Below are positions 1 through 64,000 of a DNA stretch of 64,000 nucleotides, piece by piece. Numbering within the stretch: the stretch's first letter is position 1; each line of letters begins with the position of its first letter. The notes under the pieces are model-generated. The model was not told the DNA's origin and searched no databases. It saw nothing but the letters and a program-made list of their open reading frames with translations. The translations under genes were made by a program, and so were the position numbers. The stretch is from Flavobacterium petrolei (GTDB lineage Bacteria; Bacteroidota; Bacteroidia; Flavobacteriales; Flavobacteriaceae), in NCBI RefSeq assembly GCF_003314435.2, contig NZ_QNVY02000002.1, forward strand, positions 310,001 to 374,000, read 5' to 3'.

Positions 1-141
1 TTACATCCTGAAATTACAGCAATAATTGATGAATCGAGAATACCACAACAACTGATTGAAAAGGAATTGAATATAATTGCAAAGGCCAGTTTTGGTTTTG
101 GAGATGTGAATGGATGTGTGATTTTTAAGAAATACATTTAA
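1..141 (+). CDS. Beta-ketoacyl-ACP synthase, C-terminal end (partial)
   Basis: This frame is open from the first base and ends at a TAA at 139-141, giving the last 46 residues of a larger protein. The end reads SFGFGDVNGCVIFKKY, which matches the C-terminal strand of FabF-type condensing enzymes (usually SFGFGGxNxxxVF). The catalytic Cys-His-His residues lie outside the window. The following ACP and phosphopantetheinyl transferase support a fatty-acid or polyketide-type condensing role, chain-extending acyl-ACP with malonyl-ACP in the cytoplasm. Whether it belongs to a flexirubin/aryl-polyene pigment cluster cannot be decided from this fragment. Confidence 0.75.
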   Translation, partial: LHPEITAIIDESRIPQQLIEKELNIIAKASFGFGDVNGCVIFKKYI

Positions 142-196
142 TCAAAAATTTATAACTAATCTCGAATTGAAAAACATTAACAAAAAGTAAAAAATT

Positions 197-457
197 ATGA
201 ATAAAGAACAAACAATTGAAGAATTAAAGAACATAGTAAAGCCGTATATTCAAAACCAAGAAGCTTTTGATGGCCTTACAGAAGATACTGATTTTATAAA
301 TGATTTGAAAATCAATTCTGCTAATTTAGTAGATGTGATTTTAGATATCGAAGAGAAATATGACATTGTAATTGATAATGAGGCTATGGAACGCATGATT
401 AATGTAAAAGCAGCAATGGAAATTATCGAGAATAAATTATCGGAGAAAAATTCGTGA
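197..457 (+). CDS. Acyl carrier protein (specialised)
   Basis: An 86-residue acidic, helical protein of the ACP family that carries acyl intermediates on a phosphopantetheine arm. The attachment site is Ser41 in LKINSANLVDV. The canonical Asp-Ser-Leu of housekeeping AcpP is Asn-Ser-Ala here, which suggests a pathway-specific ACP rather than the fatty-acid AcpP. It sits 55 bp after a ketosynthase end and 25 bp before a phosphopantetheinyl transferase that probably activates it. All three probably form the 3' end of one biosynthetic operon whose start is outside the window. Confidence 0.85.
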   Translation: MNKEQTIEELKNIVKPYIQNQEAFDGLTEDTDFINDLKINSANLVDVILDIEEKYDIVIDNEAMERMINVKAAMEIIENKLSEKNS

Positions 458-482
458 ATTAGCAGTAAAAAGTCAGTAAAAA

Positions 483-974
483 ATGATTGGAAACGACATA
501 GTAGATTTGGCTTTAGCTAAAAAAGAAAGTAACTGGCAACGCAACCGATTTTTAGATAAAATATTTACTAAAAACGAGCAACAAATGATTTTGAATGATG
601 CGAACCCAGAAATCATGGTTTGGAATTTATGGTCCCGAAAGGAAGCAGCTTATAAAATCTACAATCGTGAAACTGGTATTCGAGGTTTTTTTCCTTTACA
701 ACTGGACTGTTCTTTCGAAAACGCAACTTTGGGAACCGTTTCCATAAAAAAGAAAATATATTTCACTCAAAGTAAAATTGAAAACGATTCAATCTATACA
801 ATTGCCGTTGCAGAAAAAAAACATTTCGACAAGATTGAAAATATTAGTTCTTCCGATGAAATCTATAAAAATAACGGAATACCTTTTATAATTGATTCTA
901 CTTCAAAAATAAAAAAACCAGTTTCCATAACTCATCACGGAAGATTTTGGAAAGGAATAACGCTGATGTATTAA
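483..974 (+). CDS. 4'-phosphopantetheinyl transferase superfamily protein
   Basis: A 163-residue protein that would transfer phosphopantetheine from coenzyme A to a carrier-protein serine. The two family motifs are visible: GNDIVDL near the N-terminus (Asp5 and Asp8, Mg2+ site) and WSRKEAAYK at residues 50-58, the W-x-x-K-E-x-x-x-K motif with Glu54 and Lys58. Length fits the short AcpS-like/half-Sfp class. It directly follows the ACP gene, its likely substrate, and ends eight bases before the convergent exonuclease gene. Family assignment is firm; pairing with this ACP is inference. Confidence 0.88.
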   Translation: MIGNDIVDLALAKKESNWQRNRFLDKIFTKNEQQMILNDANPEIMVWNLWSRKEAAYKIYNRETGIRGFFPLQLDCSFENATLGTVSIKKKIYFTQSKIENDSIYTIAVAEKKHFDKIENISSSDEIYKNNGIPFIIDSTSKIKKPVSITHHGRFWKGITLMY

Positions 975-982
975 AGAAAATA

Positions 983-1579
983 TTACTTTATACCCAATCT
1001 GGATTTCAATTTCAAAAACAATAAAGCCGTTTTATAAGCATCTTCAGCTGAAGAATTTCGGTCACTTTTAGGAATATTATAAACTGCACAAAGTTCATCT
1101 AGTGAAAATTGTTTGTCATTAATATCATTAAGTTTCCGATGCATAACATCAACATCCAGAGCTTCGTTTTTCAAACGACCGCAATCTAATCGTTCCAGGG
1201 CTGCATTGATCATTTCAACATCAAAATCTATATGGTGTCCTACTAAAATAGAGTTTCCGATAAATTCAACAAAGGATTTTATAGCATCAGGCTCCCCCAA
1301 TTTTTTCATTTTACTTTCTACTAAAAATTCATTAGAAAGACCGTTATCATGAAAGAATTTATATTGTAATAAAACTGCTTCAAAACTATCACCAATAGCA
1401 ATACTATCATTAGTAACAGCAAATGATCCAATAGACATAATGACATCTTTATCAGGATTTAATCCCGAAGTTTCAGTGGAGAAAACAACAAATCGAGTGG
1501 ATTTTTTATCAAATTTAGAAACATAGGTTTTCCAAAATTCAGGATATTCTTTGTTAATATTTTTTAGCCAGTCTAACAT
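983..1579 (-). CDS. DnaQ-like (DEDDh) 3'-5' exonuclease-fold protein with substituted active site
   Basis: A 198-residue protein with the layout of the DnaQ/epsilon exonuclease domain. Motif I reads FSTETSGL (residues 33-40), so the usual first Asp of D-x-E is Ser34, while Glu36 is kept. Motif II is intact (VGHHIDFD, Asp120). In motif III the usual His five residues before the last Asp is Asn175 (RNSSAEDA, Asp180 kept). Two of five catalytic positions are therefore changed. It lies two bases after the stop of the upstream cNMP/CBS/DUF294 gene and is almost certainly co-transcribed with it. It may be a weak or dead nuclease acting as a binding partner; that is inference. Confidence 0.8.
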   Translation of the reverse strand: MLDWLKNINKEYPEFWKTYVSKFDKKSTRFVVFSTETSGLNPDKDVIMSIGSFAVTNDSIAIGDSFEAVLLQYKFFHDNGLSNEFLVESKMKKLGEPDAIKSFVEFIGNSILVGHHIDFDVEMINAALERLDCGRLKNEALDVDVMHRKLNDINDKQFSLDELCAVYNIPKSDRNSSAEDAYKTALLFLKLKSRLGIK

Positions 1580-1581
1580 AA

Positions 1582-3498
1582 TTATGAAAATTGAGTTAGT
1601 TGAAATTTACTTTTAATTAATTCTTCTAATTCCTTCATTGGAGCCAAGGCATTTTTCAATTTTTCTCTATCAATTTTTGAAAGTTCATTCAAATTTATAA
1701 ATTGACCGGAGTTATCATTCTTTAAACCTTCGAGAGTTCTAAATTTGGATAAAATTAAAAATGCTTCCGCACAATTTAGATAAATTTCAGCATGTTTTGG
1801 ATCCGTAATGGATAATTGCTTGAACCTTTGAAAAGTGTTATTGATTCCTCTGATATCAAAATTTAAAATAAATAAACGTGCACCATCAATCAGAGGCATC
1901 AAAGCACGAGTTTTGATATCAAATTTATCTTTGTTAGGACCTTCTTCTTCCACAATGAAATTCTTGAAAAAAGTCAATGGTGAATTTTTTCTCAAAGCAT
2001 CATTACCAAAGAAATCAAAGAAGAGCGTATTGTTTTTGGCATTTTTAAAAACAACATTTCCTATGGCATCTTCAATTTTTTGTTCGCCAAAAGTAATTTC
2101 GTAATCAAAGAAAATACTACTTAAATCAGTACTGTTTTCACCGGGAGTATTCATCCAACTGTCATATTGTTTTGTCCAATCGGTCAGGGATTTACACCAA
2201 AGCATATTGCTTCCCATGTGTCCGTTTGGACATAATTCATAACCTATTTTTTCTAGTGTTGCAGTTGTCTTTTTTCCAAGTCTAAGGAAATAATCTTTTA
2301 CTTCACGATATTTTTCAGCAGCAACATCTTCAAAAATTAAGATACTGTCCTGATCCGTTAACAGTAATTGTTCTTTTCTTCCTTGACTTCCTATACTTAA
2401 CCACGCAAAACGTGCAGGAGGAGAGCCTAAATCCAAAATAGATAATTCAACGGAGCGTTTAATGATAGCTAAATTAATCTCGCTGGCAATATTGAAAATG
2501 TGTGAAAGCGGAATATTTTTAGAAATTGAAGTCTGAATTAAATCAGTGAGGCGTTCCCGAATTTGTTTTAGTTCTTTTGGTGATTGGCAACGTTTTATTT
2601 CTTTGATCAAAACCCCTGGATTATTGGCTTGAGCCACTATTAAATCGTGCTCTGATATAATTCCTTTCACTTCTGATTTGTCAGTTCCATCATGAGTTAC
2701 ACACAAATGCGTCACATTGTGCTTTAACATCAATAATTGAGCTTCCGCAAGAGAAACATTTTCAACTACTGTGATCACTGGTGATGACATGATTTTATCC
2801 ACTGAAACAGTTAGTGGATATCTACCAGTGGCTATTTTAGAACGCATATCCGTATCGGTAATGATCCCCAAAGGGATATTATTATCGCATACTACGATAT
2901 TATTTTTTAATGATTCGGTCATTAATTGCGCAACGTCTTTTACAAGTGCTGTTCCCACTGTTTTTAAAGGGGAAGTATTATAGGATAATGATTGAAAATA
3001 TTGCATTTCCGATTGCTGATCCGAATAGAACACATTATCAGAAATCAATTTTCCTATTAGATTTTCTTTGTCTTTTGGATTACGGGTGTTTACGGCAAAA
3101 CTTTCCAATAAGAAATTTAAAACTTCAGAATTATTGGCTACAAAAGGGCGAAAAGTAGCTATGGGAATAGCGTAAACAATAGTTTCTTCTCTCGCTTTAG
3201 CGGTCATCATATAATTGTTTTTGGCAAAAAACGGGCGTAAACCAAAAATATCTCCTTCGTTACATTTGTTTAATAATGTTTCCTCAGCATCAGCTATAAC
3301 AGATAAATTAATTACTCCCGAAGCTACTACATAAAAGCTATCATGCAATAAATCATTGATTTGAAATAGTATTTTATGTTTTTCCAAATTTACAACACGA
3401 ATGCTGATTGCAATTTCAGATAACTCTTCAAATGTCAAGTGATTAAATGGTGGATATTCCTTTAAAAAATCAGCAATGTGTTCAGCAATTGTATTCAT
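1582..3498 (-). CDS. cNMP-binding / CBS / DUF294 nucleotidyltransferase-like protein
   Basis: About 638 residues starting at MNTIAEHIADF; an in-frame ATG 14 codons upstream adds a segment unlike the family start. In order: a cyclic-nucleotide-binding-like domain (about 5-125), two CBS domains (about 175-290) that often bind adenine nucleotides, then a DUF294 nucleotidyltransferase core with GSQGRKEQ and TDQDSILIF, matching the G-S and D-x-D metal signature of GlnD-like transferases, and a helical C-terminal domain. The architecture suggests a cytoplasmic nucleotide-sensing regulator; its modification target is unknown. It is the first gene of a two-gene operon with the exonuclease-fold protein. 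Confidence 0.85.
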   Translation of the reverse strand: MNTIAEHIADFLKEYPPFNHLTFEELSEIAISIRVVNLEKHKILFQINDLLHDSFYVVASGVINLSVIADAEETLLNKCNEGDIFGLRPFFAKNNYMMTAKAREETIVYAIPIATFRPFVANNSEVLNFLLESFAVNTRNPKDKENLIGKLISDNVFYSDQQSEMQYFQSLSYNTSPLKTVGTALVKDVAQLMTESLKNNIVVCDNNIPLGIITDTDMRSKIATGRYPLTVSVDKIMSSPVITVVENVSLAEAQLLMLKHNVTHLCVTHDGTDKSEVKGIISEHDLIVAQANNPGVLIKEIKRCQSPKELKQIRERLTDLIQTSISKNIPLSHIFNIASEINLAIIKRSVELSILDLGSPPARFAWLSIGSQGRKEQLLLTDQDSILIFEDVAAEKYREVKDYFLRLGKKTTATLEKIGYELCPNGHMGSNMLWCKSLTDWTKQYDSWMNTPGENSTDLSSIFFDYEITFGEQKIEDAIGNVVFKNAKNNTLFFDFFGNDALRKNSPLTFFKNFIVEEEGPNKDKFDIKTRALMPLIDGARLFILNFDIRGINNTFQRFKQLSITDPKHAEIYLNCAEAFLILSKFRTLEGLKNDNSGQFINLNELSKIDREKLKNALAPMKELEELIKSKFQLTQFS

Positions 3499-3681
3499 AG
3501 TGTAACAAATAAATAATCTATATTTCTGTAAAAATAACAAATTTAAAAATTATAACACTACCAATAATAAGGCAAAATAGTTAAATTATACATTACTTAA
3601 TTTTTTCATAAATTAAAAGAGCAATATGATGAATTATGTCAACTTTTTTTACTTTTATACCTTAACCAATACATTTAAATT

Positions 3682-4188
3682 ATGAAAGTACTTAGAAAAA
3701 TACATTTTTCTCTTATTGCATTATTGATTGTGAATTTTATTAATGCGCAGGATAAACCCATAACAACAAAGGAAGTTGTTACCGGTAAAATTAATGGAGC
3801 CACAATCACCATTAATTATGGAAGTCCTTCGGTAAAAGGTAGAGAGATTTGGGGAAAATTGGTTCCATTTAATCAAGTTTGGCGTGCTGGAGCCAATGAT
3901 GCTACAACTTTTGAAACTGATAAAGAGGTTTTGATAGAAGGTGCTAAATTGCCAGCTGGTAAATATTCTTTCTTCATAATACCAAATGACAAAGAATGTA
4001 CAATAATTTTCAATAAAGAAGCCAAACAATGGGGAGCTTATAAATATAAAGAAAATGAAGATCAATTAAGAGTTACGGTTAAGCAAGAAGTTGCTAAATC
4101 GAAAACTGAAAAATTAGTTTACGTTATCGAAAAAGATAGGGTTTCGTTGAATTGGGATAATTGGATGATACCATTTTCAGTAAAGTAA
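3682..4188 (+). CDS. DUF2911 domain-containing secreted protein
   Basis: A 168-residue protein with a Sec signal peptide (hydrophobic core about 10-20, INAQ cleavage region). The rest is one DUF2911 domain, recognised by NYGSPSVKGREIWGKLVPF, VWRAGANDATTFET and LPAGKYSFF. The family is very common in Bacteroidota and has no established biochemical function; it is probably a periplasmic or outer-membrane-associated beta-rich protein. It is a single gene between the divergent DUF294 operon and a convergent sugar operon, with its own terminator hairpin just after the stop. Confidence 0.85.
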   Translation: MKVLRKIHFSLIALLIVNFINAQDKPITTKEVVTGKINGATITINYGSPSVKGREIWGKLVPFNQVWRAGANDATTFETDKEVLIEGAKLPAGKYSFFIIPNDKECTIIFNKEAKQWGAYKYKENEDQLRVTVKQEVAKSKTEKLVYVIEKDRVSLNWDNWMIPFSVK

Positions 4189-4216
4189 GTTGATAGATTT
4201 TTATAATTTCATAAAC

Positions 4217-4246
4217 AGCATCTGCAATAGTAGATGCTCTTTTTTT
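4217..4246 (+). terminator. Rho-independent terminator after the DUF2911 gene
   Basis: AGCATCT (4217-4223) pairs with AGATGCT (4232-4238) across an 8-base loop and is followed by a C and a run of T. It starts 28 bases after the DUF2911 stop. Confidence 0.7.
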
Positions 4247-4382
4247 ATGGTATATATACTGGTTTCTTACAAATTCTATTTTACATAATATAAATTATAG
4301 TTCATTTAGATGTCTTGTAATATTATAACTTTATAATGTACTTTTAATAAACTCTTATTTATGATGTATCTATATAAAACAT

Positions 4383-4420
4383 AAAGACACGAACAATGAA
4401 CATACATTATTCGTGTCTTT
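4383..4420 (-). terminator. Terminator at the end of the sugar operon
   Basis: A 16-base stem (4383-4398 with 4405-4420, one G-U pair, 6-base loop). It lies 13 bases past the stop of the minus-strand sugar transporter. T-rich sequence follows on the plus strand and a weaker one on the minus strand, so it may work in both directions between two convergent genes. Confidence 0.65.
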
Positions 4421-4432
4421 TCTTTTTTAAAT

Positions 4433-5770
4433 TTAAACTGTAACTACAATTTTCTTGGATGTTATAAACGTACTATACCCATAATACGCAACTACAGCCA
4501 AACATATCAATGGCAAAATAAAAGAAAAATTAACTTCTGGAATAAAACCAAATAATTTAATATCTGCAAAACCCGATCCGCCTAAATCTAAAATACTTCC
4601 TTGTAAAACCGGCATCAGTGCGCCACCAACGATAGCCATAACTAAACCTGCAGACCCAATTTTTGCTTCGTCTCCCATATCTTTTAGTGCTATTCCATAA
4701 ATTGTTGGAAACATAACGGACATGAAAATTGAAATACAAACCAGCGAAATTAATCCAGGCATTCCTTGTAATACAATCGCTCCAGCTGCGCAAATAACTC
4801 CTCCAATACCAAATAACATTAATATTTTTGAAGGATTTATGGTTTTCATTAAACCAGTTCCAATCCATCGGCCCATTAAAAATAAAATCATGGCCGCTAT
4901 GTTGTAATATGTGGCCGTTAAATCTAATCCGAATGTTTTATTGATGTTGTCTACATATTGAAAAATAAAGGTCCAACACATAATTTGCGCACCAACATAA
5001 AAAGCTTGCGCAATTACGCCATGTTTGTAATTTTTATTTGCAAATAACTTTTTAAATGATTCCGATACCGACATTTTATCTTCTTGTGCCGTTTTAGGCA
5101 TTTTTGTTAAAATAATAATGATTAAAATTACTAAGACAAAAATTCCTAATCCAATATACGGGATACTTATAATATCTAAATCATTTTCACGAATACTGGC
5201 CAACTCACTTGAGGTTAAAGCTTTATACGCTTCTTGAGTATAGTCATCTGATTTTATTTCTTTAATAACTAAAAACTGCGCCATCACTAATCCAGTTATC
5301 GCTCCAATTGGGTTAAATGCTTGCGCTAAATTCAAACGCTGGGTTGCGGTTTCTTTATTTCCAAGGAATAAAATCAAAGGGTTTGAAGTAGTTTCCAGAA
5401 ATGCTAATCCACAAGTAATCACCCATAATGAAATAAGAAAAAATGTATAACTTTGGTAATGTGCTGCCGGATAGAATAAAAAAGCACCCGTTGCATATAA
5501 AATAAGCCCTACTATTATTCCCGATTTATAGCTGTATTTTCTAATGAATAATGCCGCTGGCAATGCCATGAAGAAATAGCCAAAATAAAAAGCAAATTGT
5601 ACTAATGACGCTTGTGTATTTGATAGTTCCGGCATCACTTTTTTGAAAGTTGAAACCATCGGAGTTGTTAAATCATTGGCAATTCCCCACAGCGCAAATA
5701 ATATGGTTATGATGATAAATTGAAAAGCGAATTCCTTACTGACTACAGGGATTTTTTTGAATTGATTCAT
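4433..5770 (-). CDS. Sugar MFS transporter (FucP/glucose-galactose type)
   Basis: A 445-residue inner-membrane protein with about 12 hydrophobic segments, similar in length and pattern to the FucP-type sugar:H+ symporters of the major facilitator superfamily. Recognisable segments include FALWGIANDLTTPM near the N-terminus and LETTSNPLILFLG and RLNLAQAFNPIGAITG in the first half, which are typical of the FucP subgroup. It is the last gene of an operon with a LamB-type porin, a ketose 3-epimerase-like enzyme and a PfkB kinase, so it probably imports a monosaccharide, perhaps fructose or another ketohexose. The substrate is inferred from neighbours only. Confidence 0.88.
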   Translation of the reverse strand: MNQFKKIPVVSKEFAFQFIIITILFALWGIANDLTTPMVSTFKKVMPELSNTQASLVQFAFYFGYFFMALPAALFIRKYSYKSGIIVGLILYATGAFLFYPAAHYQSYTFFLISLWVITCGLAFLETTSNPLILFLGNKETATQRLNLAQAFNPIGAITGLVMAQFLVIKEIKSDDYTQEAYKALTSSELASIRENDLDIISIPYIGLGIFVLVILIIIILTKMPKTAQEDKMSVSESFKKLFANKNYKHGVIAQAFYVGAQIMCWTFIFQYVDNINKTFGLDLTATYYNIAAMILFLMGRWIGTGLMKTINPSKILMLFGIGGVICAAGAIVLQGMPGLISLVCISIFMSVMFPTIYGIALKDMGDEAKIGSAGLVMAIVGGALMPVLQGSILDLGGSGFADIKLFGFIPEVNFSFILPLICLAVVAYYGYSTFITSKKIVVTV

Positions 5771-5790
5771 TGTTGGGTTGGTTTAATTGG

Positions 5791-6729
5791 TTAGTTATGA
5801 ATTGTTGCTGATTCCTTGATTTTCGTTTCTATTTTATCAAATCCAGATAAGAAATCATCGATTTCCGAGGATGAAATTACTGGGTTTGCGCCTTCATTTT
5901 GGGCAACAATTGCACCTACGGCACTGGCAAAATTAATGGCGTATTGTGGGTCTTCTCCATTCAACAACATTATAATTAAGGAAGCTAAAAATGAATCTCC
6001 TGAACCCACAGTATCAACTACATTTACTTTGAAACCACAATTATGATAAAAAGTATCATTACAATATAAAACTGCGCCATGAGATCCAAGAGTAACACAA
6101 ACAGTATCAGTGTTGGTTTCCTTTGCAATGAATTTGATATTTTGCTCCAATGACCTTTTATTTGAATTTAAATCTTCGCAAATTTCATTTAACTCATCAT
6201 CGTTAAACTTAATAAAATCAGCTGCATGCAATAAATCCAAAACATTTTTCTTGGTGTAATGTGGCACTCTTAAATTCACATCAAATATTTTATATTTTGC
6301 TACCGCTAAAAGTTGTTCCAATGTTTTTCTGGAAACTAAATCTCTAGAAGATAAACTTCCGTAAACAAAAAAGTCTGCTTTTTCAACAATAGAAATATTC
6401 TCATTTGAAATTTCAATTTTGTCCCACGCTGAAGGATAATTGATATCATACGAAGCATTTCCTTTTTCATTCAAAATAACATTGACTAAACCCGTTGGAT
6501 AATTATCCTTCACTTGAACAGCATCAGTGTTAATTCCTGAAACATTCAAATACTCTATTAATTCTTTTCCGTTTAAATCGTTCCCTACTCCACTGATAAC
6601 GGAAACCTTCCCTCCTAGCGAATTTAATCTTGAAGCTACGTTCAATGGGGCTCCACCAATTTTTTTGTGCTCGAGAAATACATCAAAAAGGATTTCTCCA
6701 AAACAAACACCGTTTAATTTCTTTTTCAT
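5791..6729 (-). CDS. PfkB-family carbohydrate kinase (fructokinase-like)
   Basis: A 312-residue cytoplasmic kinase of the PfkB/ribokinase family that phosphorylates a sugar with ATP. The N-terminal GGAPLNVASRLNSLGG (25-40) is the family substrate-site signature, and DTVGSGDSFLAS (239-250) is the second signature with catalytic base Asp245. The GGAPxNVA form and the length resemble bacterial fructokinases. It lies between the epimerase gene (55 bp upstream) and the transporter (20 bp downstream). A route from ketose to fructose to fructose 6-phosphate would fit the operon, but the phosphorylated sugar is not proven by sequence. Confidence 0.85.
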   Translation of the reverse strand: MKKKLNGVCFGEILFDVFLEHKKIGGAPLNVASRLNSLGGKVSVISGVGNDLNGKELIEYLNVSGINTDAVQVKDNYPTGLVNVILNEKGNASYDINYPSAWDKIEISNENISIVEKADFFVYGSLSSRDLVSRKTLEQLLAVAKYKIFDVNLRVPHYTKKNVLDLLHAADFIKFNDDELNEICEDLNSNKRSLEQNIKFIAKETNTDTVCVTLGSHGAVLYCNDTFYHNCGFKVNVVDTVGSGDSFLASLIIMLLNGEDPQYAINFASAVGAIVAQNEGANPVISSSEIDDFLSGFDKIETKIKESATIHN

Positions 6730-6784
6730 TTTTTTGATTTTTATTGTAAAAAAGCATTGAACAATTACTTTTTTTTAGGTTTAT

Positions 6785-7639
6785 TTATAGTTGATTGGGA
6801 TACCATTTGTCTACCATTTTCTTCATAAAAGCAAGACTACCTTTGGCGAGATCTTCTGAGTTGTATTTAGAAGGTCTCCACAAGGAAGTTGGTCCAACTA
6901 ATGCTGTAATTTCTGAAGAAAAATTCTCCAAAACTAGCGGACCTTGATAGTCAATGGCTGCCAAAGCTTTGAAAAAATCATCCCAATGCACGTTGCCTTC
7001 ACCGGTCATACCGCGATCACTTTCCGTTATATGTATATGTTTTAATCTGTTTCCTACACGAATAATGGGATCATAGAAATTTCGCTCTTCAATATTCATG
7101 TGAAAAGTATCCAGGTGCAATCCTATGTTAGGTTTTCCGATAGATTCAATCATATCAAGCACTTCATCTGCAGCAGTAAAAACGTAACTTTCATACCGAT
7201 TAATAGGTTCGGGAGCAATAGTGATATTTCTTTTGTTGGCATAATCAGCAACTTCCGTAAATACTTGCTGAATAATTATTCTTTCTTCTTTAGTACAAGG
7301 ATTTCCGGTAAACGTTCCAATTGCGGAATGCAAAACCCCTCCTAAAAAATCACCTTCCATTTCGGCTACTTTGTCAAGAGCTGATTTTATAAGCGATGTT
7401 GCTTGTTCAGGATATAAAGGAATGTGACAGTTTGCGGGTAAATTCAATGTACAACGACCGGAAATACGGTTGTCGTCAAGTAGTTTTTTTGTTGTTTCAG
7501 CATCGAAATCTAATGAACTTGGTAGGATAATTTCAAGCATATCAAAACCATATTCAGCGGTCTTTTCTATTGCAAAACGGCCTCCTTCAGCAGTCCATCC
7601 GGGGATAAATGATAAAATTGTTGTTCCAAAAATTGGCAT
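6785..7639 (-). CDS. Ketose 3-epimerase-like TIM-barrel enzyme
   Basis: A 284-residue AP-endonuclease-2-type TIM barrel. The four putative metal ligands are Glu144 (APEPINRYE), Asp177 (HLDTFHMNIEE), His203 (HIHITESDRG) and Glu238 (LVLENF). The 33-26-35 spacing equals that remembered for the metal ligands of the D-psicose/D-tagatose 3-epimerases, and LDTFHMNIEE is a hallmark of that group. This points to C3 epimerisation of a free ketose rather than a generic sugar-phosphate isomerase. It follows the porin gene by 25 bp and precedes the fructokinase-like gene. Exact substrate (psicose, tagatose, sorbose or a rarer ketose) is open. Confidence 0.75.
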   Translation of the reverse strand: MPIFGTTILSFIPGWTAEGGRFAIEKTAEYGFDMLEIILPSSLDFDAETTKKLLDDNRISGRCTLNLPANCHIPLYPEQATSLIKSALDKVAEMEGDFLGGVLHSAIGTFTGNPCTKEERIIIQQVFTEVADYANKRNITIAPEPINRYESYVFTAADEVLDMIESIGKPNIGLHLDTFHMNIEERNFYDPIIRVGNRLKHIHITESDRGMTGEGNVHWDDFFKALAAIDYQGPLVLENFSSEITALVGPTSLWRPSKYNSEDLAKGSLAFMKKMVDKWYPNQL

Positions 7640-7664
7640 ATCTATATAATTTTAAATTTATTTC

Positions 7665-9047
7665 TTAAAACAACCACCATTCCGTTTTTACTCCAATAAA
7701 AGAGCCCCAACGTTTTTGGTTCACTTGTAAAAAAGGAGAATAGTTATGATTGCTGGCGTAATCGTTGTAGTGTGCTAACGTGGCTATAAGTCTGATGTGT
7801 GGACGGCTCCAAGGGTCTTTTTTTCCTAAGGGCACAATGGTGGGAACAAAAGAAAATTTCCACATATTGGCTTCTGGATTATCACCATCTTTTCGTACGG
7901 CATAATGCACTTCTTCAATCAAGTGCAACCACTTCGTTACATAAAAGAAGCTTCTGAAACCAACTACGAAATCCGTTTTTTGATTATACAATTGATTACC
8001 ATTGAAATACTCGTCCGTATTCGTATTGGCAGAACCACCTTTGCTTTTTGTGAAAACGCCATATCCGTTGATACTGAATTTCTGCGAGAGGTTTAGCAGA
8101 AAATGCTCCACCATGGTAAAGGAATACGCATTTGTGTATTTTCCTTCAGAATCTGGCGCTCCGTAAGTTGCCCAAGTAAAAGTGTTTCCGTTATCGCCCC
8201 CATTTGCAATACCGGAACCATATCGTACCGAAAGCTGATTGAACGAACCCGGTAAAGCAGTTTTAAATGGATTATTGTATTTAATTCCAGCGACCCAGCC
8301 GTTATCCGATGGATAGTTTTTAGAAGCATTTTTTGAGTTGTCAGCAACATAATGAAACTCCCCCAAAAGTTTGATGACATTATCATTTTTCAAATGAAAA
8401 CTATGTTCCCCAATCCAAACCATGCGTTGGCGAATAGCAGGATTTGTTGCGCCGGCAACGGTAACTTCATAATTATAAGGATACACATTTGTTGAATCAG
8501 CAGAAGCTGGCATTAACATGGTTAGTTCTGTGTTTTTATGGCTTACGCCAAAACCTTGCGCGGAATGATCATCAAAATAAAAATAATCACTGATATGAAT
8601 GTCATCATAGCGACGAAAACGAGACCCTGCCCACGCAGACCATTTACTTCCCATGATATTTCTGGCTTCAATATAAGCTTCGGGAAGAATAAAAGTCAAC
8701 CCATTATTAGAACGGGAACTTACATTTCCTACAAACTGACCATTGGCAGAATACATTCCCAAACGCATTTGGAACGTTACGTTTGTGCTGTCTTTACCGT
8801 CAATTTTTGGAGAAAAGTGTATGGCAGGTAAGATATCGATGTAATCCGTTTGTTCTAAACGTCCGCCTAATGATCCTTGGCCGGAAAGATTCAAAGGTTT
8901 CCACATGTTTCCTTCACCATTTGGCGAAAGCCCAACCCCGATTCGACCCGTTGTTCCTAATGAAAAATTCGAATTAGTTATAACCACCTGTGAATAAATT
9001 GGCATGAACAGTATTGAAAATAAGAATATAAAAAGTGCTTTTTGCAT
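7665..9047 (-). CDS. LamB/maltoporin-like outer-membrane carbohydrate porin
   Basis: A 460-residue protein with a Sec signal peptide (cleavage near IYSQ) and an aromatic-rich beta-barrel pattern. SKWSAWAGSRFRRYDDIHISD resembles the maltoporin region with WAGKRFYQRHDVHMID; near the C-terminus SRPHIRLIATLAHYND resembles SRPAIRVFATYA, and the protein ends in WWLF as expected for a barrel terminal strand. It would let sugars diffuse across the outer membrane. It is the first gene of the sugar operon. A LamB-type porin instead of a SusC/SusD pair is notable for a Bacteroidota sugar locus. Confidence 0.8.
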   Translation of the reverse strand: MQKALFIFLFSILFMPIYSQVVITNSNFSLGTTGRIGVGLSPNGEGNMWKPLNLSGQGSLGGRLEQTDYIDILPAIHFSPKIDGKDSTNVTFQMRLGMYSANGQFVGNVSSRSNNGLTFILPEAYIEARNIMGSKWSAWAGSRFRRYDDIHISDYFYFDDHSAQGFGVSHKNTELTMLMPASADSTNVYPYNYEVTVAGATNPAIRQRMVWIGEHSFHLKNDNVIKLLGEFHYVADNSKNASKNYPSDNGWVAGIKYNNPFKTALPGSFNQLSVRYGSGIANGGDNGNTFTWATYGAPDSEGKYTNAYSFTMVEHFLLNLSQKFSINGYGVFTKSKGGSANTNTDEYFNGNQLYNQKTDFVVGFRSFFYVTKWLHLIEEVHYAVRKDGDNPEANMWKFSFVPTIVPLGKKDPWSRPHIRLIATLAHYNDYASNHNYSPFLQVNQKRWGSFIGVKTEWWLF

Positions 9048-9246
9048 AGAAGTTTTATTTTAAAAAATGGCTCAAATAAGTTTTTGGTGGTTTTAAATTT
9101 TATGAACGGTAACTATTATATACTTAAATTTTATTTTTTTATGCTCTTAATATATCAAATACTTGAATCTATTTCAGGTCAAAAATTTGGTTTTACAATA
9201 TTATAAAAGCTTTTTAATATTAAGCGTCATTTTGATTATTATTTTT

Positions 9247-9275
9247 CAAATGTATTATTTTTTTTTAATTAGCAA
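9247..9275 (-). promoter_or_regulatory. Predicted promoter of the sugar operon
   Basis: On the minus strand TTG (9275-9273), an 18-base spacer and TACATTTG (9254-9247) match the Bacteroidota TTG / TAnnTTTG promoter pattern. Transcription would start near 9240, leaving an untranslated leader of about 190 bases before the porin gene. Confidence 0.45.
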
Positions 9276-9370
9276 TAAAAAAAACTTAAAAATTATCTAT
9301 ATATGACAAATATTAGCATAATAATGTACTTTTTTAATAAATATGAATTAATTTGTTATAAAATACATAT

Positions 9371-9404
9371 AACGTAATAGTGACGTTTAATTACAAAAGT
9401 AATT
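9371..9404. promoter_or_regulatory. Possible operator palindromes in the sugar-locus divergent region
   Basis: AATTAC-AAAA-GTAATT (9389-9404) is a perfect 6+6 palindrome, and AACGT-7-ACGTT (9371-9387) is a second, shorter inverted repeat just beside it. They sit upstream of both divergent promoters, where the Nudix-type regulator at 9514 could bind. In such AT-rich DNA palindromes arise by chance, so the assignment is tentative. The rest of the 466-base gap is AT-rich with no gene visible. Confidence 0.3.
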
Positions 9405-9440
9405 CATATTTTAGAAAATATTTAATTATAAATAAATCAT

Positions 9441-9448
9441 TAGTTTTG
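9441..9448 (+). promoter_or_regulatory. Predicted -7 box of the Nudix regulator gene
   Basis: TAGTTTTG matches TAnnTTTG and lies 65 bases before the ATG. No clear TTG -33 element is seen at the usual spacing, so the call is weak. Confidence 0.3.
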
Positions 9449-9513
9449 TAGTAGGAAAAGATGTTGCGTAACATTGCCTCTTTGAAAAATTATTTATATT
9501 CTCACTCTTTATT

Positions 9514-10248
9514 ATGTCTAAAATAATTCCAAATATATCTGTAGACTGCGTCGTTTTTGGTTTTGACGGCACTACCAAATCACTTAACGTATTATTGATA
9601 AAACGCTATTTAGAATCTAAGGAAAATCACAAACCGTTGGTTAACGATTATGTTCTTACGGGCTACCATACATTTGAGCAGGAAACCATAGATGAAACTG
9701 CAACCAGAGTTTTGAAGGAGTTAACAGGGCTTGATAATGTTTATAAAAAACAGTTTAAAGTTTTTGGAGATCCAAATCGTTTGATGAATGAAAAAGATAT
9801 TATTTGGGCCCAAAATGAAAATTTCAACCAACGTACCATAACAATTGCGTATTATTTTTTATTGAAAACTCAAGAAGTAAATTTAGAAAATAACAAACAT
9901 GAAGCACAGTGGTTTCCTGTCAGTAATTTACCGGAATTAGGATTTGATCACAAAGATATTATAAATGAAGCCTACGCTGATTTAAAAGAAAAAGCACTAT
10001 ATAAACCTATTATTTTTGAACTTTTACCGGATAAATTCACTTTCAATGAATTGCAGGATACATATGAATCAATACTGGGAAATGAAATGGATAATCGAAA
10101 TTTCAGAAGAAAACTGCTGACGAAAAAGTATATTATTGCCTTGGATGAAAAACAAGTAGGTGTTTCAAAAAGACCATCCCAACTCTTTATGTTCAGCAAG
10201 GATGTGTATCAAAAAATTTATAAGGAATCTTATTTAATCAATATTTAA
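9514..10248 (+). CDS. Nudix-domain transcriptional regulator (NrtR/AraR-like)
   Basis: A 244-residue protein with an N-terminal Nudix fold (about 5-140) and a C-terminal winged-helix region (about 160-235, with FTFNELQDTYESIL and NFRRKLL as likely helices). The Nudix box is degenerate: in the stretch from Gly50 to Leu73 the catalytic RE-U-x-EE-x-G reads RVLKELTG, so two glutamates are Val66 and Leu70. Loss of hydrolase residues with an added winged helix is typical of NrtR-family sensors, which in Bacteroidota include sugar regulators such as AraR. It is divergent from the porin-epimerase-kinase-transporter operon and probably controls it through a sugar-derived ligand. Confidence 0.8.
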   Translation: MSKIIPNISVDCVVFGFDGTTKSLNVLLIKRYLESKENHKPLVNDYVLTGYHTFEQETIDETATRVLKELTGLDNVYKKQFKVFGDPNRLMNEKDIIWAQNENFNQRTITIAYYFLLKTQEVNLENNKHEAQWFPVSNLPELGFDHKDIINEAYADLKEKALYKPIIFELLPDKFTFNELQDTYESILGNEMDNRNFRRKLLTKKYIIALDEKQVGVSKRPSQLFMFSKDVYQKIYKESYLINI

Positions 10249-10330
10249 ATTGCTTTTTTTTTTAAAAGATTGATTGATTTCAATTTGTTATATAAAGCAG
10301 GAAAGTGTCTCGATTCGGATGTTAATTATT

Positions 10331-10338
10331 TACCTTTG
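10331..10338 (+). promoter_or_regulatory. Predicted -7 box of the Bcr-type MFS gene
   Basis: TACCTTTG followed by CA is the typical flavobacterial TAnnTTTG box, 26 bases before the start codon. I see no good TTG at the -33 position. Confidence 0.4.
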
Positions 10339-10364
10339 CAAAAAATTAAAAAATCCCAATTTTC

Positions 10365-11609
10365 ATGAGCGATTCCGAAATGACAAAAACAAGATATATC
10401 AAATTGATCCTGATTTTAGGCTCATTAACAGCTTTAGGTCCTTTTTCAATAGACATGTATTTGCCTGGTTTTGCAGGAATTGCTAAAGATTTGAATACTT
10501 CTGTTGCCAATGTCTCGATGACCTTATCCAGTTATTTTATCGGAATTTCCGCAGGACAATTGCTTTACGGACCTTTATTAGACCGTTTTGGTCGAAAAAA
10601 ACCTTTATTTATAGGATTGTTAGTTTACATATTAGCATCATTAGGTTGCGTTTTTGTAACTGATATTGATACTTTTATTGGATTACGATTTATTCAAGCT
10701 GTTGGTAGTTGTGCTGCTACAGTAGCTTCTGTTTCTATGGTTCGGGATTTGTTTCCAGTAAAAGATATTCCAAAAGTATTTTCTTTATTAATGTTAGTTG
10801 TTGGGCTTTCGCCAATGCTGGCGCCGACTATTGGTGGTTACGTTACCGCAGATTATGGCTGGCATACCGTATTTTTTATATTGATGTGCATGGGAATTGT
10901 AATTCTTATAGCTGCCCAAATTGTTTTACCAAACAGCTATTTGCCTGATACTTCTATTTCTTTAAAACCAAAACCTATTATCACCAATTTTATTAGTATT
11001 CTAAAAGAACCTCAATTTTATACGTACGCTTTTGCTGGAGCCATCGCTTTCTCCGGATTGTTTACTTATGTTGCGGCTTCTCCTATTTTATTTATGGATA
11101 TTTTTGAAGTTGATGCAAAAACGTATGGCTGGATATTTGCCTTTATGTCTTTAAGTTTTATAAGTGCCAGCCAATTAAATTCATTGTTATTAAGAAAATT
11201 CAATAGTGAACAAATGATTCTAGGTGCATTAGTTTCACAGGCAGGAATTAGTGTTTTATTTCTGATTTTGGCAATGAATGATCTTTTAGGTTTATATGAA
11301 ACCATTGCAATGTTGTTTTTATTTCTGGCGTGTTTAGGCATCTCAAATCCCAATACTGCGGGACTTACCCTTGCTCCATTTTCAAGAAATGCCGGTAGTG
11401 CCTCCGCATTGATGGGTGCGATTCAGTTAGGTTTAGGTGCTTTAGCATCTTTTGCAGTGGGCGTTTTTGTAAAAAATTCTATGTTGCCAATGGTTTGGAT
11501 TATGACAGTTTCTACAATTCTGGCACTGATTATTTTAATTTTTGGAAAACGAAACATAAAAAAAACTATTACAAATTCAGGTGATGAAGAAATTGTAATA
11601 GTTCATTAA
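10365..11609 (+). CDS. Bcr/CflA-family multidrug efflux MFS transporter
   Basis: A 414-residue inner-membrane protein with 12 predicted membrane helices. The start of helix 1 (GSLTALGPFSIDMYLPGF) and LLYGPLLDRFGRKKPL in the loop between helices 2 and 3 are typical of the drug:H+ antiporter-1 group Bcr/CflA (bicyclomycin, chloramphenicol). It probably exports small toxic compounds using the proton gradient; the substrate cannot be read. The gene has its own TACCTTTG box and is convergent with the NADH dehydrogenase gene 19 bp downstream. Confidence 0.87.
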   Translation: MSDSEMTKTRYIKLILILGSLTALGPFSIDMYLPGFAGIAKDLNTSVANVSMTLSSYFIGISAGQLLYGPLLDRFGRKKPLFIGLLVYILASLGCVFVTDIDTFIGLRFIQAVGSCAATVASVSMVRDLFPVKDIPKVFSLLMLVVGLSPMLAPTIGGYVTADYGWHTVFFILMCMGIVILIAAQIVLPNSYLPDTSISLKPKPIITNFISILKEPQFYTYAFAGAIAFSGLFTYVAASPILFMDIFEVDAKTYGWIFAFMSLSFISASQLNSLLLRKFNSEQMILGALVSQAGISVLFLILAMNDLLGLYETIAMLFLFLACLGISNPNTAGLTLAPFSRNAGSASALMGAIQLGLGALASFAVGVFVKNSMLPMVWIMTVSTILALIILIFGKRNIKKTITNSGDEEIVIVH

Positions 11610-11628
11610 ATATAGATTCGATTCAGTA

Positions 11629-12903
11629 TTATTTTACTTCTGCCTTTATCTTTTTATCGGGTCTGATAATCATTCGCAGTGATTGATCTTTAGCGAAGTA
11701 AGCAATCATCCAGTTAAAGAATGTTTTCACTCTGTTGCGATAAGTAATCAATGAGATGAGATGAATAAACAGCCATATAATCCAGGCAAAAAAGCCTTTG
11801 AAATGCATTTTTGGTTTTGGCAGATCCACTACAGCCTTATTTTTTCCAATAATAGCCATAGATCCTTTATCATTATATTTAAAGTGTTTTAATGGCTTTT
11901 TTCGACTCATTCTCTTAAAATTATTTGCCAAATTTATCCCTTGTTGAATCGCAACCTGAGCCACTTGTGGATGACCATTAGGAAAATCGGTATCTGTAAG
12001 TTGAATACAAGTATCGCCTATTGCATAGATATTTTCGGTACCATTTACTTTATTGAAGGCATCAGTAGCCATTCTCTTTCCACGACCATAACTCTCAGCC
12101 GGAATTCCTTCAAATATTTTTGCAGAAACTCCTGCGGCCCAAATCAAGTTCTTGGTTTGAATGGTTTCGCCATTTCCAAAATACACGGTGTCATCAATAT
12201 AATCCACCACAGTAGTATTTAATTTTACTACAACACCCAATTTTGTCAATGCATCCAGTGTGTCTTCCTGCGATGCTTTACTCATAGGTGATAATACGGC
12301 ATTTGCGCCGTCAACCAGATAAATATTGCTTGCGGTAGTACTTAATTCCGGATATTCTTTCAACAAAATACTTTTACGCATTTCAGCAAACATTCCAGAA
12401 ACTTCCACTCCTGTTGGACCGCCGCCAGCCACAACAATAGTTAATAATTTTCGGCGTTCGCGAATGTCTTTGCAAATGGCTGCTTTTTCCAAATTTTTCA
12501 ATAATGTATTACGCATCACAATGGCATCATTCAACGTTTTCATTGGAATAGCATTTTTCTTTACGTTTTCCATTCCAAAATAACTTGTTTCGGCACCAGT
12601 GGCAAAAACTAGGTAATCGTATGTTAATTCTCCATTGTTGAGGATGATTTTATTTTCGGAAGGATTTACTTTTAATAAATTTCCAAGACGGAATTGTAGA
12701 TTTTTTTTCCCTGAGAAAAATTTTCGAAATGGATAACTGATACTGGACGGTTCTAAAAAAGCCGTTGCAACCTGATATATAAGCGGAGCAAAGAAATTAT
12801 AATTGTTTTTATCTACGAGCGTTACGTTGATACCTTTTTCGTTTACTAGTTCTTTAGCAAGATTAATTCCCGCAAATCCTCCACCTATTATTACAATTTC
12901 CAT
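11629..12903 (-). CDS. Type II NADH dehydrogenase-like FAD oxidoreductase
   Basis: A 424-residue pyridine-nucleotide-disulfide-type oxidoreductase. The N-terminal GGGFAG (7-12) binds FAD and a second GGGPTGVEVSG near 160 binds NAD(P)H; NIYAIGDTC in the C-terminal half is the FAD-binding motif of Ndh-type enzymes. A hydrophobic segment near the C-terminus (FFAWIIWLFIHLISLITY) with flanking basic residues fits membrane anchoring. The likely role is transfer of electrons from NADH to quinone without proton pumping. It is a stand-alone gene, just downstream of the helicase terminator. Confidence 0.85.
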   Translation of the reverse strand: MEIVIIGGGFAGINLAKELVNEKGINVTLVDKNNYNFFAPLIYQVATAFLEPSSISYPFRKFFSGKKNLQFRLGNLLKVNPSENKIILNNGELTYDYLVFATGAETSYFGMENVKKNAIPMKTLNDAIVMRNTLLKNLEKAAICKDIRERRKLLTIVVAGGGPTGVEVSGMFAEMRKSILLKEYPELSTTASNIYLVDGANAVLSPMSKASQEDTLDALTKLGVVVKLNTTVVDYIDDTVYFGNGETIQTKNLIWAAGVSAKIFEGIPAESYGRGKRMATDAFNKVNGTENIYAIGDTCIQLTDTDFPNGHPQVAQVAIQQGINLANNFKRMSRKKPLKHFKYNDKGSMAIIGKNKAVVDLPKPKMHFKGFFAWIIWLFIHLISLITYRNRVKTFFNWMIAYFAKDQSLRMIIRPDKKIKAEVK

Positions 12904-12935
12904 AAAGTATTATTTAATATTCAATCAAAAAAAAA

Positions 12936-12966
12936 ACATCCATAAATATAAGCTATTTATGGATGT
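12936..12966 (-). terminator. Terminator after the RhlE-like helicase gene
   Basis: A perfect 13-bp stem (12936-12948 with 12954-12966) with a 5-base loop. Read on the minus strand it is followed by a run of T, and it lies 36 bases after the helicase stop. Confidence 0.8.
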
Positions 12967-13001
12967 GATTAAATATACAAGTATTAAAAAACTTATAAAT
13001 T

Positions 13002-14339
13002 TTACTTCATTTTTTGTCTTTTAACCGGTTTTTCTGTTGGTTCATTTTTATTTTGCAATATATAATTAGCCAATAATTTTTCAATTAACTCATCTTTAGT
13101 CAAATGATGAAAAACGGTTTTTATTTTTTCTTTTAATTCTGGAGCAACATCATGATTGGGTTTTGTCTTGAAAATTTGCTTTGCCCATAACAAAGTATTG
13201 TTTTCTTCGATACTGGCAACGGTTGGTTTTTTGAACTGAGTAAATTTTATTCCTAATTCTTTTTCGAAATCAGCGATTTCAACTACTTCTTCGGGTTGCA
13301 AAACAGTTAAAGAAAGTCCCTTTGCTCCTGCTCTTGCCGTTCTACCACTACGATGTACGTATGCTTCATAAACATCTGGCAAATGATAATTCACCACATA
13401 AGAAATTTCCTTTACGTCAATTCCTCTCGCTGCTAAATCTGTCGCTACTAATATATTGATATGTCCTTCACGGAATTGCTCCATGATTCTATCTCTAATT
13501 CCTTGGGATAAACTGCCGTGTAATGCACCTGATGAGAACCTATTGATTGCCAGATTTTTTGCTAATTTATTGACAGCTGCTTTCGTTTTACAAAAGATAA
13601 TTCCGCGTTCTCCTTCTTTAGAATTCAAGAAATGCATTAAAACATCCAGTTTTTCGATAGGATCAACTACTATATATTCATGGTCAATTCCTTGATTTCC
13701 CATCGTTTCCATGTTGGCACTAACTTGTACCACATTTTTGTTCAAATAGTTCTGAATCAATTGTTTGATAGTCCCGGGCATGGTTGCCGAGAATAAAAAA
13801 GTCTTATGTGCTGGAGGTAACTCTGCTACAATTTCATCTAAACTTTCTTTCAAAATCGTAACCATTTCATCAGCTTCGTCGAGCACAAGGAATTTGGTTT
13901 CTTTTAAGTTGATGGCTTTACGCTGAATCAAATCAATCAATCTGCCAGGAGTTGCCACAACAATATGTGTTGACAATGAAAGTCGCTCTATTTGTGGTTT
14001 AATTGGAATTCCTCCACAAGTTGCCGCAATAGAAACTTCAGGTAAATATTTTGCAAAACTTTCTAAATTAGAAAAAATCTGATGTCCTAATTCCCGAGTT
14101 GGAACTAAAATAACAGCTTGTATCACTGGTAAATTAGTATCAATTAATTGTAAAATAGGCAATCCAAAAGCTGCTGTTTTTCCTGTACCAGTTTTAGCAA
14201 GACCAACCAAATCCGTAGTATTTGATAAAAGTAATGGAATTGCTTTTTGTTGAATTTCTGTTGGGACAACAATTTTCAATTCGGTAATCGCTTTTATTAT
14301 TGGTGCTGAAATTCCTAAATCAGAGAATTGTTTTGGCAT
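13002..14339 (-). CDS. DEAD-box RNA helicase (RhlE-like)
   Basis: A 445-residue ATP-dependent RNA helicase. Motifs in order are the Q motif (PTEIQQKAI), Walker A AKTGTGKT (48-55), PTRELGHQ, TPGRL, DEAD, SAT, then in the second RecA domain RGIDVKEI and HRSGRTARAG. A basic Lys/Arg-rich tail (KPVKRQKMK) may aid RNA binding. Such proteins act in ribosome assembly and RNA decay, often in the cold. It is a single gene followed by a strong terminator; which RNA it remodels is not evident. Confidence 0.92.
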   Translation of the reverse strand: MPKQFSDLGISAPIIKAITELKIVVPTEIQQKAIPLLLSNTTDLVGLAKTGTGKTAAFGLPILQLIDTNLPVIQAVILVPTRELGHQIFSNLESFAKYLPEVSIAATCGGIPIKPQIERLSLSTHIVVATPGRLIDLIQRKAINLKETKFLVLDEADEMVTILKESLDEIVAELPPAHKTFLFSATMPGTIKQLIQNYLNKNVVQVSANMETMGNQGIDHEYIVVDPIEKLDVLMHFLNSKEGERGIIFCKTKAAVNKLAKNLAINRFSSGALHGSLSQGIRDRIMEQFREGHINILVATDLAARGIDVKEISYVVNYHLPDVYEAYVHRSGRTARAGAKGLSLTVLQPEEVVEIADFEKELGIKFTQFKKPTVASIEENNTLLWAKQIFKTKPNHDVAPELKEKIKTVFHHLTKDELIEKLLANYILQNKNEPTEKPVKRQKMK

Positions 14340-14390
14340 ATTTTTGGATTTTATATTTTATAAAATAGTTGTTTTGTAAACGTAATTTTT

Positions 14391-14522
14391 AGCCCTGATA
14401 GCAGTGGAAATGCTTTTCCTTTTTTTCTTCAAAAAGGAAAAGATTACTTCACACTACTTTTATTTTAATCAGAGTTCAGTGAATTTTATTTGCAACGAAT
14501 AGCAGGATTAGCTCCTTGAAAA
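14391..14522. ncRNA. Structured flavobacterial intergenic element (candidate small RNA or repeat)
   Basis: Between the two helicase genes a segment starts with AGCCCTGAT and ends with AGCAGGATTAGCTCCTT. AGC/GCT and CCTG/CAGG can pair to close the element, and inside is a perfect 12-bp hairpin (14413-14424 with 14431-14442, 6-base loop). I remember very similar AGCCCTGAT...AGCAGGA...TAGCTCCT segments from many flavobacterial intergenic regions, so this looks like one copy of a dispersed structured family, longer than usual in its 3' half. Whether it is an RNA such as the flavo-1 motif or just a terminator-like repeat is unknown, and the strand is not fixed. Confidence 0.45.
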
Positions 14523-14529
14523 AGAAATA

Positions 14530-16074
14530 TTAATCTTCGTCCGGTTCGTTCATTATTTTTTCACGATATTTTTTCCCTGTTAACAATACAAGTTTCAGTT
14601 TGTAATCGTCAACAAGCCATTCGCGGTAATTTTTGCTGCACTGACTCAAACATTTTGAATAGCGCTTGATGCGGCAATCGATATCGTCATCCAGCAGTTT
14701 TCCTAATGCTTTTGCTTCTTGTAATGTATCCGAATTGTCTACACACATGGCAGCGTGTTGCTCCAATGATTTTTCCAAAACTTCTTTAGAGCGCAGATTT
14801 TGTTTGATAATGAGTTTGTGCTCTTCATCGACATCAAAATTTACTACTTCGGTTTTACTGAATTTTGCACGGATTTCAGGAGGCATACTGTATTTAAAAT
14901 ACAATTCAATTTCTGTATCATCACGTAAATTTTCAAGGTAAAATTCTGGTGATTTAAAAATGTGCTGCCAGTTTACAGGCTCGCTCCACAATCCAAATCG
15001 GGCAGCATTATTTCCTAAATCGATAACGTTGAAAGTATCTTTATTAGGTAATTTTCGAGAACCACGACCAATCATTTGATAATATAATGTCAGTGATTTT
15101 GTTGCTCTGTTCAGAATAATTGTTTCTACGGTTGGCTCATCAAATCCGGTGGTAAGAATTCCAACTGAAGTCAAAATAGCATCCGGCGTGTGCTTGAACC
15201 AATGCAAAATATCTTTTCTTTCTTCGTTATTGCTGGTATTATCTAAGTGGCGAATGGCATAACCGGCTTCTCTAAATGTTTCATACACATATAAAGACGT
15301 ATTGATACCATTATTGAAAATTAAGGTTTTCTTGCCTAAAGATTTCTCCGTATAAGCATGCAATAATTTTTCCTGCATGGCCATATTCGTATATAAATCA
15401 TCTGATGATTTAACAGTGTAATCCCCGTTGATACCTACTTTTAGCGAGGTTAAACCCACATCATAGCTATAGGTTACCGCTTTTGCTAAAAATCCATTTG
15501 CAATCAACGAACTAATGGTGTCTCCTACGATTAACTCATCGTAGCTTTCATGCATTGGCAATTTTATATTCGAACTTAAAGGCGTAGCTGTTACTCCTAA
15601 TATAAAGGCATTTTTGAAAGAGCTTAATAATTTTCGGAAAGAATTGTAATGTGCCTCATCGATGATTACCAATCCTACATTATCCAAATGTAATTTTTCA
15701 TCATTGATACGGTTTTTCAAAGTCTCGACCATGGCCACAAAACAAGAATAATCGTTTTGGTCCGGAAGTTCTTTTACTTTACTGTTGATGATTTTGTTTT
15801 TCACATCAAAACCTTTCAACATTTTTGAAGTTTGCTTACACAACTCAATTCGGTGTGTTAAAACAACTACTTTTTTATCGTGTTGAGACAAATAACGTCG
15901 TACGATTTCAGAAAAAACTACTGTTTTTCCACCGCCTGTCGGCAATTGGTATAACAAATGATGCTGTGGTGGTGCATTATCAATGCGTTCAAATATGGCA
16001 TCGATATCGCCTTTTTGGTACGCATAAAGTTCTTTTTTGTCTTCGATTTCTATTTCTAAAGTGTTTTGGGACAT
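14530..16074 (-). CDS. DEAD/DEAH-box helicase (SSL2/type III restriction-subunit-like)
   Basis: A 514-residue superfamily 2 helicase. Visible motifs are Walker A PTGGGKTVV (45-53), DEAH with DEAHYNSF, TATPLSS, and motif VI QMIGRGSRKLPNK. The layout (RecA1, RecA2, then about 130 residues of own sequence) resembles the SSL2/RadD-like family found as single genes in bacteria, thought to act on DNA damage or branched DNA. There is no methylase or restriction specificity gene nearby, so a restriction role is unlikely. The precise role is unknown. Confidence 0.85.
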   Translation of the reverse strand: MSQNTLEIEIEDKKELYAYQKGDIDAIFERIDNAPPQHHLLYQLPTGGGKTVVFSEIVRRYLSQHDKKVVVLTHRIELCKQTSKMLKGFDVKNKIINSKVKELPDQNDYSCFVAMVETLKNRINDEKLHLDNVGLVIIDEAHYNSFRKLLSSFKNAFILGVTATPLSSNIKLPMHESYDELIVGDTISSLIANGFLAKAVTYSYDVGLTSLKVGINGDYTVKSSDDLYTNMAMQEKLLHAYTEKSLGKKTLIFNNGINTSLYVYETFREAGYAIRHLDNTSNNEERKDILHWFKHTPDAILTSVGILTTGFDEPTVETIILNRATKSLTLYYQMIGRGSRKLPNKDTFNVIDLGNNAARFGLWSEPVNWQHIFKSPEFYLENLRDDTEIELYFKYSMPPEIRAKFSKTEVVNFDVDEEHKLIIKQNLRSKEVLEKSLEQHAAMCVDNSDTLQEAKALGKLLDDDIDCRIKRYSKCLSQCSKNYREWLVDDYKLKLVLLTGKKYREKIMNEPDED

Positions 16075-16180
16075 TGCTTATTGTTGGATTTTTGCAAAAA
16101 TACGCCTAAAAAACAGTTTAATTGTCAATTTTAAATAAAAAAAATGCGATTGATTAAATAAAATTGAATTATGCAGGATA

Positions 16181-16714
16181 TTAATATTCAAATCGCTCTA
16201 TAATAGCATTAAATTCAGGTTCGTTGTACCATTTTTGTTTGATAGTTTCGTCATGAATCGCAGTTATTCTTGGTTTAAAGTCATTCAGAATTCCGTTTGA
16301 AATCAAGAAAATTACTGCTTGTTCAAAAGAATTGAACATACTTTTGAAAAACAAATCTTGTTTTATATCATGTTCGGATGAGAATGTTTGCGCAATTTCA
16401 ATATTGTACAGCATGACATCAGCAATTACAAAGGGATCTACTCCCAAAAGAAGGAAATGCTTGATATATTTTTGAGCAACAGAGCGACGCATTTTTGGTT
16501 TGCTGCGTCTTCCCGCCTTTTTGAACGGATAATATTCATTGGAAATTTTGAGTTTGCATTCCTGTAAAAGCGTTTCTTCCTTTGGATTAAAAACAAAATT
16601 ATAATAGACTTTTACGGGACTGAATTTCTCGTACAATTCGATAATTTGTTCTTCGAGTTGCTCCTTATTTAGTTCGGCTAAGTATTTTTTTAAATCGCGT
16701 TTACTCATTATCAA
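16181..16714 (-). CDS. DUF6155 family protein
   Basis: A 177-residue, charged, mostly helical cytoplasmic protein beginning MIMSKRDLKKYLAEL; the second ATG (Met3) is an equally good start. The segment FNPKEETLLQECKLKISNEYYP followed by a basic stretch (GRRSKPKMRR) matches what I remember of DUF6155, a Bacteroidota family of unknown function. No catalytic motif or membrane segment is visible. It is transcribed separately from the DEAH helicase gene, about 100 bases from it. Confidence 0.65.
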   Translation of the reverse strand: MIMSKRDLKKYLAELNKEQLEEQIIELYEKFSPVKVYYNFVFNPKEETLLQECKLKISNEYYPFKKAGRRSKPKMRRSVAQKYIKHFLLLGVDPFVIADVMLYNIEIAQTFSSEHDIKQDLFFKSMFNSFEQAVIFLISNGILNDFKPRITAIHDETIKQKWYNEPEFNAIIERFEY

Positions 16715-16777
16715 AGTTTAAGGATACAAAAGTAATTTACTTTAGGAATCAATGCGCTAAAAATCAAACTTAATACT

Positions 16778-16785
16778 TATTTTTG
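16778..16785 (+). promoter_or_regulatory. Predicted -7 box for the DUF3817-MscS operon
   Basis: TATTTTTG followed by CAC fits TAnnTTTG, 24 bases before the DUF3817 start. No clear -33 TTG. Confidence 0.35.
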
Positions 16786-16809
16786 CACATTAAATTTAAA
16801 TAAATTCAA

Positions 16810-17088
16810 ATGCTTAAGATTTTTAAAATTACTGCAATAATAGAGGGAATATCTGCTTTACTATTGTTTTTCTTTGCAATGCCAATGAAATATATTTATA
16901 ATGATCCTTTTTATGTTAAACATATTGGTATGGTGCATGGGATATTATTTACTTTATACATAGTTCTTGCAACAATTTTAAAATTTAAAGAAAAGTGGGA
17001 TTTTAAAAAATATTTTATAATTTGTATTGCGTCAATTCCTCCATTTGGTACTTTTTACATAGAAAGAAAATACCTGAAAAATGTATAA
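16810..17088 (+). CDS. DUF3817 small membrane protein
   Basis: A 92-residue protein with three predicted membrane helices. The start (FKITAIIEGISALLLFF), the central VHGILFTLY and the PPFGTFYIERKYL tail are the DUF3817 signature; the family is widespread and of unknown function. It overlaps the mechanosensitive-channel gene by eight bases, so the two are translationally coupled, which hints at a membrane-linked role related to that channel. Confidence 0.85.
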   Translation: MLKIFKITAIIEGISALLLFFFAMPMKYIYNDPFYVKHIGMVHGILFTLYIVLATILKFKEKWDFKKYFIICIASIPPFGTFYIERKYLKNV

Positions 17089-18337
17089 ATACATAGAAAA
17101 AACATTCACTTTTCTATACCCTATATTTAGAAAATGGGGATTTGGAAGCAGTTCAGCTTCCTATATTAGCTTAGTGCTAAACATTATTTTTTTGTGTGTA
17201 ATGGCGTATGTGATATACGTGATTTTCAGGCTTATTTTGGTTACCATTATGGCCGTTATTGCCCAAAAAACCAAAACTAAATTTGATGATTTACTGGTAA
17301 CCAACAAAACGGCGAAATACATCGCACACTTAATTCCGCTGTTGTTTATTTACAAATCAGTTCCAATTATTTTAGATCGATTTGAATATTGGGAAGGTTT
17401 TTTTGGAAAATTGGTTGGAATCTACATCATCATTCTGGTTTTATGGATTATACGTACGATATTCAATGCTTTACGCGATTATTTAAAATTAAAACCGAGA
17501 TTTAGCGACAAACCAATCGACAGTTTTATTCAGGTAATCATGATAATGCTATGGGTAATTGGAATAACCTTAATTATTTCTAAGTTATTTGATATTGATC
17601 AAAAGGAGCTTTTAACCATTTTAGGAGCGGTTTCCGCGGTGATAATCTTGATTTTTAGGGACACTATTTTAGGTTTTGTTTCTAGTGTTCAGGTTTCTAT
17701 TAATGATATGGTTCGAATTGGTGACTGGATTACAATGGATAAATTTGGAGCTGATGGAGATGTGATTGAAATCAATTTGGCTACGGTAAAAGTTCGAAAT
17801 TTTGACAATACTACAACTACAATTCCCACCTATAGTTTAAGTTCTGATTCGTTTCAAAACTGGCGAGGAATGCTAAATTCTGACGGGCGACGCATCAAAA
17901 GACACATTCTGATCAAAACAAGCAGTATTCGGTTTTTGGAGGAAGCCGAATTGAATGACTTGAAAAAAATTCATCTTATTTCGGATTATATTGACACCCG
18001 AAAATTAGAAATAGACGAATATAATACTGCTAATAAAATTGATAAATCAATTGCTATCAATGGAAGAAATTTGACTAATTTAGGATTATTTCGAAAGTAT
18101 ATTACGGAATACCTGTTTAATTATCCGGAATTAAACAAGGACATGATGATGCTTTGTCGCCAGTTGCAATCTACGTCACATGGGGTTCCGCTTGAGGTTT
18201 ACGCATTTTCACATGACAAACGATTTGAAAATTACGAGTACATTATGTCGGATATATTTGACCACATCATTGCTTCAGTAGGATATTTTGACTTAGAAAT
18301 TTTCGAGACAGCCACAGAAAACGAATTTCCTAGTTGA
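17081..18337 (+). CDS. MscS-family mechanosensitive ion channel (YbdG-like)
   Basis: A 418-residue membrane protein. Several helices occupy the first 190 residues; the pore helix and MscS beta domain begin near ILGAVSAVIILIFRDTILGF and continue with NDMVRIGDWITM, ADGDVIEINL and VRNFDNTTTTIPTY. The wording NDMVRIGDWITM...ADGDVIEI and the length match the YbdG/MscM subgroup rather than MscS itself. It would open on membrane tension and release solutes during hypo-osmotic shock. It is translationally coupled to the DUF3817 gene. Confidence 0.9.
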   Translation: MYKYIEKTFTFLYPIFRKWGFGSSSASYISLVLNIIFLCVMAYVIYVIFRLILVTIMAVIAQKTKTKFDDLLVTNKTAKYIAHLIPLLFIYKSVPIILDRFEYWEGFFGKLVGIYIIILVLWIIRTIFNALRDYLKLKPRFSDKPIDSFIQVIMIMLWVIGITLIISKLFDIDQKELLTILGAVSAVIILIFRDTILGFVSSVQVSINDMVRIGDWITMDKFGADGDVIEINLATVKVRNFDNTTTTIPTYSLSSDSFQNWRGMLNSDGRRIKRHILIKTSSIRFLEEAELNDLKKIHLISDYIDTRKLEIDEYNTANKIDKSIAINGRNLTNLGLFRKYITEYLFNYPELNKDMMMLCRQLQSTSHGVPLEVYAFSHDKRFENYEYIMSDIFDHIIASVGYFDLEIFETATENEFPS

Positions 18338-18390
18338 TAGTGTTTTTTCAATTAAAATTACAAAGACGTTTCTAATCAAATTTTCAAAAA

Positions 18391-18774
18391 CTACAAACGA
18401 TCTTTTACATATTCAATTGCTGTTTTGCCATGCGCTTTTGGTTTTCCATCGGCATCCAAATTGACCATTGTAGTATGATCTATTGTAATTATTGTTTCGC
18501 GGGTCATCATATTTCTCGCCTCGCACTTGAGCGTGAGTGAAGTATTCCCAAATTTTATAACATCAATTCCAATTTCGATAATATCACCTTGTCTTGCCGA
18601 ACTTCTAAAATTGATCTCAGACATGTACTTGGTGACAATTCTGGTGTTTTCTAATTGAATAATTGTGTATAAAGCCAATTCTTCATCAATCCAAGCTAAT
18701 AATTTACCTCCAAATAAAGTTCCATTTGGATTTAAGTCTTCTGGTTTAACCCATTTTCTAGTATGAAATCTCAT
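18391..18774 (-). CDS. Acyl-CoA thioesterase (hotdog fold, YciA-like)
   Basis: A 127-residue single hotdog domain. NPNGTLFGGKLLAWIDEELAL carries the Asn/Asp and helix features of the acyl-CoA hydrolase family, and RSSARQGDIIEIG lies on the following strands. It would hydrolyse acyl-CoA to free acid and CoA in the cytoplasm, probably as a hexamer like YciA/BACH proteins. It is a stand-alone gene converging with the MscS gene. Chain-length preference cannot be read. Confidence 0.87.
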   Translation of the reverse strand: MRFHTRKWVKPEDLNPNGTLFGGKLLAWIDEELALYTIIQLENTRIVTKYMSEINFRSSARQGDIIEIGIDVIKFGNTSLTLKCEARNMMTRETIITIDHTTMVNLDADGKPKAHGKTAIEYVKDRL

Positions 18775-18845
18775 AAATTTTTTATATATAAATGTAAAAA
18801 TAAGCTATTCCTATTTCATTTTGTTTTAATTTTAAAGAAAAAAAA

Positions 18846-19238
18846 ATGAACACACGCGATACTTTTTTAAAAGAATTTCGAGGACAGACAATCGGTTCCG
18901 TAACCACACAATCTACTACGGAAGAATCATTTCAAAATGAAGTGCTTCGTCCCATTTTAAAGCTACAAAATGATTTGTTTATAGCGTCATTTACTAATTA
19001 TATAAGCAAAAATAAAGTTGATTTTTACAGTAATTCTGCTGATAAAAAGTCAACTATTATAGAAAAAGCAATCCAAAAAGACATCAAGTTCAGAAACGCT
19101 TTGAAGGGAATGATTATCGGTTTATTCACCGCCGATGAATATGCTGTTTATGTAAAAAACTCTTCAAATATCAACAAAAGAATGATGAGTATGCTGGTAG
19201 AACGATTAAAAAGCCAAGTGCAGCTGTTTGAGATTTAA
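18846..19238 (+). CDS. Conserved small protein of unknown function (often labelled 'glyoxalase')
   Basis: A 130-residue cytoplasmic protein, predicted mostly helical, starting MNTRDTFLKEFRGQTIG. I remember close homologues in many Flavobacterium genomes carrying the label glyoxalase, but I see no vicinal-oxygen-chelate metal ligands or beta-alpha-beta repeats, so that label looks like propagated misannotation. The core IQKDIKFRNALKGMIIGLFTADEY is the conserved part. It is a single gene with no informative neighbours. Confidence 0.7.
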   Translation: MNTRDTFLKEFRGQTIGSVTTQSTTEESFQNEVLRPILKLQNDLFIASFTNYISKNKVDFYSNSADKKSTIIEKAIQKDIKFRNALKGMIIGLFTADEYAVYVKNSSNINKRMMSMLVERLKSQVQLFEI

Positions 19239-19539
19239 AAAAGCTGTTAAAGGCAATATTTCGTTACGTGTATAATTGATGAATCTATTTCAAATAGTAA
19301 TTTTAGGAGATATTTATCCGTGATTTGAAAATGAAATTCGCTTTGGATTTAAAACTCCACAATGTTAAAACAACTTCATTTATTGTTTATAATTTAAAAA
19401 TTTGCTGCTTCTTAATGTAAATATTACTATTTCTTTCTAATTTCATAATCCTAATCTTTTTTATAATAATTATCAGTTAAGTTAGTTTTTATCTGAAATT
19501 TGTATAATTTTTTTCATTATAATTGTTAAAAGTAATTTT
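19239..19539. other. Intergenic region before the amidoligase cluster
   Basis: About 300 AT-rich bases with no gene, hairpin or repeat that I can support. I could not pick out a convincing TAnnTTTG box here although the cluster promoter must lie in this stretch. Confidence 0.5.
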
Positions 19540-20253
19540 ATGAAGGAAGAATATTTCAAATGGCATTCCCCAAATTTAAATAGAGATATTGAAATGTTGG
19601 TTTTTGGACATGCGGGATATCCTGTAATCTTATTTCCAACTTCTATGGGAAGTTACCATGAAAATAAAGATATGGGATTGATAGAATCCGCAAAATGGTA
19701 CCTTGAGCAAGGTTTAATCCAAATATTTTGTCCGGATAGTATTGACAAAGACAGTTTTTACAATAAAAATATCCATCCCGTTCACCGTATAGAAAATCAT
19801 GTCAGATATGACAAGATGATTTGCCATGAACTAGTTGAGAGGGTAAAAAACAATACTCCCTCAGGCAAAGTAGCTATGGCAGGTTGCAGTTTTGGTGGTT
19901 ATCATGCCGCAAATTTTGCATTTAGACATCCCGGTTATGTGAGTCACTTATTTTCTATGAGCGGCGCTTTCAATATCAAGAGTTTTTTGGATGGTTTTCA
20001 TAATGACGACGTTTTTTATAACAGTCCGGAAGATTATCTCTATGGTCTTAATGATCCAGAATTATGGAATATGGATATTGTCCTTGGAACTTCAAACTGG
20101 GATATTTGTTTTGATGCCAATCTAAAATTAAGTAAAGTTTTAAGCGATAGAAATATGCATCACTGGCTAGATATTCGTCAGGAACACAAACACGACTGGC
20201 CGGTTTGGAAAGAAATGTTTCCGCACTACTTATCAAGAATCAGATTTTTTTAG
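19540..20253 (+). CDS. Esterase-family alpha/beta hydrolase (first gene of amidoligase cluster)
   Basis: A 237-residue cytoplasmic alpha/beta hydrolase of the putative-esterase (esterase D/Fes-like) family. The nucleophile elbow is GCSFGG with Ser117; Asp188 (SNWDICFD) and His218 (EHKHDW) are plausible triad partners. No signal peptide. It leads a five-gene co-directional run with two ligase types and an amidotransferase, 51 bp before the ATP-grasp gene. It could release, trim or activate an ester-linked intermediate or product; that role is inferred from context. Confidence 0.82.
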   Translation: MKEEYFKWHSPNLNRDIEMLVFGHAGYPVILFPTSMGSYHENKDMGLIESAKWYLEQGLIQIFCPDSIDKDSFYNKNIHPVHRIENHVRYDKMICHELVERVKNNTPSGKVAMAGCSFGGYHAANFAFRHPGYVSHLFSMSGAFNIKSFLDGFHNDDVFYNSPEDYLYGLNDPELWNMDIVLGTSNWDICFDANLKLSKVLSDRNMHHWLDIRQEHKHDWPVWKEMFPHYLSRIRFF

Positions 20254-20304
20254 ATTCCAGTACCAAAAGAAAAAAAATAAAATTAAGTAATTTATAAACG
20301 TATC

Positions 20305-21249
20305 ATGATGAAAAAAATTGGAATTTTATTTGGAATGGAAGACACTTTTCCACAAGCATTTATTGATCGTGTCAATTCAAAAAACGAAAAGGGAATCATT
20401 GCGGAAGCAGTAGCTATAGATAAGGTAGTTCAGAATAAGGATGGAGAATATGCTGTAATTATTGACCGCATTTCACAAGATGTTCCTTTTTATCGCGCCT
20501 ATTTAAAAAACGCAGCTTTGACAGGAACAAATGTAATTAACAACCCTTTCTGGTGGAGTGCTGATGATAAATTTTTCAATAATGCATTAGCTGACACACT
20601 TGGAGTTCCACTTCCCAACACAGTGATTCTTCCTTCTGCAGAACATCCTACGGATACGACCGGAAAATCATTCCGAAACTTAAAGTACCCAATGGATTGG
20701 GAAGGAATATTTGAATATATTGGCTTTCCGGCCTACATGAAACCTTATTCTGGCGGTGGTTGGAAAAACGTTTACCGCTTGGAAAACATTGAAGAGTTTT
20801 GGGAAAAACATCAGGAAACGGGACAGTTAGTGATGATGTTGCAAGAGGAAATCGTTTTTACGGAATACTTCAGAGTATATTGTTTGGGTTGTAAGGCCGT
20901 TAGGATTATGCAATATGAACCAAGAAATCCGCATCATTTGCGTTATGTAATTGATGGTCCTCCGGTAGATAAAAAATTGTTGGCCACCATAAAAGATTAT
21001 ACTTTAAGACTGTGTAAAGGTTTGGGATACGATTTTAATACAGTAGAATTTGCCGTTAGAGATGGAATCCCTTATGCGATAGACTTTGGAAATCCAGCTC
21101 CTGATGCCGAGTTGACTTCTGTAGGTGCTGAAAATTTTGAATGGGTTGTGGAAGAAGCTGCGAAAATGGCAATCGCTGCTGCAAAAAAACAAAAATCTGG
21201 AAAAATGAACCTGACATGGGGTACTTTTATCAAAGATGCAGTAAAATAG
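20305..21249 (+). CDS. ATP-grasp carboxylate ligase (RimK-like)
   Basis: A 314-residue ATP-grasp enzyme (starts at either of two adjacent ATGs). The pre-ATP-grasp part is followed by a nucleotide-binding region (PAYMKPYSGGGWKNVYRL) and the catalytic core with LQEEIVFTEYFRVYCLG and the Mg2+ site region NTVEFAVRDGIPYAIDFGNPAPD. Such enzymes form an acyl phosphate from a carboxylate and couple it to an amine or thiol. The neighbouring GCS2 ligase and amidotransferase suggest stepwise amide bond formation. It is not close to any housekeeping ATP-grasp enzyme (PurK, PurD, Ddl, GshB) that I recognise. Substrates unknown. Confidence 0.85.
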   Translation: MMKKIGILFGMEDTFPQAFIDRVNSKNEKGIIAEAVAIDKVVQNKDGEYAVIIDRISQDVPFYRAYLKNAALTGTNVINNPFWWSADDKFFNNALADTLGVPLPNTVILPSAEHPTDTTGKSFRNLKYPMDWEGIFEYIGFPAYMKPYSGGGWKNVYRLENIEEFWEKHQETGQLVMMLQEEIVFTEYFRVYCLGCKAVRIMQYEPRNPHHLRYVIDGPPVDKKLLATIKDYTLRLCKGLGYDFNTVEFAVRDGIPYAIDFGNPAPDAELTSVGAENFEWVVEEAAKMAIAAAKKQKSGKMNLTWGTFIKDAVK

Positions 21250-21300
21250 TTTTCAGTCACGGTATTCAGTAAACAGACTGAAAACTGCGACTGCGACTGA
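21248..21300. repeat. Intergenic hairpin/repeat (CAGTC-rich flavobacterial type)
   Basis: AGTTTTCAGT (21248-21257) and ACTGAAAACT (21277-21286) are a perfect 10-bp inverted repeat with a 19-base loop, followed by GCGACTGCGACTGAACAC. The left arm overlaps the ATP-grasp stop codon. CAGTC/GACTG-rich blocks like this are common dispersed intergenic repeats in flavobacteria. It could modulate expression between the ATP-grasp and GCS2 genes. Confidence 0.6.
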
Positions 21301-21317
21301 ACACTAAAAAAATAATT

Positions 21318-22427
21318 ATGTTAAAGAAATTACCTGTTTTTACACTTGGTGTAGAAGAAGAATATCAAATTATAGATCCTGAAACTAGAGATTTACGGTC
21401 GCATTTATCCAAAATTGTGGATGGTGCAAAGATAATTTTGAATGAGCAGGTTAAGGCTGAAATGCATCAATCTGTGGTTGAAGTGGGCACTAATATTTGC
21501 AATAATGTAAATGATGCCAAAAATGAGATTCGGTTTTTACGTTCGAAAATCGTTGAATTAGCAGACAAACAAGATCTTATTGTGGGCGGAGCGGGAACGC
21601 ATCCATTCTCAAAATGGCAAGATCAGCCCATTACAGATGATCCCCGATACCACGATATTGTAAATGAATTGCAGGATGCAGCGCGTTCAAATTTGATTTT
21701 TGGAATGCATTGTCATGTAGGTATTGAAAATCGTGATATTGGCTTACAATTGATGAATCAGGCTACTTATTTCTTGCCGCATATCTTTGCGCTTTCGACT
21801 AATTCCCCATTTTGGGAAGGAAGACAAACAGGCTATAAATCCTTTAGAACAAAGGTTTTTGATAAATTTCCAAGGACGGGTCTACCGGAATATTTTGATT
21901 CAGTTAGTTCGTATGATAATTATCTGGAAACTTTGGTAAAGACGAATTGTATTGATAACCCTAAGAAGATTTGGTGGGATTTAAGATTACATCCTTTTTA
22001 CAATACGATTGAATTCAGGATTTGTGATATGTCATTGACTGTAGATGAAACCATTTGTATTGTCGCAATTATTCAAGCAATTGTAGCCAAACTATATAAA
22101 TTGAATATGAATAACACCAGTTTTAATGTGTACAGACTGGCTTTGATAAAAGAAAATAAATTTCGTGCAGCACGTTACGGGATTGAAAATAACATGATTG
22201 ATTTTGGTTTACAAAAAGAAGTTGAAACTAAAATGCTTATTCTGGAATTGCTTGATTTCATTGATGATGTTGTGGACGAATTGGGAAGTCGTTCCGATAT
22301 TAATTACGTTCATGAAATTCTGAAAAACGGAACCGGAGCTGATAAGCAACTCGCAATTTTTCAAGAAACGGGAGATTTGTCCAGAGTGGTTGACTTTATA
22401 ACTAGTGAATTTACTAAAGGATTATAA
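21318..22427 (+). CDS. Carboxylate-amine ligase, GCS2 family (YbdK-like)
   Basis: A 369-residue member of the GCS2/glutamate-cysteine-ligase-2 family with the glutamine-synthetase-like catalytic fold. Family motifs: GVEEEYQI (11-18), MHCHVGIE and WWDLRLHPFYNTIEFRICD. YbdK-type enzymes make an amide bond between the carboxylate of an amino acid such as glutamate and an amine using ATP, but the physiological substrates of most are unknown. It stands third in the cluster between an ATP-grasp ligase and a glutamine amidotransferase. No glutathione synthetase is next to it, so simple glutathione synthesis is unlikely. Confidence 0.9.
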   Translation: MLKKLPVFTLGVEEEYQIIDPETRDLRSHLSKIVDGAKIILNEQVKAEMHQSVVEVGTNICNNVNDAKNEIRFLRSKIVELADKQDLIVGGAGTHPFSKWQDQPITDDPRYHDIVNELQDAARSNLIFGMHCHVGIENRDIGLQLMNQATYFLPHIFALSTNSPFWEGRQTGYKSFRTKVFDKFPRTGLPEYFDSVSSYDNYLETLVKTNCIDNPKKIWWDLRLHPFYNTIEFRICDMSLTVDETICIVAIIQAIVAKLYKLNMNNTSFNVYRLALIKENKFRAARYGIENNMIDFGLQKEVETKMLILELLDFIDDVVDELGSRSDINYVHEILKNGTGADKQLAIFQETGDLSRVVDFITSEFTKGL

Positions 22428-22448
22428 AAATAAAACGCTTTGTATGTT

Positions 22449-22481
22449 TTGCCGGACGTCATAAAATATAAGTTACCTTTG
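22449..22481 (+). promoter_or_regulatory. Predicted internal promoter before the amidotransferase gene
   Basis: TTG (22449-22451), a 22-base spacer and TACCTTTG (22474-22481) followed by CA fit the Bacteroidota promoter pattern. The start codon is 24 bases downstream. The spacer is slightly long. If active it would allow the last two genes of the cluster to be expressed separately. Confidence 0.5.
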
Positions 22482-22504
22482 CACATTGTTTTTAAAAATA
22501 GATT

Positions 22505-23335
22505 ATGTCCAATAAAATCATAAAAATCGCCCTTTTAGATATGTACAATGGAGAACCTAATCAGGGAATGCGTTGTATTATTGAAATTATCAACAGATTT
22601 AGTCCGGTGGTGAATTTTAAAATATTTGATGTTCGACTAAAAAGCGAGTTACCTGATATAAAATCCTTTGATATTTATATTTCAACCGGTGGTCCCGGAA
22701 ACCCATTAATTGGAGATGGAAATTGGGATGTAAAATACTATGAATTTATTGATTCGCTGAACAAATGGAATGCTGAAAACCCAGTTAAAAAACATGTTTT
22801 ATTTATTTGTCATTCTTTTCAAATGGCCTGCCTGCATTTTGGACTGGCAACGGTGACCAAAAGAAATGATACTTCTTTTGGAGTGATGACCATGCATAAA
22901 ACGAATGAAGGGAAAACAGATCCTTTATTTGAGGGTTTAGCAGATCCTTTTTACGCGATTGATTCCAGAGACTACCAAGTTGTACAACCTAAGTTAAGTG
23001 TTTTTGCGAAAAAAGGCGCCAAGATTATTTCATTAGAAAAAATCAGAGATCATGTTCAATACGAACGTGCGATCATGGCAGTTCGTTTTACCGATTATTT
23101 TGTAGGTACACAATTTCATCCTGAAGCAGATCCGATAAGCTTTGTAACCCATCTAAGAAATAAAGAAGCGAAGGAAAAAATTAAGGAAATGAAAGGGAAA
23201 AAGAAATTCAGAAATATGCTGGAAGATTTATTAGATGATGACAAGATTTACAGAACAAATGAAACTTTGATTCCTAATTTTCTGCGAATAGCAATTAATG
23301 ACTTGATGAAAACTAAAAAAACATTTTCCAATTAA
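22505..23335 (+). CDS. Class I glutamine amidotransferase
   Basis: A 276-residue class I glutamine amidotransferase domain: FDIYISTGGPGNP for the oxyanion region, nucleophile Cys102 in FICHSFQM, and His205/Glu207 in QFHPEADP complete the triad. About 60 lysine-rich residues follow the domain. It lacks any fused synthetase, so its ammonia partner should be another cluster protein, or it may act as a gamma-glutamyl hydrolase. It precedes the divergent ATP-grasp-like gene by 15 bp, indicating tight co-expression. Confidence 0.88.
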   Translation: MSNKIIKIALLDMYNGEPNQGMRCIIEIINRFSPVVNFKIFDVRLKSELPDIKSFDIYISTGGPGNPLIGDGNWDVKYYEFIDSLNKWNAENPVKKHVLFICHSFQMACLHFGLATVTKRNDTSFGVMTMHKTNEGKTDPLFEGLADPFYAIDSRDYQVVQPKLSVFAKKGAKIISLEKIRDHVQYERAIMAVRFTDYFVGTQFHPEADPISFVTHLRNKEAKEKIKEMKGKKKFRNMLEDLLDDDKIYRTNETLIPNFLRIAINDLMKTKKTFSN

Positions 23336-23350
23336 CTTAATATATTCCAA

Positions 23351-24541
23351 ATGATTACAAAATATCGGGAGTTATTTAATGCTCAGTTTACAGAAAGTAA
23401 ATATCAGGAATTCAAAAATGATGTTGCTTCCGATTTTAATTATTTGCCTACTTTCCGCTTAGCTGAAACCCCTTTTTTTATTTCGAAAGAGTTAAAAGAA
23501 CAACTAATTGAAGGTTGTAATGATGTTATAGCTTTTATTCAGATAGAAGACTTTAAGTTAATCACAAACAAATCATTAGAACTTAACCCTAACGTTCCAA
23601 ATGAGGACAATCACACTACTTTTTTAGCGATTGATTTTGGAATTTGTGAAGAAGATGGTCAAATTATTCCTAAACTAATCGAAATACAAGGATTTCCTTC
23701 TTTGTACAATTATCAGTTTAATTTATATGAAAAGTTCCAGAACCATTTCCCTTTTCTTAGTGAATTGACTCCTTTTATAAATAATATTCAGCCACAAGAA
23801 TATTTGGATATTTTGGAAGAAGCAATTTGCAATCATCATCCAAAAGAAAATGTTATTCTGCTTGAAATAGAACCTGAAAAACAAAATACCAAGATTGATT
23901 TTTATTATTGTAAAAGAGATATCGGAATTCCAATTGTATGCGTTACTGACTTAATCAAAAAAGGAAAACAATTATTCTATAAAAATGCGACCGGAGATGA
24001 AATTCTCGTAAAAAGAATCTATAATCGGGTTATTTTTGATGAATTGGATTTGCGAACAGATTTAAAATTAAATTTCCATTTTTCTGATGAACTTGATGTG
24101 GAATGGGCAGGACATCCTAATTGGTTTTTCAGAATCAGTAAATTTATTTTACCTTTTTTAAAAGGGAAATACTTTATTGAAACTACTCTTTTAAGCGAAC
24201 TCAAGGAAATCCCCAAAGATTTAGAAAACTATGTTCTAAAACCACTATTTTCATTTTCAGGGACAGGCGTTATTTTTCATGTTACAAAAGGAGATATCGA
24301 ATCTGTAGTTGAAAAAGAGCATTATATTCTTCAAAAAAAGGTGAACTACCTTCCTATTGTACAATCTCCTGAAGGAAAAGTCAAAGCAGAAGTTCGTGTA
24401 CTTTGCATCTGGAAAAAAGAGGATGCTGCTCCTACTCTAGTCTGCAACTTAGTACGATTAAGCCGAGGTGAAATGATAGGTGTAAAATTCAACCAAGATA
24501 AAGATTGGGTTGGCGGAACACTTGGATTATTTGAAAGGTAA
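23351..24541 (+). CDS. Divergent ATP-grasp-like protein (putative ligase)
   Basis: A 396-residue cytoplasmic protein of no named family I can place. The C-terminal third looks ATP-grasp-like: NYVLKPLFSFSGTGVIF carries a Lys and a flexible glycine loop, YILQKKVNYLP follows like the hinge strand, then KAEVRVLCIW and NLVRLSRGEMIGVKFN resemble the metal-binding strands. The N-terminal part (LIEIQGFPSLYNYQ) recalls glutathionylspermidine-synthase-type proteins, where E-x-Q/N motifs line the active site. Its position after a stand-alone amidotransferase suggests a second ligation or amidation step. Function unproven. Confidence 0.6.
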   Translation: MITKYRELFNAQFTESKYQEFKNDVASDFNYLPTFRLAETPFFISKELKEQLIEGCNDVIAFIQIEDFKLITNKSLELNPNVPNEDNHTTFLAIDFGICEEDGQIIPKLIEIQGFPSLYNYQFNLYEKFQNHFPFLSELTPFINNIQPQEYLDILEEAICNHHPKENVILLEIEPEKQNTKIDFYYCKRDIGIPIVCVTDLIKKGKQLFYKNATGDEILVKRIYNRVIFDELDLRTDLKLNFHFSDELDVEWAGHPNWFFRISKFILPFLKGKYFIETTLLSELKEIPKDLENYVLKPLFSFSGTGVIFHVTKGDIESVVEKEHYILQKKVNYLPIVQSPEGKVKAEVRVLCIWKKEDAAPTLVCNLVRLSRGEMIGVKFNQDKDWVGGTLGLFER

Positions 24542-25300
24542 AATATTCTGTGATTATTTTCGAGGGACTTCATTTTGTTGTTTTTAAACAAATATTCATC
24601 TCTTTCTTAAGTAAAAACTCAAAAAAATTGAGACAATTTTTCATTTTACCTGAGAATAAGAGCCTGGATTAAAACAATCGTGGCTTTCTTACTTTTGTCT
24701 CTTTTTCATCTTGTCCTGTGGCAAATTGAAATGTAAATCAATTATACTCTCTAAGATTAATTGAAATTTTTAGTATTTATAAAAAAAAATTGCCAACTTA
24801 ACAACTTTATCACATCTTCATTTTAGCAACTCTTTTTAATGAATTTTCACTTTAAAAAGAGCTTCTACTTATTATTTATTTGAACTTTTATTTGGTTATA
24901 AAGCAAGAATATTTCTGATTTTATCAACACAGAATTTCGCTACATAATTTAAAGTTCTTTTTTAAGTACTATTATTGATGATAATGTCATTTTAACGCAT
25001 TGAAAATCTTGAAAATAAAAATTAAGTAAAATTTTATCAGTTAAAACTTATTTATTAGAAATAAAAACGACAAAAAAAAGAATTCTAAATCATTTCCGAC
25101 TTGCAAAAAATATATTTTTTATCGTAATAATAGATTCCAGATAGTGTTTACTGAATTTTATAAAGAGATTCCCTTAATAATTTGAAAAATATGGAATTAT
25201 TCAATATTTTAACATAAAAAAAACTAAGCTGTTTTTTTTTTCTTTATTATTGTATAGTTATAATAATTTAAGAATAATCAACAATTTTAATAATTAGCAA
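24542..25300. other. Long gene-free AT-rich intergenic region
   Basis: About 760 bases without a supportable gene or RNA. The only structure I could find is a perfect 10-bp inverted repeat (24830-24839 with 24852-24861, CTCTTTTTAA/TTAAAAAGAG, 12-base loop), with no T run behind it. The promoter of the GMC-dehydrogenase operon should lie in its last part. It may be a decayed gene, but no protein remnant is recognisable. Confidence 0.5.
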
Positions 25301-25864
25301 ATGAATAGAAGAGAAGCACTTAAAAGCGTTGCGTTTTTGATGGGAAGCGCAATCTCAGCAACTACAATGGGCGTTTTATTTGAAAGTTTTACTTTGCCCG
25401 AACAAGAAAAAAATCACGTGTCTTTTTCTGCTACGGATGAGGAAATTTTGGCTGAATTCGCCGACATCATTATACCAACCACAGCCTCTTCGCCAGGAGC
25501 TAAGGCTGCAGGACTGGGTGCTTTTATTCCAATGATGATTAAAGATTGTTATCCTGCAAAACTGCAAGAAATTTTTGCTTCTGGATTAAAGGCAATGCAA
25601 TACCAATGTTCTAAAGATTTTGGTAAAGATTTCTTGTCAATGTCAGTTGAAGAGCGTCAAAAACTAATGACTTCATTGCGTGATGAGGCAATTGCGAGCA
25701 ATAGAGCTCCTTCATTCTTTTTATTAGCTAGAGATTTAACTCTTCTTGGGTATTACTCTTCTGAAATAGGTTGCACACAAGCGCGCGAATATTTACCTGT
25801 TCCTGGACGTTATGATGGAAGCGCAACTTATACACCAGGACAAAAAGCTTGGGCTACCAATTAA
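25301..25864 (+). CDS. Gluconate 2-dehydrogenase subunit 3 family protein
   Basis: A 187-residue protein with a twin-arginine-type leader (MNRREALKSVAFLMG, hydrophobic core to about residue 27), so it is probably exported folded with its partner. The rest matches the small subunit family that pairs with GMC-type membrane-bound sugar dehydrogenases: ILAEFADIIIPTT and SPGAKAAGLGAFIPMMI. It starts the operon and lies 47 bp before the GMC large-subunit gene, which has no leader of its own and would be co-exported with it. Confidence 0.87.
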   Translation: MNRREALKSVAFLMGSAISATTMGVLFESFTLPEQEKNHVSFSATDEEILAEFADIIIPTTASSPGAKAAGLGAFIPMMIKDCYPAKLQEIFASGLKAMQYQCSKDFGKDFLSMSVEERQKLMTSLRDEAIASNRAPSFFLLARDLTLLGYYSSEIGCTQAREYLPVPGRYDGSATYTPGQKAWATN

Positions 25865-25911
25865 TTGTTTGCTATTATCTTAAACTATTTAAATAAATAA
25901 AAAAACTAAAC

Positions 25912-27615
25912 GTGAATATAAATACCAATTTAAAAGCGGAAAATACATACGATGCTATTGTAGTAGGATCAGGAATTAGTGGTGGTTGGGCTGCAAAAGA
26001 ACTTACCGAAAAAGGTTTAAAAGTTTTGATGTTAGAACGCGGAATGAATATTGAACACATTACAGATTATGAATCTGCAATGAAAGCTCCTTGGGAATTT
26101 GAACATGCAGGTAAACTTACAGAAGAACAAAAACGAACACATCCAGTTCAAACAAGAGATTATCCATACAATGAAGCTACCGAAAAATGGTGGGTTAATG
26201 ATTTAGAATGTCCATACACAGAAGACAAACGTTTTGACTGGTACAGAGGATTTCATGTGGGTGGAAAATCCTTAATGTGGGGTCGCCAAAGTTACCGTTT
26301 TAGTGACCATAATTTTGAGGATAATGCTAAAGATGGTCATGGTAATGACTGGCCTATTCGTTATAAAGACCTTACTAAATGGTACGATTATGTGGAGAAA
26401 TTTGTAGGAATCAGTGGACAAGCGGAAAACTGGCCATTATTACCCGATGGTAAATTTTTGCCACCAATGGATTTAAATTGCGTTGAAAAATCAGTTAAGG
26501 AAAGACTTGAAAAACATTATAACAAAACACGTATTCTGACTATTGGCCGTACAGCAAACTTAACTGTACCTCATAAAGGACGTGGTAGTTGTCAATATAG
26601 AAATTTATGCAGCCGTGGTTGTCCGTTTGGAGCATATTTTAGCACACAATCATCAACATTGCCTGCTGCTATGGCAACGAATAGGCTTACCGTAAGACCC
26701 TACTCTATAGTGAATCATATCATTTATGATAAAGACACCAAAAAGGCAAAAGGGGTAATGGTTATTGATGCAGAAACAAATGAAACCATGGAGTTTTATG
26801 CCAAAATTGTTTTTGTGAACGCATCCACATTAGGATCAACTTTCCTATTATTAAATTCAACTTCAGAAGCACATCCAAATGGAATGGGTAACGCCAGTGG
26901 ACAATTAGGACATAATTTAATGGATCATCATTTCCGTTGTGGCGCTGAAGGAAGTGCTGAAGGTTTTGAGGATAAATATACGTACGGTAGAAGAGCCAAT
27001 GGAATTTATATTCCAAGGTACCAAAATGTTGGAAATGATAAAAGAGACTATTTAAGAGGTTTTGGATATCAAGGTGGCGCCAGCAGAGGGTTATGGCATA
27101 AGGAAGTTGCCGAATTAGCTTTTGGTGAAAACTTTAAAGATACCATGTCATTGCCTGCTGATTCTTGGAGTATGGGCTTGGGTGGTTTTGGGGAAATGTT
27201 ACCTTATTATGAAAATAAAGTGTACATCGATCATACCAAAAAGGACAAATGGGGACAACCGGTTTTGGCCATTGACTGTGAAACCAAGGGTAACGAAGCA
27301 AAAATGCGGGAAGATATGATGAATGATGCTGCCGAAATGCTGGAAGCTTCAGGAATTAAAAATGTAAAAACGTATGATAACGATTACTATCCCGGAATGG
27401 CTATTCACGAAATGGGTACCGCGAGAATGGGTAATGATCCTAAAGATTCTGTTTTAAATAAATGGAATCAAATGCATGAAGTAAGTAATGTTTTTGTTAC
27501 TGATGGTTCTTGTATGCCTTCTATCGCTTGTCAAAATCCATCGTTAACGTTCATGGCCTTAACAGCTCGTGCCTGTGATTATGCAGTAAAAGAATTAAAA
27601 AAAGGAAATATTTAG
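25912..27615 (+). CDS. GMC-family sugar dehydrogenase (large subunit)
   Basis: A 567-residue FAD enzyme starting at GTG. VVGSGISGGWAAKEL (about 18-32) binds FAD; the C-terminal HEMGTARMG and the NVFVTDGSCMPS...NPSLTFMALT block carry the GMC C-terminal signature. SRGCPFGAYF in the middle is typical of the bacterial gluconate/glucoside dehydrogenase branch. With the subunit-3 protein it probably oxidises a sugar hydroxyl (for example C3 of a glycoside) and passes electrons to a cytochrome c such as the one encoded at 29892. Substrate inferred from operon content. Confidence 0.88.
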   Translation: MNINTNLKAENTYDAIVVGSGISGGWAAKELTEKGLKVLMLERGMNIEHITDYESAMKAPWEFEHAGKLTEEQKRTHPVQTRDYPYNEATEKWWVNDLECPYTEDKRFDWYRGFHVGGKSLMWGRQSYRFSDHNFEDNAKDGHGNDWPIRYKDLTKWYDYVEKFVGISGQAENWPLLPDGKFLPPMDLNCVEKSVKERLEKHYNKTRILTIGRTANLTVPHKGRGSCQYRNLCSRGCPFGAYFSTQSSTLPAAMATNRLTVRPYSIVNHIIYDKDTKKAKGVMVIDAETNETMEFYAKIVFVNASTLGSTFLLLNSTSEAHPNGMGNASGQLGHNLMDHHFRCGAEGSAEGFEDKYTYGRRANGIYIPRYQNVGNDKRDYLRGFGYQGGASRGLWHKEVAELAFGENFKDTMSLPADSWSMGLGGFGEMLPYYENKVYIDHTKKDKWGQPVLAIDCETKGNEAKMREDMMNDAAEMLEASGIKNVKTYDNDYYPGMAIHEMGTARMGNDPKDSVLNKWNQMHEVSNVFVTDGSCMPSIACQNPSLTFMALTARACDYAVKELKKGNI

Positions 27616-27625
27616 GTTCATCATT

Positions 27626-28786
27626 ATGAGAAAATTAAGAATGGGAATGGTTGGTGGTGGTCAAGATGCCTTTATAGGTGCAATCCACCGCTTAGCCGCC
27701 AATATGGATGGACTTATAGAATTAAGTTGTGGTGCATTAAGCATAAAACCAGAAACTGCTCTTGCATCTGGAAAGGCCTTATTTCTTCCGGAATCAAGAA
27801 TATATTTGACTTATGAAGAAATGATTAAAGCAGAAGCGGCATTGCCAGCTGATGAAAAAATCGATTTTGTCACAATTGTTACTCCAAATTTTGCACATTT
27901 TGCACCTGCAATGATGGCTTTAGAACATGGTTTTAATGTAGTTATAGAAAAACCAATGACTTTTTCATTGGAGGAAGCAAAACTATTGAAACAAAAAGTG
28001 GAAGAAACAGGACTAATTCTGTGTCTAACGCATACCTACTCCGGTTATCCAATGGTTAAACAGGCGAAAGCAATGGTTCGAGAAGGGAAACTAGGTAAGA
28101 TTAGAAAAGTTTTAGTTGAATATCCTCAAGGTTGGCTGAGCACACTTTCAGAAAGAGAAGGAAACGCGCAAGCAGCTTGGAGAACGGATCCTAAAAAATC
28201 TGGGAAAAGTTCTGTAATGGGCGATATTGGAACTCATGCCTCACATTTAGCTGAATATATTACTGGTGCTAAAATTACCGATGTTTGTGCGGAATTAAAC
28301 ACCTTAGTTGAAGGTCGCTTGATGGATGATGATGGCGCTGTGTTATTAAAATTTGACAATGGTGCTAAAGGAGTTTTAATCGCATCACAAGTTGCAGCTG
28401 GGGAAGAAAATGCTTTGAAAATTAGAGTTTATGGTGAAAAAGGTGGAATCGAGTGGTTTCAACATGATCCAAATACTTTAATGGTGAGATGGTTAAATGA
28501 ACCAGCTCAAATTTTAAGAGCTGGATCTAATTATAGCTATTTATCATCTTTTGCAACTCATAATTGTCGCACGCCCGGCGGACATCCAGAAGGTTATTTA
28601 GAAGCATTTGCTAATATTTATCGCAACTTTGCTTTAACACTAGGCTGTAAATTAGATGGGACAGAACCTACTCCTGAAATGTTAGACTTCCCTTCTGTAG
28701 AAGATGGAGTAAGAGGAATGGCATTTATAGATAATGTAGTTGCATCATCACAATCGGATAAAAAATGGACTCCTTACGTTTTATAA
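27626..28786 (+). CDS. Gfo/Idh/MocA-family oxidoreductase (cytoplasmic)
   Basis: A 386-residue NAD(P)-dependent dehydrogenase. The Rossmann start MGMVGGGQDAFIGAIHR, the VIEKPMT signature with the conserved Lys and DIGTHASHLAEYI define the family. No signal peptide. Placed 10 bp after the GMC gene in the sugar oxidation operon, it likely oxidises or reduces a keto-sugar or its product, with NAD(H) recycling in the cytoplasm. Substrate not evident. Confidence 0.88.
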   Translation: MRKLRMGMVGGGQDAFIGAIHRLAANMDGLIELSCGALSIKPETALASGKALFLPESRIYLTYEEMIKAEAALPADEKIDFVTIVTPNFAHFAPAMMALEHGFNVVIEKPMTFSLEEAKLLKQKVEETGLILCLTHTYSGYPMVKQAKAMVREGKLGKIRKVLVEYPQGWLSTLSEREGNAQAAWRTDPKKSGKSSVMGDIGTHASHLAEYITGAKITDVCAELNTLVEGRLMDDDGAVLLKFDNGAKGVLIASQVAAGEENALKIRVYGEKGGIEWFQHDPNTLMVRWLNEPAQILRAGSNYSYLSSFATHNCRTPGGHPEGYLEAFANIYRNFALTLGCKLDGTEPTPEMLDFPSVEDGVRGMAFIDNVVASSQSDKKWTPYVL

Positions 28787-28825
28787 TAAATTAGGAATTC
28801 ATAAAAGTTTTAGACAAAATATAAT

Positions 28826-29878
28826 ATGACAACAATACAAGGTCCTGCAGTATTTTTAGCGCAGTTTATTAGTGATGAAGCTCCTTTTAATTCCTTAGAC
28901 GGAATTTGTAAGTGGGCAGCTGATTTGGGTTTTAAAGGTATTCAAATGCCAACATTAGATACTCGATTCATTGATTTGCAAAAAGCAGCAGAAAGTAAAA
29001 CCTACGCAGAGGAACTTAAAGGTACAATTGCTTCTTACGGACTAGAAATCACGGAATTATCAACGCATTTACAAGGTCAGTTAGTAGCTGTTCATCCTGC
29101 TTACGATGATTTTTTTGACGCTTTTGCTCCCGTGAATGTTCATGGAAATCCTAAAGCTAGACAAGAATGGGCTGTTCAACAGTTAAAATATGCCGCAAAA
29201 GCATCCCAAAATTTAGGATTAAATGCACACGCAACTTTTAGTGGTTCATTACTTTGGCAATATTTTCACCCTTGGCCACAAAGACCTCCGGGTTTAGTGG
29301 AAGACGGTTTTGCTGAATTGGCTAAAAGATGGTTGCCCATTTTAAATGAATTCGATCAAAATGGTGTTGACCTTTGTTATGAAATTCATCCCGGAGAAGA
29401 TTTATTTGATGGCGAAACCTATGAAATGTTTTTGAAGGCAGTAAACAATCATTCTAGAGCCTGTTTGCTTTATGATCCTTCACATTTTGTATTACAGCAG
29501 TTGGATTATATTCAATACATTGATTTTTATCATGAAAGAATCAAAGCCTTTCATGTAAAAGATGCCGAGTTTAACCCTACCGGAAAGCAAGGAACTTTTG
29601 GCGGATATCAAAGTTGGGTAAACCGTGCGGGGCGTTATCGTTCTCCTGGAGATGGCCAAATTGATTTTAAAACTATTTTCAGCAAATTGGCACAATATGA
29701 TTTCAAAGGTTGGGCAGTTATGGAATGGGAATGTTGCATTAAAAACCAAGAAGATGGTGCGCGAGAAGGTGCCGAATTTATAAAAAAGCATATTATAAAA
29801 GTAACCGACAAAGCATTTGACGATTTTGCTGCTGTGGAAACAAATAAGGCTTTTAATAGAAAAAACTTAGGATTATAA
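28826..29878 (+). CDS. Sugar phosphate isomerase/epimerase-type TIM barrel
   Basis: A 350-residue AP-endonuclease-2-type TIM barrel without signal peptide. Candidate metal ligands are in CYEIHPGED, LLYDPSHFV, AFHVKDAEF and VMEWECC, the usual E-D-H-E sequence. It is longer than the 270-290-residue members, with extra C-terminal residues. In related Bacteroidota sugar-oxidation loci such barrels act as epimerases or dehydratases on keto-sugars; here it lies between the dehydrogenase and cytochrome genes. Exact reaction unknown. Confidence 0.82.
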   Translation: MTTIQGPAVFLAQFISDEAPFNSLDGICKWAADLGFKGIQMPTLDTRFIDLQKAAESKTYAEELKGTIASYGLEITELSTHLQGQLVAVHPAYDDFFDAFAPVNVHGNPKARQEWAVQQLKYAAKASQNLGLNAHATFSGSLLWQYFHPWPQRPPGLVEDGFAELAKRWLPILNEFDQNGVDLCYEIHPGEDLFDGETYEMFLKAVNNHSRACLLYDPSHFVLQQLDYIQYIDFYHERIKAFHVKDAEFNPTGKQGTFGGYQSWVNRAGRYRSPGDGQIDFKTIFSKLAQYDFKGWAVMEWECCIKNQEDGAREGAEFIKKHIIKVTDKAFDDFAAVETNKAFNRKNLGL

Positions 29879-29891
29879 AAATTAAATTGAA

Positions 29892-30272
29892 ATGAAAATG
29901 AAATTAAAATATTTGCTTTTTGGGGTTGCTTTAATTGGCTTAACCTCATTTTCTAATGATACTTTAGATACAAAATATACTACTGCGAGCAAAAGAACAA
30001 ATACTGTTTTTCAAGTATCAGATGGTGAAAAACTAATTGCTAAATCGGATTGTATTGGATGTCATAAATTAGACAAAAAACTAATAGGTCCCTCCTATTT
30101 AGATATTGCAAAAAAATATCCAGCTACTGATAAAAATGTTGCTTATTTATCAGGTAAAATTATAAAAGGAGGCTCCGGTGTTTGGGGAACAATTCCTATG
30201 TCAGCGCATGCATCTTTGAAAAAGAATGATGCAACTTCTATGGCAAAGTATATTTTATCGCTGAAAAAATAA
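29892..30272 (+). CDS. Small periplasmic c-type cytochrome
   Basis: A 126-residue secreted cytochrome c. The N-terminus has a Sec signal (hydrophobic about 7-20, no lipobox seen); haem attachment is CIGCH at Cys54-Cys57-His58, and the axial Met is probably in TIPMSAH. The fold fits class I cytochromes c551/c552. In the operon it would take electrons from the exported GMC dehydrogenase toward the terminal oxidase. Confidence 0.9.
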   Translation: MKMKLKYLLFGVALIGLTSFSNDTLDTKYTTASKRTNTVFQVSDGEKLIAKSDCIGCHKLDKKLIGPSYLDIAKKYPATDKNVAYLSGKIIKGGSGVWGTIPMSAHASLKKNDATSMAKYILSLKK

Positions 30273-30372
30273 TAGTACAGGTATTTGCAAATTCAAACTC
30301 ACTGTAGATTATTTAAAACAGACCAATTCTCAAATAATTTTCATTTCTATTAACTAACCGTAATAAAAATAA

Positions 30373-31830
30373 ATGAAACAAAAAGAAGACGAAAATAAAA
30401 TCATAAATAACCGTCGTGATTTTATAAAAACAACTGCAATAGCAGCAGCAGCTTTTATGATTGTCCCTCGCCATGTTTTGGGTCGAGGATTTGTTGCACC
30501 AAGTGATCGTTTATCAATAGCAAGTATTGGTGTTGGTGGAAAAGGAAAATCTGATATTGCTATGTTTGCAAGCAGTGGAAAAGCTGACATTTCATTTTTA
30601 TGCGATGTTGATACCAGAAGAGCCGCTGCAAGTGTAAATGCTTTCCCTAAAGCAAAATTTTATAAGGATTGGCGCGAAATGTTAGATAAAGAACATAAAA
30701 ATTTCGATGCCGTTTCTGTTTCTACTCCAGATCATAATCATGCTATACAAGCGCTAGCCGCAATGCAATTAGGGAAACATGTTTATGTTCAAAAACCTAT
30801 GGCACATGATATGTACGAAGCGCGTATTTTGACTCAAGCTGCCAAAAAATATAAAGTGGTAACCCAAATGGGAAATCAAGGTGCCTCAAATGATGGTACC
30901 AGAATAATGAAAGAATGGTATGAAGCGGGTTTAATTGGAGATGTTCACACTATTCATGCTTGGACGGACCGTCCGGTTTGGCCGCAAGGTATTCCTTGGT
31001 CAGCCAATAAAGCGGATATTCCAAAAGAATTAGATTGGGATTTATGGCTAGGAACGGCTCCTTACAAAGAATACGTAAATAAATTAGTACCATTCAACTG
31101 GCGCGGTTGGTGGGATTATGGTACTGGTGCATTAGGAGACATGGGTTGCCATTTGTTAGAAGCGCCTTTTAGTGTATTGAACTTAAAATATGCGAAAGAT
31201 GTTCAATGTAGCGTAGGTTCTGTTTATGTAGATGAATTTAAAAGGGGATATTTCCACGAGAGTTGTCCCCCTTCAAGTCACGTAACCTTAACTTTTCCAA
31301 AAACGGAGAAAACAAACGGTGACATAGCAGTTCACTGGATGGATGGAGGAATTCAACCTGAAAGACCTTCTGAATTAGGACCTAATGAAATTTTTGGCGA
31401 TGGTGGAAATGGAACATTATTCACTGGAACTAAAGGAAAAATGATGTGTGATACGTATGGTTTAAATCCTCGTTTACTTCCTCTTAGCAAAAATGAAAAT
31501 CTCAAAGTTGCTCAAAAATATAGCAGAGTAATTGATGGTTCCGAAGGTCATTACAGACAATGGGTAGAAGCCGCAATTGCAGGTTACGGGAAAAAAGAAT
31601 TAAGTTCTCCTTTTGAAATTGCCGGACCATTAACTGAAGCTTTGTTGATGGCAAATCTTGCAATAAGAGGTTACGATGTCATGCGAGAAGAGCTTGGAGA
31701 AGAAGTGTATCCAGGACGTTCTGCAAAATTACTATGGGATAATGATGCTATGAAAATTACCAATTTTGATGAAGTTAATCAATTTGTAAAACGTGATTAT
31801 CGTCAAGGTTGGAAAGCTTTAACTCTTTAA
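30373..31830 (+). CDS. Exported Gfo/Idh/MocA-family oxidoreductase (TAT leader)
   Basis: A 485-residue protein with a twin-arginine leader (NNRRDFIKTTAIAAAAF) and a Rossmann domain (SIASIGVGGKGKSD). The usual EKP is QKP here (VYVQKPMAHDMYEA), and VTQMGNQGAS follows; this combination marks a periplasmic subgroup common in Bacteroidota and planctomycetes with tightly bound NAD. It may interconvert keto and hydroxyl groups on glycosides within the periplasm. It follows the cytochrome gene after the longest gap in the operon (100 bp) and precedes the DUF1080 gene. Confidence 0.86.
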   Translation: MKQKEDENKIINNRRDFIKTTAIAAAAFMIVPRHVLGRGFVAPSDRLSIASIGVGGKGKSDIAMFASSGKADISFLCDVDTRRAAASVNAFPKAKFYKDWREMLDKEHKNFDAVSVSTPDHNHAIQALAAMQLGKHVYVQKPMAHDMYEARILTQAAKKYKVVTQMGNQGASNDGTRIMKEWYEAGLIGDVHTIHAWTDRPVWPQGIPWSANKADIPKELDWDLWLGTAPYKEYVNKLVPFNWRGWWDYGTGALGDMGCHLLEAPFSVLNLKYAKDVQCSVGSVYVDEFKRGYFHESCPPSSHVTLTFPKTEKTNGDIAVHWMDGGIQPERPSELGPNEIFGDGGNGTLFTGTKGKMMCDTYGLNPRLLPLSKNENLKVAQKYSRVIDGSEGHYRQWVEAAIAGYGKKELSSPFEIAGPLTEALLMANLAIRGYDVMREELGEEVYPGRSAKLLWDNDAMKITNFDEVNQFVKRDYRQGWKALTL

Positions 31831-31862
31831 GCAAGATTAATTATTAATTCAAAAATTTAAAA

Positions 31863-32600
31863 ATGATTAAAAATATTTGTACTTCATTAATTGTTATGAT
31901 ATTGATTCAAACTGCAAATGCGCAACAAGCGCCCGTACCAAAAGGATTTAAATCAATATTTGATGGACAATCAACAGCCGGATGGCACAGTTACGGAAAA
32001 AAAACAGTTGGTTCTGGTTGGAAAGTTGAGGAAGGCACCTTGCATTTTGATCCTACTGCTGCACAAAATGGACAAGGAGGCGATTTGGTAACTGATGTAG
32101 AATACGAGAATTTTCATTTGAAATTAGAATGGAAAGTTGCAGCTAGTGCCAATAGTGGTATCATTTTTTATGTAAATGAGGATTTGACAAAATTCAAAAA
32201 CACCTATGAAACTGGTTTAGAAATGCAAGTATTGGATAACAATGGCCATCCAGATGCTAAAATTGAAAAACACAGAGCTGGTGATTTATATGATTTAATC
32301 AAAAGTACATCAGAACCCGTAAAACCTGTTGGAGAATGGAATTCTGTTGATATTGTTTGTAAATTCGGAAAACTAACGATGTTATTGAATGGTGTAAAAG
32401 TAGTTGAAACAACACTTTGGGATGATAATTTTAAAACTATTGTAGCAGGAAGTAAATTCGCTTCTTGGCCTGGTTTTGCAGCATTCAAAAAAGGAAAAAT
32501 TGCACTACAAGATCATGGAGATAATGTATGGTTCAGAAATATCATGATAAAAGAATGGAATACCATGAAAATTACAACCGGATGCGAAGCCGGAATGTAA
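31863..32600 (+). CDS. DUF1080 secreted protein (3-keto-disaccharide hydrolase/lyase type)
   Basis: A 245-residue secreted protein (signal peptide cleaved near ANAQ) with one DUF1080 beta-sandwich: GFKSIFDGQSTAGWHSY at the start and WNSVDIVCKFGKLTMLLNGVKV in the core. DUF1080 proteins have been shown in other bacteria to cleave 3-keto-glycosides by hydrolysis or beta-elimination. With the dehydrogenase, oxidoreductase and isomerase genes around it, it probably cleaves oxidised glycosides in the periplasm. The operon has no classical glycoside hydrolase, which strengthens this reading. Confidence 0.84.
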   Translation: MIKNICTSLIVMILIQTANAQQAPVPKGFKSIFDGQSTAGWHSYGKKTVGSGWKVEEGTLHFDPTAAQNGQGGDLVTDVEYENFHLKLEWKVAASANSGIIFYVNEDLTKFKNTYETGLEMQVLDNNGHPDAKIEKHRAGDLYDLIKSTSEPVKPVGEWNSVDIVCKFGKLTMLLNGVKVVETTLWDDNFKTIVAGSKFASWPGFAAFKKGKIALQDHGDNVWFRNIMIKEWNTMKITTGCEAGM

Positions 32601-32647
32601 TTAATATCTGAAAATTAAAAAAATAACCAAAACCAAAATAAAAAATA

Positions 32648-33886
32648 ATGAATAGCACAATCCGAGTTAAATTATCCATAATGATGTTCCTTGAATTTTT
32701 TATCTGGGGAGCATGGTTTGTAACCCTTGGTACGTTTCTGGGGAATAATCTAAAAGCTTCTGGATCAGAAACTGCTGCAATTTTTTCTACACAATCATGG
32801 GGCGCCATTATCGCACCTTTTATTATTGGATTAATCGCTGACCGTTATTTTAATGCTGAGAAAATTTTAGGAATACTTCATCTTATCGGAGCATTTTTAA
32901 TGTATCAAATGTATCAGTCTGAAGAGGTTGGAATGTTCTATACCTACGTTTTGAGCTATATGATTTTATACATGCCAACATTGGCTTTAGTAAATTCAGT
33001 TTCTTTTAATCAAATGAAAGATCCCGAGAAAGAGTTCGCAAATATTAGAGTTTGGGGAACTATTGGTTGGATTATTGCAGGTTTATCTATCAGTTATTTC
33101 TTTCATTGGGATTCTACTGAAGGAATAAGTTCAGGTTTACTTAAAAATACCTTTTTACTAGCTGGTATTGCTGCATTATTATTAGGTTTATTTAGCTTTT
33201 CATTACCAAAAACACCACCAAAAGTAAGTGATGAAAAAATAAAAATCGGAGATATTATAGGTCTTGATGCTTTGAAATTATTGAAAGATAAAAACTTCGC
33301 TATCTTTTTTGTTTCTTCAATTCTAATTTGTATTCCTCTTGCTTTTTATTATCAAAATGCGAATCTCTTTTTAACGGAAGCAGGAGTTGAAAATCCTACA
33401 GGAAAAATGGCCATTGGTCAAATATCTGAAGCACTATTTTTATTATTGATTCCTGTGTTTTTTACCCGTTTTGGTTTCAAGAAAACCATCTTGGTAGGAA
33501 TGTTAGCATGGGCAATTCGTTATGTTTTATTTGCTTATGGAAATGGAGATGATTTAAGCTTCATGCTTATTATAGGTATTGCATTACACGGTATTTGTTA
33601 TGATTTCTTTTTTGTTTCTGGTCAAATCTATACCAATTCAAAAGCAGGAGAAAAATATAAAAGTGCTGCTCAGGGTTTAATCACATTGGCTACTTATGGA
33701 GTTGGAATGTTAATTGGTTTTGCTGTTGCAGGCTGGATAACTGATAATTACAAAATGGCTGATGGTGCTGTAAATTGGCAAATGGTGTGGATTATTCCTG
33801 CTGGTATTGCTATAGTTGTCTTCCTACTTTTTGCACTTTTATTCAATGAAAAAAACAAAGTAGAAGAAACTTCTTCTGCTATATAA
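32648..33886 (+). CDS. NupG-like nucleoside/sugar permease (MFS)
   Basis: A 412-residue inner-membrane transporter with about 12 helices. The start MMFLEFFIWGAWFVTLGTFL and the SWGAIIAPFIIGLIADRYF segment are the NHS/NupG family signature. NupG itself carries nucleosides, but Bacteroidota members often lie in sugar loci. Here it probably imports the monosaccharide or keto-sugar released by the periplasmic enzymes. The locus has no SusC/SusD pair. Confidence 0.85.
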   Translation: MNSTIRVKLSIMMFLEFFIWGAWFVTLGTFLGNNLKASGSETAAIFSTQSWGAIIAPFIIGLIADRYFNAEKILGILHLIGAFLMYQMYQSEEVGMFYTYVLSYMILYMPTLALVNSVSFNQMKDPEKEFANIRVWGTIGWIIAGLSISYFFHWDSTEGISSGLLKNTFLLAGIAALLLGLFSFSLPKTPPKVSDEKIKIGDIIGLDALKLLKDKNFAIFFVSSILICIPLAFYYQNANLFLTEAGVENPTGKMAIGQISEALFLLLIPVFFTRFGFKKTILVGMLAWAIRYVLFAYGNGDDLSFMLIIGIALHGICYDFFFVSGQIYTNSKAGEKYKSAAQGLITLATYGVGMLIGFAVAGWITDNYKMADGAVNWQMVWIIPAGIAIVVFLLFALLFNEKNKVEETSSAI

Positions 33887-33896
33887 ATAAATAAAA

Positions 33897-34790
33897 ATGA
33901 GCACTAATTTAAATAGAAGATCCGCCATAAAAGGGATATTAGCCGGAACAGCCGCTATGGGAATTCCTTCTGGATTTTCTGCTTTGGCTATGCCAATGAA
34001 TAATACAGAAGAACAATTAGGTATGTTGAAAGGAAATATAAATCACTCCGTTTCTCGCTGGTGTTTTGACAATCTTGACTTGGATACACTTTGCATTGAA
34101 GCTAAGAAAATTGGAATAACCGGTATTGATTTAGTAGGTCCTGCATCATGGCCCACATTAAAAAAATATGATTTAGTTTCAACAATGTGTAACGGTGCAG
34201 AAATTAATTTAGTGGATGGTTTTAATGATCTTAAATTTCACGAAACGCTTATAAAAAATTATACCGAAATGATTCCGCTCGTGGCAAAAGCCGGTTATAA
34301 AAATCTGATTTGCTTTAGCGGAAGCAGAAGAGGAAAAACGGATGAGGAAGGTTGGAATAATTGCGTTATTGGTTTACAGAAACTGCTTCCACTGGCTGAA
34401 AAGCACAATGTGGTTTTAGTAATGGAACTCTTAAACAGCAAAATTGATCATAAGGATTATCAATGTGACCGAACATCATGGGGAGTAGCATTAGCAAAAC
34501 GTTTGAATTCTGAAAATTTCAAACTGCTATATGATATCTACCACATGCAAATTGATGAAGGTGATGTAATTAGAAATATTAGAGGAAATCATCAATATAT
34601 TGCACATTTTCATACTGCAGGTGTTCCAGGACGAAATGAAATTGATGACACACAAGAATTAAATTATGCTGCAATTATGAAAGCAATTGCAAAAACTGGT
34701 TTTAAAGGATTTGTTGGGCAAGAATTCATTCCCAAAAATCCAGACAAACTAGCTTCACTGAAACAAGCTATTACTATTTGTGATATCTAA
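33897..34790 (+). CDS. Exported hydroxypyruvate isomerase-like TIM barrel
   Basis: A 297-residue protein with a leader (LNRRSAIKGILAG, twin-arginine-like) and a TIM barrel of the AP-endonuclease-2/hydroxypyruvate-isomerase group. Conserved parts are VVLVMELLNSK, LLYDIYHMQIDEGD, YIAHFHTAGVPGRNEI and FVGQEFIP, giving the usual Glu, Asp, His and Glu ligands. It starts 10 bp after the transporter gene and is followed after 19 bp by another barrel. Probably an epimerase or isomerase of a keto-sugar in the periplasm. Confidence 0.82.
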   Translation: MSTNLNRRSAIKGILAGTAAMGIPSGFSALAMPMNNTEEQLGMLKGNINHSVSRWCFDNLDLDTLCIEAKKIGITGIDLVGPASWPTLKKYDLVSTMCNGAEINLVDGFNDLKFHETLIKNYTEMIPLVAKAGYKNLICFSGSRRGKTDEEGWNNCVIGLQKLLPLAEKHNVVLVMELLNSKIDHKDYQCDRTSWGVALAKRLNSENFKLLYDIYHMQIDEGDVIRNIRGNHQYIAHFHTAGVPGRNEIDDTQELNYAAIMKAIAKTGFKGFVGQEFIPKNPDKLASLKQAITICDI

Positions 34791-34809
34791 CTAATTTAAA
34801 AAATAACTC

Positions 34810-35685
34810 ATGATAAAAAGAAGAGAATTTTTAATTAATACTGGTTTAGCATTAGGTGCTTTGGCCCTTGCTCCTACATTTGCTTTTGAATCAAAAAAGA
34901 GAGCTATCGGAATTCAGTTATGGACGCTACGCGATACATTACCAAAAGATGTCAAAGGAGTTTTGTCCCAAGTTGGTAAAGCTGGATTTTGTGAAGTAGA
35001 AACTTTTGGTTACTCAGCCGACAAAGGTTTTTTTGGAACCTCAGTTCGTGATTTTAAAATGATGTTGGATGATAATGATTTAAAAGCCACAAGTAATCAT
35101 TATGATTTTAATTCGATGATTAAAGACGGCTCGACAGATTTAGTTCAAAATTACATAGAAACGGCAAATTTATTAGGTAGCGAGTATGTAACAGTACCTT
35201 ATATAGTTTCCGAATTGAGAGGAACTACTGGAGATGCCTATAAAAAATTAGCAGTACAAATCAATAAAGTGGGTGAACTTTGTAAAGCTGGTGGCTTAAA
35301 ATTAGCATATCACAATCATGATTTTGAATTTACAAAATTTGGTTCAACCAATGGATATGAGATTTTATTAAATGAAACGGATAAAAATTTAGTTGATTTT
35401 GAATTGGATTTATATTGGGTAGTTCGTTCTGGAAATGATCCATTACAATTATTCAAAAAATATCCAGGACGTTTCACAATGTGGCACGTAAAAGATATGG
35501 ATAAAGTAAATCCAGATTGGAATGCTGAAATAGGAACGGGAACTATTGATTTCAAATCGATTTTTGCAGAAGCTAAACTATCTGGAATGAAACGTTTCTT
35601 TTTGGAGCACGAATCCAACTATAAACCAAATCCAATAGAATCTGCTACAACAAGTTTTAATTACATTAAGAAAAATTTAATCTAA
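34810..35685 (+). CDS. Exported sugar isomerase/epimerase TIM barrel (last gene of operon)
   Basis: A 291-residue protein with an RR-containing leader (MIKRREFLINTGLALGALAL) followed by the barrel start AIGIQLWTLRDTLP. Later barrel motifs LAYHNHDFEF, FELDLYWVVRSG, MWHVKDMD and FFLEHES carry the His/Glu/Asp metal positions of this superfamily. It is the third TIM-barrel protein of the operon, and a strong terminator 22 bases downstream ends the transcript. Reaction unknown; epimerisation or dehydration of keto-sugars is plausible. Confidence 0.83.
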   Translation: MIKRREFLINTGLALGALALAPTFAFESKKRAIGIQLWTLRDTLPKDVKGVLSQVGKAGFCEVETFGYSADKGFFGTSVRDFKMMLDDNDLKATSNHYDFNSMIKDGSTDLVQNYIETANLLGSEYVTVPYIVSELRGTTGDAYKKLAVQINKVGELCKAGGLKLAYHNHDFEFTKFGSTNGYEILLNETDKNLVDFELDLYWVVRSGNDPLQLFKKYPGRFTMWHVKDMDKVNPDWNAEIGTGTIDFKSIFAEAKLSGMKRFFLEHESNYKPNPIESATTSFNYIKKNLI

Positions 35686-35706
35686 ATATTTTTAGAAAAA
35701 TTGAAT

Positions 35707-35739
35707 AAAAAAAGGGATACTTATTGTATCCCTTTTTTT
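35707..35739. terminator. Bidirectional terminator between sugar operon and M1 peptidase
   Basis: A perfect 14-bp stem, A7-GGGATAC (35707-35720) with GTATCCC-T7 (35726-35739), loop TTATT. A tracts and T tracts on both sides allow termination in both directions between convergent genes. Confidence 0.9.
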
Positions 35740-35756
35740 ATAATTTATTCTTAAAC

Positions 35757-37412
35757 TTACTCCGTAATATTAAAACTGGCTACATAAAAGTTTTTATCTA
35801 TTTCCAGTTTTGAATTTTCAGTATTTGCTGGAACATTTTTCCATTCTGTCTTTGGTTGCAGCAATTCTTCTTTCCCATTCAGCGTTACTTTCACAGGCAT
35901 ATTAAATCCAGCAACACAATTCGTCCATCGATATCCAAACTGATTGTCATTGAAAAAATATTCTAAGGTAGGAATTCGGGTATCTCTTAAATACTGATTA
36001 AAAACGGTAGACAAATCGATTCCAACTTGCTGACTTAAACAATCTTCAATTTGTTTAGTCGTTACCGTTTGATGATAAAACGTACTGTTCAAGCCTCTTA
36101 ATATTCCTCTCCATTTTTCATCATCATTTACAATTTGGCGAAGAGTATGCAACATATTCGCGCCCTTAGGATACATGTCCCCTGAACCTTCATTGTTAAC
36201 ATCATAGTTTCCTATAATTGGTTTGTCATTTTTTATTCCTTTTCTGGTTCCTCTAACATACTCGAATCCAGCGTCTTTTCCATAGTAATATTCTACAAAA
36301 AGACTTTCAGAATAGTTGGTAAAACTCTCATGAATCCACATGTCAGCAATATCTTTGTACGTGATATTATTAGCAAACCATTCATGTCCAGATTCATGGA
36401 TAATGATAAAATCAAATTTTAATCCCCAACCCGTACCACTCAAATCGCGTCCTAAATATCCGTTTTGAAATTTATTTCCGTATGTAACTGAACTTTGATG
36501 TTCCATTCCTAAATACGGAGCTTCAACTAATTTATAACTGTCTTCATAAAATGGATATGGTCCAAACCAGTGTTCAAAAGCTTTCAACATCTTTGGGACA
36601 TCCTGAAATTGTTTTTTGGCTTTCGCCAAATTGTCTCGTAAAACGTAATAGGTACAATCTAAATCTCCTTTTTCTCCTTTATACTTTTCTGAAAACGAAA
36701 CATAATCGCCTATGTTTATGTTTACTCCATAATTATTAATTGGATTAGAAACATACCAATTGTAGGTTTTAGTTCCATCCTTTAATTGCTTGACACTTAG
36801 CAAACGTCCATTAGAAACATTAGTCAAATTTTTTGGAACATTGACACTAATCAACATATTTTCCACTTCGTCATACATGTGATCTTTGTTCGGCCACCAA
36901 ACACTAGCTCCCAATCCTTGACAGGAGGATGCAATAAAAGGGTTACCGTTATTGTCTTTCTTCCAAGTAATTCCTCCGTCCCAAGGCGGATTTACTGCAA
37001 CTTTTGGTTTACCTACGTAAAAAACTGTCAGTTCTTTTACAGCACCTTTGGTTTGAGGAGCAATTAGTTCGATAAAGAAAGCATTTCCTTCTCTGCTGTA
37101 TTTTAAAGTCGTACCATCTTGAATGACTTTATAAATTTGCATTGGATTTTGCAAATCAATTTGCATAGTCTTGTATTCCTGAAGAACTTGATATTTTATA
37201 GTGTTGGAACCTGAAATAGTGCTGTCTGCAGTATTTACCTTTATATCAAGATGGTAGTTTTTTACGTCCCACCACGCTCTTTCTTTAGTGACGCTGCCAC
37301 GCAAAGTATCTTGTCTGGTGAATATTTCCTCTTTTTTTTCTAAAAGTCCTTGTGCTTTTGTTCCATTAAAAATAACAAAAGAGATAAAAATAAGACAGAA
37401 TTGTTTTTTCAT
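35757..37412 (-). CDS. Secreted M1-family metallopeptidase
   Basis: A 551-residue protein with a Sec signal peptide (cleavage about TKAQ). The gluzincin site is HESGHEW followed 18 residues later by Glu in MWIHESFTNY, the HExxH-18-E zinc motif of M1 aminopeptidases. The usual exopeptidase GxMEN motif is represented by LGMEHQSS, as in many Bacteroidota members. It lacks the long C-terminal domain of PepN, so it is a short M1. Likely role: removal of N-terminal residues from peptides in the periplasm or at the surface. Confidence 0.9.
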   Translation of the reverse strand: MKKQFCLIFISFVIFNGTKAQGLLEKKEEIFTRQDTLRGSVTKERAWWDVKNYHLDIKVNTADSTISGSNTIKYQVLQEYKTMQIDLQNPMQIYKVIQDGTTLKYSREGNAFFIELIAPQTKGAVKELTVFYVGKPKVAVNPPWDGGITWKKDNNGNPFIASSCQGLGASVWWPNKDHMYDEVENMLISVNVPKNLTNVSNGRLLSVKQLKDGTKTYNWYVSNPINNYGVNINIGDYVSFSEKYKGEKGDLDCTYYVLRDNLAKAKKQFQDVPKMLKAFEHWFGPYPFYEDSYKLVEAPYLGMEHQSSVTYGNKFQNGYLGRDLSGTGWGLKFDFIIIHESGHEWFANNITYKDIADMWIHESFTNYSESLFVEYYYGKDAGFEYVRGTRKGIKNDKPIIGNYDVNNEGSGDMYPKGANMLHTLRQIVNDDEKWRGILRGLNSTFYHQTVTTKQIEDCLSQQVGIDLSTVFNQYLRDTRIPTLEYFFNDNQFGYRWTNCVAGFNMPVKVTLNGKEELLQPKTEWKNVPANTENSKLEIDKNFYVASFNITE

Positions 37413-37471
37413 AGTGAATTTACTTTGGACAAAAATAAACTTTAAAATTTTAGAAATAAACTTCCTGAAAT

Positions 37472-38518
37472 TTATTTTCCTGGATAAATTTGGGCATATT
37501 CTTGCAACAGCTTATTATCTTTTCCTCTAATTTGCATGATTACCTTGTTGTTTTCAAAATCAAACTTCAACAACCCAAAATTAATATCTTTGATAACTTC
37601 TCCTTTCATATAAGGATTTTCTTCACCTGAAAAAGAAGCGTAGGTATGCGTTAATCCGCTTGAAGTAAAATCAATTAAAGGATACGACAAACCAATTACC
37701 TTTTTAGAAGAAAATGTAGCAATATGGCGGTCGCCGGAAATTATAAAAGTACCTTTAGCTTTGGTAGAAACAATCAATTGCTCCAATTTTTCTATCTCAT
37801 GAGGAAAATTCCCCCAAGCTTCAAAACCGTGTTTATCGGAAAGAAATTGAATACTGCTGACAATTACATTAAATTGTGCATCAGAAGTTTGAAGTTCTTT
37901 TTCCAACCATTTCCATTGTGCATTTCCTAACACCGTTCCTTCACCGTATTTATTGGGTTCAAAACGTTTTTTAGAATCGGTGGCTTTTGTCAATTTAGTT
38001 CTAAAAAAACGGGAATCCAATACAATTATTTTGACTTTATTTCCATTTACTGCAATAGTTTTGGCAGTATAAACGCCATCTCTTTTTCGCTCAGGATCAC
38101 TTTTTGGAGTGCCTAAAAAATCCAACAAAAGCTGTTGACTTTCTCTTTTAAAAGGATATTCTTCTCCGCCGTCATTTGCACCAAAATCGTGATCGTCCCA
38201 AGTTCCAAGAACGATTTTGTTTTTTATAAATTTGAGATAATCAGCATCCTGTTTCTGAATTTCATAATTTTTTTTAAGAACCTGCATATCCTCAGTATCC
38301 GAATAGACATTATCACCGCCCCAAATCCAAACGGACGGATGATTTTCATCTATCGCTGACCAAAGTTCATTCTTAATTTTCTGGTCGTCGCATGAACCGA
38401 AAGCAACCGTTAAGAAAGTATTTTGAAACGGTTTTTCAGTTATAATAGTGGATTTTGTATCCTGCGTTTTGCAACCAATAAAGGCAAAAAAACCAAAAAT
38501 AAAAAGTATTTTTTTCAT
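37472..38518 (-). CDS. Alkaline phosphatase D (PhoD-like) lipoprotein
   Basis: A 348-residue protein with a lipobox (FAFIGCKT), so it is probably a membrane-anchored lipoprotein. PhoD-like metallophosphatase motifs: VAFGSCDDQ, IWGGDNVYSD, GTWDDHDFGAND and ISGDRHIATF. Such enzymes hydrolyse phosphodi- or monoesters with Fe/Ca. No phosphate-regulon neighbours are seen. It lies about 60 bp upstream of the M1 peptidase on the same strand, and both may be co-transcribed. Confidence 0.88.
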   Translation of the reverse strand: MKKILFIFGFFAFIGCKTQDTKSTIITEKPFQNTFLTVAFGSCDDQKIKNELWSAIDENHPSVWIWGGDNVYSDTEDMQVLKKNYEIQKQDADYLKFIKNKIVLGTWDDHDFGANDGGEEYPFKRESQQLLLDFLGTPKSDPERKRDGVYTAKTIAVNGNKVKIIVLDSRFFRTKLTKATDSKKRFEPNKYGEGTVLGNAQWKWLEKELQTSDAQFNVIVSSIQFLSDKHGFEAWGNFPHEIEKLEQLIVSTKAKGTFIISGDRHIATFSSKKVIGLSYPLIDFTSSGLTHTYASFSGEENPYMKGEVIKDINFGLLKFDFENNKVIMQIRGKDNKLLQEYAQIYPGK

Positions 38519-38607
38519 GTGGTATTTTTATAAAATATTTCTAAATTCTAAATTTGCTACGAAGATATAAAAATCAGTTCAGTTCAACTTTAAGTAAAGT
38601 TTAATAA

Positions 38608-38641
38608 AAAAGCGACTATTCTTATGGAAATAGTCGCTTTT
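38608..38641 (-). terminator. Terminator after the ATP-grasp gene at 38664
   Basis: A perfect 13-bp stem (38608-38620 with 38629-38641, 8-base loop). On the minus strand T residues follow, and it lies 22 bases past the ATP-grasp stop. It separates the ligase-peptidase-esterase operon from the phosphatase gene. Confidence 0.85.
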
Positions 38642-38663
38642 CTTATAGATTTTAAACCAAAAA

Positions 38664-39878
38664 TTAATGAAGGTTTGTCACTTTACTTTGTTCAACTACA
38701 GCGGTAAAATCATTTGCTAAACGATTCCCATAATCCTCTAGCAATTCTAAAACTCTTTCTTGTTTATCTGATTTGACAATAAGACCCGCATGATATTCTA
38801 GTGGAACTTTAAAACAAACTTCCGGATCTGAAAACGATGCTAAATTAGGATGTTGGAATTTTGACAATGTCAAAACGATACCTGCATATCCTTTTTTTAC
38901 TTTTGGTAACATGTATTTAGATTCTTTGACCAATCCATTTTCAATTGCTGCCCATTCTTTCCATAAATTGATATTGGAAGCTTCAGCAACCATTTCGGCC
39001 AAATGCGCTCCTCCTACTCTTGAGGATGTTTCCAAAAAGTAAATCTGACCATCATCATTACTTTTTATAAACTCCGTATGCGCAGCACCATGTTTCAAGC
39101 CAAAGCCTTTCATCACTTGCTCATTTAGTTTTTTTATCGCTTTGTCATCATCAGAATTGTATTTGACATTAGCAGAGCGGAAAACACCGCCTCCTTGTGA
39201 AATTTCCATTGGTGTTGCCAAATATTTTGATGTTAAACTAAAGATTACTTTACTTTCCGAAATCAAACTATCGCAATGATATACATCGCCTGGTTTAAAT
39301 TGTTCGATTAAATATTTGAATCTGTTATTCCCCATTTCATTGATATGAATCCACAAACTCTCTTTATCAAACACTTTTATAATCCCGGATGCCGATGCTT
39401 CAGAGCGTGGTTTCAGAACCCATGGAGCCGGAATTGTATCCGCAAAAGTGTTGATGTCATGATCATTAAATAACGAACAAAAAGCCGGAATAGGAATTCC
39501 ACAACTTTTAGCTCTCATTCGCATGGCCAGTTTATCTCTAAAATAACGTCCCGTAGTTTGTCCCATTCCATCAATACGAAGATTTTCCCTGAGATACGTA
39601 GCTTTTTCAACATCATAATCGTCCAAAGCTACAATGGCATCAATTTTTGTTGACTTCATAAAATTACCAACACCTAACAACAGATGTTCTAAATTCCAAT
39701 CGACATCCTGCCCTTCCATATAAAAAATCTCATCAATATATTGATGTGGCCATGGTTTATCCCTCAGTTTTTCGCTCGTCACTAAATAGACTTTGTTGCC
39801 TGACTTTTTTAAATTAATTAAAAAATCGGACCCTTTGAAATAATTTGAAATACAAAGAAACGTTTTAGAATTTTCCAT
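38664..39878 (-). CDS. ATP-grasp ligase (second cluster)
   Basis: A 404-residue enzyme with the three ATP-grasp parts: a pre-ATP-grasp N-terminal half, the nucleotide site WVLKPRSEASASGIIKV with the Lys, and the metal/catalytic site AAHTEFIKSNDDGQIYFLETSSRVGGAHLAEM near the C-terminus. It resembles the carbamoyl-phosphate-synthase-L/BacD type that joins amino acids or similar acids to amines. Its start is three bases after the M17 aminopeptidase stop, so the two are tightly coupled. Substrate unknown. Confidence 0.86.
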   Translation of the reverse strand: MENSKTFLCISNYFKGSDFLINLKKSGNKVYLVTSEKLRDKPWPHQYIDEIFYMEGQDVDWNLEHLLLGVGNFMKSTKIDAIVALDDYDVEKATYLRENLRIDGMGQTTGRYFRDKLAMRMRAKSCGIPIPAFCSLFNDHDINTFADTIPAPWVLKPRSEASASGIIKVFDKESLWIHINEMGNNRFKYLIEQFKPGDVYHCDSLISESKVIFSLTSKYLATPMEISQGGGVFRSANVKYNSDDDKAIKKLNEQVMKGFGLKHGAAHTEFIKSNDDGQIYFLETSSRVGGAHLAEMVAEASNINLWKEWAAIENGLVKESKYMLPKVKKGYAGIVLTLSKFQHPNLASFSDPEVCFKVPLEYHAGLIVKSDKQERVLELLEDYGNRLANDFTAVVEQSKVTNLH

Positions 39879-39881
39879 AGA

Positions 39882-41315
39882 TTATAAATTTTCAATGAAT
39901 TTAGTTAATAAATGGACACCAAATGCTGTTGCATGCTTACTTTTAGCAAATTCATCATCGCCAAATGCTACTCCAGCCACATCCAAATGTGCCCAAGCTT
40001 TATGTTCTTGCGTAAAATATTCTAAAAATTTAGCCGCACTTATGGCTCCAGCAACCGCTTTTCCACTAAAATTCTTAACATCGGCAATATCACTTTCTAT
40101 ATCGGATTTATATACATCCCAAAGCGGTAATGGCCATAAACGCTCTCCAATTGCATCTCCGTTTTCTTGTAGTTTCTTAGCCATTTCTTCGTTATTGGTA
40201 AACAAAGCACCGCATTCAAAACCAAGAGTAGCCACGCTGCTTCCCGTCAATGTAGCAATATCAACAATGTATTCCGGTTCGAAATTTTTAATCAAATAGG
40301 ACAATCCATCAGCTAAAACTAGTCGGCCTTCAGCATCTGTATCGATTATTTCTATAGAATGTCCGCTGTAACTGTGAATTACATCACTTGGCAAAAATGA
40401 TTTTGCGTCCACAGCATTTTCGGCACAAGGTACAATTGCGGTTACTTTTACAGGTAATTGCAAATCAGCAATTAGTTGCATCGCACCAAAAACAGCGCCG
40501 CCACCAGCCATATCACACTTCATGTGAAGCATTCCTGCCGTTTTGATATTCAATCCTCCAGTATCAAAAGTGATTCCTTTTCCTACCAATCCAACATGTT
40601 TTAGATGTGGGACTTCTTGTTTAGGAGTGTAATTCATGATAATGAACTGAGGCTCATTTTCACTTCCTTTTCCAACCGCTAAAAAAGCACCCAATCCAAC
40701 TATTTTTGAAGCATCGTAGCCCAGAACTTCAACTTCAAAACCATATTGATCTCCTGTTTCTTTAGCCCATTTTGCTAAATATTTTGGATTAACAGTATTA
40801 GGCGGCAAATCGACTAAGCTGTAGGTTGCTAATTGTGCTTTGGCAATTTTAATTCCTTTTTTGGCTGCAGCCAAATGATCTTTTTCTGAAATCAAACTCA
40901 AATTAAAATCGGGTTCTATAAATGGATGTGTTTTTTTGTCTAATTTAAAATGACCTAAATCATAAGTACCCAAAAGCAAACCTGAAACCATAGCTTCAAT
41001 CTGGTTTTCTACGAATTCCTGCGGTATAACTAAAGCTACATTCGAACTGAAATTATCTTTTTGTTTCGATGAAATGCGGCGAAAAGTAGTTTTCAAAGAT
41101 TTATAATCTATAGTTTTTCCTAATCCAATGAAGAGATATGTATTATCATTTTCTTCAGCTAAATAGTGAGAATCTTTTTTTCCATAAAAAACTTTAGAAG
41201 AAATTTCCAAACCATTGAATGTAATGGGAACAATACTTTTTGAGTAGGTTTCAAAAACTGGAATCAAAATTGTGCCTGAAAAATTATCTGAATTTGTAAT
41301 TGTCGTTGTTGTCAT
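39882..41315 (-). CDS. M17 leucyl-aminopeptidase-family protein
   Basis: A 477-residue cytosolic M17 peptidase. Catalytic-domain motifs are GKGITFDTGGLNIK (metal-binding Lys and Asp) and DTDAEGRLVLADGL (metal Asp and Glu, catalytic Arg), with GIT and MAGGGAVF around them. The N-terminal domain is poorly conserved as usual. It would remove N-terminal residues from dipeptides or peptides and is usually hexameric. Between an esterase and an ATP-grasp ligase it might process or salvage the same peptide-like compound. Confidence 0.9.
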   Translation of the reverse strand: MTTTTITNSDNFSGTILIPVFETYSKSIVPITFNGLEISSKVFYGKKDSHYLAEENDNTYLFIGLGKTIDYKSLKTTFRRISSKQKDNFSSNVALVIPQEFVENQIEAMVSGLLLGTYDLGHFKLDKKTHPFIEPDFNLSLISEKDHLAAAKKGIKIAKAQLATYSLVDLPPNTVNPKYLAKWAKETGDQYGFEVEVLGYDASKIVGLGAFLAVGKGSENEPQFIIMNYTPKQEVPHLKHVGLVGKGITFDTGGLNIKTAGMLHMKCDMAGGGAVFGAMQLIADLQLPVKVTAIVPCAENAVDAKSFLPSDVIHSYSGHSIEIIDTDAEGRLVLADGLSYLIKNFEPEYIVDIATLTGSSVATLGFECGALFTNNEEMAKKLQENGDAIGERLWPLPLWDVYKSDIESDIADVKNFSGKAVAGAISAAKFLEYFTQEHKAWAHLDVAGVAFGDDEFAKSKHATAFGVHLLTKFIENL

Positions 41316-41399
41316 TTTCTTGTTTTTTTATAGCTAACTGATTAAATGCAATAGCATTGCCTGATACTTTTTTTGTTTTATATTCAATAAATCACTTCT

Positions 41400-42545
41400 C
41401 TACGGATTTTTTGTATTAAAAAATAACCATTCAATGGCTTTAGGAAATTCATCACTCCAATAGGTTTCACTATGTTTTCCTTGCCTGTTTATACTTAAAT
41501 TAATGTTCGAGTTTTCTTTCACAAATTCACTTGAAATCAAATCATTCTGAAACTTATTTACATGCTCAATCATGGTTTTACTTTCATCACCGCCAGCATA
41601 TAAATACACTTTGGTATCAGCAGTATTCGCTTTCTTTGGGTCAATTTTTAATTCGGGAACAACCCACAATGACGGGGAAAAAATCATTAATTTTCCATAC
41701 ACTTCAGGATTTCTCAACCCACTAAAAATGCTCACTAATCCACCCATCGAGCTTCCTCCAATTCCTGTGAATTCTCGTTCTTTTTTGGTTCTAAAATGAC
41801 TGTCTACATAGGGTTTTAATGTGTCCGTTACAAAGCGAATGTATTTCTTGCCTTGCCCTTTTCCCAAAACTGTTTTCCCAACATTGTATTCTTTTATGCG
41901 ATCTTCTTCGGCGTGTTCTATTGCAATTATTATAATTTTTCCAATTTTATACTCGGACATAACTGCCAATTTCTTATCAATTTCCCAATTGCCAAATTCA
42001 GCAGTTTCATTGAATAAATTTTGGGCATCCTGTAAATACATCACCGGATAACTTTCACTTGAATTGTCATAATCATGTGGTAAAAGTGCCCAAATTTTTC
42101 TGGTTTTGTTGAGTTGCGGAATCTCAAATTCATCAGATATCAACTGTACTTGTGGCAAAAAAGATTGTTTAAAGGGAAGCCAGTTTCTTCTCCATCTCGC
42201 AACGTGTTCGTTTTGAATTCCGGTATGCGCTATTGTGGAGCGATTTTCGGTTCGATTTCCATGGCTGTCAATCTCTACTTCACTCCAATCCCCTTTTGAA
42301 AATTTATATAAAAGCTCAGCTGGGTAATCAAAATCGTGCGAAAATTTATAATGATACGAACTGTTTCCTATTTTCTCCATCAGAAAATCTTTGTCCTGTG
42401 TGCGCCAATTATTAAAATTTCCAGAAATATAAACCGGTCGCGCATCATCTTCATCAGTAGTCATTATTATATGCAGTCCGGTATTTATTGTGGAATTGTT
42501 TAAATCAGGGTTAAATGTGGTATTATCTGAATTCATTACTTGCAT
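41400..42545 (-). CDS. Esterase with N-terminal glycogen-binding-like domain (Fes/esterase D type)
   Basis: A 381-residue protein. The first about 130 residues (ARPVYISGNFNNWRTQD...) form an early-set/CBM48-like domain. The rest is an alpha/beta hydrolase of the enterochelin-esterase type: GIGGSSMGGLVSIFSG with the nucleophile Ser, Asp in YLYAGGDES and His in RQGKHSETYW. No signal peptide is obvious. It leads the operon esterase - M17 - ATP-grasp. The architecture resembles Bacteroidota hydrolases of siderophore or peptide esters; the substrate is open. Confidence 0.84.
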   Translation of the reverse strand: MQVMNSDNTTFNPDLNNSTINTGLHIIMTTDEDDARPVYISGNFNNWRTQDKDFLMEKIGNSSYHYKFSHDFDYPAELLYKFSKGDWSEVEIDSHGNRTENRSTIAHTGIQNEHVARWRRNWLPFKQSFLPQVQLISDEFEIPQLNKTRKIWALLPHDYDNSSESYPVMYLQDAQNLFNETAEFGNWEIDKKLAVMSEYKIGKIIIIAIEHAEEDRIKEYNVGKTVLGKGQGKKYIRFVTDTLKPYVDSHFRTKKEREFTGIGGSSMGGLVSIFSGLRNPEVYGKLMIFSPSLWVVPELKIDPKKANTADTKVYLYAGGDESKTMIEHVNKFQNDLISSEFVKENSNINLSINRQGKHSETYWSDEFPKAIEWLFFNTKNP

Positions 42546-42615
42546 GCGCTACTTTAATTTTTTTTTTAATAATAGTAAATATAGTGGATTGCATTTGGAA
42601 ATAAAAGAAAAAAGG

Positions 42616-42650
42616 AAACCCAATAGCGAATCAATTTTGCTATTGGGTTT
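42616..42650 (-). terminator. Terminator of the histidine operon
   Basis: A perfect 12-bp stem AAACCCAATAGC (42616-42627) with GCTATTGGGTTT (42639-42650). On the minus strand it is followed by a pyrimidine-rich run ending in T residues, 22 bases after the hisIE stop. Confidence 0.85.
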
Positions 42651-42672
42651 TTATAAATGAAATTTAAATATA

Positions 42673-43278
42673 CTAATTTTTCTTTTGGCGGCTTTTCAAA
42701 ACTTCAACAACATCATCTAGTTTGAAACCTTTGGCTTGCAGCAAGATAAGATAGTGAAAAAGTAAATCGGCACTTTCGCCCAAGAATAAATCGTCGTTGT
42801 CATCTTTTGCCTCGATTACGACTTCTATCGCTTCCTCGCCTACTTTTTGGGCAATTTTGTTCATGCCTAATTTAAATAAGGAAGCCACGTAACTTTTTTC
42901 AGAATCCGCATTTTCTCTTCGAAGTTGGATGGTATCTTCTAAATCTGAAATAAAACCATATTTTCCTTTATTTTCGCCATTCCAGCACGTATCAGTTCCT
43001 TTGTGACATGTTGGCCCTTCTGGTTTAACCTGAATCAACAACGTATCATTATCGCAGTCGTTTTTAATGTCAATCAGATTCAAAAAGTTGCCGCTTTCCT
43101 CGCCTTTTGTCCAAAGTCTTTGTTTGGTGCGACTATAAAAAGTTACTTTTTTAGTATCAACCGTTTTTTGATATGCTTCAGCATTCATGAAACCCAACAT
43201 CAAAACCGTTTTGGTTTCGCTGTCCTGAATGATGGCTGGTATTAATCCGTCTGTATTTTTTGAGAAATCTATGTTCAT
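42673..43278 (-). CDS. hisIE: Bifunctional phosphoribosyl-AMP cyclohydrolase / phosphoribosyl-ATP diphosphatase
   Basis: A 201-residue fusion catalysing the second and third steps of histidine synthesis. The HisI half (1-about 100) has SRTKQRLWTKGEESGN and the zinc-binding Asp/Cys residues DCDNDTLL and GPTCHKGTDTCW. The HisE half (about 110-201) has SYVASLFKLGMNKIAQKVGEEAIEV with the MazG-like acidic residues. It is the last gene of the his operon, 98 bp after hisF, and is followed by the operon terminator. Confidence 0.95.
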   Translation of the reverse strand: MNIDFSKNTDGLIPAIIQDSETKTVLMLGFMNAEAYQKTVDTKKVTFYSRTKQRLWTKGEESGNFLNLIDIKNDCDNDTLLIQVKPEGPTCHKGTDTCWNGENKGKYGFISDLEDTIQLRRENADSEKSYVASLFKLGMNKIAQKVGEEAIEVVIEAKDDNDDLFLGESADLLFHYLILLQAKGFKLDDVVEVLKSRQKKN

Positions 43279-43288
43279 ATTTTTTAAG

Positions 43289-43346
43289 TATTAAGTCGTA
43301 AATATTAAGTCGTAAGTACTAAGTTGTAAAATATTAAGTAGTTTAA
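43289..43346. repeat. Imperfect tandem repeat between hisF and hisIE
   Basis: Four units of about 14 bases beginning at 43289, 43303, 43317 and 43332 (TATTAAGTCGTAA and variants). The period is 14-15 bases, so this is a minisatellite and not a CRISPR. Similar units are common in flavobacterial intergenic DNA. Confidence 0.85.
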
Positions 43347-43376
43347 CCTTAATAATTCATACTTAAAACTTATTAC

Positions 43377-44132
43377 TTAAATACGTACTTCGATATTGTT
43401 ATTTTTAAGGGCTATTTTTAATGTCTTGATTTCAATTTCTTTAAAATGAAATACGCTCGCGGCCAATGCTGCATCTGCTTTTCCATCTAAAAAAGTATCT
43501 ACAAAATGCTGTATGTTTCCCGCACCACCGGAAGCAATTATGGGAATATTTACTAATTCCGAAAGTCTAGCCAAAGCTTCATTAGCAAATCCGTTTTTAG
43601 TTCCGTCATTATCCATTGATGTGAATAAGATCTCGCCTGCTCCACGTTCTTCGACCTCCTTTGCCCAATCAAATAAATTCAATTCGGTAGGTACTTTTCC
43701 GCCCACCAAATGAACAATCCATTGTCCATCGATTTGTTTAGCATCAATCGCAACAACTACACATTGGCTTCCAAATTTCTGTGCCAGATCATTAATCAAC
43801 TGCGGGTTTTTGACTGCTGATGAATTAATGGAAACTTTATCAGCCCCGTTTTGCAACAAAACTTCCACATCTTTTACAGATGAAATTCCACCACCAACAG
43901 TAAACGGAATATTAATAGTTGAAGCGACTTTACGTACCAAATCAACTAAGGTTTTTCTTCTTTCTTCCGTTGCCGAAATATCCAAAAAAACCAATTCATC
44001 AGCACCTTCATCCGAATATATTTTGGCTAATTCTACGGGATCGCCGGCGTCACGCAAATCTACAAAATTTACACCTTTGACGGTACGTCCGTTTTTTATA
44101 TCTAGACAAGGGATAATTCTTTTAGTAAGCAT
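43377..44132 (-). CDS. hisF: Imidazole glycerol phosphate synthase cyclase subunit HisF
   Basis: A 251-residue TIM barrel that, with HisH, converts PRFAR and ammonia to imidazole glycerol phosphate and AICAR. Conserved [12 protein letters not shown] with catalytic Asp11 at the start, VVVAIDAK with the second catalytic Asp in the middle and the phosphate site [11 protein letters not shown] near the C-terminus. Length is normal. It lies between hisA and hisIE in the canonical operon order. Confidence 0.97.
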
Positions 44133-44230
44133 AATTTTGTTTTTACAAAGAGATTCACAAAAGTAACGCAGAGGTACACAAAATTTTTAGAGAATCTTTG
44201 TGTTTTCTTTTTGTGACTTTGTGAAATAAT
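44133..44230. repeat. Imperfect inverted-repeat filler between hisA and hisF
   Basis: The gap contains ACAAAGAGATTCACAAAAG followed by GTAACGCAGAGGTACACAAA and, further on, TTTGTGTTTTCTTTTTGTGAC with TTTGTGAAA. The halves can partly pair. I remember similar phrases built from CTTTGTG and GCGTTAC in many flavobacterial intergenic regions, so it looks like a degenerate dispersed repeat. Confidence 0.5.
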
Positions 44231-44956
44231 CTATTTATTTAAAATATAGTTTTCAAGCTGTTTCAATGAAATTCGTCCTTCGTAAATTGCTTTTCCGATT
44301 ATCGTTCCTTCACAACCTAATTCAGCTAGTTTTGGCAATTCGTCAAAAGTAGAAATTCCTCCTGAAGCAATCAATTTTATGCCCTTGGCTTCCGCCAAAA
44401 TTTTAGCGTATAAATCAAAAGATGGTCCTTCAAGCATACCGTCTTTGGCAATATCCGTACTAATAACGTACTGAATTCCTTTGCTTTGATAATCCTGTAT
44501 AAAAGGAATCAAATCTTCGTTTGAATCTTCCAACCAACCTGAAACAGCTACTTTTTCATTATTAGCATCTGCTCCCAAAATGATTTTATCACAACCATAT
44601 TCTGCAATCCATTTTTCGAATAGTTCTCTGTTTTTAACGGCAATACTTCCACCGGTAATTTGATTGGCGCCACTTTCGAACGCAATCTTTAAATCGGAAT
44701 CGGATTTTAATCCACCACCAAAATCAATTTTCAATTTGGTTAGAGTAGCTATTTGCTCCAGTATTTTATAATTCACAATCTGGCTTGATTTGGCTCCGTC
44801 TAAATCAACCAAATGCAAGTATTCAATTCCGTGTGCTTCAAATGACTTTGCCACTTCCAGCGGATTTTCATTGTAGATGATTTTGGTACTGTAATCTCCT
44901 TTTGACAAGCGTACACATTTTCCTTCTATGATATCTATTGCGGGTATTATTCTCAT
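44231..44956 (-). CDS. hisA: Phosphoribosylformimino-AICAR-phosphate isomerase HisA
   Basis: A 241-residue TIM barrel isomerising ProFAR to PRFAR. The N-terminal [21 protein letters not shown] is the HisA signature with catalytic Asp8, the second catalytic Asp lies in [12 protein letters not shown], and [11 protein letters not shown] carries the second phosphate site. Homologous to HisF and placed next to it, with 98 bp of repeat-like spacer between them. Confidence 0.97.
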
Positions 44957-44993
44957 TTATTTATAATTTAAAGATTTAAAAATTGAATTATTT

Positions 44994-45048
44994 AAAGATT
45001 GACATTGTTAGTTAAAGAAATTTTTGACTCTCTAATTTTTCAATCTTT
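44994..45048. repeat. Inverted repeat between hisH and hisA
   Basis: AAAGATTGA (44994-45002) is repeated inverted as TCAATCTTT (45040-45048), with further AATTTTTCAAT copies beside it. It may be a weak hairpin or simple-repeat filler. Confidence 0.5.
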
Positions 45049-45055
45049 GAATTTT

Positions 45056-45643
45056 TCAATCCTTTAATTTTAAGAAATTTGCCAAAATTTGTTCTCCAAT
45101 ATCGCCACTTTTTTCTGGGTGAAATTGTGTTCCATAGAAATTATCTTTCTGTAAAGCTGAAGCATATTCAACTTCATAATCAGTTTTAGCAATGGCTTCT
45201 GGGCAATTAGGAGCATAAAAACTATGCACTAAATACATGTATTCATTTTCAGAAATTCCGTTAAATAAATCCGATTTCAAATTGTAAATTTGGTTCCATC
45301 CCATCTGTGGCACTTTAACTTTTGGCGTGAATTTGATCACATCAACATCAAAAATTCCTAATCCTGTGGTATTCCCTTCCTCTGATTTGTTGCACATCAA
45401 TTGCATACCCAAACAGATTCCCAAAACGGGTTGTTTCAAGGTTGGAATTAACACATCAAGACCGCTGTCAATAAGCATTTTCATTGCAAAACTAGCCTCA
45501 CCAACACCCGGAAATATTACCCGGTCAGCAGCCTTAATTTCTGTCCAATCGTTACTCAAAACAGCCTCAAAACCTAACCTTTCAATAGCGAATTTTATGC
45601 TTTGAATATTTCCTGCGCCGTAATTTATGATTACTATTTTCAT
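45056..45643 (-). CDS. hisH: Imidazole glycerol phosphate synthase amidotransferase subunit HisH
   Basis: A 195-residue class I glutamine amidotransferase supplying ammonia to HisF. Nucleophile Cys77 in GICLGMQLM and the His-Glu pair in QFHPEKSGD near the C-terminus are intact; the start IVIINYGAGNIQSI is the family signature. Normal length. Confidence 0.97.
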   Translation of the reverse strand: MKIVIINYGAGNIQSIKFAIERLGFEAVLSNDWTEIKAADRVIFPGVGEASFAMKMLIDSGLDVLIPTLKQPVLGICLGMQLMCNKSEEGNTTGLGIFDVDVIKFTPKVKVPQMGWNQIYNLKSDLFNGISENEYMYLVHSFYAPNCPEAIAKTDYEVEYASALQKDNFYGTQFHPEKSGDIGEQILANFLKLKD

Positions 45644-45720
45644 TTCTTTTTAACCATTAAGAAATTAAGTTTTATTAAGGATTAAACACTTAACAATTCA
45701 TAATTTATAATTCATAATTT

Positions 45721-46857
45721 TTACAACATTCCCTTCGTACTTGGCAAAATCATCTTTTCCGTATCCCTTTTTACGGCTACTTTTATAGCTTTTGCAAAAG
45801 CTTTAAAAATGGCTTCTATCTTGTGATGCTCGTTCGTTCCTTCTGCTTTTATGTTGATGTTTGCTTTGGCTCCATCCGAGAATGATTTAAAGAAATGATA
45901 AAACATCTCTGTTGGCATTTTTCCAACCATTTCGCGTTTAAATTCGGTTTCCCAAACTAGCCAGTTTCTACCTCCAAAATCAATAGCCACTTGCGCTAAA
46001 CAATCGTCCATTGGTAAACAAAAACCATAACGTTCTATTCCTAATTTATTCCCTAATGCTTTCGCAAAAACTTCTCCAAGTGCAATCGCTGTATCTTCAA
46101 TTGTGTGGTGTTCATCGACTTCTAAATCACCTTTTACAAGAATTTCCATGTCCATTTGTCCGTGACGCGCGATTTGGTCCAGCATGTGATCAAAGAAAGC
46201 AATACCTGTTTCAATTTTGCTTTTTCCTGTTCCATCAAGGTTTAAATTAATGAAAATATCAGTTTCATTCGTTTTTCTAGAAATGGTTGCAGAGCGTTCC
46301 TCTAATTTCAAAAACTCGTAAATGGTTTTCCAATCAGTAGTTTGCAAGGCAATAACCGAATCCAATTCGTGTCTTTTAGACGATATTTCATCACCTCCCA
46401 AAGCTTCATCTTTGTTAATGAAAATCGCTTTTGAACCTAAGTTTTTGGCTAATTCTACATCCGTTATTCGGTCTCCAATGACGAATGAATTCTCTAAATC
46501 ATATTCTGGATTATTAAGATATTTGGTCAACATAGCAGTACCAGGTTTGCGAGTTGGCACATTTTCGTGTGGAAATGTTTTGTCAATTAAAACTTCTTTG
46601 AAAACAACACCTTCATTTTCAAAAGCTTTCATGATCAAATTGTGAACCGGCCAAAAGTTAATTTCCGGGTGAGAATCAGTTCCCAAACCATCTTGATTGG
46701 TTACCATTACCAATTCAAAATCCAATTCTTTAGCTATTTTTCCAAGATATTGAAAAGCGTTTGGATAGAATTCTAATTTATCAAAGCTGTCTAATTGGTA
46801 ATCATGTGGTTCTAAAACCATGGTTCCGTCACGGTCTATAAAAAGTATTTTTTTCAT
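45721..46857 (-). CDS. hisB: Bifunctional histidinol-phosphatase / imidazoleglycerol-phosphate dehydratase
   Basis: A 378-residue fusion. The N-terminal HAD phosphatase (1-about 165) has DRDGTMV with the nucleophile Asp and converts histidinol phosphate to histidinol. The C-terminal dehydratase (about 185-378) has the metal-binding [16 protein letters not shown] and a second histidine block NEHHKIEA. The same fusion is known in enterobacteria. It lies between hisC and hisH in the expected order. Confidence 0.96.
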
Positions 46858-46865
46858 TAAAAAAA

Positions 46866-46889
46866 GTTTAAAGTTTAAGGTTTAAAGTT
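46866..46889. repeat. GTTTAAA tandem repeat at the hisC end
   Basis: Three to four copies of a 7-base unit (GTTTAAA/GTTTAAG) fill the gap between hisB and hisC and run into the last codons of hisC. Confidence 0.6.
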
Positions 46890-47937
46890 GCTTTAACACC
46901 TCAATTAATTTCATATTTTCTTGTTCAGTTCCAACAGTAAAACGCAAACAATTATCGCATAATGGTTGGGTGGTGCGGTTCCGGATTACAATTCCTTTTG
47001 CAATCAATTCAGCGTATCTTTTATTAGCATCATCTACTTTTACCAAAATAAAATTAGCTTCGGTTGGATAAATTTTTTCAACAAATTTAACATCAAGTAA
47101 TACTTTAAGTAATTCTTCTCTTTGTGTAATAATAGAGTTGATTTCAAATTTTATTTTTTTCAGATTGTCCAACCGTTCCAAAGCTCTTTTCTGAGTCAAT
47201 TCATTCACATTATATGGTGGTTTAATTTTATTTAAAACAGAAATTACTTCTGCAGAGGCATAACAAATTCCCAATCTAATACCTGCTAAACCATATGCCT
47301 TTGATAGTGTTTGGGTAATTACCAAATTTGGATATTCATCTAATTCATTGATCCAACTTTCTTTCTTTGAAAAGTCAATATAGGCTTCGTCAATCACCAC
47401 TAATCCTTTGAAATTTTGCAAAAGATACGCCACACTTTCATCTGAAAAGGAGTTTCCGGTAGGATTATTTGGAGAACACAAAAAGATGATTTTAGTGTTT
47501 TCATCAACAGCCTCCATGATTTTTTCAATTTGCGGTTGAAAGTCTTGTGAAAGCAATACTTCTTTGTTTTCTACAGCATTAATATTAGCTAAAACGCCAT
47601 ACATTCCATAGGTTGGTGGCAAAGTAACTACATTGTCCGTTTTTGGTTCGCAAAAAGCTCTAAATAACAAATCTAACACTTCATCACTTCCGTTTCCTAG
47701 CAAAATTTGATTTGTTTTGACGTTTCTTTGTTTAGCCAAAACTTCTTTCACACTCAATTGTTGTGGATCCGGATACCTGTTCACACCATTTTCAAATGGA
47801 TTTTCATTGGCATCCAAAAAAATCATATCAGCTGTATCAAAATCCTCAAATTCATCACGAGCCGAAGAATAGGGTTTCATTTCCTTAACGTTTTCTCTGA
47901 CCAAATTATTTATATCGAAATTATTTTCCATCTTCAA
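46882..47937 (-). CDS. hisC: Histidinol-phosphate aminotransferase
   Basis: A 351-residue class II PLP aminotransferase converting imidazole-acetol phosphate and glutamate to histidinol phosphate. The PLP lysine is in TQTLSKAYGLAGIRLG; FLCSPNNPTGN and VIDEAYIDFS form the cofactor site. The start overlaps the end of hisD by 17 bases (11 if Met3 is used), so the two are translationally coupled. Confidence 0.96.
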   Translation of the reverse strand: MKMENNFDINNLVRENVKEMKPYSSARDEFEDFDTADMIFLDANENPFENGVNRYPDPQQLSVKEVLAKQRNVKTNQILLGNGSDEVLDLLFRAFCEPKTDNVVTLPPTYGMYGVLANINAVENKEVLLSQDFQPQIEKIMEAVDENTKIIFLCSPNNPTGNSFSDESVAYLLQNFKGLVVIDEAYIDFSKKESWINELDEYPNLVITQTLSKAYGLAGIRLGICYASAEVISVLNKIKPPYNVNELTQKRALERLDNLKKIKFEINSIITQREELLKVLLDVKFVEKIYPTEANFILVKVDDANKRYAELIAKGIVIRNRTTQPLCDNCLRFTVGTEQENMKLIEVLKQL

Positions 47938-49213
47938 TCGCTTTTAATCGTAATGTAACTGCATTTTTGTGTGCTTGTAATCCTTCAGCTTCTGCCATAA
48001 TTTCGATAGCTCTACCGATATTTTGTATGCCTTTTTGAGTTATTTTTTGAAAAGTCATCGCTTTGTTAAAACTATCCAGATTTACACCGCTGTAATTCTT
48101 TGCATAACCATTTGTTGGCAATGTATGGTTGGTTCCGGAAGCATAATCACCTGCACTTTCAGGGGTATAATTCCCTATGAATACCGAACCTGCGTTTTGA
48201 ACGCCATTGCTATAAAAATCATCAAATTCCGAACAAATAATAAAATGTTCTGGTCCATATTCATTAATTAAATTCAAAGCAATTTTGTCATTTTCAACAA
48301 AAATTAACTTTGAATTCGCAATCGCTTTTTCTGCAATGGCTTTTCTTGGTAAAGCTTCCATTTGCATTTGAATTTCAGTCTCTACAGCATCGATTAATTT
48401 TTTGGAAGTAGAAACTAAAATAACCTGACTGTCCGCTCCGTGTTCCGCTTGTGATAACAAATCTGAAGCTACAAAAGCCGGAACTGCAGTATCATCAGCA
48501 ACAATCAGTAATTCCGATGGACCAGCCGGCATATCGATTGCGACACCAAATTGTGTAGCTAATTGTTTTGCCACAGTCACAAATTGATTTCCGGGACCAA
48601 AGATTTTATATACTTTGGGAATCGTTTCTGTTCCAAAAGTCATTCCTGCAATCGCCTGAATTCCTCCAACTTTTAATATTTTTGTCACACCACATAAATT
48701 TGCAACATACAAAATTGCAGGATTTACAACTCCATTTTTATCGGGTGGCGAACATAGAACAATTTCGTTACAGCCTGCAATTTCTGCAGGAACAGCAAGC
48801 ATCAATACTGTAGAAAATAATGGAGCAGTTCCGCCAGGAATATACAATCCTATTTTTTGAATAGGTCTTTTTTCCTGCCAGCAGTTCACTCCTTCAATTG
48901 TTTCTACGACAACTCTATCAGTTTTTTGCGCAATATGGAATTTTGAAATATTAGATTTGGCTAATTTGATAGCTTCTTTCAACTCTGGGGAAACGGAAGC
49001 AATTGCCAAATCAATTTCGGCTTTAGAAACTTCAATGGTATCGATTTTGGCGCCATCAAAAAGCGACGTGTATTTTGCAACAGCAACATCACCTTTCTTT
49101 TGAACTTCACTAAAAATTTCTTTTACAGTGGCTTCAATGTCGTCAATAGTTTTGGTAGGACGCTCTAAAATTGAGGACCAAGATTCTGCTTTTGGATTGT
49201 ATATTTTATTCAT
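47921..49213 (-). CDS. hisD: Histidinol dehydrogenase
   Basis: A 430-residue Zn enzyme that oxidises histidinol to histidine with two NAD+. GPGNQFVTVAKQLA, DMPAGPSELLIVAD, LSQAEHGADSQVIL and GTNHTLPTNGYAKNYSGV carry the substrate and Zn-binding residues of the family. Length is normal. It follows hisG after about 77 bp of AT-rich spacer and overlaps hisC. Confidence 0.97.
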   Translation of the reverse strand: MNKIYNPKAESWSSILERPTKTIDDIEATVKEIFSEVQKKGDVAVAKYTSLFDGAKIDTIEVSKAEIDLAIASVSPELKEAIKLAKSNISKFHIAQKTDRVVVETIEGVNCWQEKRPIQKIGLYIPGGTAPLFSTVLMLAVPAEIAGCNEIVLCSPPDKNGVVNPAILYVANLCGVTKILKVGGIQAIAGMTFGTETIPKVYKIFGPGNQFVTVAKQLATQFGVAIDMPAGPSELLIVADDTAVPAFVASDLLSQAEHGADSQVILVSTSKKLIDAVETEIQMQMEALPRKAIAEKAIANSKLIFVENDKIALNLINEYGPEHFIICSEFDDFYSNGVQNAGSVFIGNYTPESAGDYASGTNHTLPTNGYAKNYSGVNLDSFNKAMTFQKITQKGIQNIGRAIEIMAEAEGLQAHKNAVTLRLKAIEDGK

Positions 49214-49290
49214 TTTTAATTTTATTCAAAGATTAAATAATAGAATTATTCGTTTTTAAACTCATAATCCATAACTCACAATTTAAAATC

Positions 49291-50148
49291 TTATAGCACC
49301 ATTTTCTCAATTGGGCAAATTAAAATACCTTCTGCACCCGCTTCTTTCAATTGATCAATAACATCCCAGAAAGTATCTTTATCGATTACAGAGTGAACAC
49401 TGCTCCATCCCTCTTGTGCCAATGGCAAAACCGTTAAACTTCGTAATACAGGAAGAATTTTACCAACTGCTTCAATTTTATCATTTGGGACATTCATCAA
49501 AATGTATTTTGATTTTCTTGCTCTTAAAACAGATTCGATTCTGAATTTTAACGTATCAATAATTTTTTGAGATTCAGGACTTACTTTTGGAGAAACAGCT
49601 AAAACCGCTTCACTTTTAAAAATAACTTCAACCTCTTTTAGATTATTCTTGAATAAAGTACTTCCACTGGAAACAATATCAACAATAGCATCGGCAAGAC
49701 CAATGTTTGGAGCAATTTCTACCGAACCTGAAATTTGGTGAATGTCGACTGTTACGCCTTTTGAATTAAAAAAATCAAGCACTGTTTTAGGGTATGAAGT
49801 CGCAATACGCATACCATTTAAATCTTGAACAGATTTGTAATCAAATGCTTTTGGGACAGCAACAGATACTTTACATTTTGAAAAACCTAATTTTTGAATT
49901 ACTTCAATATCCTCGCCTTTTTCGACTAAAAGATTATCCCCAACGATAGCAATATCTACAACTCCATCAATCAAATATTGAGGAATATCCGAATTTCTTA
50001 AATATAAAACCTCTAACGGGAAGTTGGATGCTTCGGCTTTTAATTGGTCGATTCCGTTATCTATTGAAATACCTGCATCTTTTAAAATTTGAATGCTGTC
50101 TTCGTTTAAACGTCCTGATTTTTGAATTGCAATTTTTAATGTACTCAT
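49291..50148 (-). CDS. hisG: ATP phosphoribosyltransferase, long form
   Basis: A 285-residue enzyme catalysing the committed step, ATP plus PRPP to phosphoribosyl-ATP. I start it at MSTLKIAIQKSGRL; an ATG 39 codons upstream exists but would extend through the attenuator. DAIVDIVSSGSTLFKNN is the PRPP site. The length and C-terminal part (MMNVPNDK-like, then HSVIDKDTFWDVIDQLKEAGAEGILICPIEKM) show the long form with its own histidine-binding regulatory domain, so no HisZ is needed. It is the first structural gene, behind the leader attenuator. Confidence 0.96.
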   Translation of the reverse strand: MSTLKIAIQKSGRLNEDSIQILKDAGISIDNGIDQLKAEASNFPLEVLYLRNSDIPQYLIDGVVDIAIVGDNLLVEKGEDIEVIQKLGFSKCKVSVAVPKAFDYKSVQDLNGMRIATSYPKTVLDFFNSKGVTVDIHQISGSVEIAPNIGLADAIVDIVSSGSTLFKNNLKEVEVIFKSEAVLAVSPKVSPESQKIIDTLKFRIESVLRARKSKYILMNVPNDKIEAVGKILPVLRSLTVLPLAQEGWSSVHSVIDKDTFWDVIDQLKEAGAEGILICPIEKMVL

Positions 50149-50211
50149 TTTGTCTTTTTTGTTTTTGTTTTTGTTTAAAATAATTTGATTGAGTACAAAT
50201 ATTGGGTAATA

Positions 50212-50244
50212 AAAAACCCGTTTGATGTACTCAAACGGGTTTTT
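50212..50244 (-). terminator. Attenuator terminator of the his operon leader
   Basis: A perfect 14-bp GC-containing stem (50231-50244 with 50212-50225, loop TGTAC) with a T run following on the minus strand. It lies 28 bases past the leader peptide stop and 64 bases before hisG, the place expected for an attenuator. Confidence 0.85.
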
Positions 50245-50271
50245 AGAATATGATGATTTACACACATACCA

Positions 50272-50331
50272 TTAACACATCGCTTGAGAGCAATAATGAA
50301 AATGATGATGATGTAATTGTATTGTAAACAT
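50272..50331 (-). CDS. hisL: Histidine leader peptide of the his attenuator
   Basis: A 19-codon open frame, ATG at 50331 to TAA at 50272-50274, encoding MFTIQLHHHHFHYCSQAMC. Five histidine codons, four in a row, at the place where attenuation predicts them. Ribosomes stalling on scarce His-tRNA would leave the segment CTCAAGCG (50288-50281) free to pair with CGTTTGAG (50237-50230), eight pairs with one G-U. That pairing overlaps the 5' arm of the terminator. The mechanism is inferred; the leader frame and hairpin are seen directly. Confidence 0.85.
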   Translation of the reverse strand: MFTIQLHHHHFHYCSQAMC

Positions 50332-50349
50332 GTGTTTTATTTTTCTCTG

Positions 50350-50381
50350 CAAATATAAAAGCTTTTTTAATTAAAAAGCAA
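50350..50381 (-). promoter_or_regulatory. Predicted his operon promoter
   Basis: On the minus strand TTG (50381-50379), a 21-base spacer and TATATTTG (50357-50350) match the TTG / TAnnTTTG pattern. Transcription would start about 50343, some 12 bases before the leader peptide ATG. Confidence 0.55.
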
Positions 50382-50425
50382 TTAATACTTTAACTTAATA
50401 TAGTTTTTTTGTTAAAATACTTTTT

Positions 50426-50929
50426 TTATTCCTTTTCCTCCTCCTTTGTAGGGCTAATTTGCTCTGCATTACTGCCTACTGCGGTACTGTCGGTTCTAAT
50501 TTCAGTGTGACGAACTTCTCCACCTGTTGTACCTGTTTGTTGTGCAAAAAACACGGCGATTATTGCAACTACTGTCGCGATATAAGAAACAAGCTTTGCT
50601 TTTGGTTTGTTTTTCAAATTAGAATAGAGACCAAATAGCGATGTAATTGCCAACGCATATAAAACAATTGCTAATTTTTCGGCCATTTCTTCGTGTTCAT
50701 GAATAATTGCTTTTCCTATTCCAGGGAAATCTTCCACCATTTCCTCTGCTCCTTCGCCAGTAGACATGCTAAAAAAGCCAAAAACAGCTGCAATGACAAA
50801 TAATACATAAGCTGTATTTTGTACGGACTTGTTCTTGAGTACTAATCCTGCGATTAAAATTCCGAGTCCAAGAATTGTTCCAATAATTGGAAAATGGTTT
50901 ACAACCATGTGTAAATGGGCATCATTCAT
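50426..50929 (-). CDS. Small multi-pass membrane protein (DUF2231-like)
   Basis: A 167-residue inner-membrane protein with about four helices. The first segment HLHMVVNHFPIIGTILGLGIL recalls the LHPxxxHFP start of DUF2231 proteins, whose function is unclear. The C-terminal tail after about residue 130 is polar and acidic (ending KEEEKE). It is the last gene of the metal-efflux run, 53 bp after the VIT1-type transporter gene, and may be a redox or metal-linked membrane component. Family call is moderate. Confidence 0.6.
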   Translation of the reverse strand: MNDAHLHMVVNHFPIIGTILGLGILIAGLVLKNKSVQNTAYVLFVIAAVFGFFSMSTGEGAEEMVEDFPGIGKAIIHEHEEMAEKLAIVLYALAITSLFGLYSNLKNKPKAKLVSYIATVVAIIAVFFAQQTGTTGGEVRHTEIRTDSTAVGSNAEQISPTKEEEKE

Positions 50930-50982
50930 AATTTTTTATTTAAAGTTAAATTGTATTTAATATTCCCTACTATGTTAATTTT

Positions 50983-52101
50983 TTATCCTGCTAATGAAAC
51001 TCCAATCAAGGAACCAATTCCATAAGTTACCGCTGCTGCTACCAGTCCAAAAGAAACTTGCCTAAATCCAGAAAATAAAATACTTTTTCCTGTCAATAAA
51101 GTTATTGCGGCACCTATTCCAAAAAGGCCAATAACACTGCTTCCGACACTTAATAAAATCGCATTTTTTCCGTCTAAAAACATAAAAGGATATAATGGAA
51201 TAATAGCTCCAATGGCAAAAAGCACAAACGAAGCTGTTGCTGCTTCCCAAGCTGATCCTCCTAATTCTTCTTTATCAATTCCCAATTCCTCCGTAATAAT
51301 GGCATCAATCGCTGTTTGCGGATTTTCAAAAGCTTTGTCAGCCAGTTTTTGTGCCTCGACAGCATTCATTCCTTTGGCCTGATATAATAAAACTAATTCT
51401 TTTTTCTCTTCTTCGGGAGAAGCTTCTAATTCTTCTGTTTCCAAATCAATTTGGCGCTGGTTTAATTCTCTGGAACTTTGTACCGAAAGCCATTCGCCCA
51501 AAGCCATTGAAATTGCTCCTGCTAAAAGTCCTGCAATACCGGTTAACAATATCGTATCATTAGAAACGGCTGCTCCGGCAACTCCCATGACCAAACTCAT
51601 ATTAGAAACCAATCCATCATTGGAACCTAAAACGGCGGCACGCAAGGCATTCCCACCTACTGATTTATGCCTGCTTTCAAATTTAGACAATAAGCCTCCG
51701 GAAACATTCAAAGCAGCATTATTGTTTACGGCTTCAATAATATTAAGATGATTGTGCTCAAAACCTGTTGGTTTCTCTCCGCTTTTAAGTTTATTTTTAA
51801 TTGAATTTACGGCAAACTGCTTTTCTATACTGGAAAGATTGCTAATAATAGAACTGTAACCAAAGATTTTACCCAACTTTAATTGGAATTTTGCTCTTCC
51901 TGAAGGCGAAGGCATTTTATAATTTGGTTCCAAAGTCAACACTTTATCAAACATGTGTTTCGCGTGTCCTTTCTCAATTTCACCCAAACTCAATAATACT
52001 CTTGAAAGATTATCATCCGATTGAATAGCAGCAATGCTATCATACAAAAAGGCAGTATCAACCTCTGTTTGCAACTGATCTTTAAGTTTTTTCAAGTCCA
52101 T
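50983..52101 (-). CDS. Ferritin-like/VIT1-CCC1 family iron-manganese transporter
   Basis: A 372-residue fusion. The first about 130 residues form a ferritin-like (rubrerythrin-type) domain with the ExxH pair in EIEKGHAKH and another in TGFEHNH. The rest is a VIT1/CCC1 membrane domain with the GSNDGLVSNMSLVMGVAGA and MALGEWLSVQSSRE segments of the first helices. Members export Fe2+ or Mn2+, with the N-terminal domain sensing or binding metal. It follows the RND adaptor gene by 16 bp. Confidence 0.88.
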   Translation of the reverse strand: MDLKKLKDQLQTEVDTAFLYDSIAAIQSDDNLSRVLLSLGEIEKGHAKHMFDKVLTLEPNYKMPSPSGRAKFQLKLGKIFGYSSIISNLSSIEKQFAVNSIKNKLKSGEKPTGFEHNHLNIIEAVNNNAALNVSGGLLSKFESRHKSVGGNALRAAVLGSNDGLVSNMSLVMGVAGAAVSNDTILLTGIAGLLAGAISMALGEWLSVQSSRELNQRQIDLETEELEASPEEEKKELVLLYQAKGMNAVEAQKLADKAFENPQTAIDAIITEELGIDKEELGGSAWEAATASFVLFAIGAIIPLYPFMFLDGKNAILLSVGSSVIGLFGIGAAITLLTGKSILFSGFRQVSFGLVAAAVTYGIGSLIGVSLAG

Positions 52102-52117
52102 TTTATTTACTTTTTAA

Positions 52118-53233
52118 TTAATTAGCCAAATCGAAAACACCTTTTGTCAAAATTCTTGAAGAAGCATTAATTGCAGTATTTGGAAGTATTTCGACAAAAT
52201 TTTCAGACTTCTCGCCTATTGTAACGCTTACTTTCTTGAATGAATACCCGTTTTTTTCATTGTCCAATAAAAGTACGAAATTTTTGTTGTTTTCAGTAAC
52301 TAATGCTTCAGAAGGAATTGCTAAACCTTTTTTAGAATCGATAATTATTTCAGCTTCTACAAACATTCCCGTCAACAGTTTTTGTTTTATGGCATCGTCT
52401 AAATGTCCGTGAATATTAATCGTTCTGTCATTCCCTTCTATTGATTTTCCAACCAAATGTACTTCGGCATTAAAAACATCTTTAGAAGCTTCAGGAACTT
52501 TGAAATGTATTTTTTGCCCAATTTTCACATTCAAAATATCTTTTTCAAAAACGGCCAACTCTAAATGCAAATGATCCGTATCGACAATTTCTAAAATCAC
52601 ATCCGAAGGTGCTACATACATTCCCACATTGGCATTCATAATTACAATATCACCCGTTATTGGAGAAAAAATAGTGATTGTTGAAGTCAAAATTCCTTTC
52701 TCTACATTTCTCGGATTAATGTTCAAAAGCAACAATTTAGCACGTAAACTTTGATGCATTGCATTAGCTCTTCTGTAGTCACTTTCTGCTTTTAAGTAGT
52801 TTTTCTGCGAAGTGATTTTTTCATCGTACAAGGTTTTTTGTCTATCATATTCCGATTTCAAGAAATTTAGTTGCTCCGCCACTTCCATATAATCTTTTTG
52901 AATATCAAGAAATTCGGTGTTTTGTAGCGTTAACAAAGCCTGTCCTTTTGTGACTTTATTTCCAACCAAAAGCGTTGTGGATTTCACATAACCACCCATA
53001 AAAGTGTTCACTTTAGCTCTGTTTTGTGGCGGTACGTCAATTTTCCCTGATGCTTTTACCGTAACATCAAAATCCTGTTCTGTTGGAGTGGCAATCTCCA
53101 TTCCCGAAGATTTGAATTGAGCAGAAGTTACAGTTGTCAAACCGTTGTCTTTTTGTTCCACCTCTTCTGTTTTTGATTCTTTACAAGAAAATAAAACAAG
53201 GGATAAAGCGATTATATATAGAGATTTTTTCAT
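52118..53233 (-). CDS. RND efflux periplasmic adaptor (membrane fusion lipoprotein)
   Basis: A 371-residue adaptor with a lipobox (LVLFSCKES), so it is anchored to a membrane by lipid and acts in the periplasm. The barrel-lipoyl part shows GNKVTKGQALLTLQ and, after the coiled coil (about 115-185), STITIFSPITGDIV. Such adaptors join the RND pump to the outer-membrane channel. It starts 10 bp after the pump-TolC fusion gene. The family is that of CusB/CzcB-like adaptors. Confidence 0.93.
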   Translation of the reverse strand: MKKSLYIIALSLVLFSCKESKTEEVEQKDNGLTTVTSAQFKSSGMEIATPTEQDFDVTVKASGKIDVPPQNRAKVNTFMGGYVKSTTLLVGNKVTKGQALLTLQNTEFLDIQKDYMEVAEQLNFLKSEYDRQKTLYDEKITSQKNYLKAESDYRRANAMHQSLRAKLLLLNINPRNVEKGILTSTITIFSPITGDIVIMNANVGMYVAPSDVILEIVDTDHLHLELAVFEKDILNVKIGQKIHFKVPEASKDVFNAEVHLVGKSIEGNDRTINIHGHLDDAIKQKLLTGMFVEAEIIIDSKKGLAIPSEALVTENNKNFVLLLDNEKNGYSFKKVSVTIGEKSENFVEILPNTAINASSRILTKGVFDLAN

Positions 53234-53243
53234 TAGTTGTATT

Positions 53244-56200
53244 TTAAAAATTTAGGTATTGTAAATCTAATTGGGTTTGGTTGAATTGTAAAATAGTATC
53301 TAAATAATCCACCTGAATGGTTGTAGCATTTTCTAAACTTTGGATGTATTGGAAGAAATCAATCTCACCATGTTTATAACTATTATTCCCTACTTTTATA
53401 ATCTCATCCGATAATTTTTTTCCATACATATTGTAATAATTTATGGATTCTTGATGTTTGGCTAATTCATTCTTTTTTTGAGTAATGTACTTTTCTATTT
53501 TTACTTCCTCGTTTTGCTTTTGTTGTTCCCAACTTTGTAATTCAAGTTGTGCAACTTTACTTTTAGCAACTTGTCCCGAGAATAAAATCGGTACTGCTAA
53601 ACCAACTTGAAAACCATACAACGACTGTGATAAACCGTTATTTCTTCCTTGAAAATAATCCAAGTTAATATCTGGTAACCAATGTTGTTTTTGCAGCTCT
53701 ATTTGGTTTTTATAATTTGTGGTAACGCTTTCTAAATAAGCAGTATAAAATGATTTACTTGTTGCATCAATAAAAGTATTTAAAGGTATAATTGAATTGC
53801 TTTTTATTGTTATTATTTCATCATTTTGAAGCAAGGATTGCAACAGTTCGTATTGTGCTTTTTTATCATTCTCAATTTGCGAAAGCTTAGTTCTAATTTG
53901 TCTGAATTTAGCTTGAGCCGTAATTTTTTCCAGATAATTAGTTTCTCCTAATTCAAAACGTCTGTCGCTTGCTTTAGAGAAATTTTGGTACAAACTATCC
54001 AAATATTGATATAGTTTTTCTTGATGTTGCAAATAAACGATATGCTGATACGATTTAGAAACAGCCAATGAAAGTTTGTTTTTTTGAATATCAAAATTGG
54101 CTTTTTCCCTTTCATATTCAGAAGAAAATACTTTTTTCTGCGCTCCGTAAACCGTTGGAAAAGAAAAACGTTGCTGTACACCAAATACTCGTAAAGGCTC
54201 GTTATTCAGTGCCAAATTATTTTGATCGTAACTGTAATAAATATTAGTTTTATCAAAAGTATTTGCCGTTTTGATATTGGCTTTTGTTTTATCCACTTGC
54301 AATTGAGCCGCTTTAATTCCTTTATTATTTTGAATTGCTTTCGACACTAAACTATCCAATTCCGGATTAGTATTTTGGGAAAAAGCCAACGAAGAACTCA
54401 ACAACAACAAAATGATATAAGTAGAACTTTGATGCTTCTTAAACTTCGCTTTTTTGAAGGATTGACTATCAAAAACCTTATATAAAATAGGCAGCACAAT
54501 CATCGTCAAAATAGTTGCCGTAAATAATCCGCCAATGACTACCGTTGCTAATGGTCGTTGCACTTCTGCCCCAGCCGAAGATGAAATTGCCATTGGTAAA
54601 AATCCTAGTGCAGCAGCCGAAGCGGTTAATAAAACCGGACGTAATCTATCGGTAGTTCCTTTTAAAATTAATGCATCGATATCTTTCATGCCTTGATGTT
54701 TGAGTTCTTTAAAATGTTCGATCAGTACAATTCCGTTTAATACTGCAATTCCGAAAAGAGCAATGAAACCAACACCTGCCGAAATACTGAACGGCAAATC
54801 ACGCATCCATAAAAACAAAACGCCACCAACTGCAGACAACGGAATTGCTGAATAGACCATTAACGCTTCTTTTACGGAGCCAAATGCAAAATACAAAAGG
54901 ATAAAAATCAAAAATAATGCGATAGGAACTGCAATCATCAATCGGGCTTTGGCGCTTTGTAAATTTTCAAATTGTCCACCGTATTTCACGTAATAACCAG
55001 CTGGCAATTTAACTTGAGTGTCCACAATTTTCTGAATATCAGTCACTACACTTTGCAAATCACGATTCCGAACGTTGATTCCCACTACAATTCTTCTATT
55101 AGTATTGTCTCGAGAAATTTTTGCGGGCCCTTCGGTATATTCGATAGAAGCCAATTCACTCAACGGAATTTGTTCTCCGTTAGGTGTTGGTACATATAAA
55201 TTACGTAAATCTTCAATGTCGTGACGGTTTGCCTGATCCAAACGGATTACCATATCAAAACGCTTTTCTCCTTCAAAAACATTTCCAACTGTTTTTCCGG
55301 CAAAGCCCAGCGCAATCATTTCGTTCAAATCAGCAATATTCAAACCGTAACGGGCAATTTTCGAACGATCATAAACCACTGACATTTGTGGTAAACCTTC
55401 TGTTTTTTCGATAATAATATCCGAAGCGCCTTCTACTTTTGCAATAGCATTTTTGATTTCGTGTGCTTTTTGTGCCAAAATATTCAAGTCTTCGCCAAAA
55501 ACTTTAACCGCCACATCAGATCTTGTTCCAGAAATTAATTCGTTAAAACGCATTTCGATAGGTTGCGTAAATTCGATTTCCATATTCGGGATTTGTTTTT
55601 CCAATGCTGCTTTTATTTTATCTGCCAATTCATCTTTGGTGGAAGCTGAAGTCCAATCTGATTTGGGTTTCAATTTTACAATAATATCACTTTCTTCCAT
55701 AGACATTGGATCTGTAGGCACTTCGGCAGCTCCAATTCTGCTGACAACTTGTGTGACTTCCGGGAAGTTATTGAGGATAATTTTTTCTATTTTGGTCGTT
55801 ATGGCTATTGTTTTTGTTAAAGATGTTCCCGTTTTTAAAACCGGCTGAATCACAAAATCACCTTCGTCAAGCGTAGGAATAAATTCTCCTCCCATGGTTG
55901 CAAATAATCCTACGGCCAGCAATAATAATCCTAATGCGCCATACATTACTTTTTTGGTATTGCTTACCGCCCAAGTAATAATAGGCAAATACCAGGAATT
56001 CAGTTTATGGATTAATTTACTGGATAATGAATTTGGATTTTCTGCTTTTGGTTTTAGAAATAAAGAAGAAACGACCGGAACATAGGTAAAGCAGAAAATC
56101 ATTGCGCCTAATAAAGCAAAACTAAAGGTCATTGCCATTGGTTTGAACATTTTACCTTCAATTCCAGATAAGGAGAGAATTGGAATAAAAACAATCAGAA

Positions 56201-57578
56201 TAATCAATTGGCCAAAAATAGCTGAATTCATCATTTTGGAAGCACTTTTGTAGGTAATTTGGTCAATTTCCAACTGGCGTTCTTCCTTGCTGAGATTTAC
56301 TAAATGAGCGGATTTACTGGCGATTTGGAAAGCTATGAACTCAACAATAATTACAGCACCATCGATAATTATTCCAAAATCAATAGCACCAAGACTCATC
56401 AAATTGGCATCGATACCAAAAATATTCATAAACGAAATGGCGAATAATAAACACAACGGAATCACAGACGCCACGACCAATCCGGAACGCCAGTTTCCTA
56501 ATAACAAAATGACAACAAAAATTACAATTAAGCATCCTAAAATCAAGTTTTCGGCAACTGTAAAAGTCGTTTTTCCCACTAATTCGCTTCGTTCCAAAAA
56601 TCCATTAATGTAAACACCATCAGGTAATGTTTTTTGGATTTCGGCAACTCTATTCTTAACATCATCAATTACCTGTTTAGAATTTCCACCTTTGAGCATC
56701 ATCACTTGTCCCAAGACTTTTTCGCCTTCGCCATTACCTGTAATTGCACCAAAACGGTTGGCATGACCAAAACGAACTTGTGCTACATTCTTGATATAAA
56801 CTGGCAACCCATTAGCATTTGTAACAACAATATTCCCAATATCTTCCAGCGAATTTACTTTTCCTTCGCCTCGGATAAAATAACTTTGGTTCACTTTTTC
56901 GATGTAGGCTCCACCGGCAATACTATTGTTTCTTTCCAGCGCTGTAAAAACATCAGCTGTTGTGATATTCATCGCTTTCAAACGCGACGGATTAATCGCG
57001 ATTTCATATTGCTTTAAAAAACCGCCCCATGTATTGATTTCTACAACACCTTTAATTCCTGACAATTGACGTTTTACCACCCAATCCTGAATGGTACGCA
57101 AGTCAGTTACGGAATAATTATTCTTAAATTCTGGTTTTACTTCTAAAGTATATTGATAGATTTCTCCAAGTCCTGTAGTGATTGGACCCATTTCAGGTGT
57201 TCCAAAACCTTGCGGAATTTTCTCTGAAGCCGTTTTGATTTTCTCCGCAATAAGTTGCCTTGGAAGATAGGTACCCAAATTTTCATCAAAAACAATCGTT
57301 ACAACTGATAAACCAAATTTTGAAATAGAACGAATTTCTTTTACACCAGGCAAATTCGCCATTTCAATCTCTACAGGATACGTGATAAACTGTTCGATAT
57401 CTTGTGTAGAAAGGTTTCTAGAAGTGGTAATTACCTGAACTTGGTTGTTCGTCACATCAGGAACTGCTCCAATGGATATTTGGAAAACAGAAAACAAACC
57501 AAATCCGAAAACTCCCAAAGTAAAGAGTAAGACAATCAGTTTATTTTTTAAGCTAAAGGCAATAATTTTTTCAAGCAT
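53244..57578 (-). CDS. Heavy-metal RND pump (CzcA/CusA type) fused to a TolC-like outer-membrane factor
   Basis: A 1444-residue protein. Residues 1 to about 1040 form an HME-type RND pump, with TM4 DFGIIIDGAVIIVEF matching the CzcA/CnrA signature (CusA has MVDAAIVMIEN instead), so Zn/Co/Cd/Ni type metals are likelier than Cu/Ag. After a basic stretch a signal-peptide-like helix (STYIILLLLSSSLAFSQ, about 1052-1068) is followed by about 376 residues of TolC-like repeats with long coiled coils. The frame is continuous through the junction. The fusion is common in Bacteroidota; a signal-peptidase cut after the helix would release a normal TolC protein (inference). Confidence 0.93.
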   Translation of the reverse strand: MLEKIIAFSLKNKLIVLLFTLGVFGFGLFSVFQISIGAVPDVTNNQVQVITTSRNLSTQDIEQFITYPVEIEMANLPGVKEIRSISKFGLSVVTIVFDENLGTYLPRQLIAEKIKTASEKIPQGFGTPEMGPITTGLGEIYQYTLEVKPEFKNNYSVTDLRTIQDWVVKRQLSGIKGVVEINTWGGFLKQYEIAINPSRLKAMNITTADVFTALERNNSIAGGAYIEKVNQSYFIRGEGKVNSLEDIGNIVVTNANGLPVYIKNVAQVRFGHANRFGAITGNGEGEKVLGQVMMLKGGNSKQVIDDVKNRVAEIQKTLPDGVYINGFLERSELVGKTTFTVAENLILGCLIVIFVVILLLGNWRSGLVVASVIPLCLLFAISFMNIFGIDANLMSLGAIDFGIIIDGAVIIVEFIAFQIASKSAHLVNLSKEERQLEIDQITYKSASKMMNSAIFGQLIILIVFIPILSLSGIEGKMFKPMAMTFSFALLGAMIFCFTYVPVVSSLFLKPKAENPNSLSSKLIHKLNSWYLPIITWAVSNTKKVMYGALGLLLLAVGLFATMGGEFIPTLDEGDFVIQPVLKTGTSLTKTIAITTKIEKIILNNFPEVTQVVSRIGAAEVPTDPMSMEESDIIVKLKPKSDWTSASTKDELADKIKAALEKQIPNMEIEFTQPIEMRFNELISGTRSDVAVKVFGEDLNILAQKAHEIKNAIAKVEGASDIIIEKTEGLPQMSVVYDRSKIARYGLNIADLNEMIALGFAGKTVGNVFEGEKRFDMVIRLDQANRHDIEDLRNLYVPTPNGEQIPLSELASIEYTEGPAKISRDNTNRRIVVGINVRNRDLQSVVTDIQKIVDTQVKLPAGYYVKYGGQFENLQSAKARLMIAVPIALFLIFILLYFAFGSVKEALMVYSAIPLSAVGGVLFLWMRDLPFSISAGVGFIALFGIAVLNGIVLIEHFKELKHQGMKDIDALILKGTTDRLRPVLLTASAAALGFLPMAISSSAGAEVQRPLATVVIGGLFTATILTMIVLPILYKVFDSQSFKKAKFKKHQSSTYIILLLLSSSLAFSQNTNPELDSLVSKAIQNNKGIKAAQLQVDKTKANIKTANTFDKTNIYYSYDQNNLALNNEPLRVFGVQQRFSFPTVYGAQKKVFSSEYEREKANFDIQKNKLSLAVSKSYQHIVYLQHQEKLYQYLDSLYQNFSKASDRRFELGETNYLEKITAQAKFRQIRTKLSQIENDKKAQYELLQSLLQNDEIITIKSNSIIPLNTFIDATSKSFYTAYLESVTTNYKNQIELQKQHWLPDINLDYFQGRNNGLSQSLYGFQVGLAVPILFSGQVAKSKVAQLELQSWEQQKQNEEVKIEKYITQKKNELAKHQESINYYNMYGKKLSDEIIKVGNNSYKHGEIDFFQYIQSLENATTIQVDYLDTILQFNQTQLDLQYLNF

Positions 57579-57634
57579 TTTTATCTTATTTATACTTCAA
57601 AAGTAAAGTTTAAAGATAAGGATTTCCTTAAGAA

Positions 57635-59029
57635 CTACTTAAGGTCTGCTTCAAATAAACTTAAAATTACAGTGGTTCCATTATTTTCTTTACTGCTAAT
57701 TGCAATTTCAATATTGAGTAAAGAACACAATCTTTTTACGATAGACAATCCTAAACCTGTTCCTTTTATTTCTGGATGATTAGTGGATTTTGAGCGGTAA
57801 AACTGATTGAATATTTTTTCTAAGTCCTCAGCAGGGATTCCAATTCCAGAATCAGTGATCTGACATTCAATTTTAGAATCCATAGTTTTTATGGTAACTT
57901 CCAGATTCCCGTTTTGATTCGAATATTTTAATGCATTCGATATCAAATTATTAATCACTATCGAAAATAAATAATTATCAGTTTCTAAGTAATAATCCTG
58001 ATCAAATTCAGTCGAAACAGTGATTTTTTTGGATTGAATTACAGTAGAATATCGAGCAATAGTATCTAAAAATAAAGCATTTAGATATACTTTCTCCGTT
58101 TTTAAGGTTTGCTTTTGGTTTTCAAATCGAGCCAATAAAAGCAACTGATCTACTAAATGATTCAACCGATTGACTTCTGTAACGCAAAAGTTTATTTTTT
58201 CTTCATATTCAGCGTGTTCTCTGGGTTTCCGAATCAAGACTTCTAAAGTTCCTTTGATTACCGTTAGTGGTGTTCTTAATTCATGCGAAGCATCGGAAGT
58301 GAATTGCTTTTCTCGTTCAACAGCAGTTTCTATTCGGTTTAATAAATTGTTGATGGTTTGTGATAATACAAACAATTCGTCTCGATTTTGCGGTAACGGA
58401 ATTCGGGAACTAAGATTGTCTTTGGTAATAATATTAGAAGTTGTGATAATCGAACTAATCGGTTTTATACTCTTTCCGGCGAAAAAACGTGCAATAAAAA
58501 ACAACAATATCAGAATTACAGGATAGGCAATTATCAAGACTTCCGATAAATTGTTGAGTACCATCGTTGCATCTTCCAGTGACATGGCAATCATGATATA
58601 TCCAATCCTTTTGTTTTTTTGATAAATAGGAACCTGAATTTGACGGATTGCGTTATTCGCTAATTTGGTATCAAAAAGTTTGTTCTCCGCATTTTCTTTA
58701 TCAAAAATTAAAGTAGATTTTTTAAGATTGGGCGATTTTTCAATCACATTTCTATTGTGATCTACAAACTGAATAAATACGGGATTTACGTCCAGTGTAT
58801 TATGCTCCCTTTCCTTCCATTCTTCCTCATGAATCAGATGAAAACTATCGCCAACAATTACAATTTCATTGAGATGTTTGTCAACTTCACTCGTAATATC
58901 ATTGTTAACATGACTGTATACACTGAATTTAACAATAGAATAAATGATAAAGAAAACCACAAAAATCAATAAAGCTGTGGTAACAATATAGTTAGAAGCG
59001 ATTCTATTTTTAAAGGAAAGTTGTTGCAT
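57635..59029 (-). CDS. Sensor histidine kinase (CusS/CzcS-like)
   Basis: A 464-residue membrane sensor: TM1 about 13-37, a periplasmic loop of about 125 residues, TM2 about 163-182, HAMP, HisKA with His249 in SDASHELRTPLTVI, and the ATPase domain with SNALKYS (N box), DSGIGIPAEDL (G1) and GTGLGLSIVKRL (G2). It senses a periplasmic signal, probably metal or oxidative state, and phosphorylates the regulator encoded 6 bp upstream. Confidence 0.93.
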   Translation of the reverse strand: MQQLSFKNRIASNYIVTTALLIFVVFFIIYSIVKFSVYSHVNNDITSEVDKHLNEIVIVGDSFHLIHEEEWKEREHNTLDVNPVFIQFVDHNRNVIEKSPNLKKSTLIFDKENAENKLFDTKLANNAIRQIQVPIYQKNKRIGYIMIAMSLEDATMVLNNLSEVLIIAYPVILILLFFIARFFAGKSIKPISSIITTSNIITKDNLSSRIPLPQNRDELFVLSQTINNLLNRIETAVEREKQFTSDASHELRTPLTVIKGTLEVLIRKPREHAEYEEKINFCVTEVNRLNHLVDQLLLLARFENQKQTLKTEKVYLNALFLDTIARYSTVIQSKKITVSTEFDQDYYLETDNYLFSIVINNLISNALKYSNQNGNLEVTIKTMDSKIECQITDSGIGIPAEDLEKIFNQFYRSKSTNHPEIKGTGLGLSIVKRLCSLLNIEIAISSKENNGTTVILSLFEADLK

Positions 59030-59035
59030 TATTAT

Positions 59036-59698
59036 TTAATCGTTAGCAATATACCCTACACCACGAACTGTTTTTATGTAGTCTTGTTCAATTTTTAAAT
59101 TTAATTTTTTGCGAATAGCATTCATAAAAACATCAATAACGCCGGTATCGTATTCAAAATGAATGTCCCAAACATCCTCAATAATCTGAGTTCTGGTACA
59201 TACTTTTCCTTTATTTTTTACCAAATACGTCAATAGTTCAAATTCACGCTGCGTCAACGCCACTTCAACTTCATTTACTAAAACACGGTGTTGTGGAATA
59301 TCAATTTGAATTGTTCCAAGAGTCAGAATTTCATCTTCATTTTGATTTCTGAAATGAATTTTGATGCGTTCCACCAATTCATCAAAACTAAAAGGTTTCT
59401 TGATGTAGTCATTGGCGCCCGCTTTCAATCCTTCAATTGTTTCCTGAACGGTATCTTTAGCAGTCAGGAAAATGATTGGAGTCGTTGTGTTTTTTAATCG
59501 AATCGATTTACACAGTTCCAATCCAGTCATTTTTGGTAACATCCAATCCAATAAAATCAGATCAAAATTTTCCTTTTGTGATAACTCAAACCCTTTCAAA
59601 CCATCCGAAGCACTGGTAATTGTATATCCTTCTTCCTCTAATCCTTGTTGCAGAAATTGAACAATTCCGGCTTCATCTTCTACAATTAATATGTGCAT
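59036..59698 (-). CDS. OmpR-family response regulator (CusR/CzcR-like)
   Basis: A 220-residue regulator. The receiver domain has acidic Glu7-Asp8, phosphoacceptor Asp51 (LLDWMLPKMTG) and Lys101 (YIKKPFSFDEL). The C-terminal winged helix (LTQREFELLTYLVKNKGKV...TVRGVGYIA) is of OmpR type. It presumably activates the efflux genes downstream and perhaps its own operon. It follows the DUF3570 gene by 28 bp. Confidence 0.94.
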   Translation of the reverse strand: MHILIVEDEAGIVQFLQQGLEEEGYTITSASDGLKGFELSQKENFDLILLDWMLPKMTGLELCKSIRLKNTTTPIIFLTAKDTVQETIEGLKAGANDYIKKPFSFDELVERIKIHFRNQNEDEILTLGTIQIDIPQHRVLVNEVEVALTQREFELLTYLVKNKGKVCTRTQIIEDVWDIHFEYDTGVIDVFMNAIRKKLNLKIEQDYIKTVRGVGYIAND

Positions 59699-59726
59699 TT
59701 TTATCGTTTTTTTGTAAATTTAGGTT

Positions 59727-61175
59727 TTATTGCATTATAAATTTGAAAGCGATTGTAGCAATATTAGCATTCAGATTATCACTTCGTTTGTAATGGTTGA
59801 ATCTAAAGTCAATATTTTTCAAACCAAATTTCCAGATTTTACCCGCAGTAAAAATATCGGTGTAATTTACACCAAAACCATATTGGTTCGCATCAAATGT
59901 TGCTAAATCAGCATCGGAAGTATAAAATTTTTCTGTTGATAAATGGGTTTCGTAAGGTGCATAATATTTAGAAGCCGTTTGTGTATAATAACGATACATT
60001 GGAAAAACAGTAAATTTATCTGATAATTTCACAGGAAGTTCTATACTGGCGGTGTGGGATTGTATGTCCCAGTTATCAGAATAAAAACGATAATAAGTAC
60101 GCACTATAAAACGCTCATTGATGTAATAATTCAAACGCGCTCCAACTGGAAGTTTAAAACGTGAATCCGGCAATCTTTCGATATCATCTGCTAATTTGTA
60201 AACTCCGGTATTGGTTGAACTTTCGTAATTGCTTATATATTGCGGTTGTCCAATATAAAAATTGGCTTTGTCGGCAAAATAAATACGGTGATAAGGAGAC
60301 GACAATAATCCTTGTTGCTGCAATACATCAAAGAAAACAGAAACTTGTAATTTTTTAGTTATAACTTGAGAAAACCCTACAGAAGCAGAGAAAGAATTTC
60401 GGTTAACCGCGTTTACCGTTTGAAATGCTGAAGGCAAATAATTGGTTGTTGATTGTCCATTTTGATCCAAAACGGATACACCATTAAAATAACCTTGATT
60501 TAAGAAATTAGAACCATATTTTGAATATTCGTGCAATTCAGTAGGATAAATAGGTCTCCATTGGTCCAAATATGCATTTACTTTCAAGCTCAATTCCGTA
60601 TTTTTTTCGTTAAAAAGACTTGCAATTCCACCACCAAAACCAACAGAAGTGTAATCGTATTCATTTGAAAAAGAAACATCTGTGTTCCAAATAAAATTTC
60701 TAGAATCGCTGCTATGACTGTAATTGGCAACTACAGAAACCAGCTGATCACTTTTTGAAGCACCCGAAGAAGCTTGCCAAGGCGTTCCGTAAGGTCCGGT
60801 AGCCGCAGCTTTTTGACCGCCAGCAATTCTATCATCATCATCTCCGCCTCCGCCAGAAGCTCCAGTAGAATTAAAAGGATTTATGTTACTGGAAGATGCT
60901 GATGAATAGGCTGATATTCCTAAATCAATAGTCAAAACATCATCATCATTCAAAGGCATTGCCACAACAATATTGGAGGCAACATCAGTCAGTTTCTCCG
61001 AACCAATTCCACCAGAAACGGCTGATCTTGACCCGTCTTGGTTGTAATAACTGGCTAGAAAGTCAACTTCTGTGCTTTCTAACACTCTTTTTTTAAAAAC
61101 TGGCTCTTTACTGTTTTCTTGTGAAAAAGCAGTTGCCGTAATTAAGATAAAAAGAGATAAAATTTTTATTTTCAT
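59727..61175 (-). CDS. DUF3570 outer-membrane-like protein
   Basis: A 482-residue protein with a signal peptide (cleavage about FSQE). The rest has alternating beta-barrel-like aromatic strands, probably an outer-membrane barrel. Near the N-terminus it has a Gly/Asp-rich stretch with NSTGASGGGGDDDD (102-115) and, about 30 residues later, SSGASKS (136-142). Both contain S/T-G-A-S, similar to the S/T-G-A-T/S motif that ApbE modifies with FMN. The ApbE gene lies two genes upstream in the same run. Flavinylation is an inference. Confidence 0.85.
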   Translation of the reverse strand: MKIKILSLFILITATAFSQENSKEPVFKKRVLESTEVDFLASYYNQDGSRSAVSGGIGSEKLTDVASNIVVAMPLNDDDVLTIDLGISAYSSASSSNINPFNSTGASGGGGDDDDRIAGGQKAAATGPYGTPWQASSGASKSDQLVSVVANYSHSSDSRNFIWNTDVSFSNEYDYTSVGFGGGIASLFNEKNTELSLKVNAYLDQWRPIYPTELHEYSKYGSNFLNQGYFNGVSVLDQNGQSTTNYLPSAFQTVNAVNRNSFSASVGFSQVITKKLQVSVFFDVLQQQGLLSSPYHRIYFADKANFYIGQPQYISNYESSTNTGVYKLADDIERLPDSRFKLPVGARLNYYINERFIVRTYYRFYSDNWDIQSHTASIELPVKLSDKFTVFPMYRYYTQTASKYYAPYETHLSTEKFYTSDADLATFDANQYGFGVNYTDIFTAGKIWKFGLKNIDFRFNHYKRSDNLNANIATIAFKFIMQ

Positions 61176-61218
61176 TTTCTAATGGATTGAAATTTACAAT
61201 CTGAATTGATACTTTAAA

Positions 61219-61431
61219 TTAATTGCAACCGCAACCGCCACCTGATTTTCCCCCATTAGCACCTGCCGCAGCTTCACGATATACTTGAAAAGACGTTTCA
61301 TACCGTTCCGCAGTTCGGGCAGAAAGCTTCATATCAGGATCATTTATTTTCTCTTTTTCATATTCTTTTACGGAACTGCACGATTGCAAAATCAGTAGTG
61401 TAAAAAACACAAGGGCTATTTTCTGTTTCAT
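61219..61431 (-). CDS. DUF4266 small lipoprotein with CGC tail
   Basis: A 70-residue protein. The lipobox LILQSCSS makes it a probable lipoprotein. The body is short and charged (VKEYEKEKINDPDMKLSART), and it ends in a glycine-rich tail with two cysteines, GGKSGGGCGCN. DUF4266 proteins are found next to DUF3570 and ApbE genes in Bacteroidota. The two tail cysteines may hold a metal, disulfide or cofactor. Confidence 0.85.
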   Translation of the reverse strand: MKQKIALVFFTLLILQSCSSVKEYEKEKINDPDMKLSARTAERYETSFQVYREAAAGANGGKSGGGCGCN

Positions 61432-61446
61432 GAGTGCATTTTTATA

Positions 61447-62430
61447 TTAATTATATTTTTTGATATCAATTCCATTTGAAGAATGAATTTTGCCTTTATC
61501 GTCAACAATAATACATTCAATACCTTTAATTTGATTTACTAAATCCAAGCCTACTTCTACTCCAAGGACAAAAATCCCGGTGGCCAACGCATCAGCAATT
61601 TCTGTTTGTTTAGCAAAAACAGAGACACTGACCACACCTTTTGCCGGATAGCCCGTTCTTGGATCAATAATATGTGAGTAACGGATTCCATTAAAAATCA
61701 CATATTTTTCATAACTGCCAGAAGTTTCCACCGCGCTGTCTTCTATTGGGAAAGTGGCAAAAATTTTATTTTTGTTCAAAGGATTTACAATTCCTACAGT
61801 CCAAGGTTTTCCATCCGGTTGTTTTCCCCAAGCATTTATATCACCAGAAACATTTATAATTCCAGAAACACAGCCTTTTGAAAACAATAAATCTTTCACT
61901 TTATCTGCAATATATCCTTGTCCAATACCACCCAATCCTAACTTCATTCCTTCAAATTTCAGAAAAATGGTGTGTTCTTTTGGATTTAGAATAATATTCT
62001 TGTATCCAATTTTTGCCACTGATTTTTTTATAGCTTCTTCAGTTGGCATTACTTTCATCGAACCATCAAACTTCCATATTTTATCCATCGAGGCATAAGA
62101 AATATCAAAGGCACCATTGGTAATTTGAGAAATTTTTATCGCTCTTTCGACCAATTCAAAAACTTCGGTATCGACTTTTACGGGTTTTATTCCTGCATTG
62201 CGATTGATTTCTGAGATTTGTGTGGTTGGGATCCAATCGGAAATTAAATTTTCAATTCGTTTTACTTCAACTATAGCCAAATCAATATATTCGTTGGCTT
62301 TTATAGTGTCTTTTGCAACAGCAGTAACCTCAAAAGGACTTCCTAACATAAACAACCTTCTTTTGTGCGTAATCTGGGAAGTGGCGATTACGCTTGCGAA
62401 TAGCAAAGTTATGAAGAGTATTTTTTTCAT
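61447..62430 (-). CDS. apbE: FAD:protein FMN transferase (ApbE)
   Basis: A 327-residue secreted ApbE with signal peptide. HIIDPRTGYPAKGV is the family signature and GGIGQGYIADKV, SGDINAWG and ETSGSYEKY are conserved parts of the FAD site. The enzyme attaches FMN to Ser/Thr in extracytoplasmic proteins using Mg2+ and FAD. It overlaps the thioredoxin-like stop by one base (TAATG) and is followed by DUF4266 after 15 bp; the likely acceptor is a protein of this run or one encoded elsewhere. Confidence 0.95.
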   Translation of the reverse strand: MKKILFITLLFASVIATSQITHKRRLFMLGSPFEVTAVAKDTIKANEYIDLAIVEVKRIENLISDWIPTTQISEINRNAGIKPVKVDTEVFELVERAIKISQITNGAFDISYASMDKIWKFDGSMKVMPTEEAIKKSVAKIGYKNIILNPKEHTIFLKFEGMKLGLGGIGQGYIADKVKDLLFSKGCVSGIINVSGDINAWGKQPDGKPWTVGIVNPLNKNKIFATFPIEDSAVETSGSYEKYVIFNGIRYSHIIDPRTGYPAKGVVSVSVFAKQTEIADALATGIFVLGVEVGLDLVNQIKGIECIIVDDKGKIHSSNGIDIKKYN

Positions 62431-62864
62431 TATTTCTCAAAAGAATGAATGATTTGAATGTATGCTTGAGGAGTTACGTTTTTGTAACCAGTGATTCCTA
62501 AAACACTTCCTGATTGATCCAAAAGCAGCACTAATGGAAAATTTCCTGATTTGTTATATTGCTCTGCCAATTTTTTATTACTGGCAGTTAGTTCTGCTGA
62601 TAGTAAATTTGCTTTTTTCTTAGGAAAGTCAGCTTTGTATATGACCCACTTCTGTTCTGCTTCTTTTTTAAAATCTTCTGATTTCCAAATGGTATTTTCT
62701 AATTTAATGCAAGGCGCACACCAATCTGATCCTGAAAAAACAAGAAGAATATTTTTATTTTCTTTATTGGCTTGCGTTTTTGCTTCTTCAAAATTCGTTT
62801 TCCAATTTTGAGAATAGCCTAAAGTTCCCATGAAAAGAAACAGAATTATAATATTTTTTTTCAT
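62430..62864 (-). CDS. Secreted thioredoxin-family protein
   Basis: A 144-residue protein with a signal peptide (cleavage about GYSQ) and a thioredoxin domain with WCAPC (Cys49, Cys52), a slight variation of WCGPC. It resembles the DsbD-gamma/TlpA-like periplasmic thioredoxins. It is the first gene of the ten-gene run and is coupled to apbE by an overlapping TAATG. Probably keeps cysteines of nearby exported proteins (such as DUF4266) reduced. Confidence 0.88.
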   Translation of the reverse strand: MKKNIIILFLFMGTLGYSQNWKTNFEEAKTQANKENKNILLVFSGSDWCAPCIKLENTIWKSEDFKKEAEQKWVIYKADFPKKKANLLSAELTASNKKLAEQYNKSGNFPLVLLLDQSGSVLGITGYKNVTPQAYIQIIHSFEK

Positions 62865-62999
62865 TGCATTACCTTTTTAAATTTAAGTAAAATTATTCAT
62901 TTTATGCCAATTTTAATCTCTTGTTCTCTGATTTTAAGCTAATATTAATTTTGATAAAATATTAAGCAATTCTTAAAAAATAGCGATGAAAATTATATA

Positions 63000-63007
63000 T
63001 ACTTTTG
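63000..63007 (+). promoter_or_regulatory. Predicted -7 box of the LTA-synthase-family gene
   Basis: TACTTTTG fits TAnnTTTG, 16 bases before the start codon. No TTG at the -33 spacing is obvious. Confidence 0.35.
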
Positions 63008-63023
63008 TTTTAAATTTATAATT

Positions 63024-64000
63024 ATGAAATTGTTACAAAAAGTCTCTCCATTCTATTACTTATTACTGTTTTACATTAGCATAAGTTTTATTGTTAGAGT
63101 TATTCTTTTCTTTCATCCCATAACACAAGCATCATTTATTTGGGTTGATACGCTGTCTTTATTTTTATTAGGGTTAATTTCCGATATATTTATATTTGTT
63201 TTAGTTAGTGGGTTTTTATGGCTGTATCTTATTTTTATATCCAATGCAAAATATTATAAGCCCTACGGATATCTAATTTTTGGATTGTTGATTGCCTTAT
63301 TGCTTTACGTTGCATTTGGAAACACGATACTCAACGAATATGGAAGTGCTTTACCTAAAATTGTAATCGCTTTCCTGTCCATAAAAACGATTTTATTCGG
63401 GTTATTACTTTTTTTACCAAAATATAGAAACCAAATCAGGTTTTGGTTATTTTCCTTCGTCATTTTCCTTTACGTCGTTTTAATTCTGCAAAACGCAATC
63501 AGCGAGTATTTCTTTTGGAATGAATTTGGGGTAAGATACAATTTCATTGCAGTAAATTATTTGGTCTACACCAATGAAGTGATTGGAAATATTATGGAAT
63601 CCTATCCTGTTATCCCTTTATTTTCAGCGCTGTTTATTATTGCAGGACTTGTTACTTATTTAATTGTAAAGAGATCAAAAAATTACATTGAGAACATTCC
63701 TGCTTTTGTGCAAAAAATCCAAATTTCAGGAGTTTACCTGCTTCTTTTCGGATTATCATTATTAGCAGTTCCCGCTTTATCTGCTAAAGAAAATTCCCAA
63801 AATATATTTGCCAATGAATTACAAGCCAATGGACTTTATAAGTTTTACTTGGCATTTATGAAAAGTGAATTAGATTATTTTAAGTTCTATAAAACAGTTC
63901 CTAATAACGAAGCGTTTGCGCAATTAAAACAACAAATTTCTTCCATTTCAGGTGAAACGACTTTAAGACAAATAAAAAATGAAGCTGCCGAAAATCATAA
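63024..64000 (+). CDS. LTA synthase family protein, N-terminal part (truncated by window end)
   Basis: An open frame of about 325 codons running off the window, starting MKLLQKVSPFYYLLLFY. It has about five membrane helices in the first 230 residues and AISEYFFWNEFGVRYNFIAVNYLVYTNEVIGNI, which is typical of the Bacteroidota sulfatase-type LTA synthase family. The catalytic extracytoplasmic phosphatase/sulfatase domain would follow beyond position 64000. Members transfer phosphoglycerol-like groups to glycans or lipids; Bacteroidota lack lipoteichoic acid, so the acceptor is unknown. It is divergent from the thioredoxin-ApbE run. Confidence 0.85.
   Translation, partial: MKLLQKVSPFYYLLLFYISISFIVRVILFFHPITQASFIWVDTLSLFLLGLISDIFIFVLVSGFLWLYLIFISNAKYYKPYGYLIFGLLIALLLYVAFGNTILNEYGSALPKIVIAFLSIKTILFGLLLFLPKYRNQIRFWLFSFVIFLYVVLILQNAISEYFFWNEFGVRYNFIAVNYLVYTNEVIGNIMESYPVIPLFSALFIIAGLVTYLIVKRSKNYIENIPAFVQKIQISGVYLLLFGLSLLAVPALSAKENSQNIFANELQANGLYKFYLAFMKSELDYFKFYKTVPNNEAFAQLKQQISSISGETTLRQIKNEAAENH

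Follow-up and report, generated by a model that had tools for sequence, protein, structure and literature searches.

The closest described relatives of the ligases reported here come from several systems. RimK, LysX and ArgX share an ATP-grasp fold, with LysX and ArgX being dependent on LysW, and ligases that join L-amino acids are represented by RizA, BL00235 and BacD. The YbdK/PRK13515 carboxylate-amine ligases form a family for which we know of no established physiological product. A circularly permuted ATP-grasp fold is found in the E. coli peptide-spermidine ligases YgiC and YjfC, in Gss (glutathionylspermidine synthetase) and in the eukaryotic glutathione and homoglutathione synthetases. 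Neighbourhoods combining amidoligases with peptidases were reportedly set out by Iyer and colleagues in 2009, the paired ligases and peptidases being said to form tagging systems, and they are the same kind of system as the gene set described below. In the fungal E-64 pathway, amide bonds are formed stepwise and independently of an NRPS, and its ligase Cp1B has the fold of protein E described here (Z 21.9) but only 14% identity to it, with the second ligase there being an ANL-family amide synthetase (PMC12568646).

The window analysed is a stretch of 64,000 nucleotides of Flavobacterium petrolei (contig NZ_QNVY02000002.1, positions 310,001 to 374,000). It carries five intact, co-directional open reading frames, A to E, at 19540-24541 on the + strand, where an earlier sequence-only reading of this DNA had placed them, with intergenic gaps of 51, 68, 77 and 15 bases (Table 1). 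The same reading held the active-site residues to be intact, and the family alignments bear this out: Ser117 of A is present in 88/88 sequences and His218 in 87/88 (one gap), Glu13-15, His131 and His133 of C in 90/90, with 15 checked residues of C kept in 89 or 90 of 90, and Cys102, His205 and Glu207 of D in 87/87, Gln106 and Gln203 being conserved too. A scored above the Esterase cut-off in a Pfam/NCBIfam profile search. No enrichment over the mean of shuffled sequences was seen for promoter-like sites (34; shuffled 30.4), terminator-like sites (2; shuffled 3.3) or the promoter pattern of Bacteroidota type (3; shuffled 8.0). A 130-aa gene lies upstream of A (18846-19238) in 24/80 related loci, with none of the 32 more distant of these 80 among them.

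Table 1. Features of the two operons in the window.
Gene	Predicted product	Length (aa)	Coordinates	Strand	Basis
A	Alpha/beta-hydrolase, Esterase family	237	19540..20253	+	Ser117 and His218 present; found in 78/80 loci
B	RimK/LysX/Ddl-like ATP-grasp ligase	314	20305..21249	+	Most conserved member; fold match to RimK
C	GCS2 carboxylate-amine ligase, PRK13515/YbdK type	369	21318..22427	+	Family cut-offs, residues
D	Class I GATase-fold Cys-His-Glu enzyme, probable amide hydrolase	276	22505..23335	+	Pfam GATase, triad
E	Circularly permuted ATP-grasp ligase, glutathione synthetase/YgiC/Gss fold	396	23351..24541	+	Structure model
G3	L-amino-acid-ligase-like ATP-grasp enzyme	404	38664..39878	-	PDB homology, co-occurrence
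	M17 leucyl-aminopeptidase-like protein	477	39882..41315	-	3 bases from G3, same strand
	Second esterase, presumed member of the system	381	41400..42545	-	Position: upstream of the M17 gene, same strand

Of the 80 closest loci, 73 kept the order A-E on one strand; these 80 are the top-ranking ones among at least 574 B matches in a scan of genome contigs and are biased to close relatives. Four of the seven non-conforming loci (L018, L075, L085 and L089) run off the end of a contig and three (L059, L065 and L066) are real exceptions. Among 392 genomes of the phylum Bacteroidota, a strong B match was present in 131 (145 matches less 7 weak ones, with E of 3e-4 to 1e-3, and 7 distant ones of 34-44% identity, the latter in genomes without C, D and E), C at E<=1e-100 in 121 (13 of 134 matches being weaker than this and left out), E in 118 and D in 88. 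The pairs B+C, B+E and C+E occurred together in 117, 114 and 113 genomes (hypergeometric p 3e-74 or below, ignoring phylogeny) and all three in 109/392. The homologues co-occur strongly, and the multi-ligase set is real, conserved and widespread in the phylum. All three genes lay within 10 kb of one another in 62 of the 109 genomes. The other 47 include nine in which B, C and E are on a single contig and more than 10 kb apart, and many are drafts with the genes on separate contigs, for which distances are undefined. In the fetched flanks of 15/15 E regions opened from other unlinked genomes, none of A-D was found near E. Held together by 109 of the 392 genomes and often scattered within them, B, C and E point to a metabolite common to many Bacteroidota and missed by current annotation.

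In a quick tree of concatenated B, C and E (joined rows, without bootstrap), the Flavobacterium genes grouped with those of Cyclobacteriaceae and not with those of marine Flavobacteriaceae, a placement that movement of the unit from one lineage to another would produce. Spread by plasmids was rejected, as a scan of 72,556 plasmid records gave no match for B or E, and C matches in 72 of these records, all under 60% identity, included two whose neighbourhoods were opened (Paracoccus and Spirosoma) and in which C had no annotated B, D or E partner. Outside Bacteroidota, 5/14 control genomes had a match to the C family, with none above the cut-off.

The five genes do not mark the limit of the set. 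About 14 kb from A-E lies a second operon at 38664-42545, which appears to be a member of the same system and was left out of the sequence-only reading. G3 is homologous to L-amino acid ligases in the PDB (4wd3, E 1.4e-18; 3vot, E 1.7e-7), from which it differs in tracking B and the cluster, its activity being predicted. In a chosen panel it was found in 26/41 B-positive and 0/39 B-negative genomes, being missing from 15 of the former, with the B-negative genomes picked non-randomly (20 of the same genus and 19 others; of the 39, 7 matched B weakly and 12 matched C weakly). Likewise, G3 was present in 10/10 near relatives with C and in 1/30 without it. An M17-like gene, identified by inspection, lay beside G3 in 12/80 loci. 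The co-occurrence data support the earlier proposal that the amidoligases form a unit of their own, devoted to a metabolite with no assignment, but not its five-gene limit, since G3 tracks the set and an M17 peptidase and a second esterase lie beside G3. That interpretation is partly supported; the underlying observation is confirmed, being incomplete in this one respect.

The AlphaFold model of B (pLDDT 82) had RimK as its best VIA match (Z 20.7, rmsd 2.8, 259 aligned), with matches to RimK, LysX and ArgX at Z 19-21 and rmsd 2.8-3.3. B shares this fold but falls well below the rimK_fam cut-off (24 of 143.4 bits), and no small carrier is conserved near the operon. By its profile scores and residues, C is a YbdK-type carboxylate-amine ligase, passing the cut-offs of GCS2, of NF010039 for PRK13515 (519 bits, cut-off 371) and of TIGR02050 (286, cut-off 176). 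It scored below the glutamate-cysteine ligase models NF010043 (334.7 of 409 bits), NF010041 (274.6 of 332), TIGR02048 (60.1 of 249) and TIGR01436 (28.4 of 463). No C match at E<=1e-30 was found in 13/131 strong-B genomes, among them each of the four B-D-E genomes in one family, and one more had just a 38% match, so C is either not essential to the set or has a substitute.

E had been called a divergent ATP-grasp-like protein, a description that its structure model (pLDDT 88) replaces: as modelled, E is a complete ATP-grasp ligase, circularly permuted and with the fold of glutathione synthetase and YgiC. It matches YgiC (Z 24.8, rmsd 3.8, 344 aligned), human GSS (8fbz; Z 24.1, rmsd 3.4, 353 aligned), the soybean enzyme (Z 24.1) and Gss (2ioa; Z 23.8, rmsd 3.7, 337 aligned). 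At the level of profiles, E fell below the thresholds of CP_ATPgrasp, GSP_synth (13.5 of 29.3 bits) and TIGR01380 glutathione synthase (11.1 of 299). In the local mode of hhalign, E and YgiC aligned over nearly their full length (E 0.00018, probability 48.8), with the alignment of E and Gss hardly above noise (probability 0.6). Sequence alignment with YgiC placed D95, E111, Q113 and K297 of E on conserved positions. E shares its whole fold with YgiC and Gss but has 12-14% identity to them, with the Asn of their E-x-N motif being Q113, and unlike them it is encoded in one operon with a GCS2 ligase and a RimK-like one. The functional arginines R316 and R538 of Gss correspond in a low-confidence sequence alignment to A93 (A in 57, Q in 18 and T in 8 of 83) and F302 (83/83), so the substrate of E probably differs from that of Gss. 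In a chosen panel of 80 genomes (all B-positive genomes without E and a spread of the rest), another permuted ATP-grasp protein was present in 16/17 genomes without E and in 1/63 with it; the E step is retained while the enzyme is swapped. E is also fused or adjacent to a Na+/solute (SSF) symporter in 4/7 genomes of one distant family, which qualifies the earlier statement that there is no exporter, a statement that stands for the two operons in that neither contains a transporter.

D scored above the Pfam GATase cut-off (38.8 of 22.8 bits) and has the nucleophile elbow I-C-H-S-F-Q, in which the residue two past the nucleophile is Ser104 in 87/87 sequences; this residue is usually Gly. D was absent from 45/131 strong-B genomes. 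In a panel of 80 genomes, made up of all B-positive genomes without D and a spread of the rest, an M29 peptidase (>=60% identity, matches of about 30% being set aside) was found in 11/45 genomes without D and 0/35 with it (Fisher p 0.002, ignoring phylogeny), its gene lying between C and E in 10 of the 11; 34/45 had neither D nor this peptidase. The occupation of the D slot by an M29 peptidase in some lineages argues for a hydrolase over an ammonia donor, and D is probably an amide hydrolase.

Taken with the gene content, these features suggest that A-E together with G3 are dedicated to one NRPS-independent pathway, in which amino acids, and perhaps an amine, are coupled to give a small peptide inside the cell (probability about 0.58). 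Amide bonds between amino acids would be formed via acyl-phosphates by G3, as an L-amino-acid-ligase type enzyme, and by B, as a RimK/LysX type enzyme, with C, being of the YbdK type, linking an amine to a carboxylate of gamma-glutamyl or similar kind and E, by analogy with glutathione synthetase and YgiC, making the last bond to a small amino acid or polyamine. D or its M29 substitute, the M17 peptidase and the esterases may trim the product or its intermediates, or recycle them. That all members serve one product is an inference, as are the substrates, the order of the steps, the intracellular location and hydrolysis by D, and the chemistry is read from the folds; that product is possibly gamma-glutamylated and amine-capped, and the gamma-glutamyl chemistry suggested earlier for A-E is plausible. 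A literature search confined to open-licence papers named no product for this cluster.

The presence of a GATase-fold protein between two ligases, with conserved Cys102, Gln106, Gln203, His205 and Glu207, would also fit an amidated product, with D hydrolysing glutamine to supply the ammonia with which B, C or E would amidate a carboxylate, as in the amidotransferase-ligase pairs of carbamoyl-phosphate synthetase and GatD/MurT. This is unlikely given the absence of D from about a third of strong-B genomes, the peptidase in its slot in some of them and the invariant Ser104; amidation through the amidotransferase, as first suggested for the run, is thus doubtful, even with M29 found in just 11/45 genomes without D. 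It is quite unlikely that the product is a glutathione-like low-molecular-weight thiol, in which C would form gamma-Glu-Cys and E or B complete it. Here the GCS2 superfamily membership of C, the eukaryotic glutathione synthetase fold of E and the good, sub-cut-off scores of C against the two glutamate-cysteine ligase NCBIfam models of the PRK13517 group (NF010043 and NF010041) are set against scores far below the cut-offs of the cyanobacterial, plant and EgtA ligases, the absence from E of both Gss arginines and more ligases than glutathione needs. In relation to the eukaryotic glutathione route, C is under every listed Glu-Cys ligase cut-off, there are extra ligases and a bacillithiol gene is present: the genome encodes BshC, above its cut-off, making a role for A-E in producing the main thiol less likely. 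A study of Chlorobiaceae proposes bacillithiol derivatives as the most widespread bacterial thiols (PMC6282198). None of A-E reached the cut-off of a glutathione, ergothioneine or cyanophycin model, as the earlier reading would require; C scored 12 of 371 bits against EgtA, and among the models listed for the five proteins at E<=1 there was none of EgtC or cyanophycin synthetase.

Tagging of proteins or peptides, in which B and E would decorate a protein or carrier with amino acids, to be removed by D, M29 or M17, draws on the nearest folds of B (RimK and the LysW-dependent LysX and ArgX) and on the reported proposal of Iyer and colleagues for ligase-peptidase pairs. It is very unlikely, since no small carrier is conserved (the commonest 35-79 aa reading frame within 2 kb of the operon, a cysteine-containing 53-aa type, occurs in 5/73 loci) and the 130-aa upstream gene does not extend to the more distant loci. 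The Puu pathway uses amines through gamma-glutamyl intermediates, and a comparable role in amine or polyamine utilisation, with C as a YbdK-type enzyme gamma-glutamylating and D hydrolysing as a PuuD-like enzyme could, would also accommodate the symporter at E in one family. It is highly improbable, as it leaves ligases B and E without an obvious role and no oxidase or aldehyde dehydrogenase recurred with the set across groups on inspection, the GMC oxidoreductase that follows E being limited to 9/80 loci, all Flavobacterium-side, where it goes with sugar genes. An anti-phage defence system was rejected, with 5/5 proteins of A-E matching no PADLOC family at E<=0.001, as was a cluster for a siderophore or other secondary metabolite, since inspection of the clusters showed neither an NRPS nor a TonB gene among the recurrent neighbours.

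Returning to the proposed peptide pathway, a wider version is put forward tentatively, namely that it is an old Bacteroidota pathway for a new intracellular peptide (a cofactor, osmolyte or redox buffer), with up to four peptide ligases, a spread over at least 36 families and interchangeable enzymes for E-type ligation and for hydrolysis. The ligases are also candidate biocatalysts. Further neighbourhoods came from 40 diverse examples hand-picked from the B matches among the 392 genomes. Beside unlinked C and E, the SSF symporter was the sole clear extra partner, and amidohydrolase and S10 peptidase genes lay next to them in one family only.

The sequence-only reading had placed five co-directional open reading frames in a single run, and these were borne out in position and strand with intervening gaps of 51, 68, 77 and 15 bases, encoding in order an esterase (A), a RimK/LysX-like protein (B), a YbdK-type GCS2 protein (C), a GATase-fold protein (D) and a permuted ATP-grasp protein (E); the catalytic residues it named are kept across the family alignments, which hold 83 to 119 rows. 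Searching the genome collection with B gave at least 574 matching stretches, and in the best 80 of these loci A was present in 78, B in 80, C in 76, D in 76 and E in 74, with all five in the same order and on a single strand in 73 of the 80. Across these best 80 loci the flanking genes vary from group to group, and among the matches listed the operons nearest to this one came from Flavobacterium psychrolimnae and F. sandaracinum. The gene set behaves as one pathway. A conserved small carrier ORF was sought near the operon in 73 loci and none was found. Upstream of the operon lies a mechanosensitive-channel gene, with relatives in 21 of the 80 loci and in none of the 32 more distant loci, while other neighbours were seen elsewhere (table).

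Coordinates of the A-E operon, G3 and neighbouring or related features
Feature	Location	Strand
Mechanosensitive-channel gene	window 17081-18337	
A-E operon	window 19540-24541	+
Sugar-oxidation locus, between the A-E operon and G3	window 25301-33886	
G3, ATP-grasp gene similar to L-amino acid ligases	window 38664-39878	-
Class III aminotransferase directly 3' of E, seven Spirosomataceae loci	L060, L072, L077, L080, L086, L087, L090, about 10400-12400	
Enolase-superfamily gene ahead of B-D-E, one Bacteroidota bin (muconate-cycloisomerase- or dipeptide-epimerase-like, over no cut-off)	L066:588-1703	+
E-symporter region	L167:3637-6237	+
E-symporter region	L165:4790-7369	-

C scores above the PRK13515 and YbdK cut-offs, its only matches to solved structures at E<=0.001 being the YbdK-type 1tt4 and 1r8g. 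B matched no Pfam family, and its AlphaFold model (pLDDT 82) had RimK as top structural match (Z 20.7, rmsd 2.8, 259 aligned) followed by ArgX and LysX. E gave only sub-threshold Pfam matches, its model (pLDDT 88) matching YgiC (Z 24.8, rmsd 3.8, 344 aligned) and human glutathione synthetase (Z 24.1, rmsd 3.4, 353 aligned) in a top group that also held Gss, with the next row beneath at Z 12.2. In a weak sequence alignment with YgiC, D95, E111, Q113 and K297 of E fall on conserved positions, whereas two arginines of Gss are replaced. Work cited in a passage of PMC12568646 gives YgiC and YjfC the role of peptide-spermidine ligases, and the RefSeq product name of YgiC agrees with this.

G3 matches the solved L-amino acid ligase 4wd3 (E 1.4e-18), and a G3-type gene lies downstream of E in 16 of the best 80 loci from the at least 574 B matches. 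In near relatives G3 was present in 10/10 genomes with C vs 1/30 without (G003, in two pieces), and in a chosen panel in 26/41 genomes with B vs 0/39 without. The two genes directly upstream of G3, for an M17 peptidase and another esterase, would belong to the A-E system by their position. The genes separating E from G3 include a GMC oxidoreductase, a 3-keto-disaccharide hydrolase, a nucleoside-symporter-family gene, an M1-type peptidase and a PhoD-like gene. The sugar-oxidation locus in this interval holds gluconate 2-dehydrogenase subunit 3, the GMC oxidoreductase, two Gfo/Idh/MocA genes, a xylose-isomerase-like TIM barrel, the 3-keto-disaccharide hydrolase and the nucleoside H+ symporter family gene.

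To judge by fold and family, B, C, E and G3 would form amide bonds at the expense of ATP. Neither the A-E operon nor that of G3 contains a transporter, and no signal sequence is evident in A by inspection, from which we infer an intracellular product. BshC is encoded in this genome.

Among 392 genomes of the phylum Bacteroidota, strong matches were found for B in 131, spanning 36 family codes, C in 121, D in 88 and E in 118. The main patterns of B, C, D and E were BCDE (66), BC-E (43), B-D- (9), BCD- (7), B-DE (4) and -C-E (3), with -CDE, B--E, BC-- and --D- in one genome each, and C and E occur in an identical 10 of the 40 nearest genomes. All three of B, C and E lay within 10 kb in 62 of the 109 genomes holding them, with only B-C linked in 16, only C-E in four and none in 27. 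Many of the genomes without full linkage are draft assemblies with the genes on separate contigs; in nine of them the three share one contig with at least one pair >10 kb apart. A-D genes were sought in the fetched flanks of 15 opened E regions and none was found. Distant B homologues (34-44% identity) in seven genomes (G046, G125, G198, G325, G383, G392 and G407; L131, L137, L150 and L152-L155), where C, D and E had no match, stand beside other neighbours.

Variants were seen in forty diverse neighbourhoods picked from the B matches of this profile. Where E is absent another permuted ATP-grasp (Pfam CP_ATPgrasp_2) can sit between B and D, being present in 16/17 genomes with B and no E (the exception is G401) and in 1/63 with E, there at 37% identity. 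Likewise an M29 peptidase at >=60% identity was found in 11/45 genomes lacking D vs 0/35 with D, in 10 between C and E and elsewhere in one. Replacement by a peptidase makes D itself a probable hydrolase, but neither D nor the M29 peptidase was found in 34 of the 45, such that the swap accounts for only part of D's absence.

A Na+/solute symporter accompanies E in 4/7 genomes of one distant family of the phylum. The two form an in-frame fusion in G163; in G345 and G306, each with a two-piece symporter match, E is joined in frame to the symporter's C-terminal part; and in G171 E is adjacent, just downstream of the symporter. None was seen beside E in G117, G175 or G275.

In a quick, midpoint-rooted tree of joined B, C and E rows, built without bootstrap, the Flavobacterium operons fall together with Cyclobacteriaceae (46 rows, SH-aLRT 100) and away from marine Flavobacteriaceae, which suggests that the unit may have moved between lineages.
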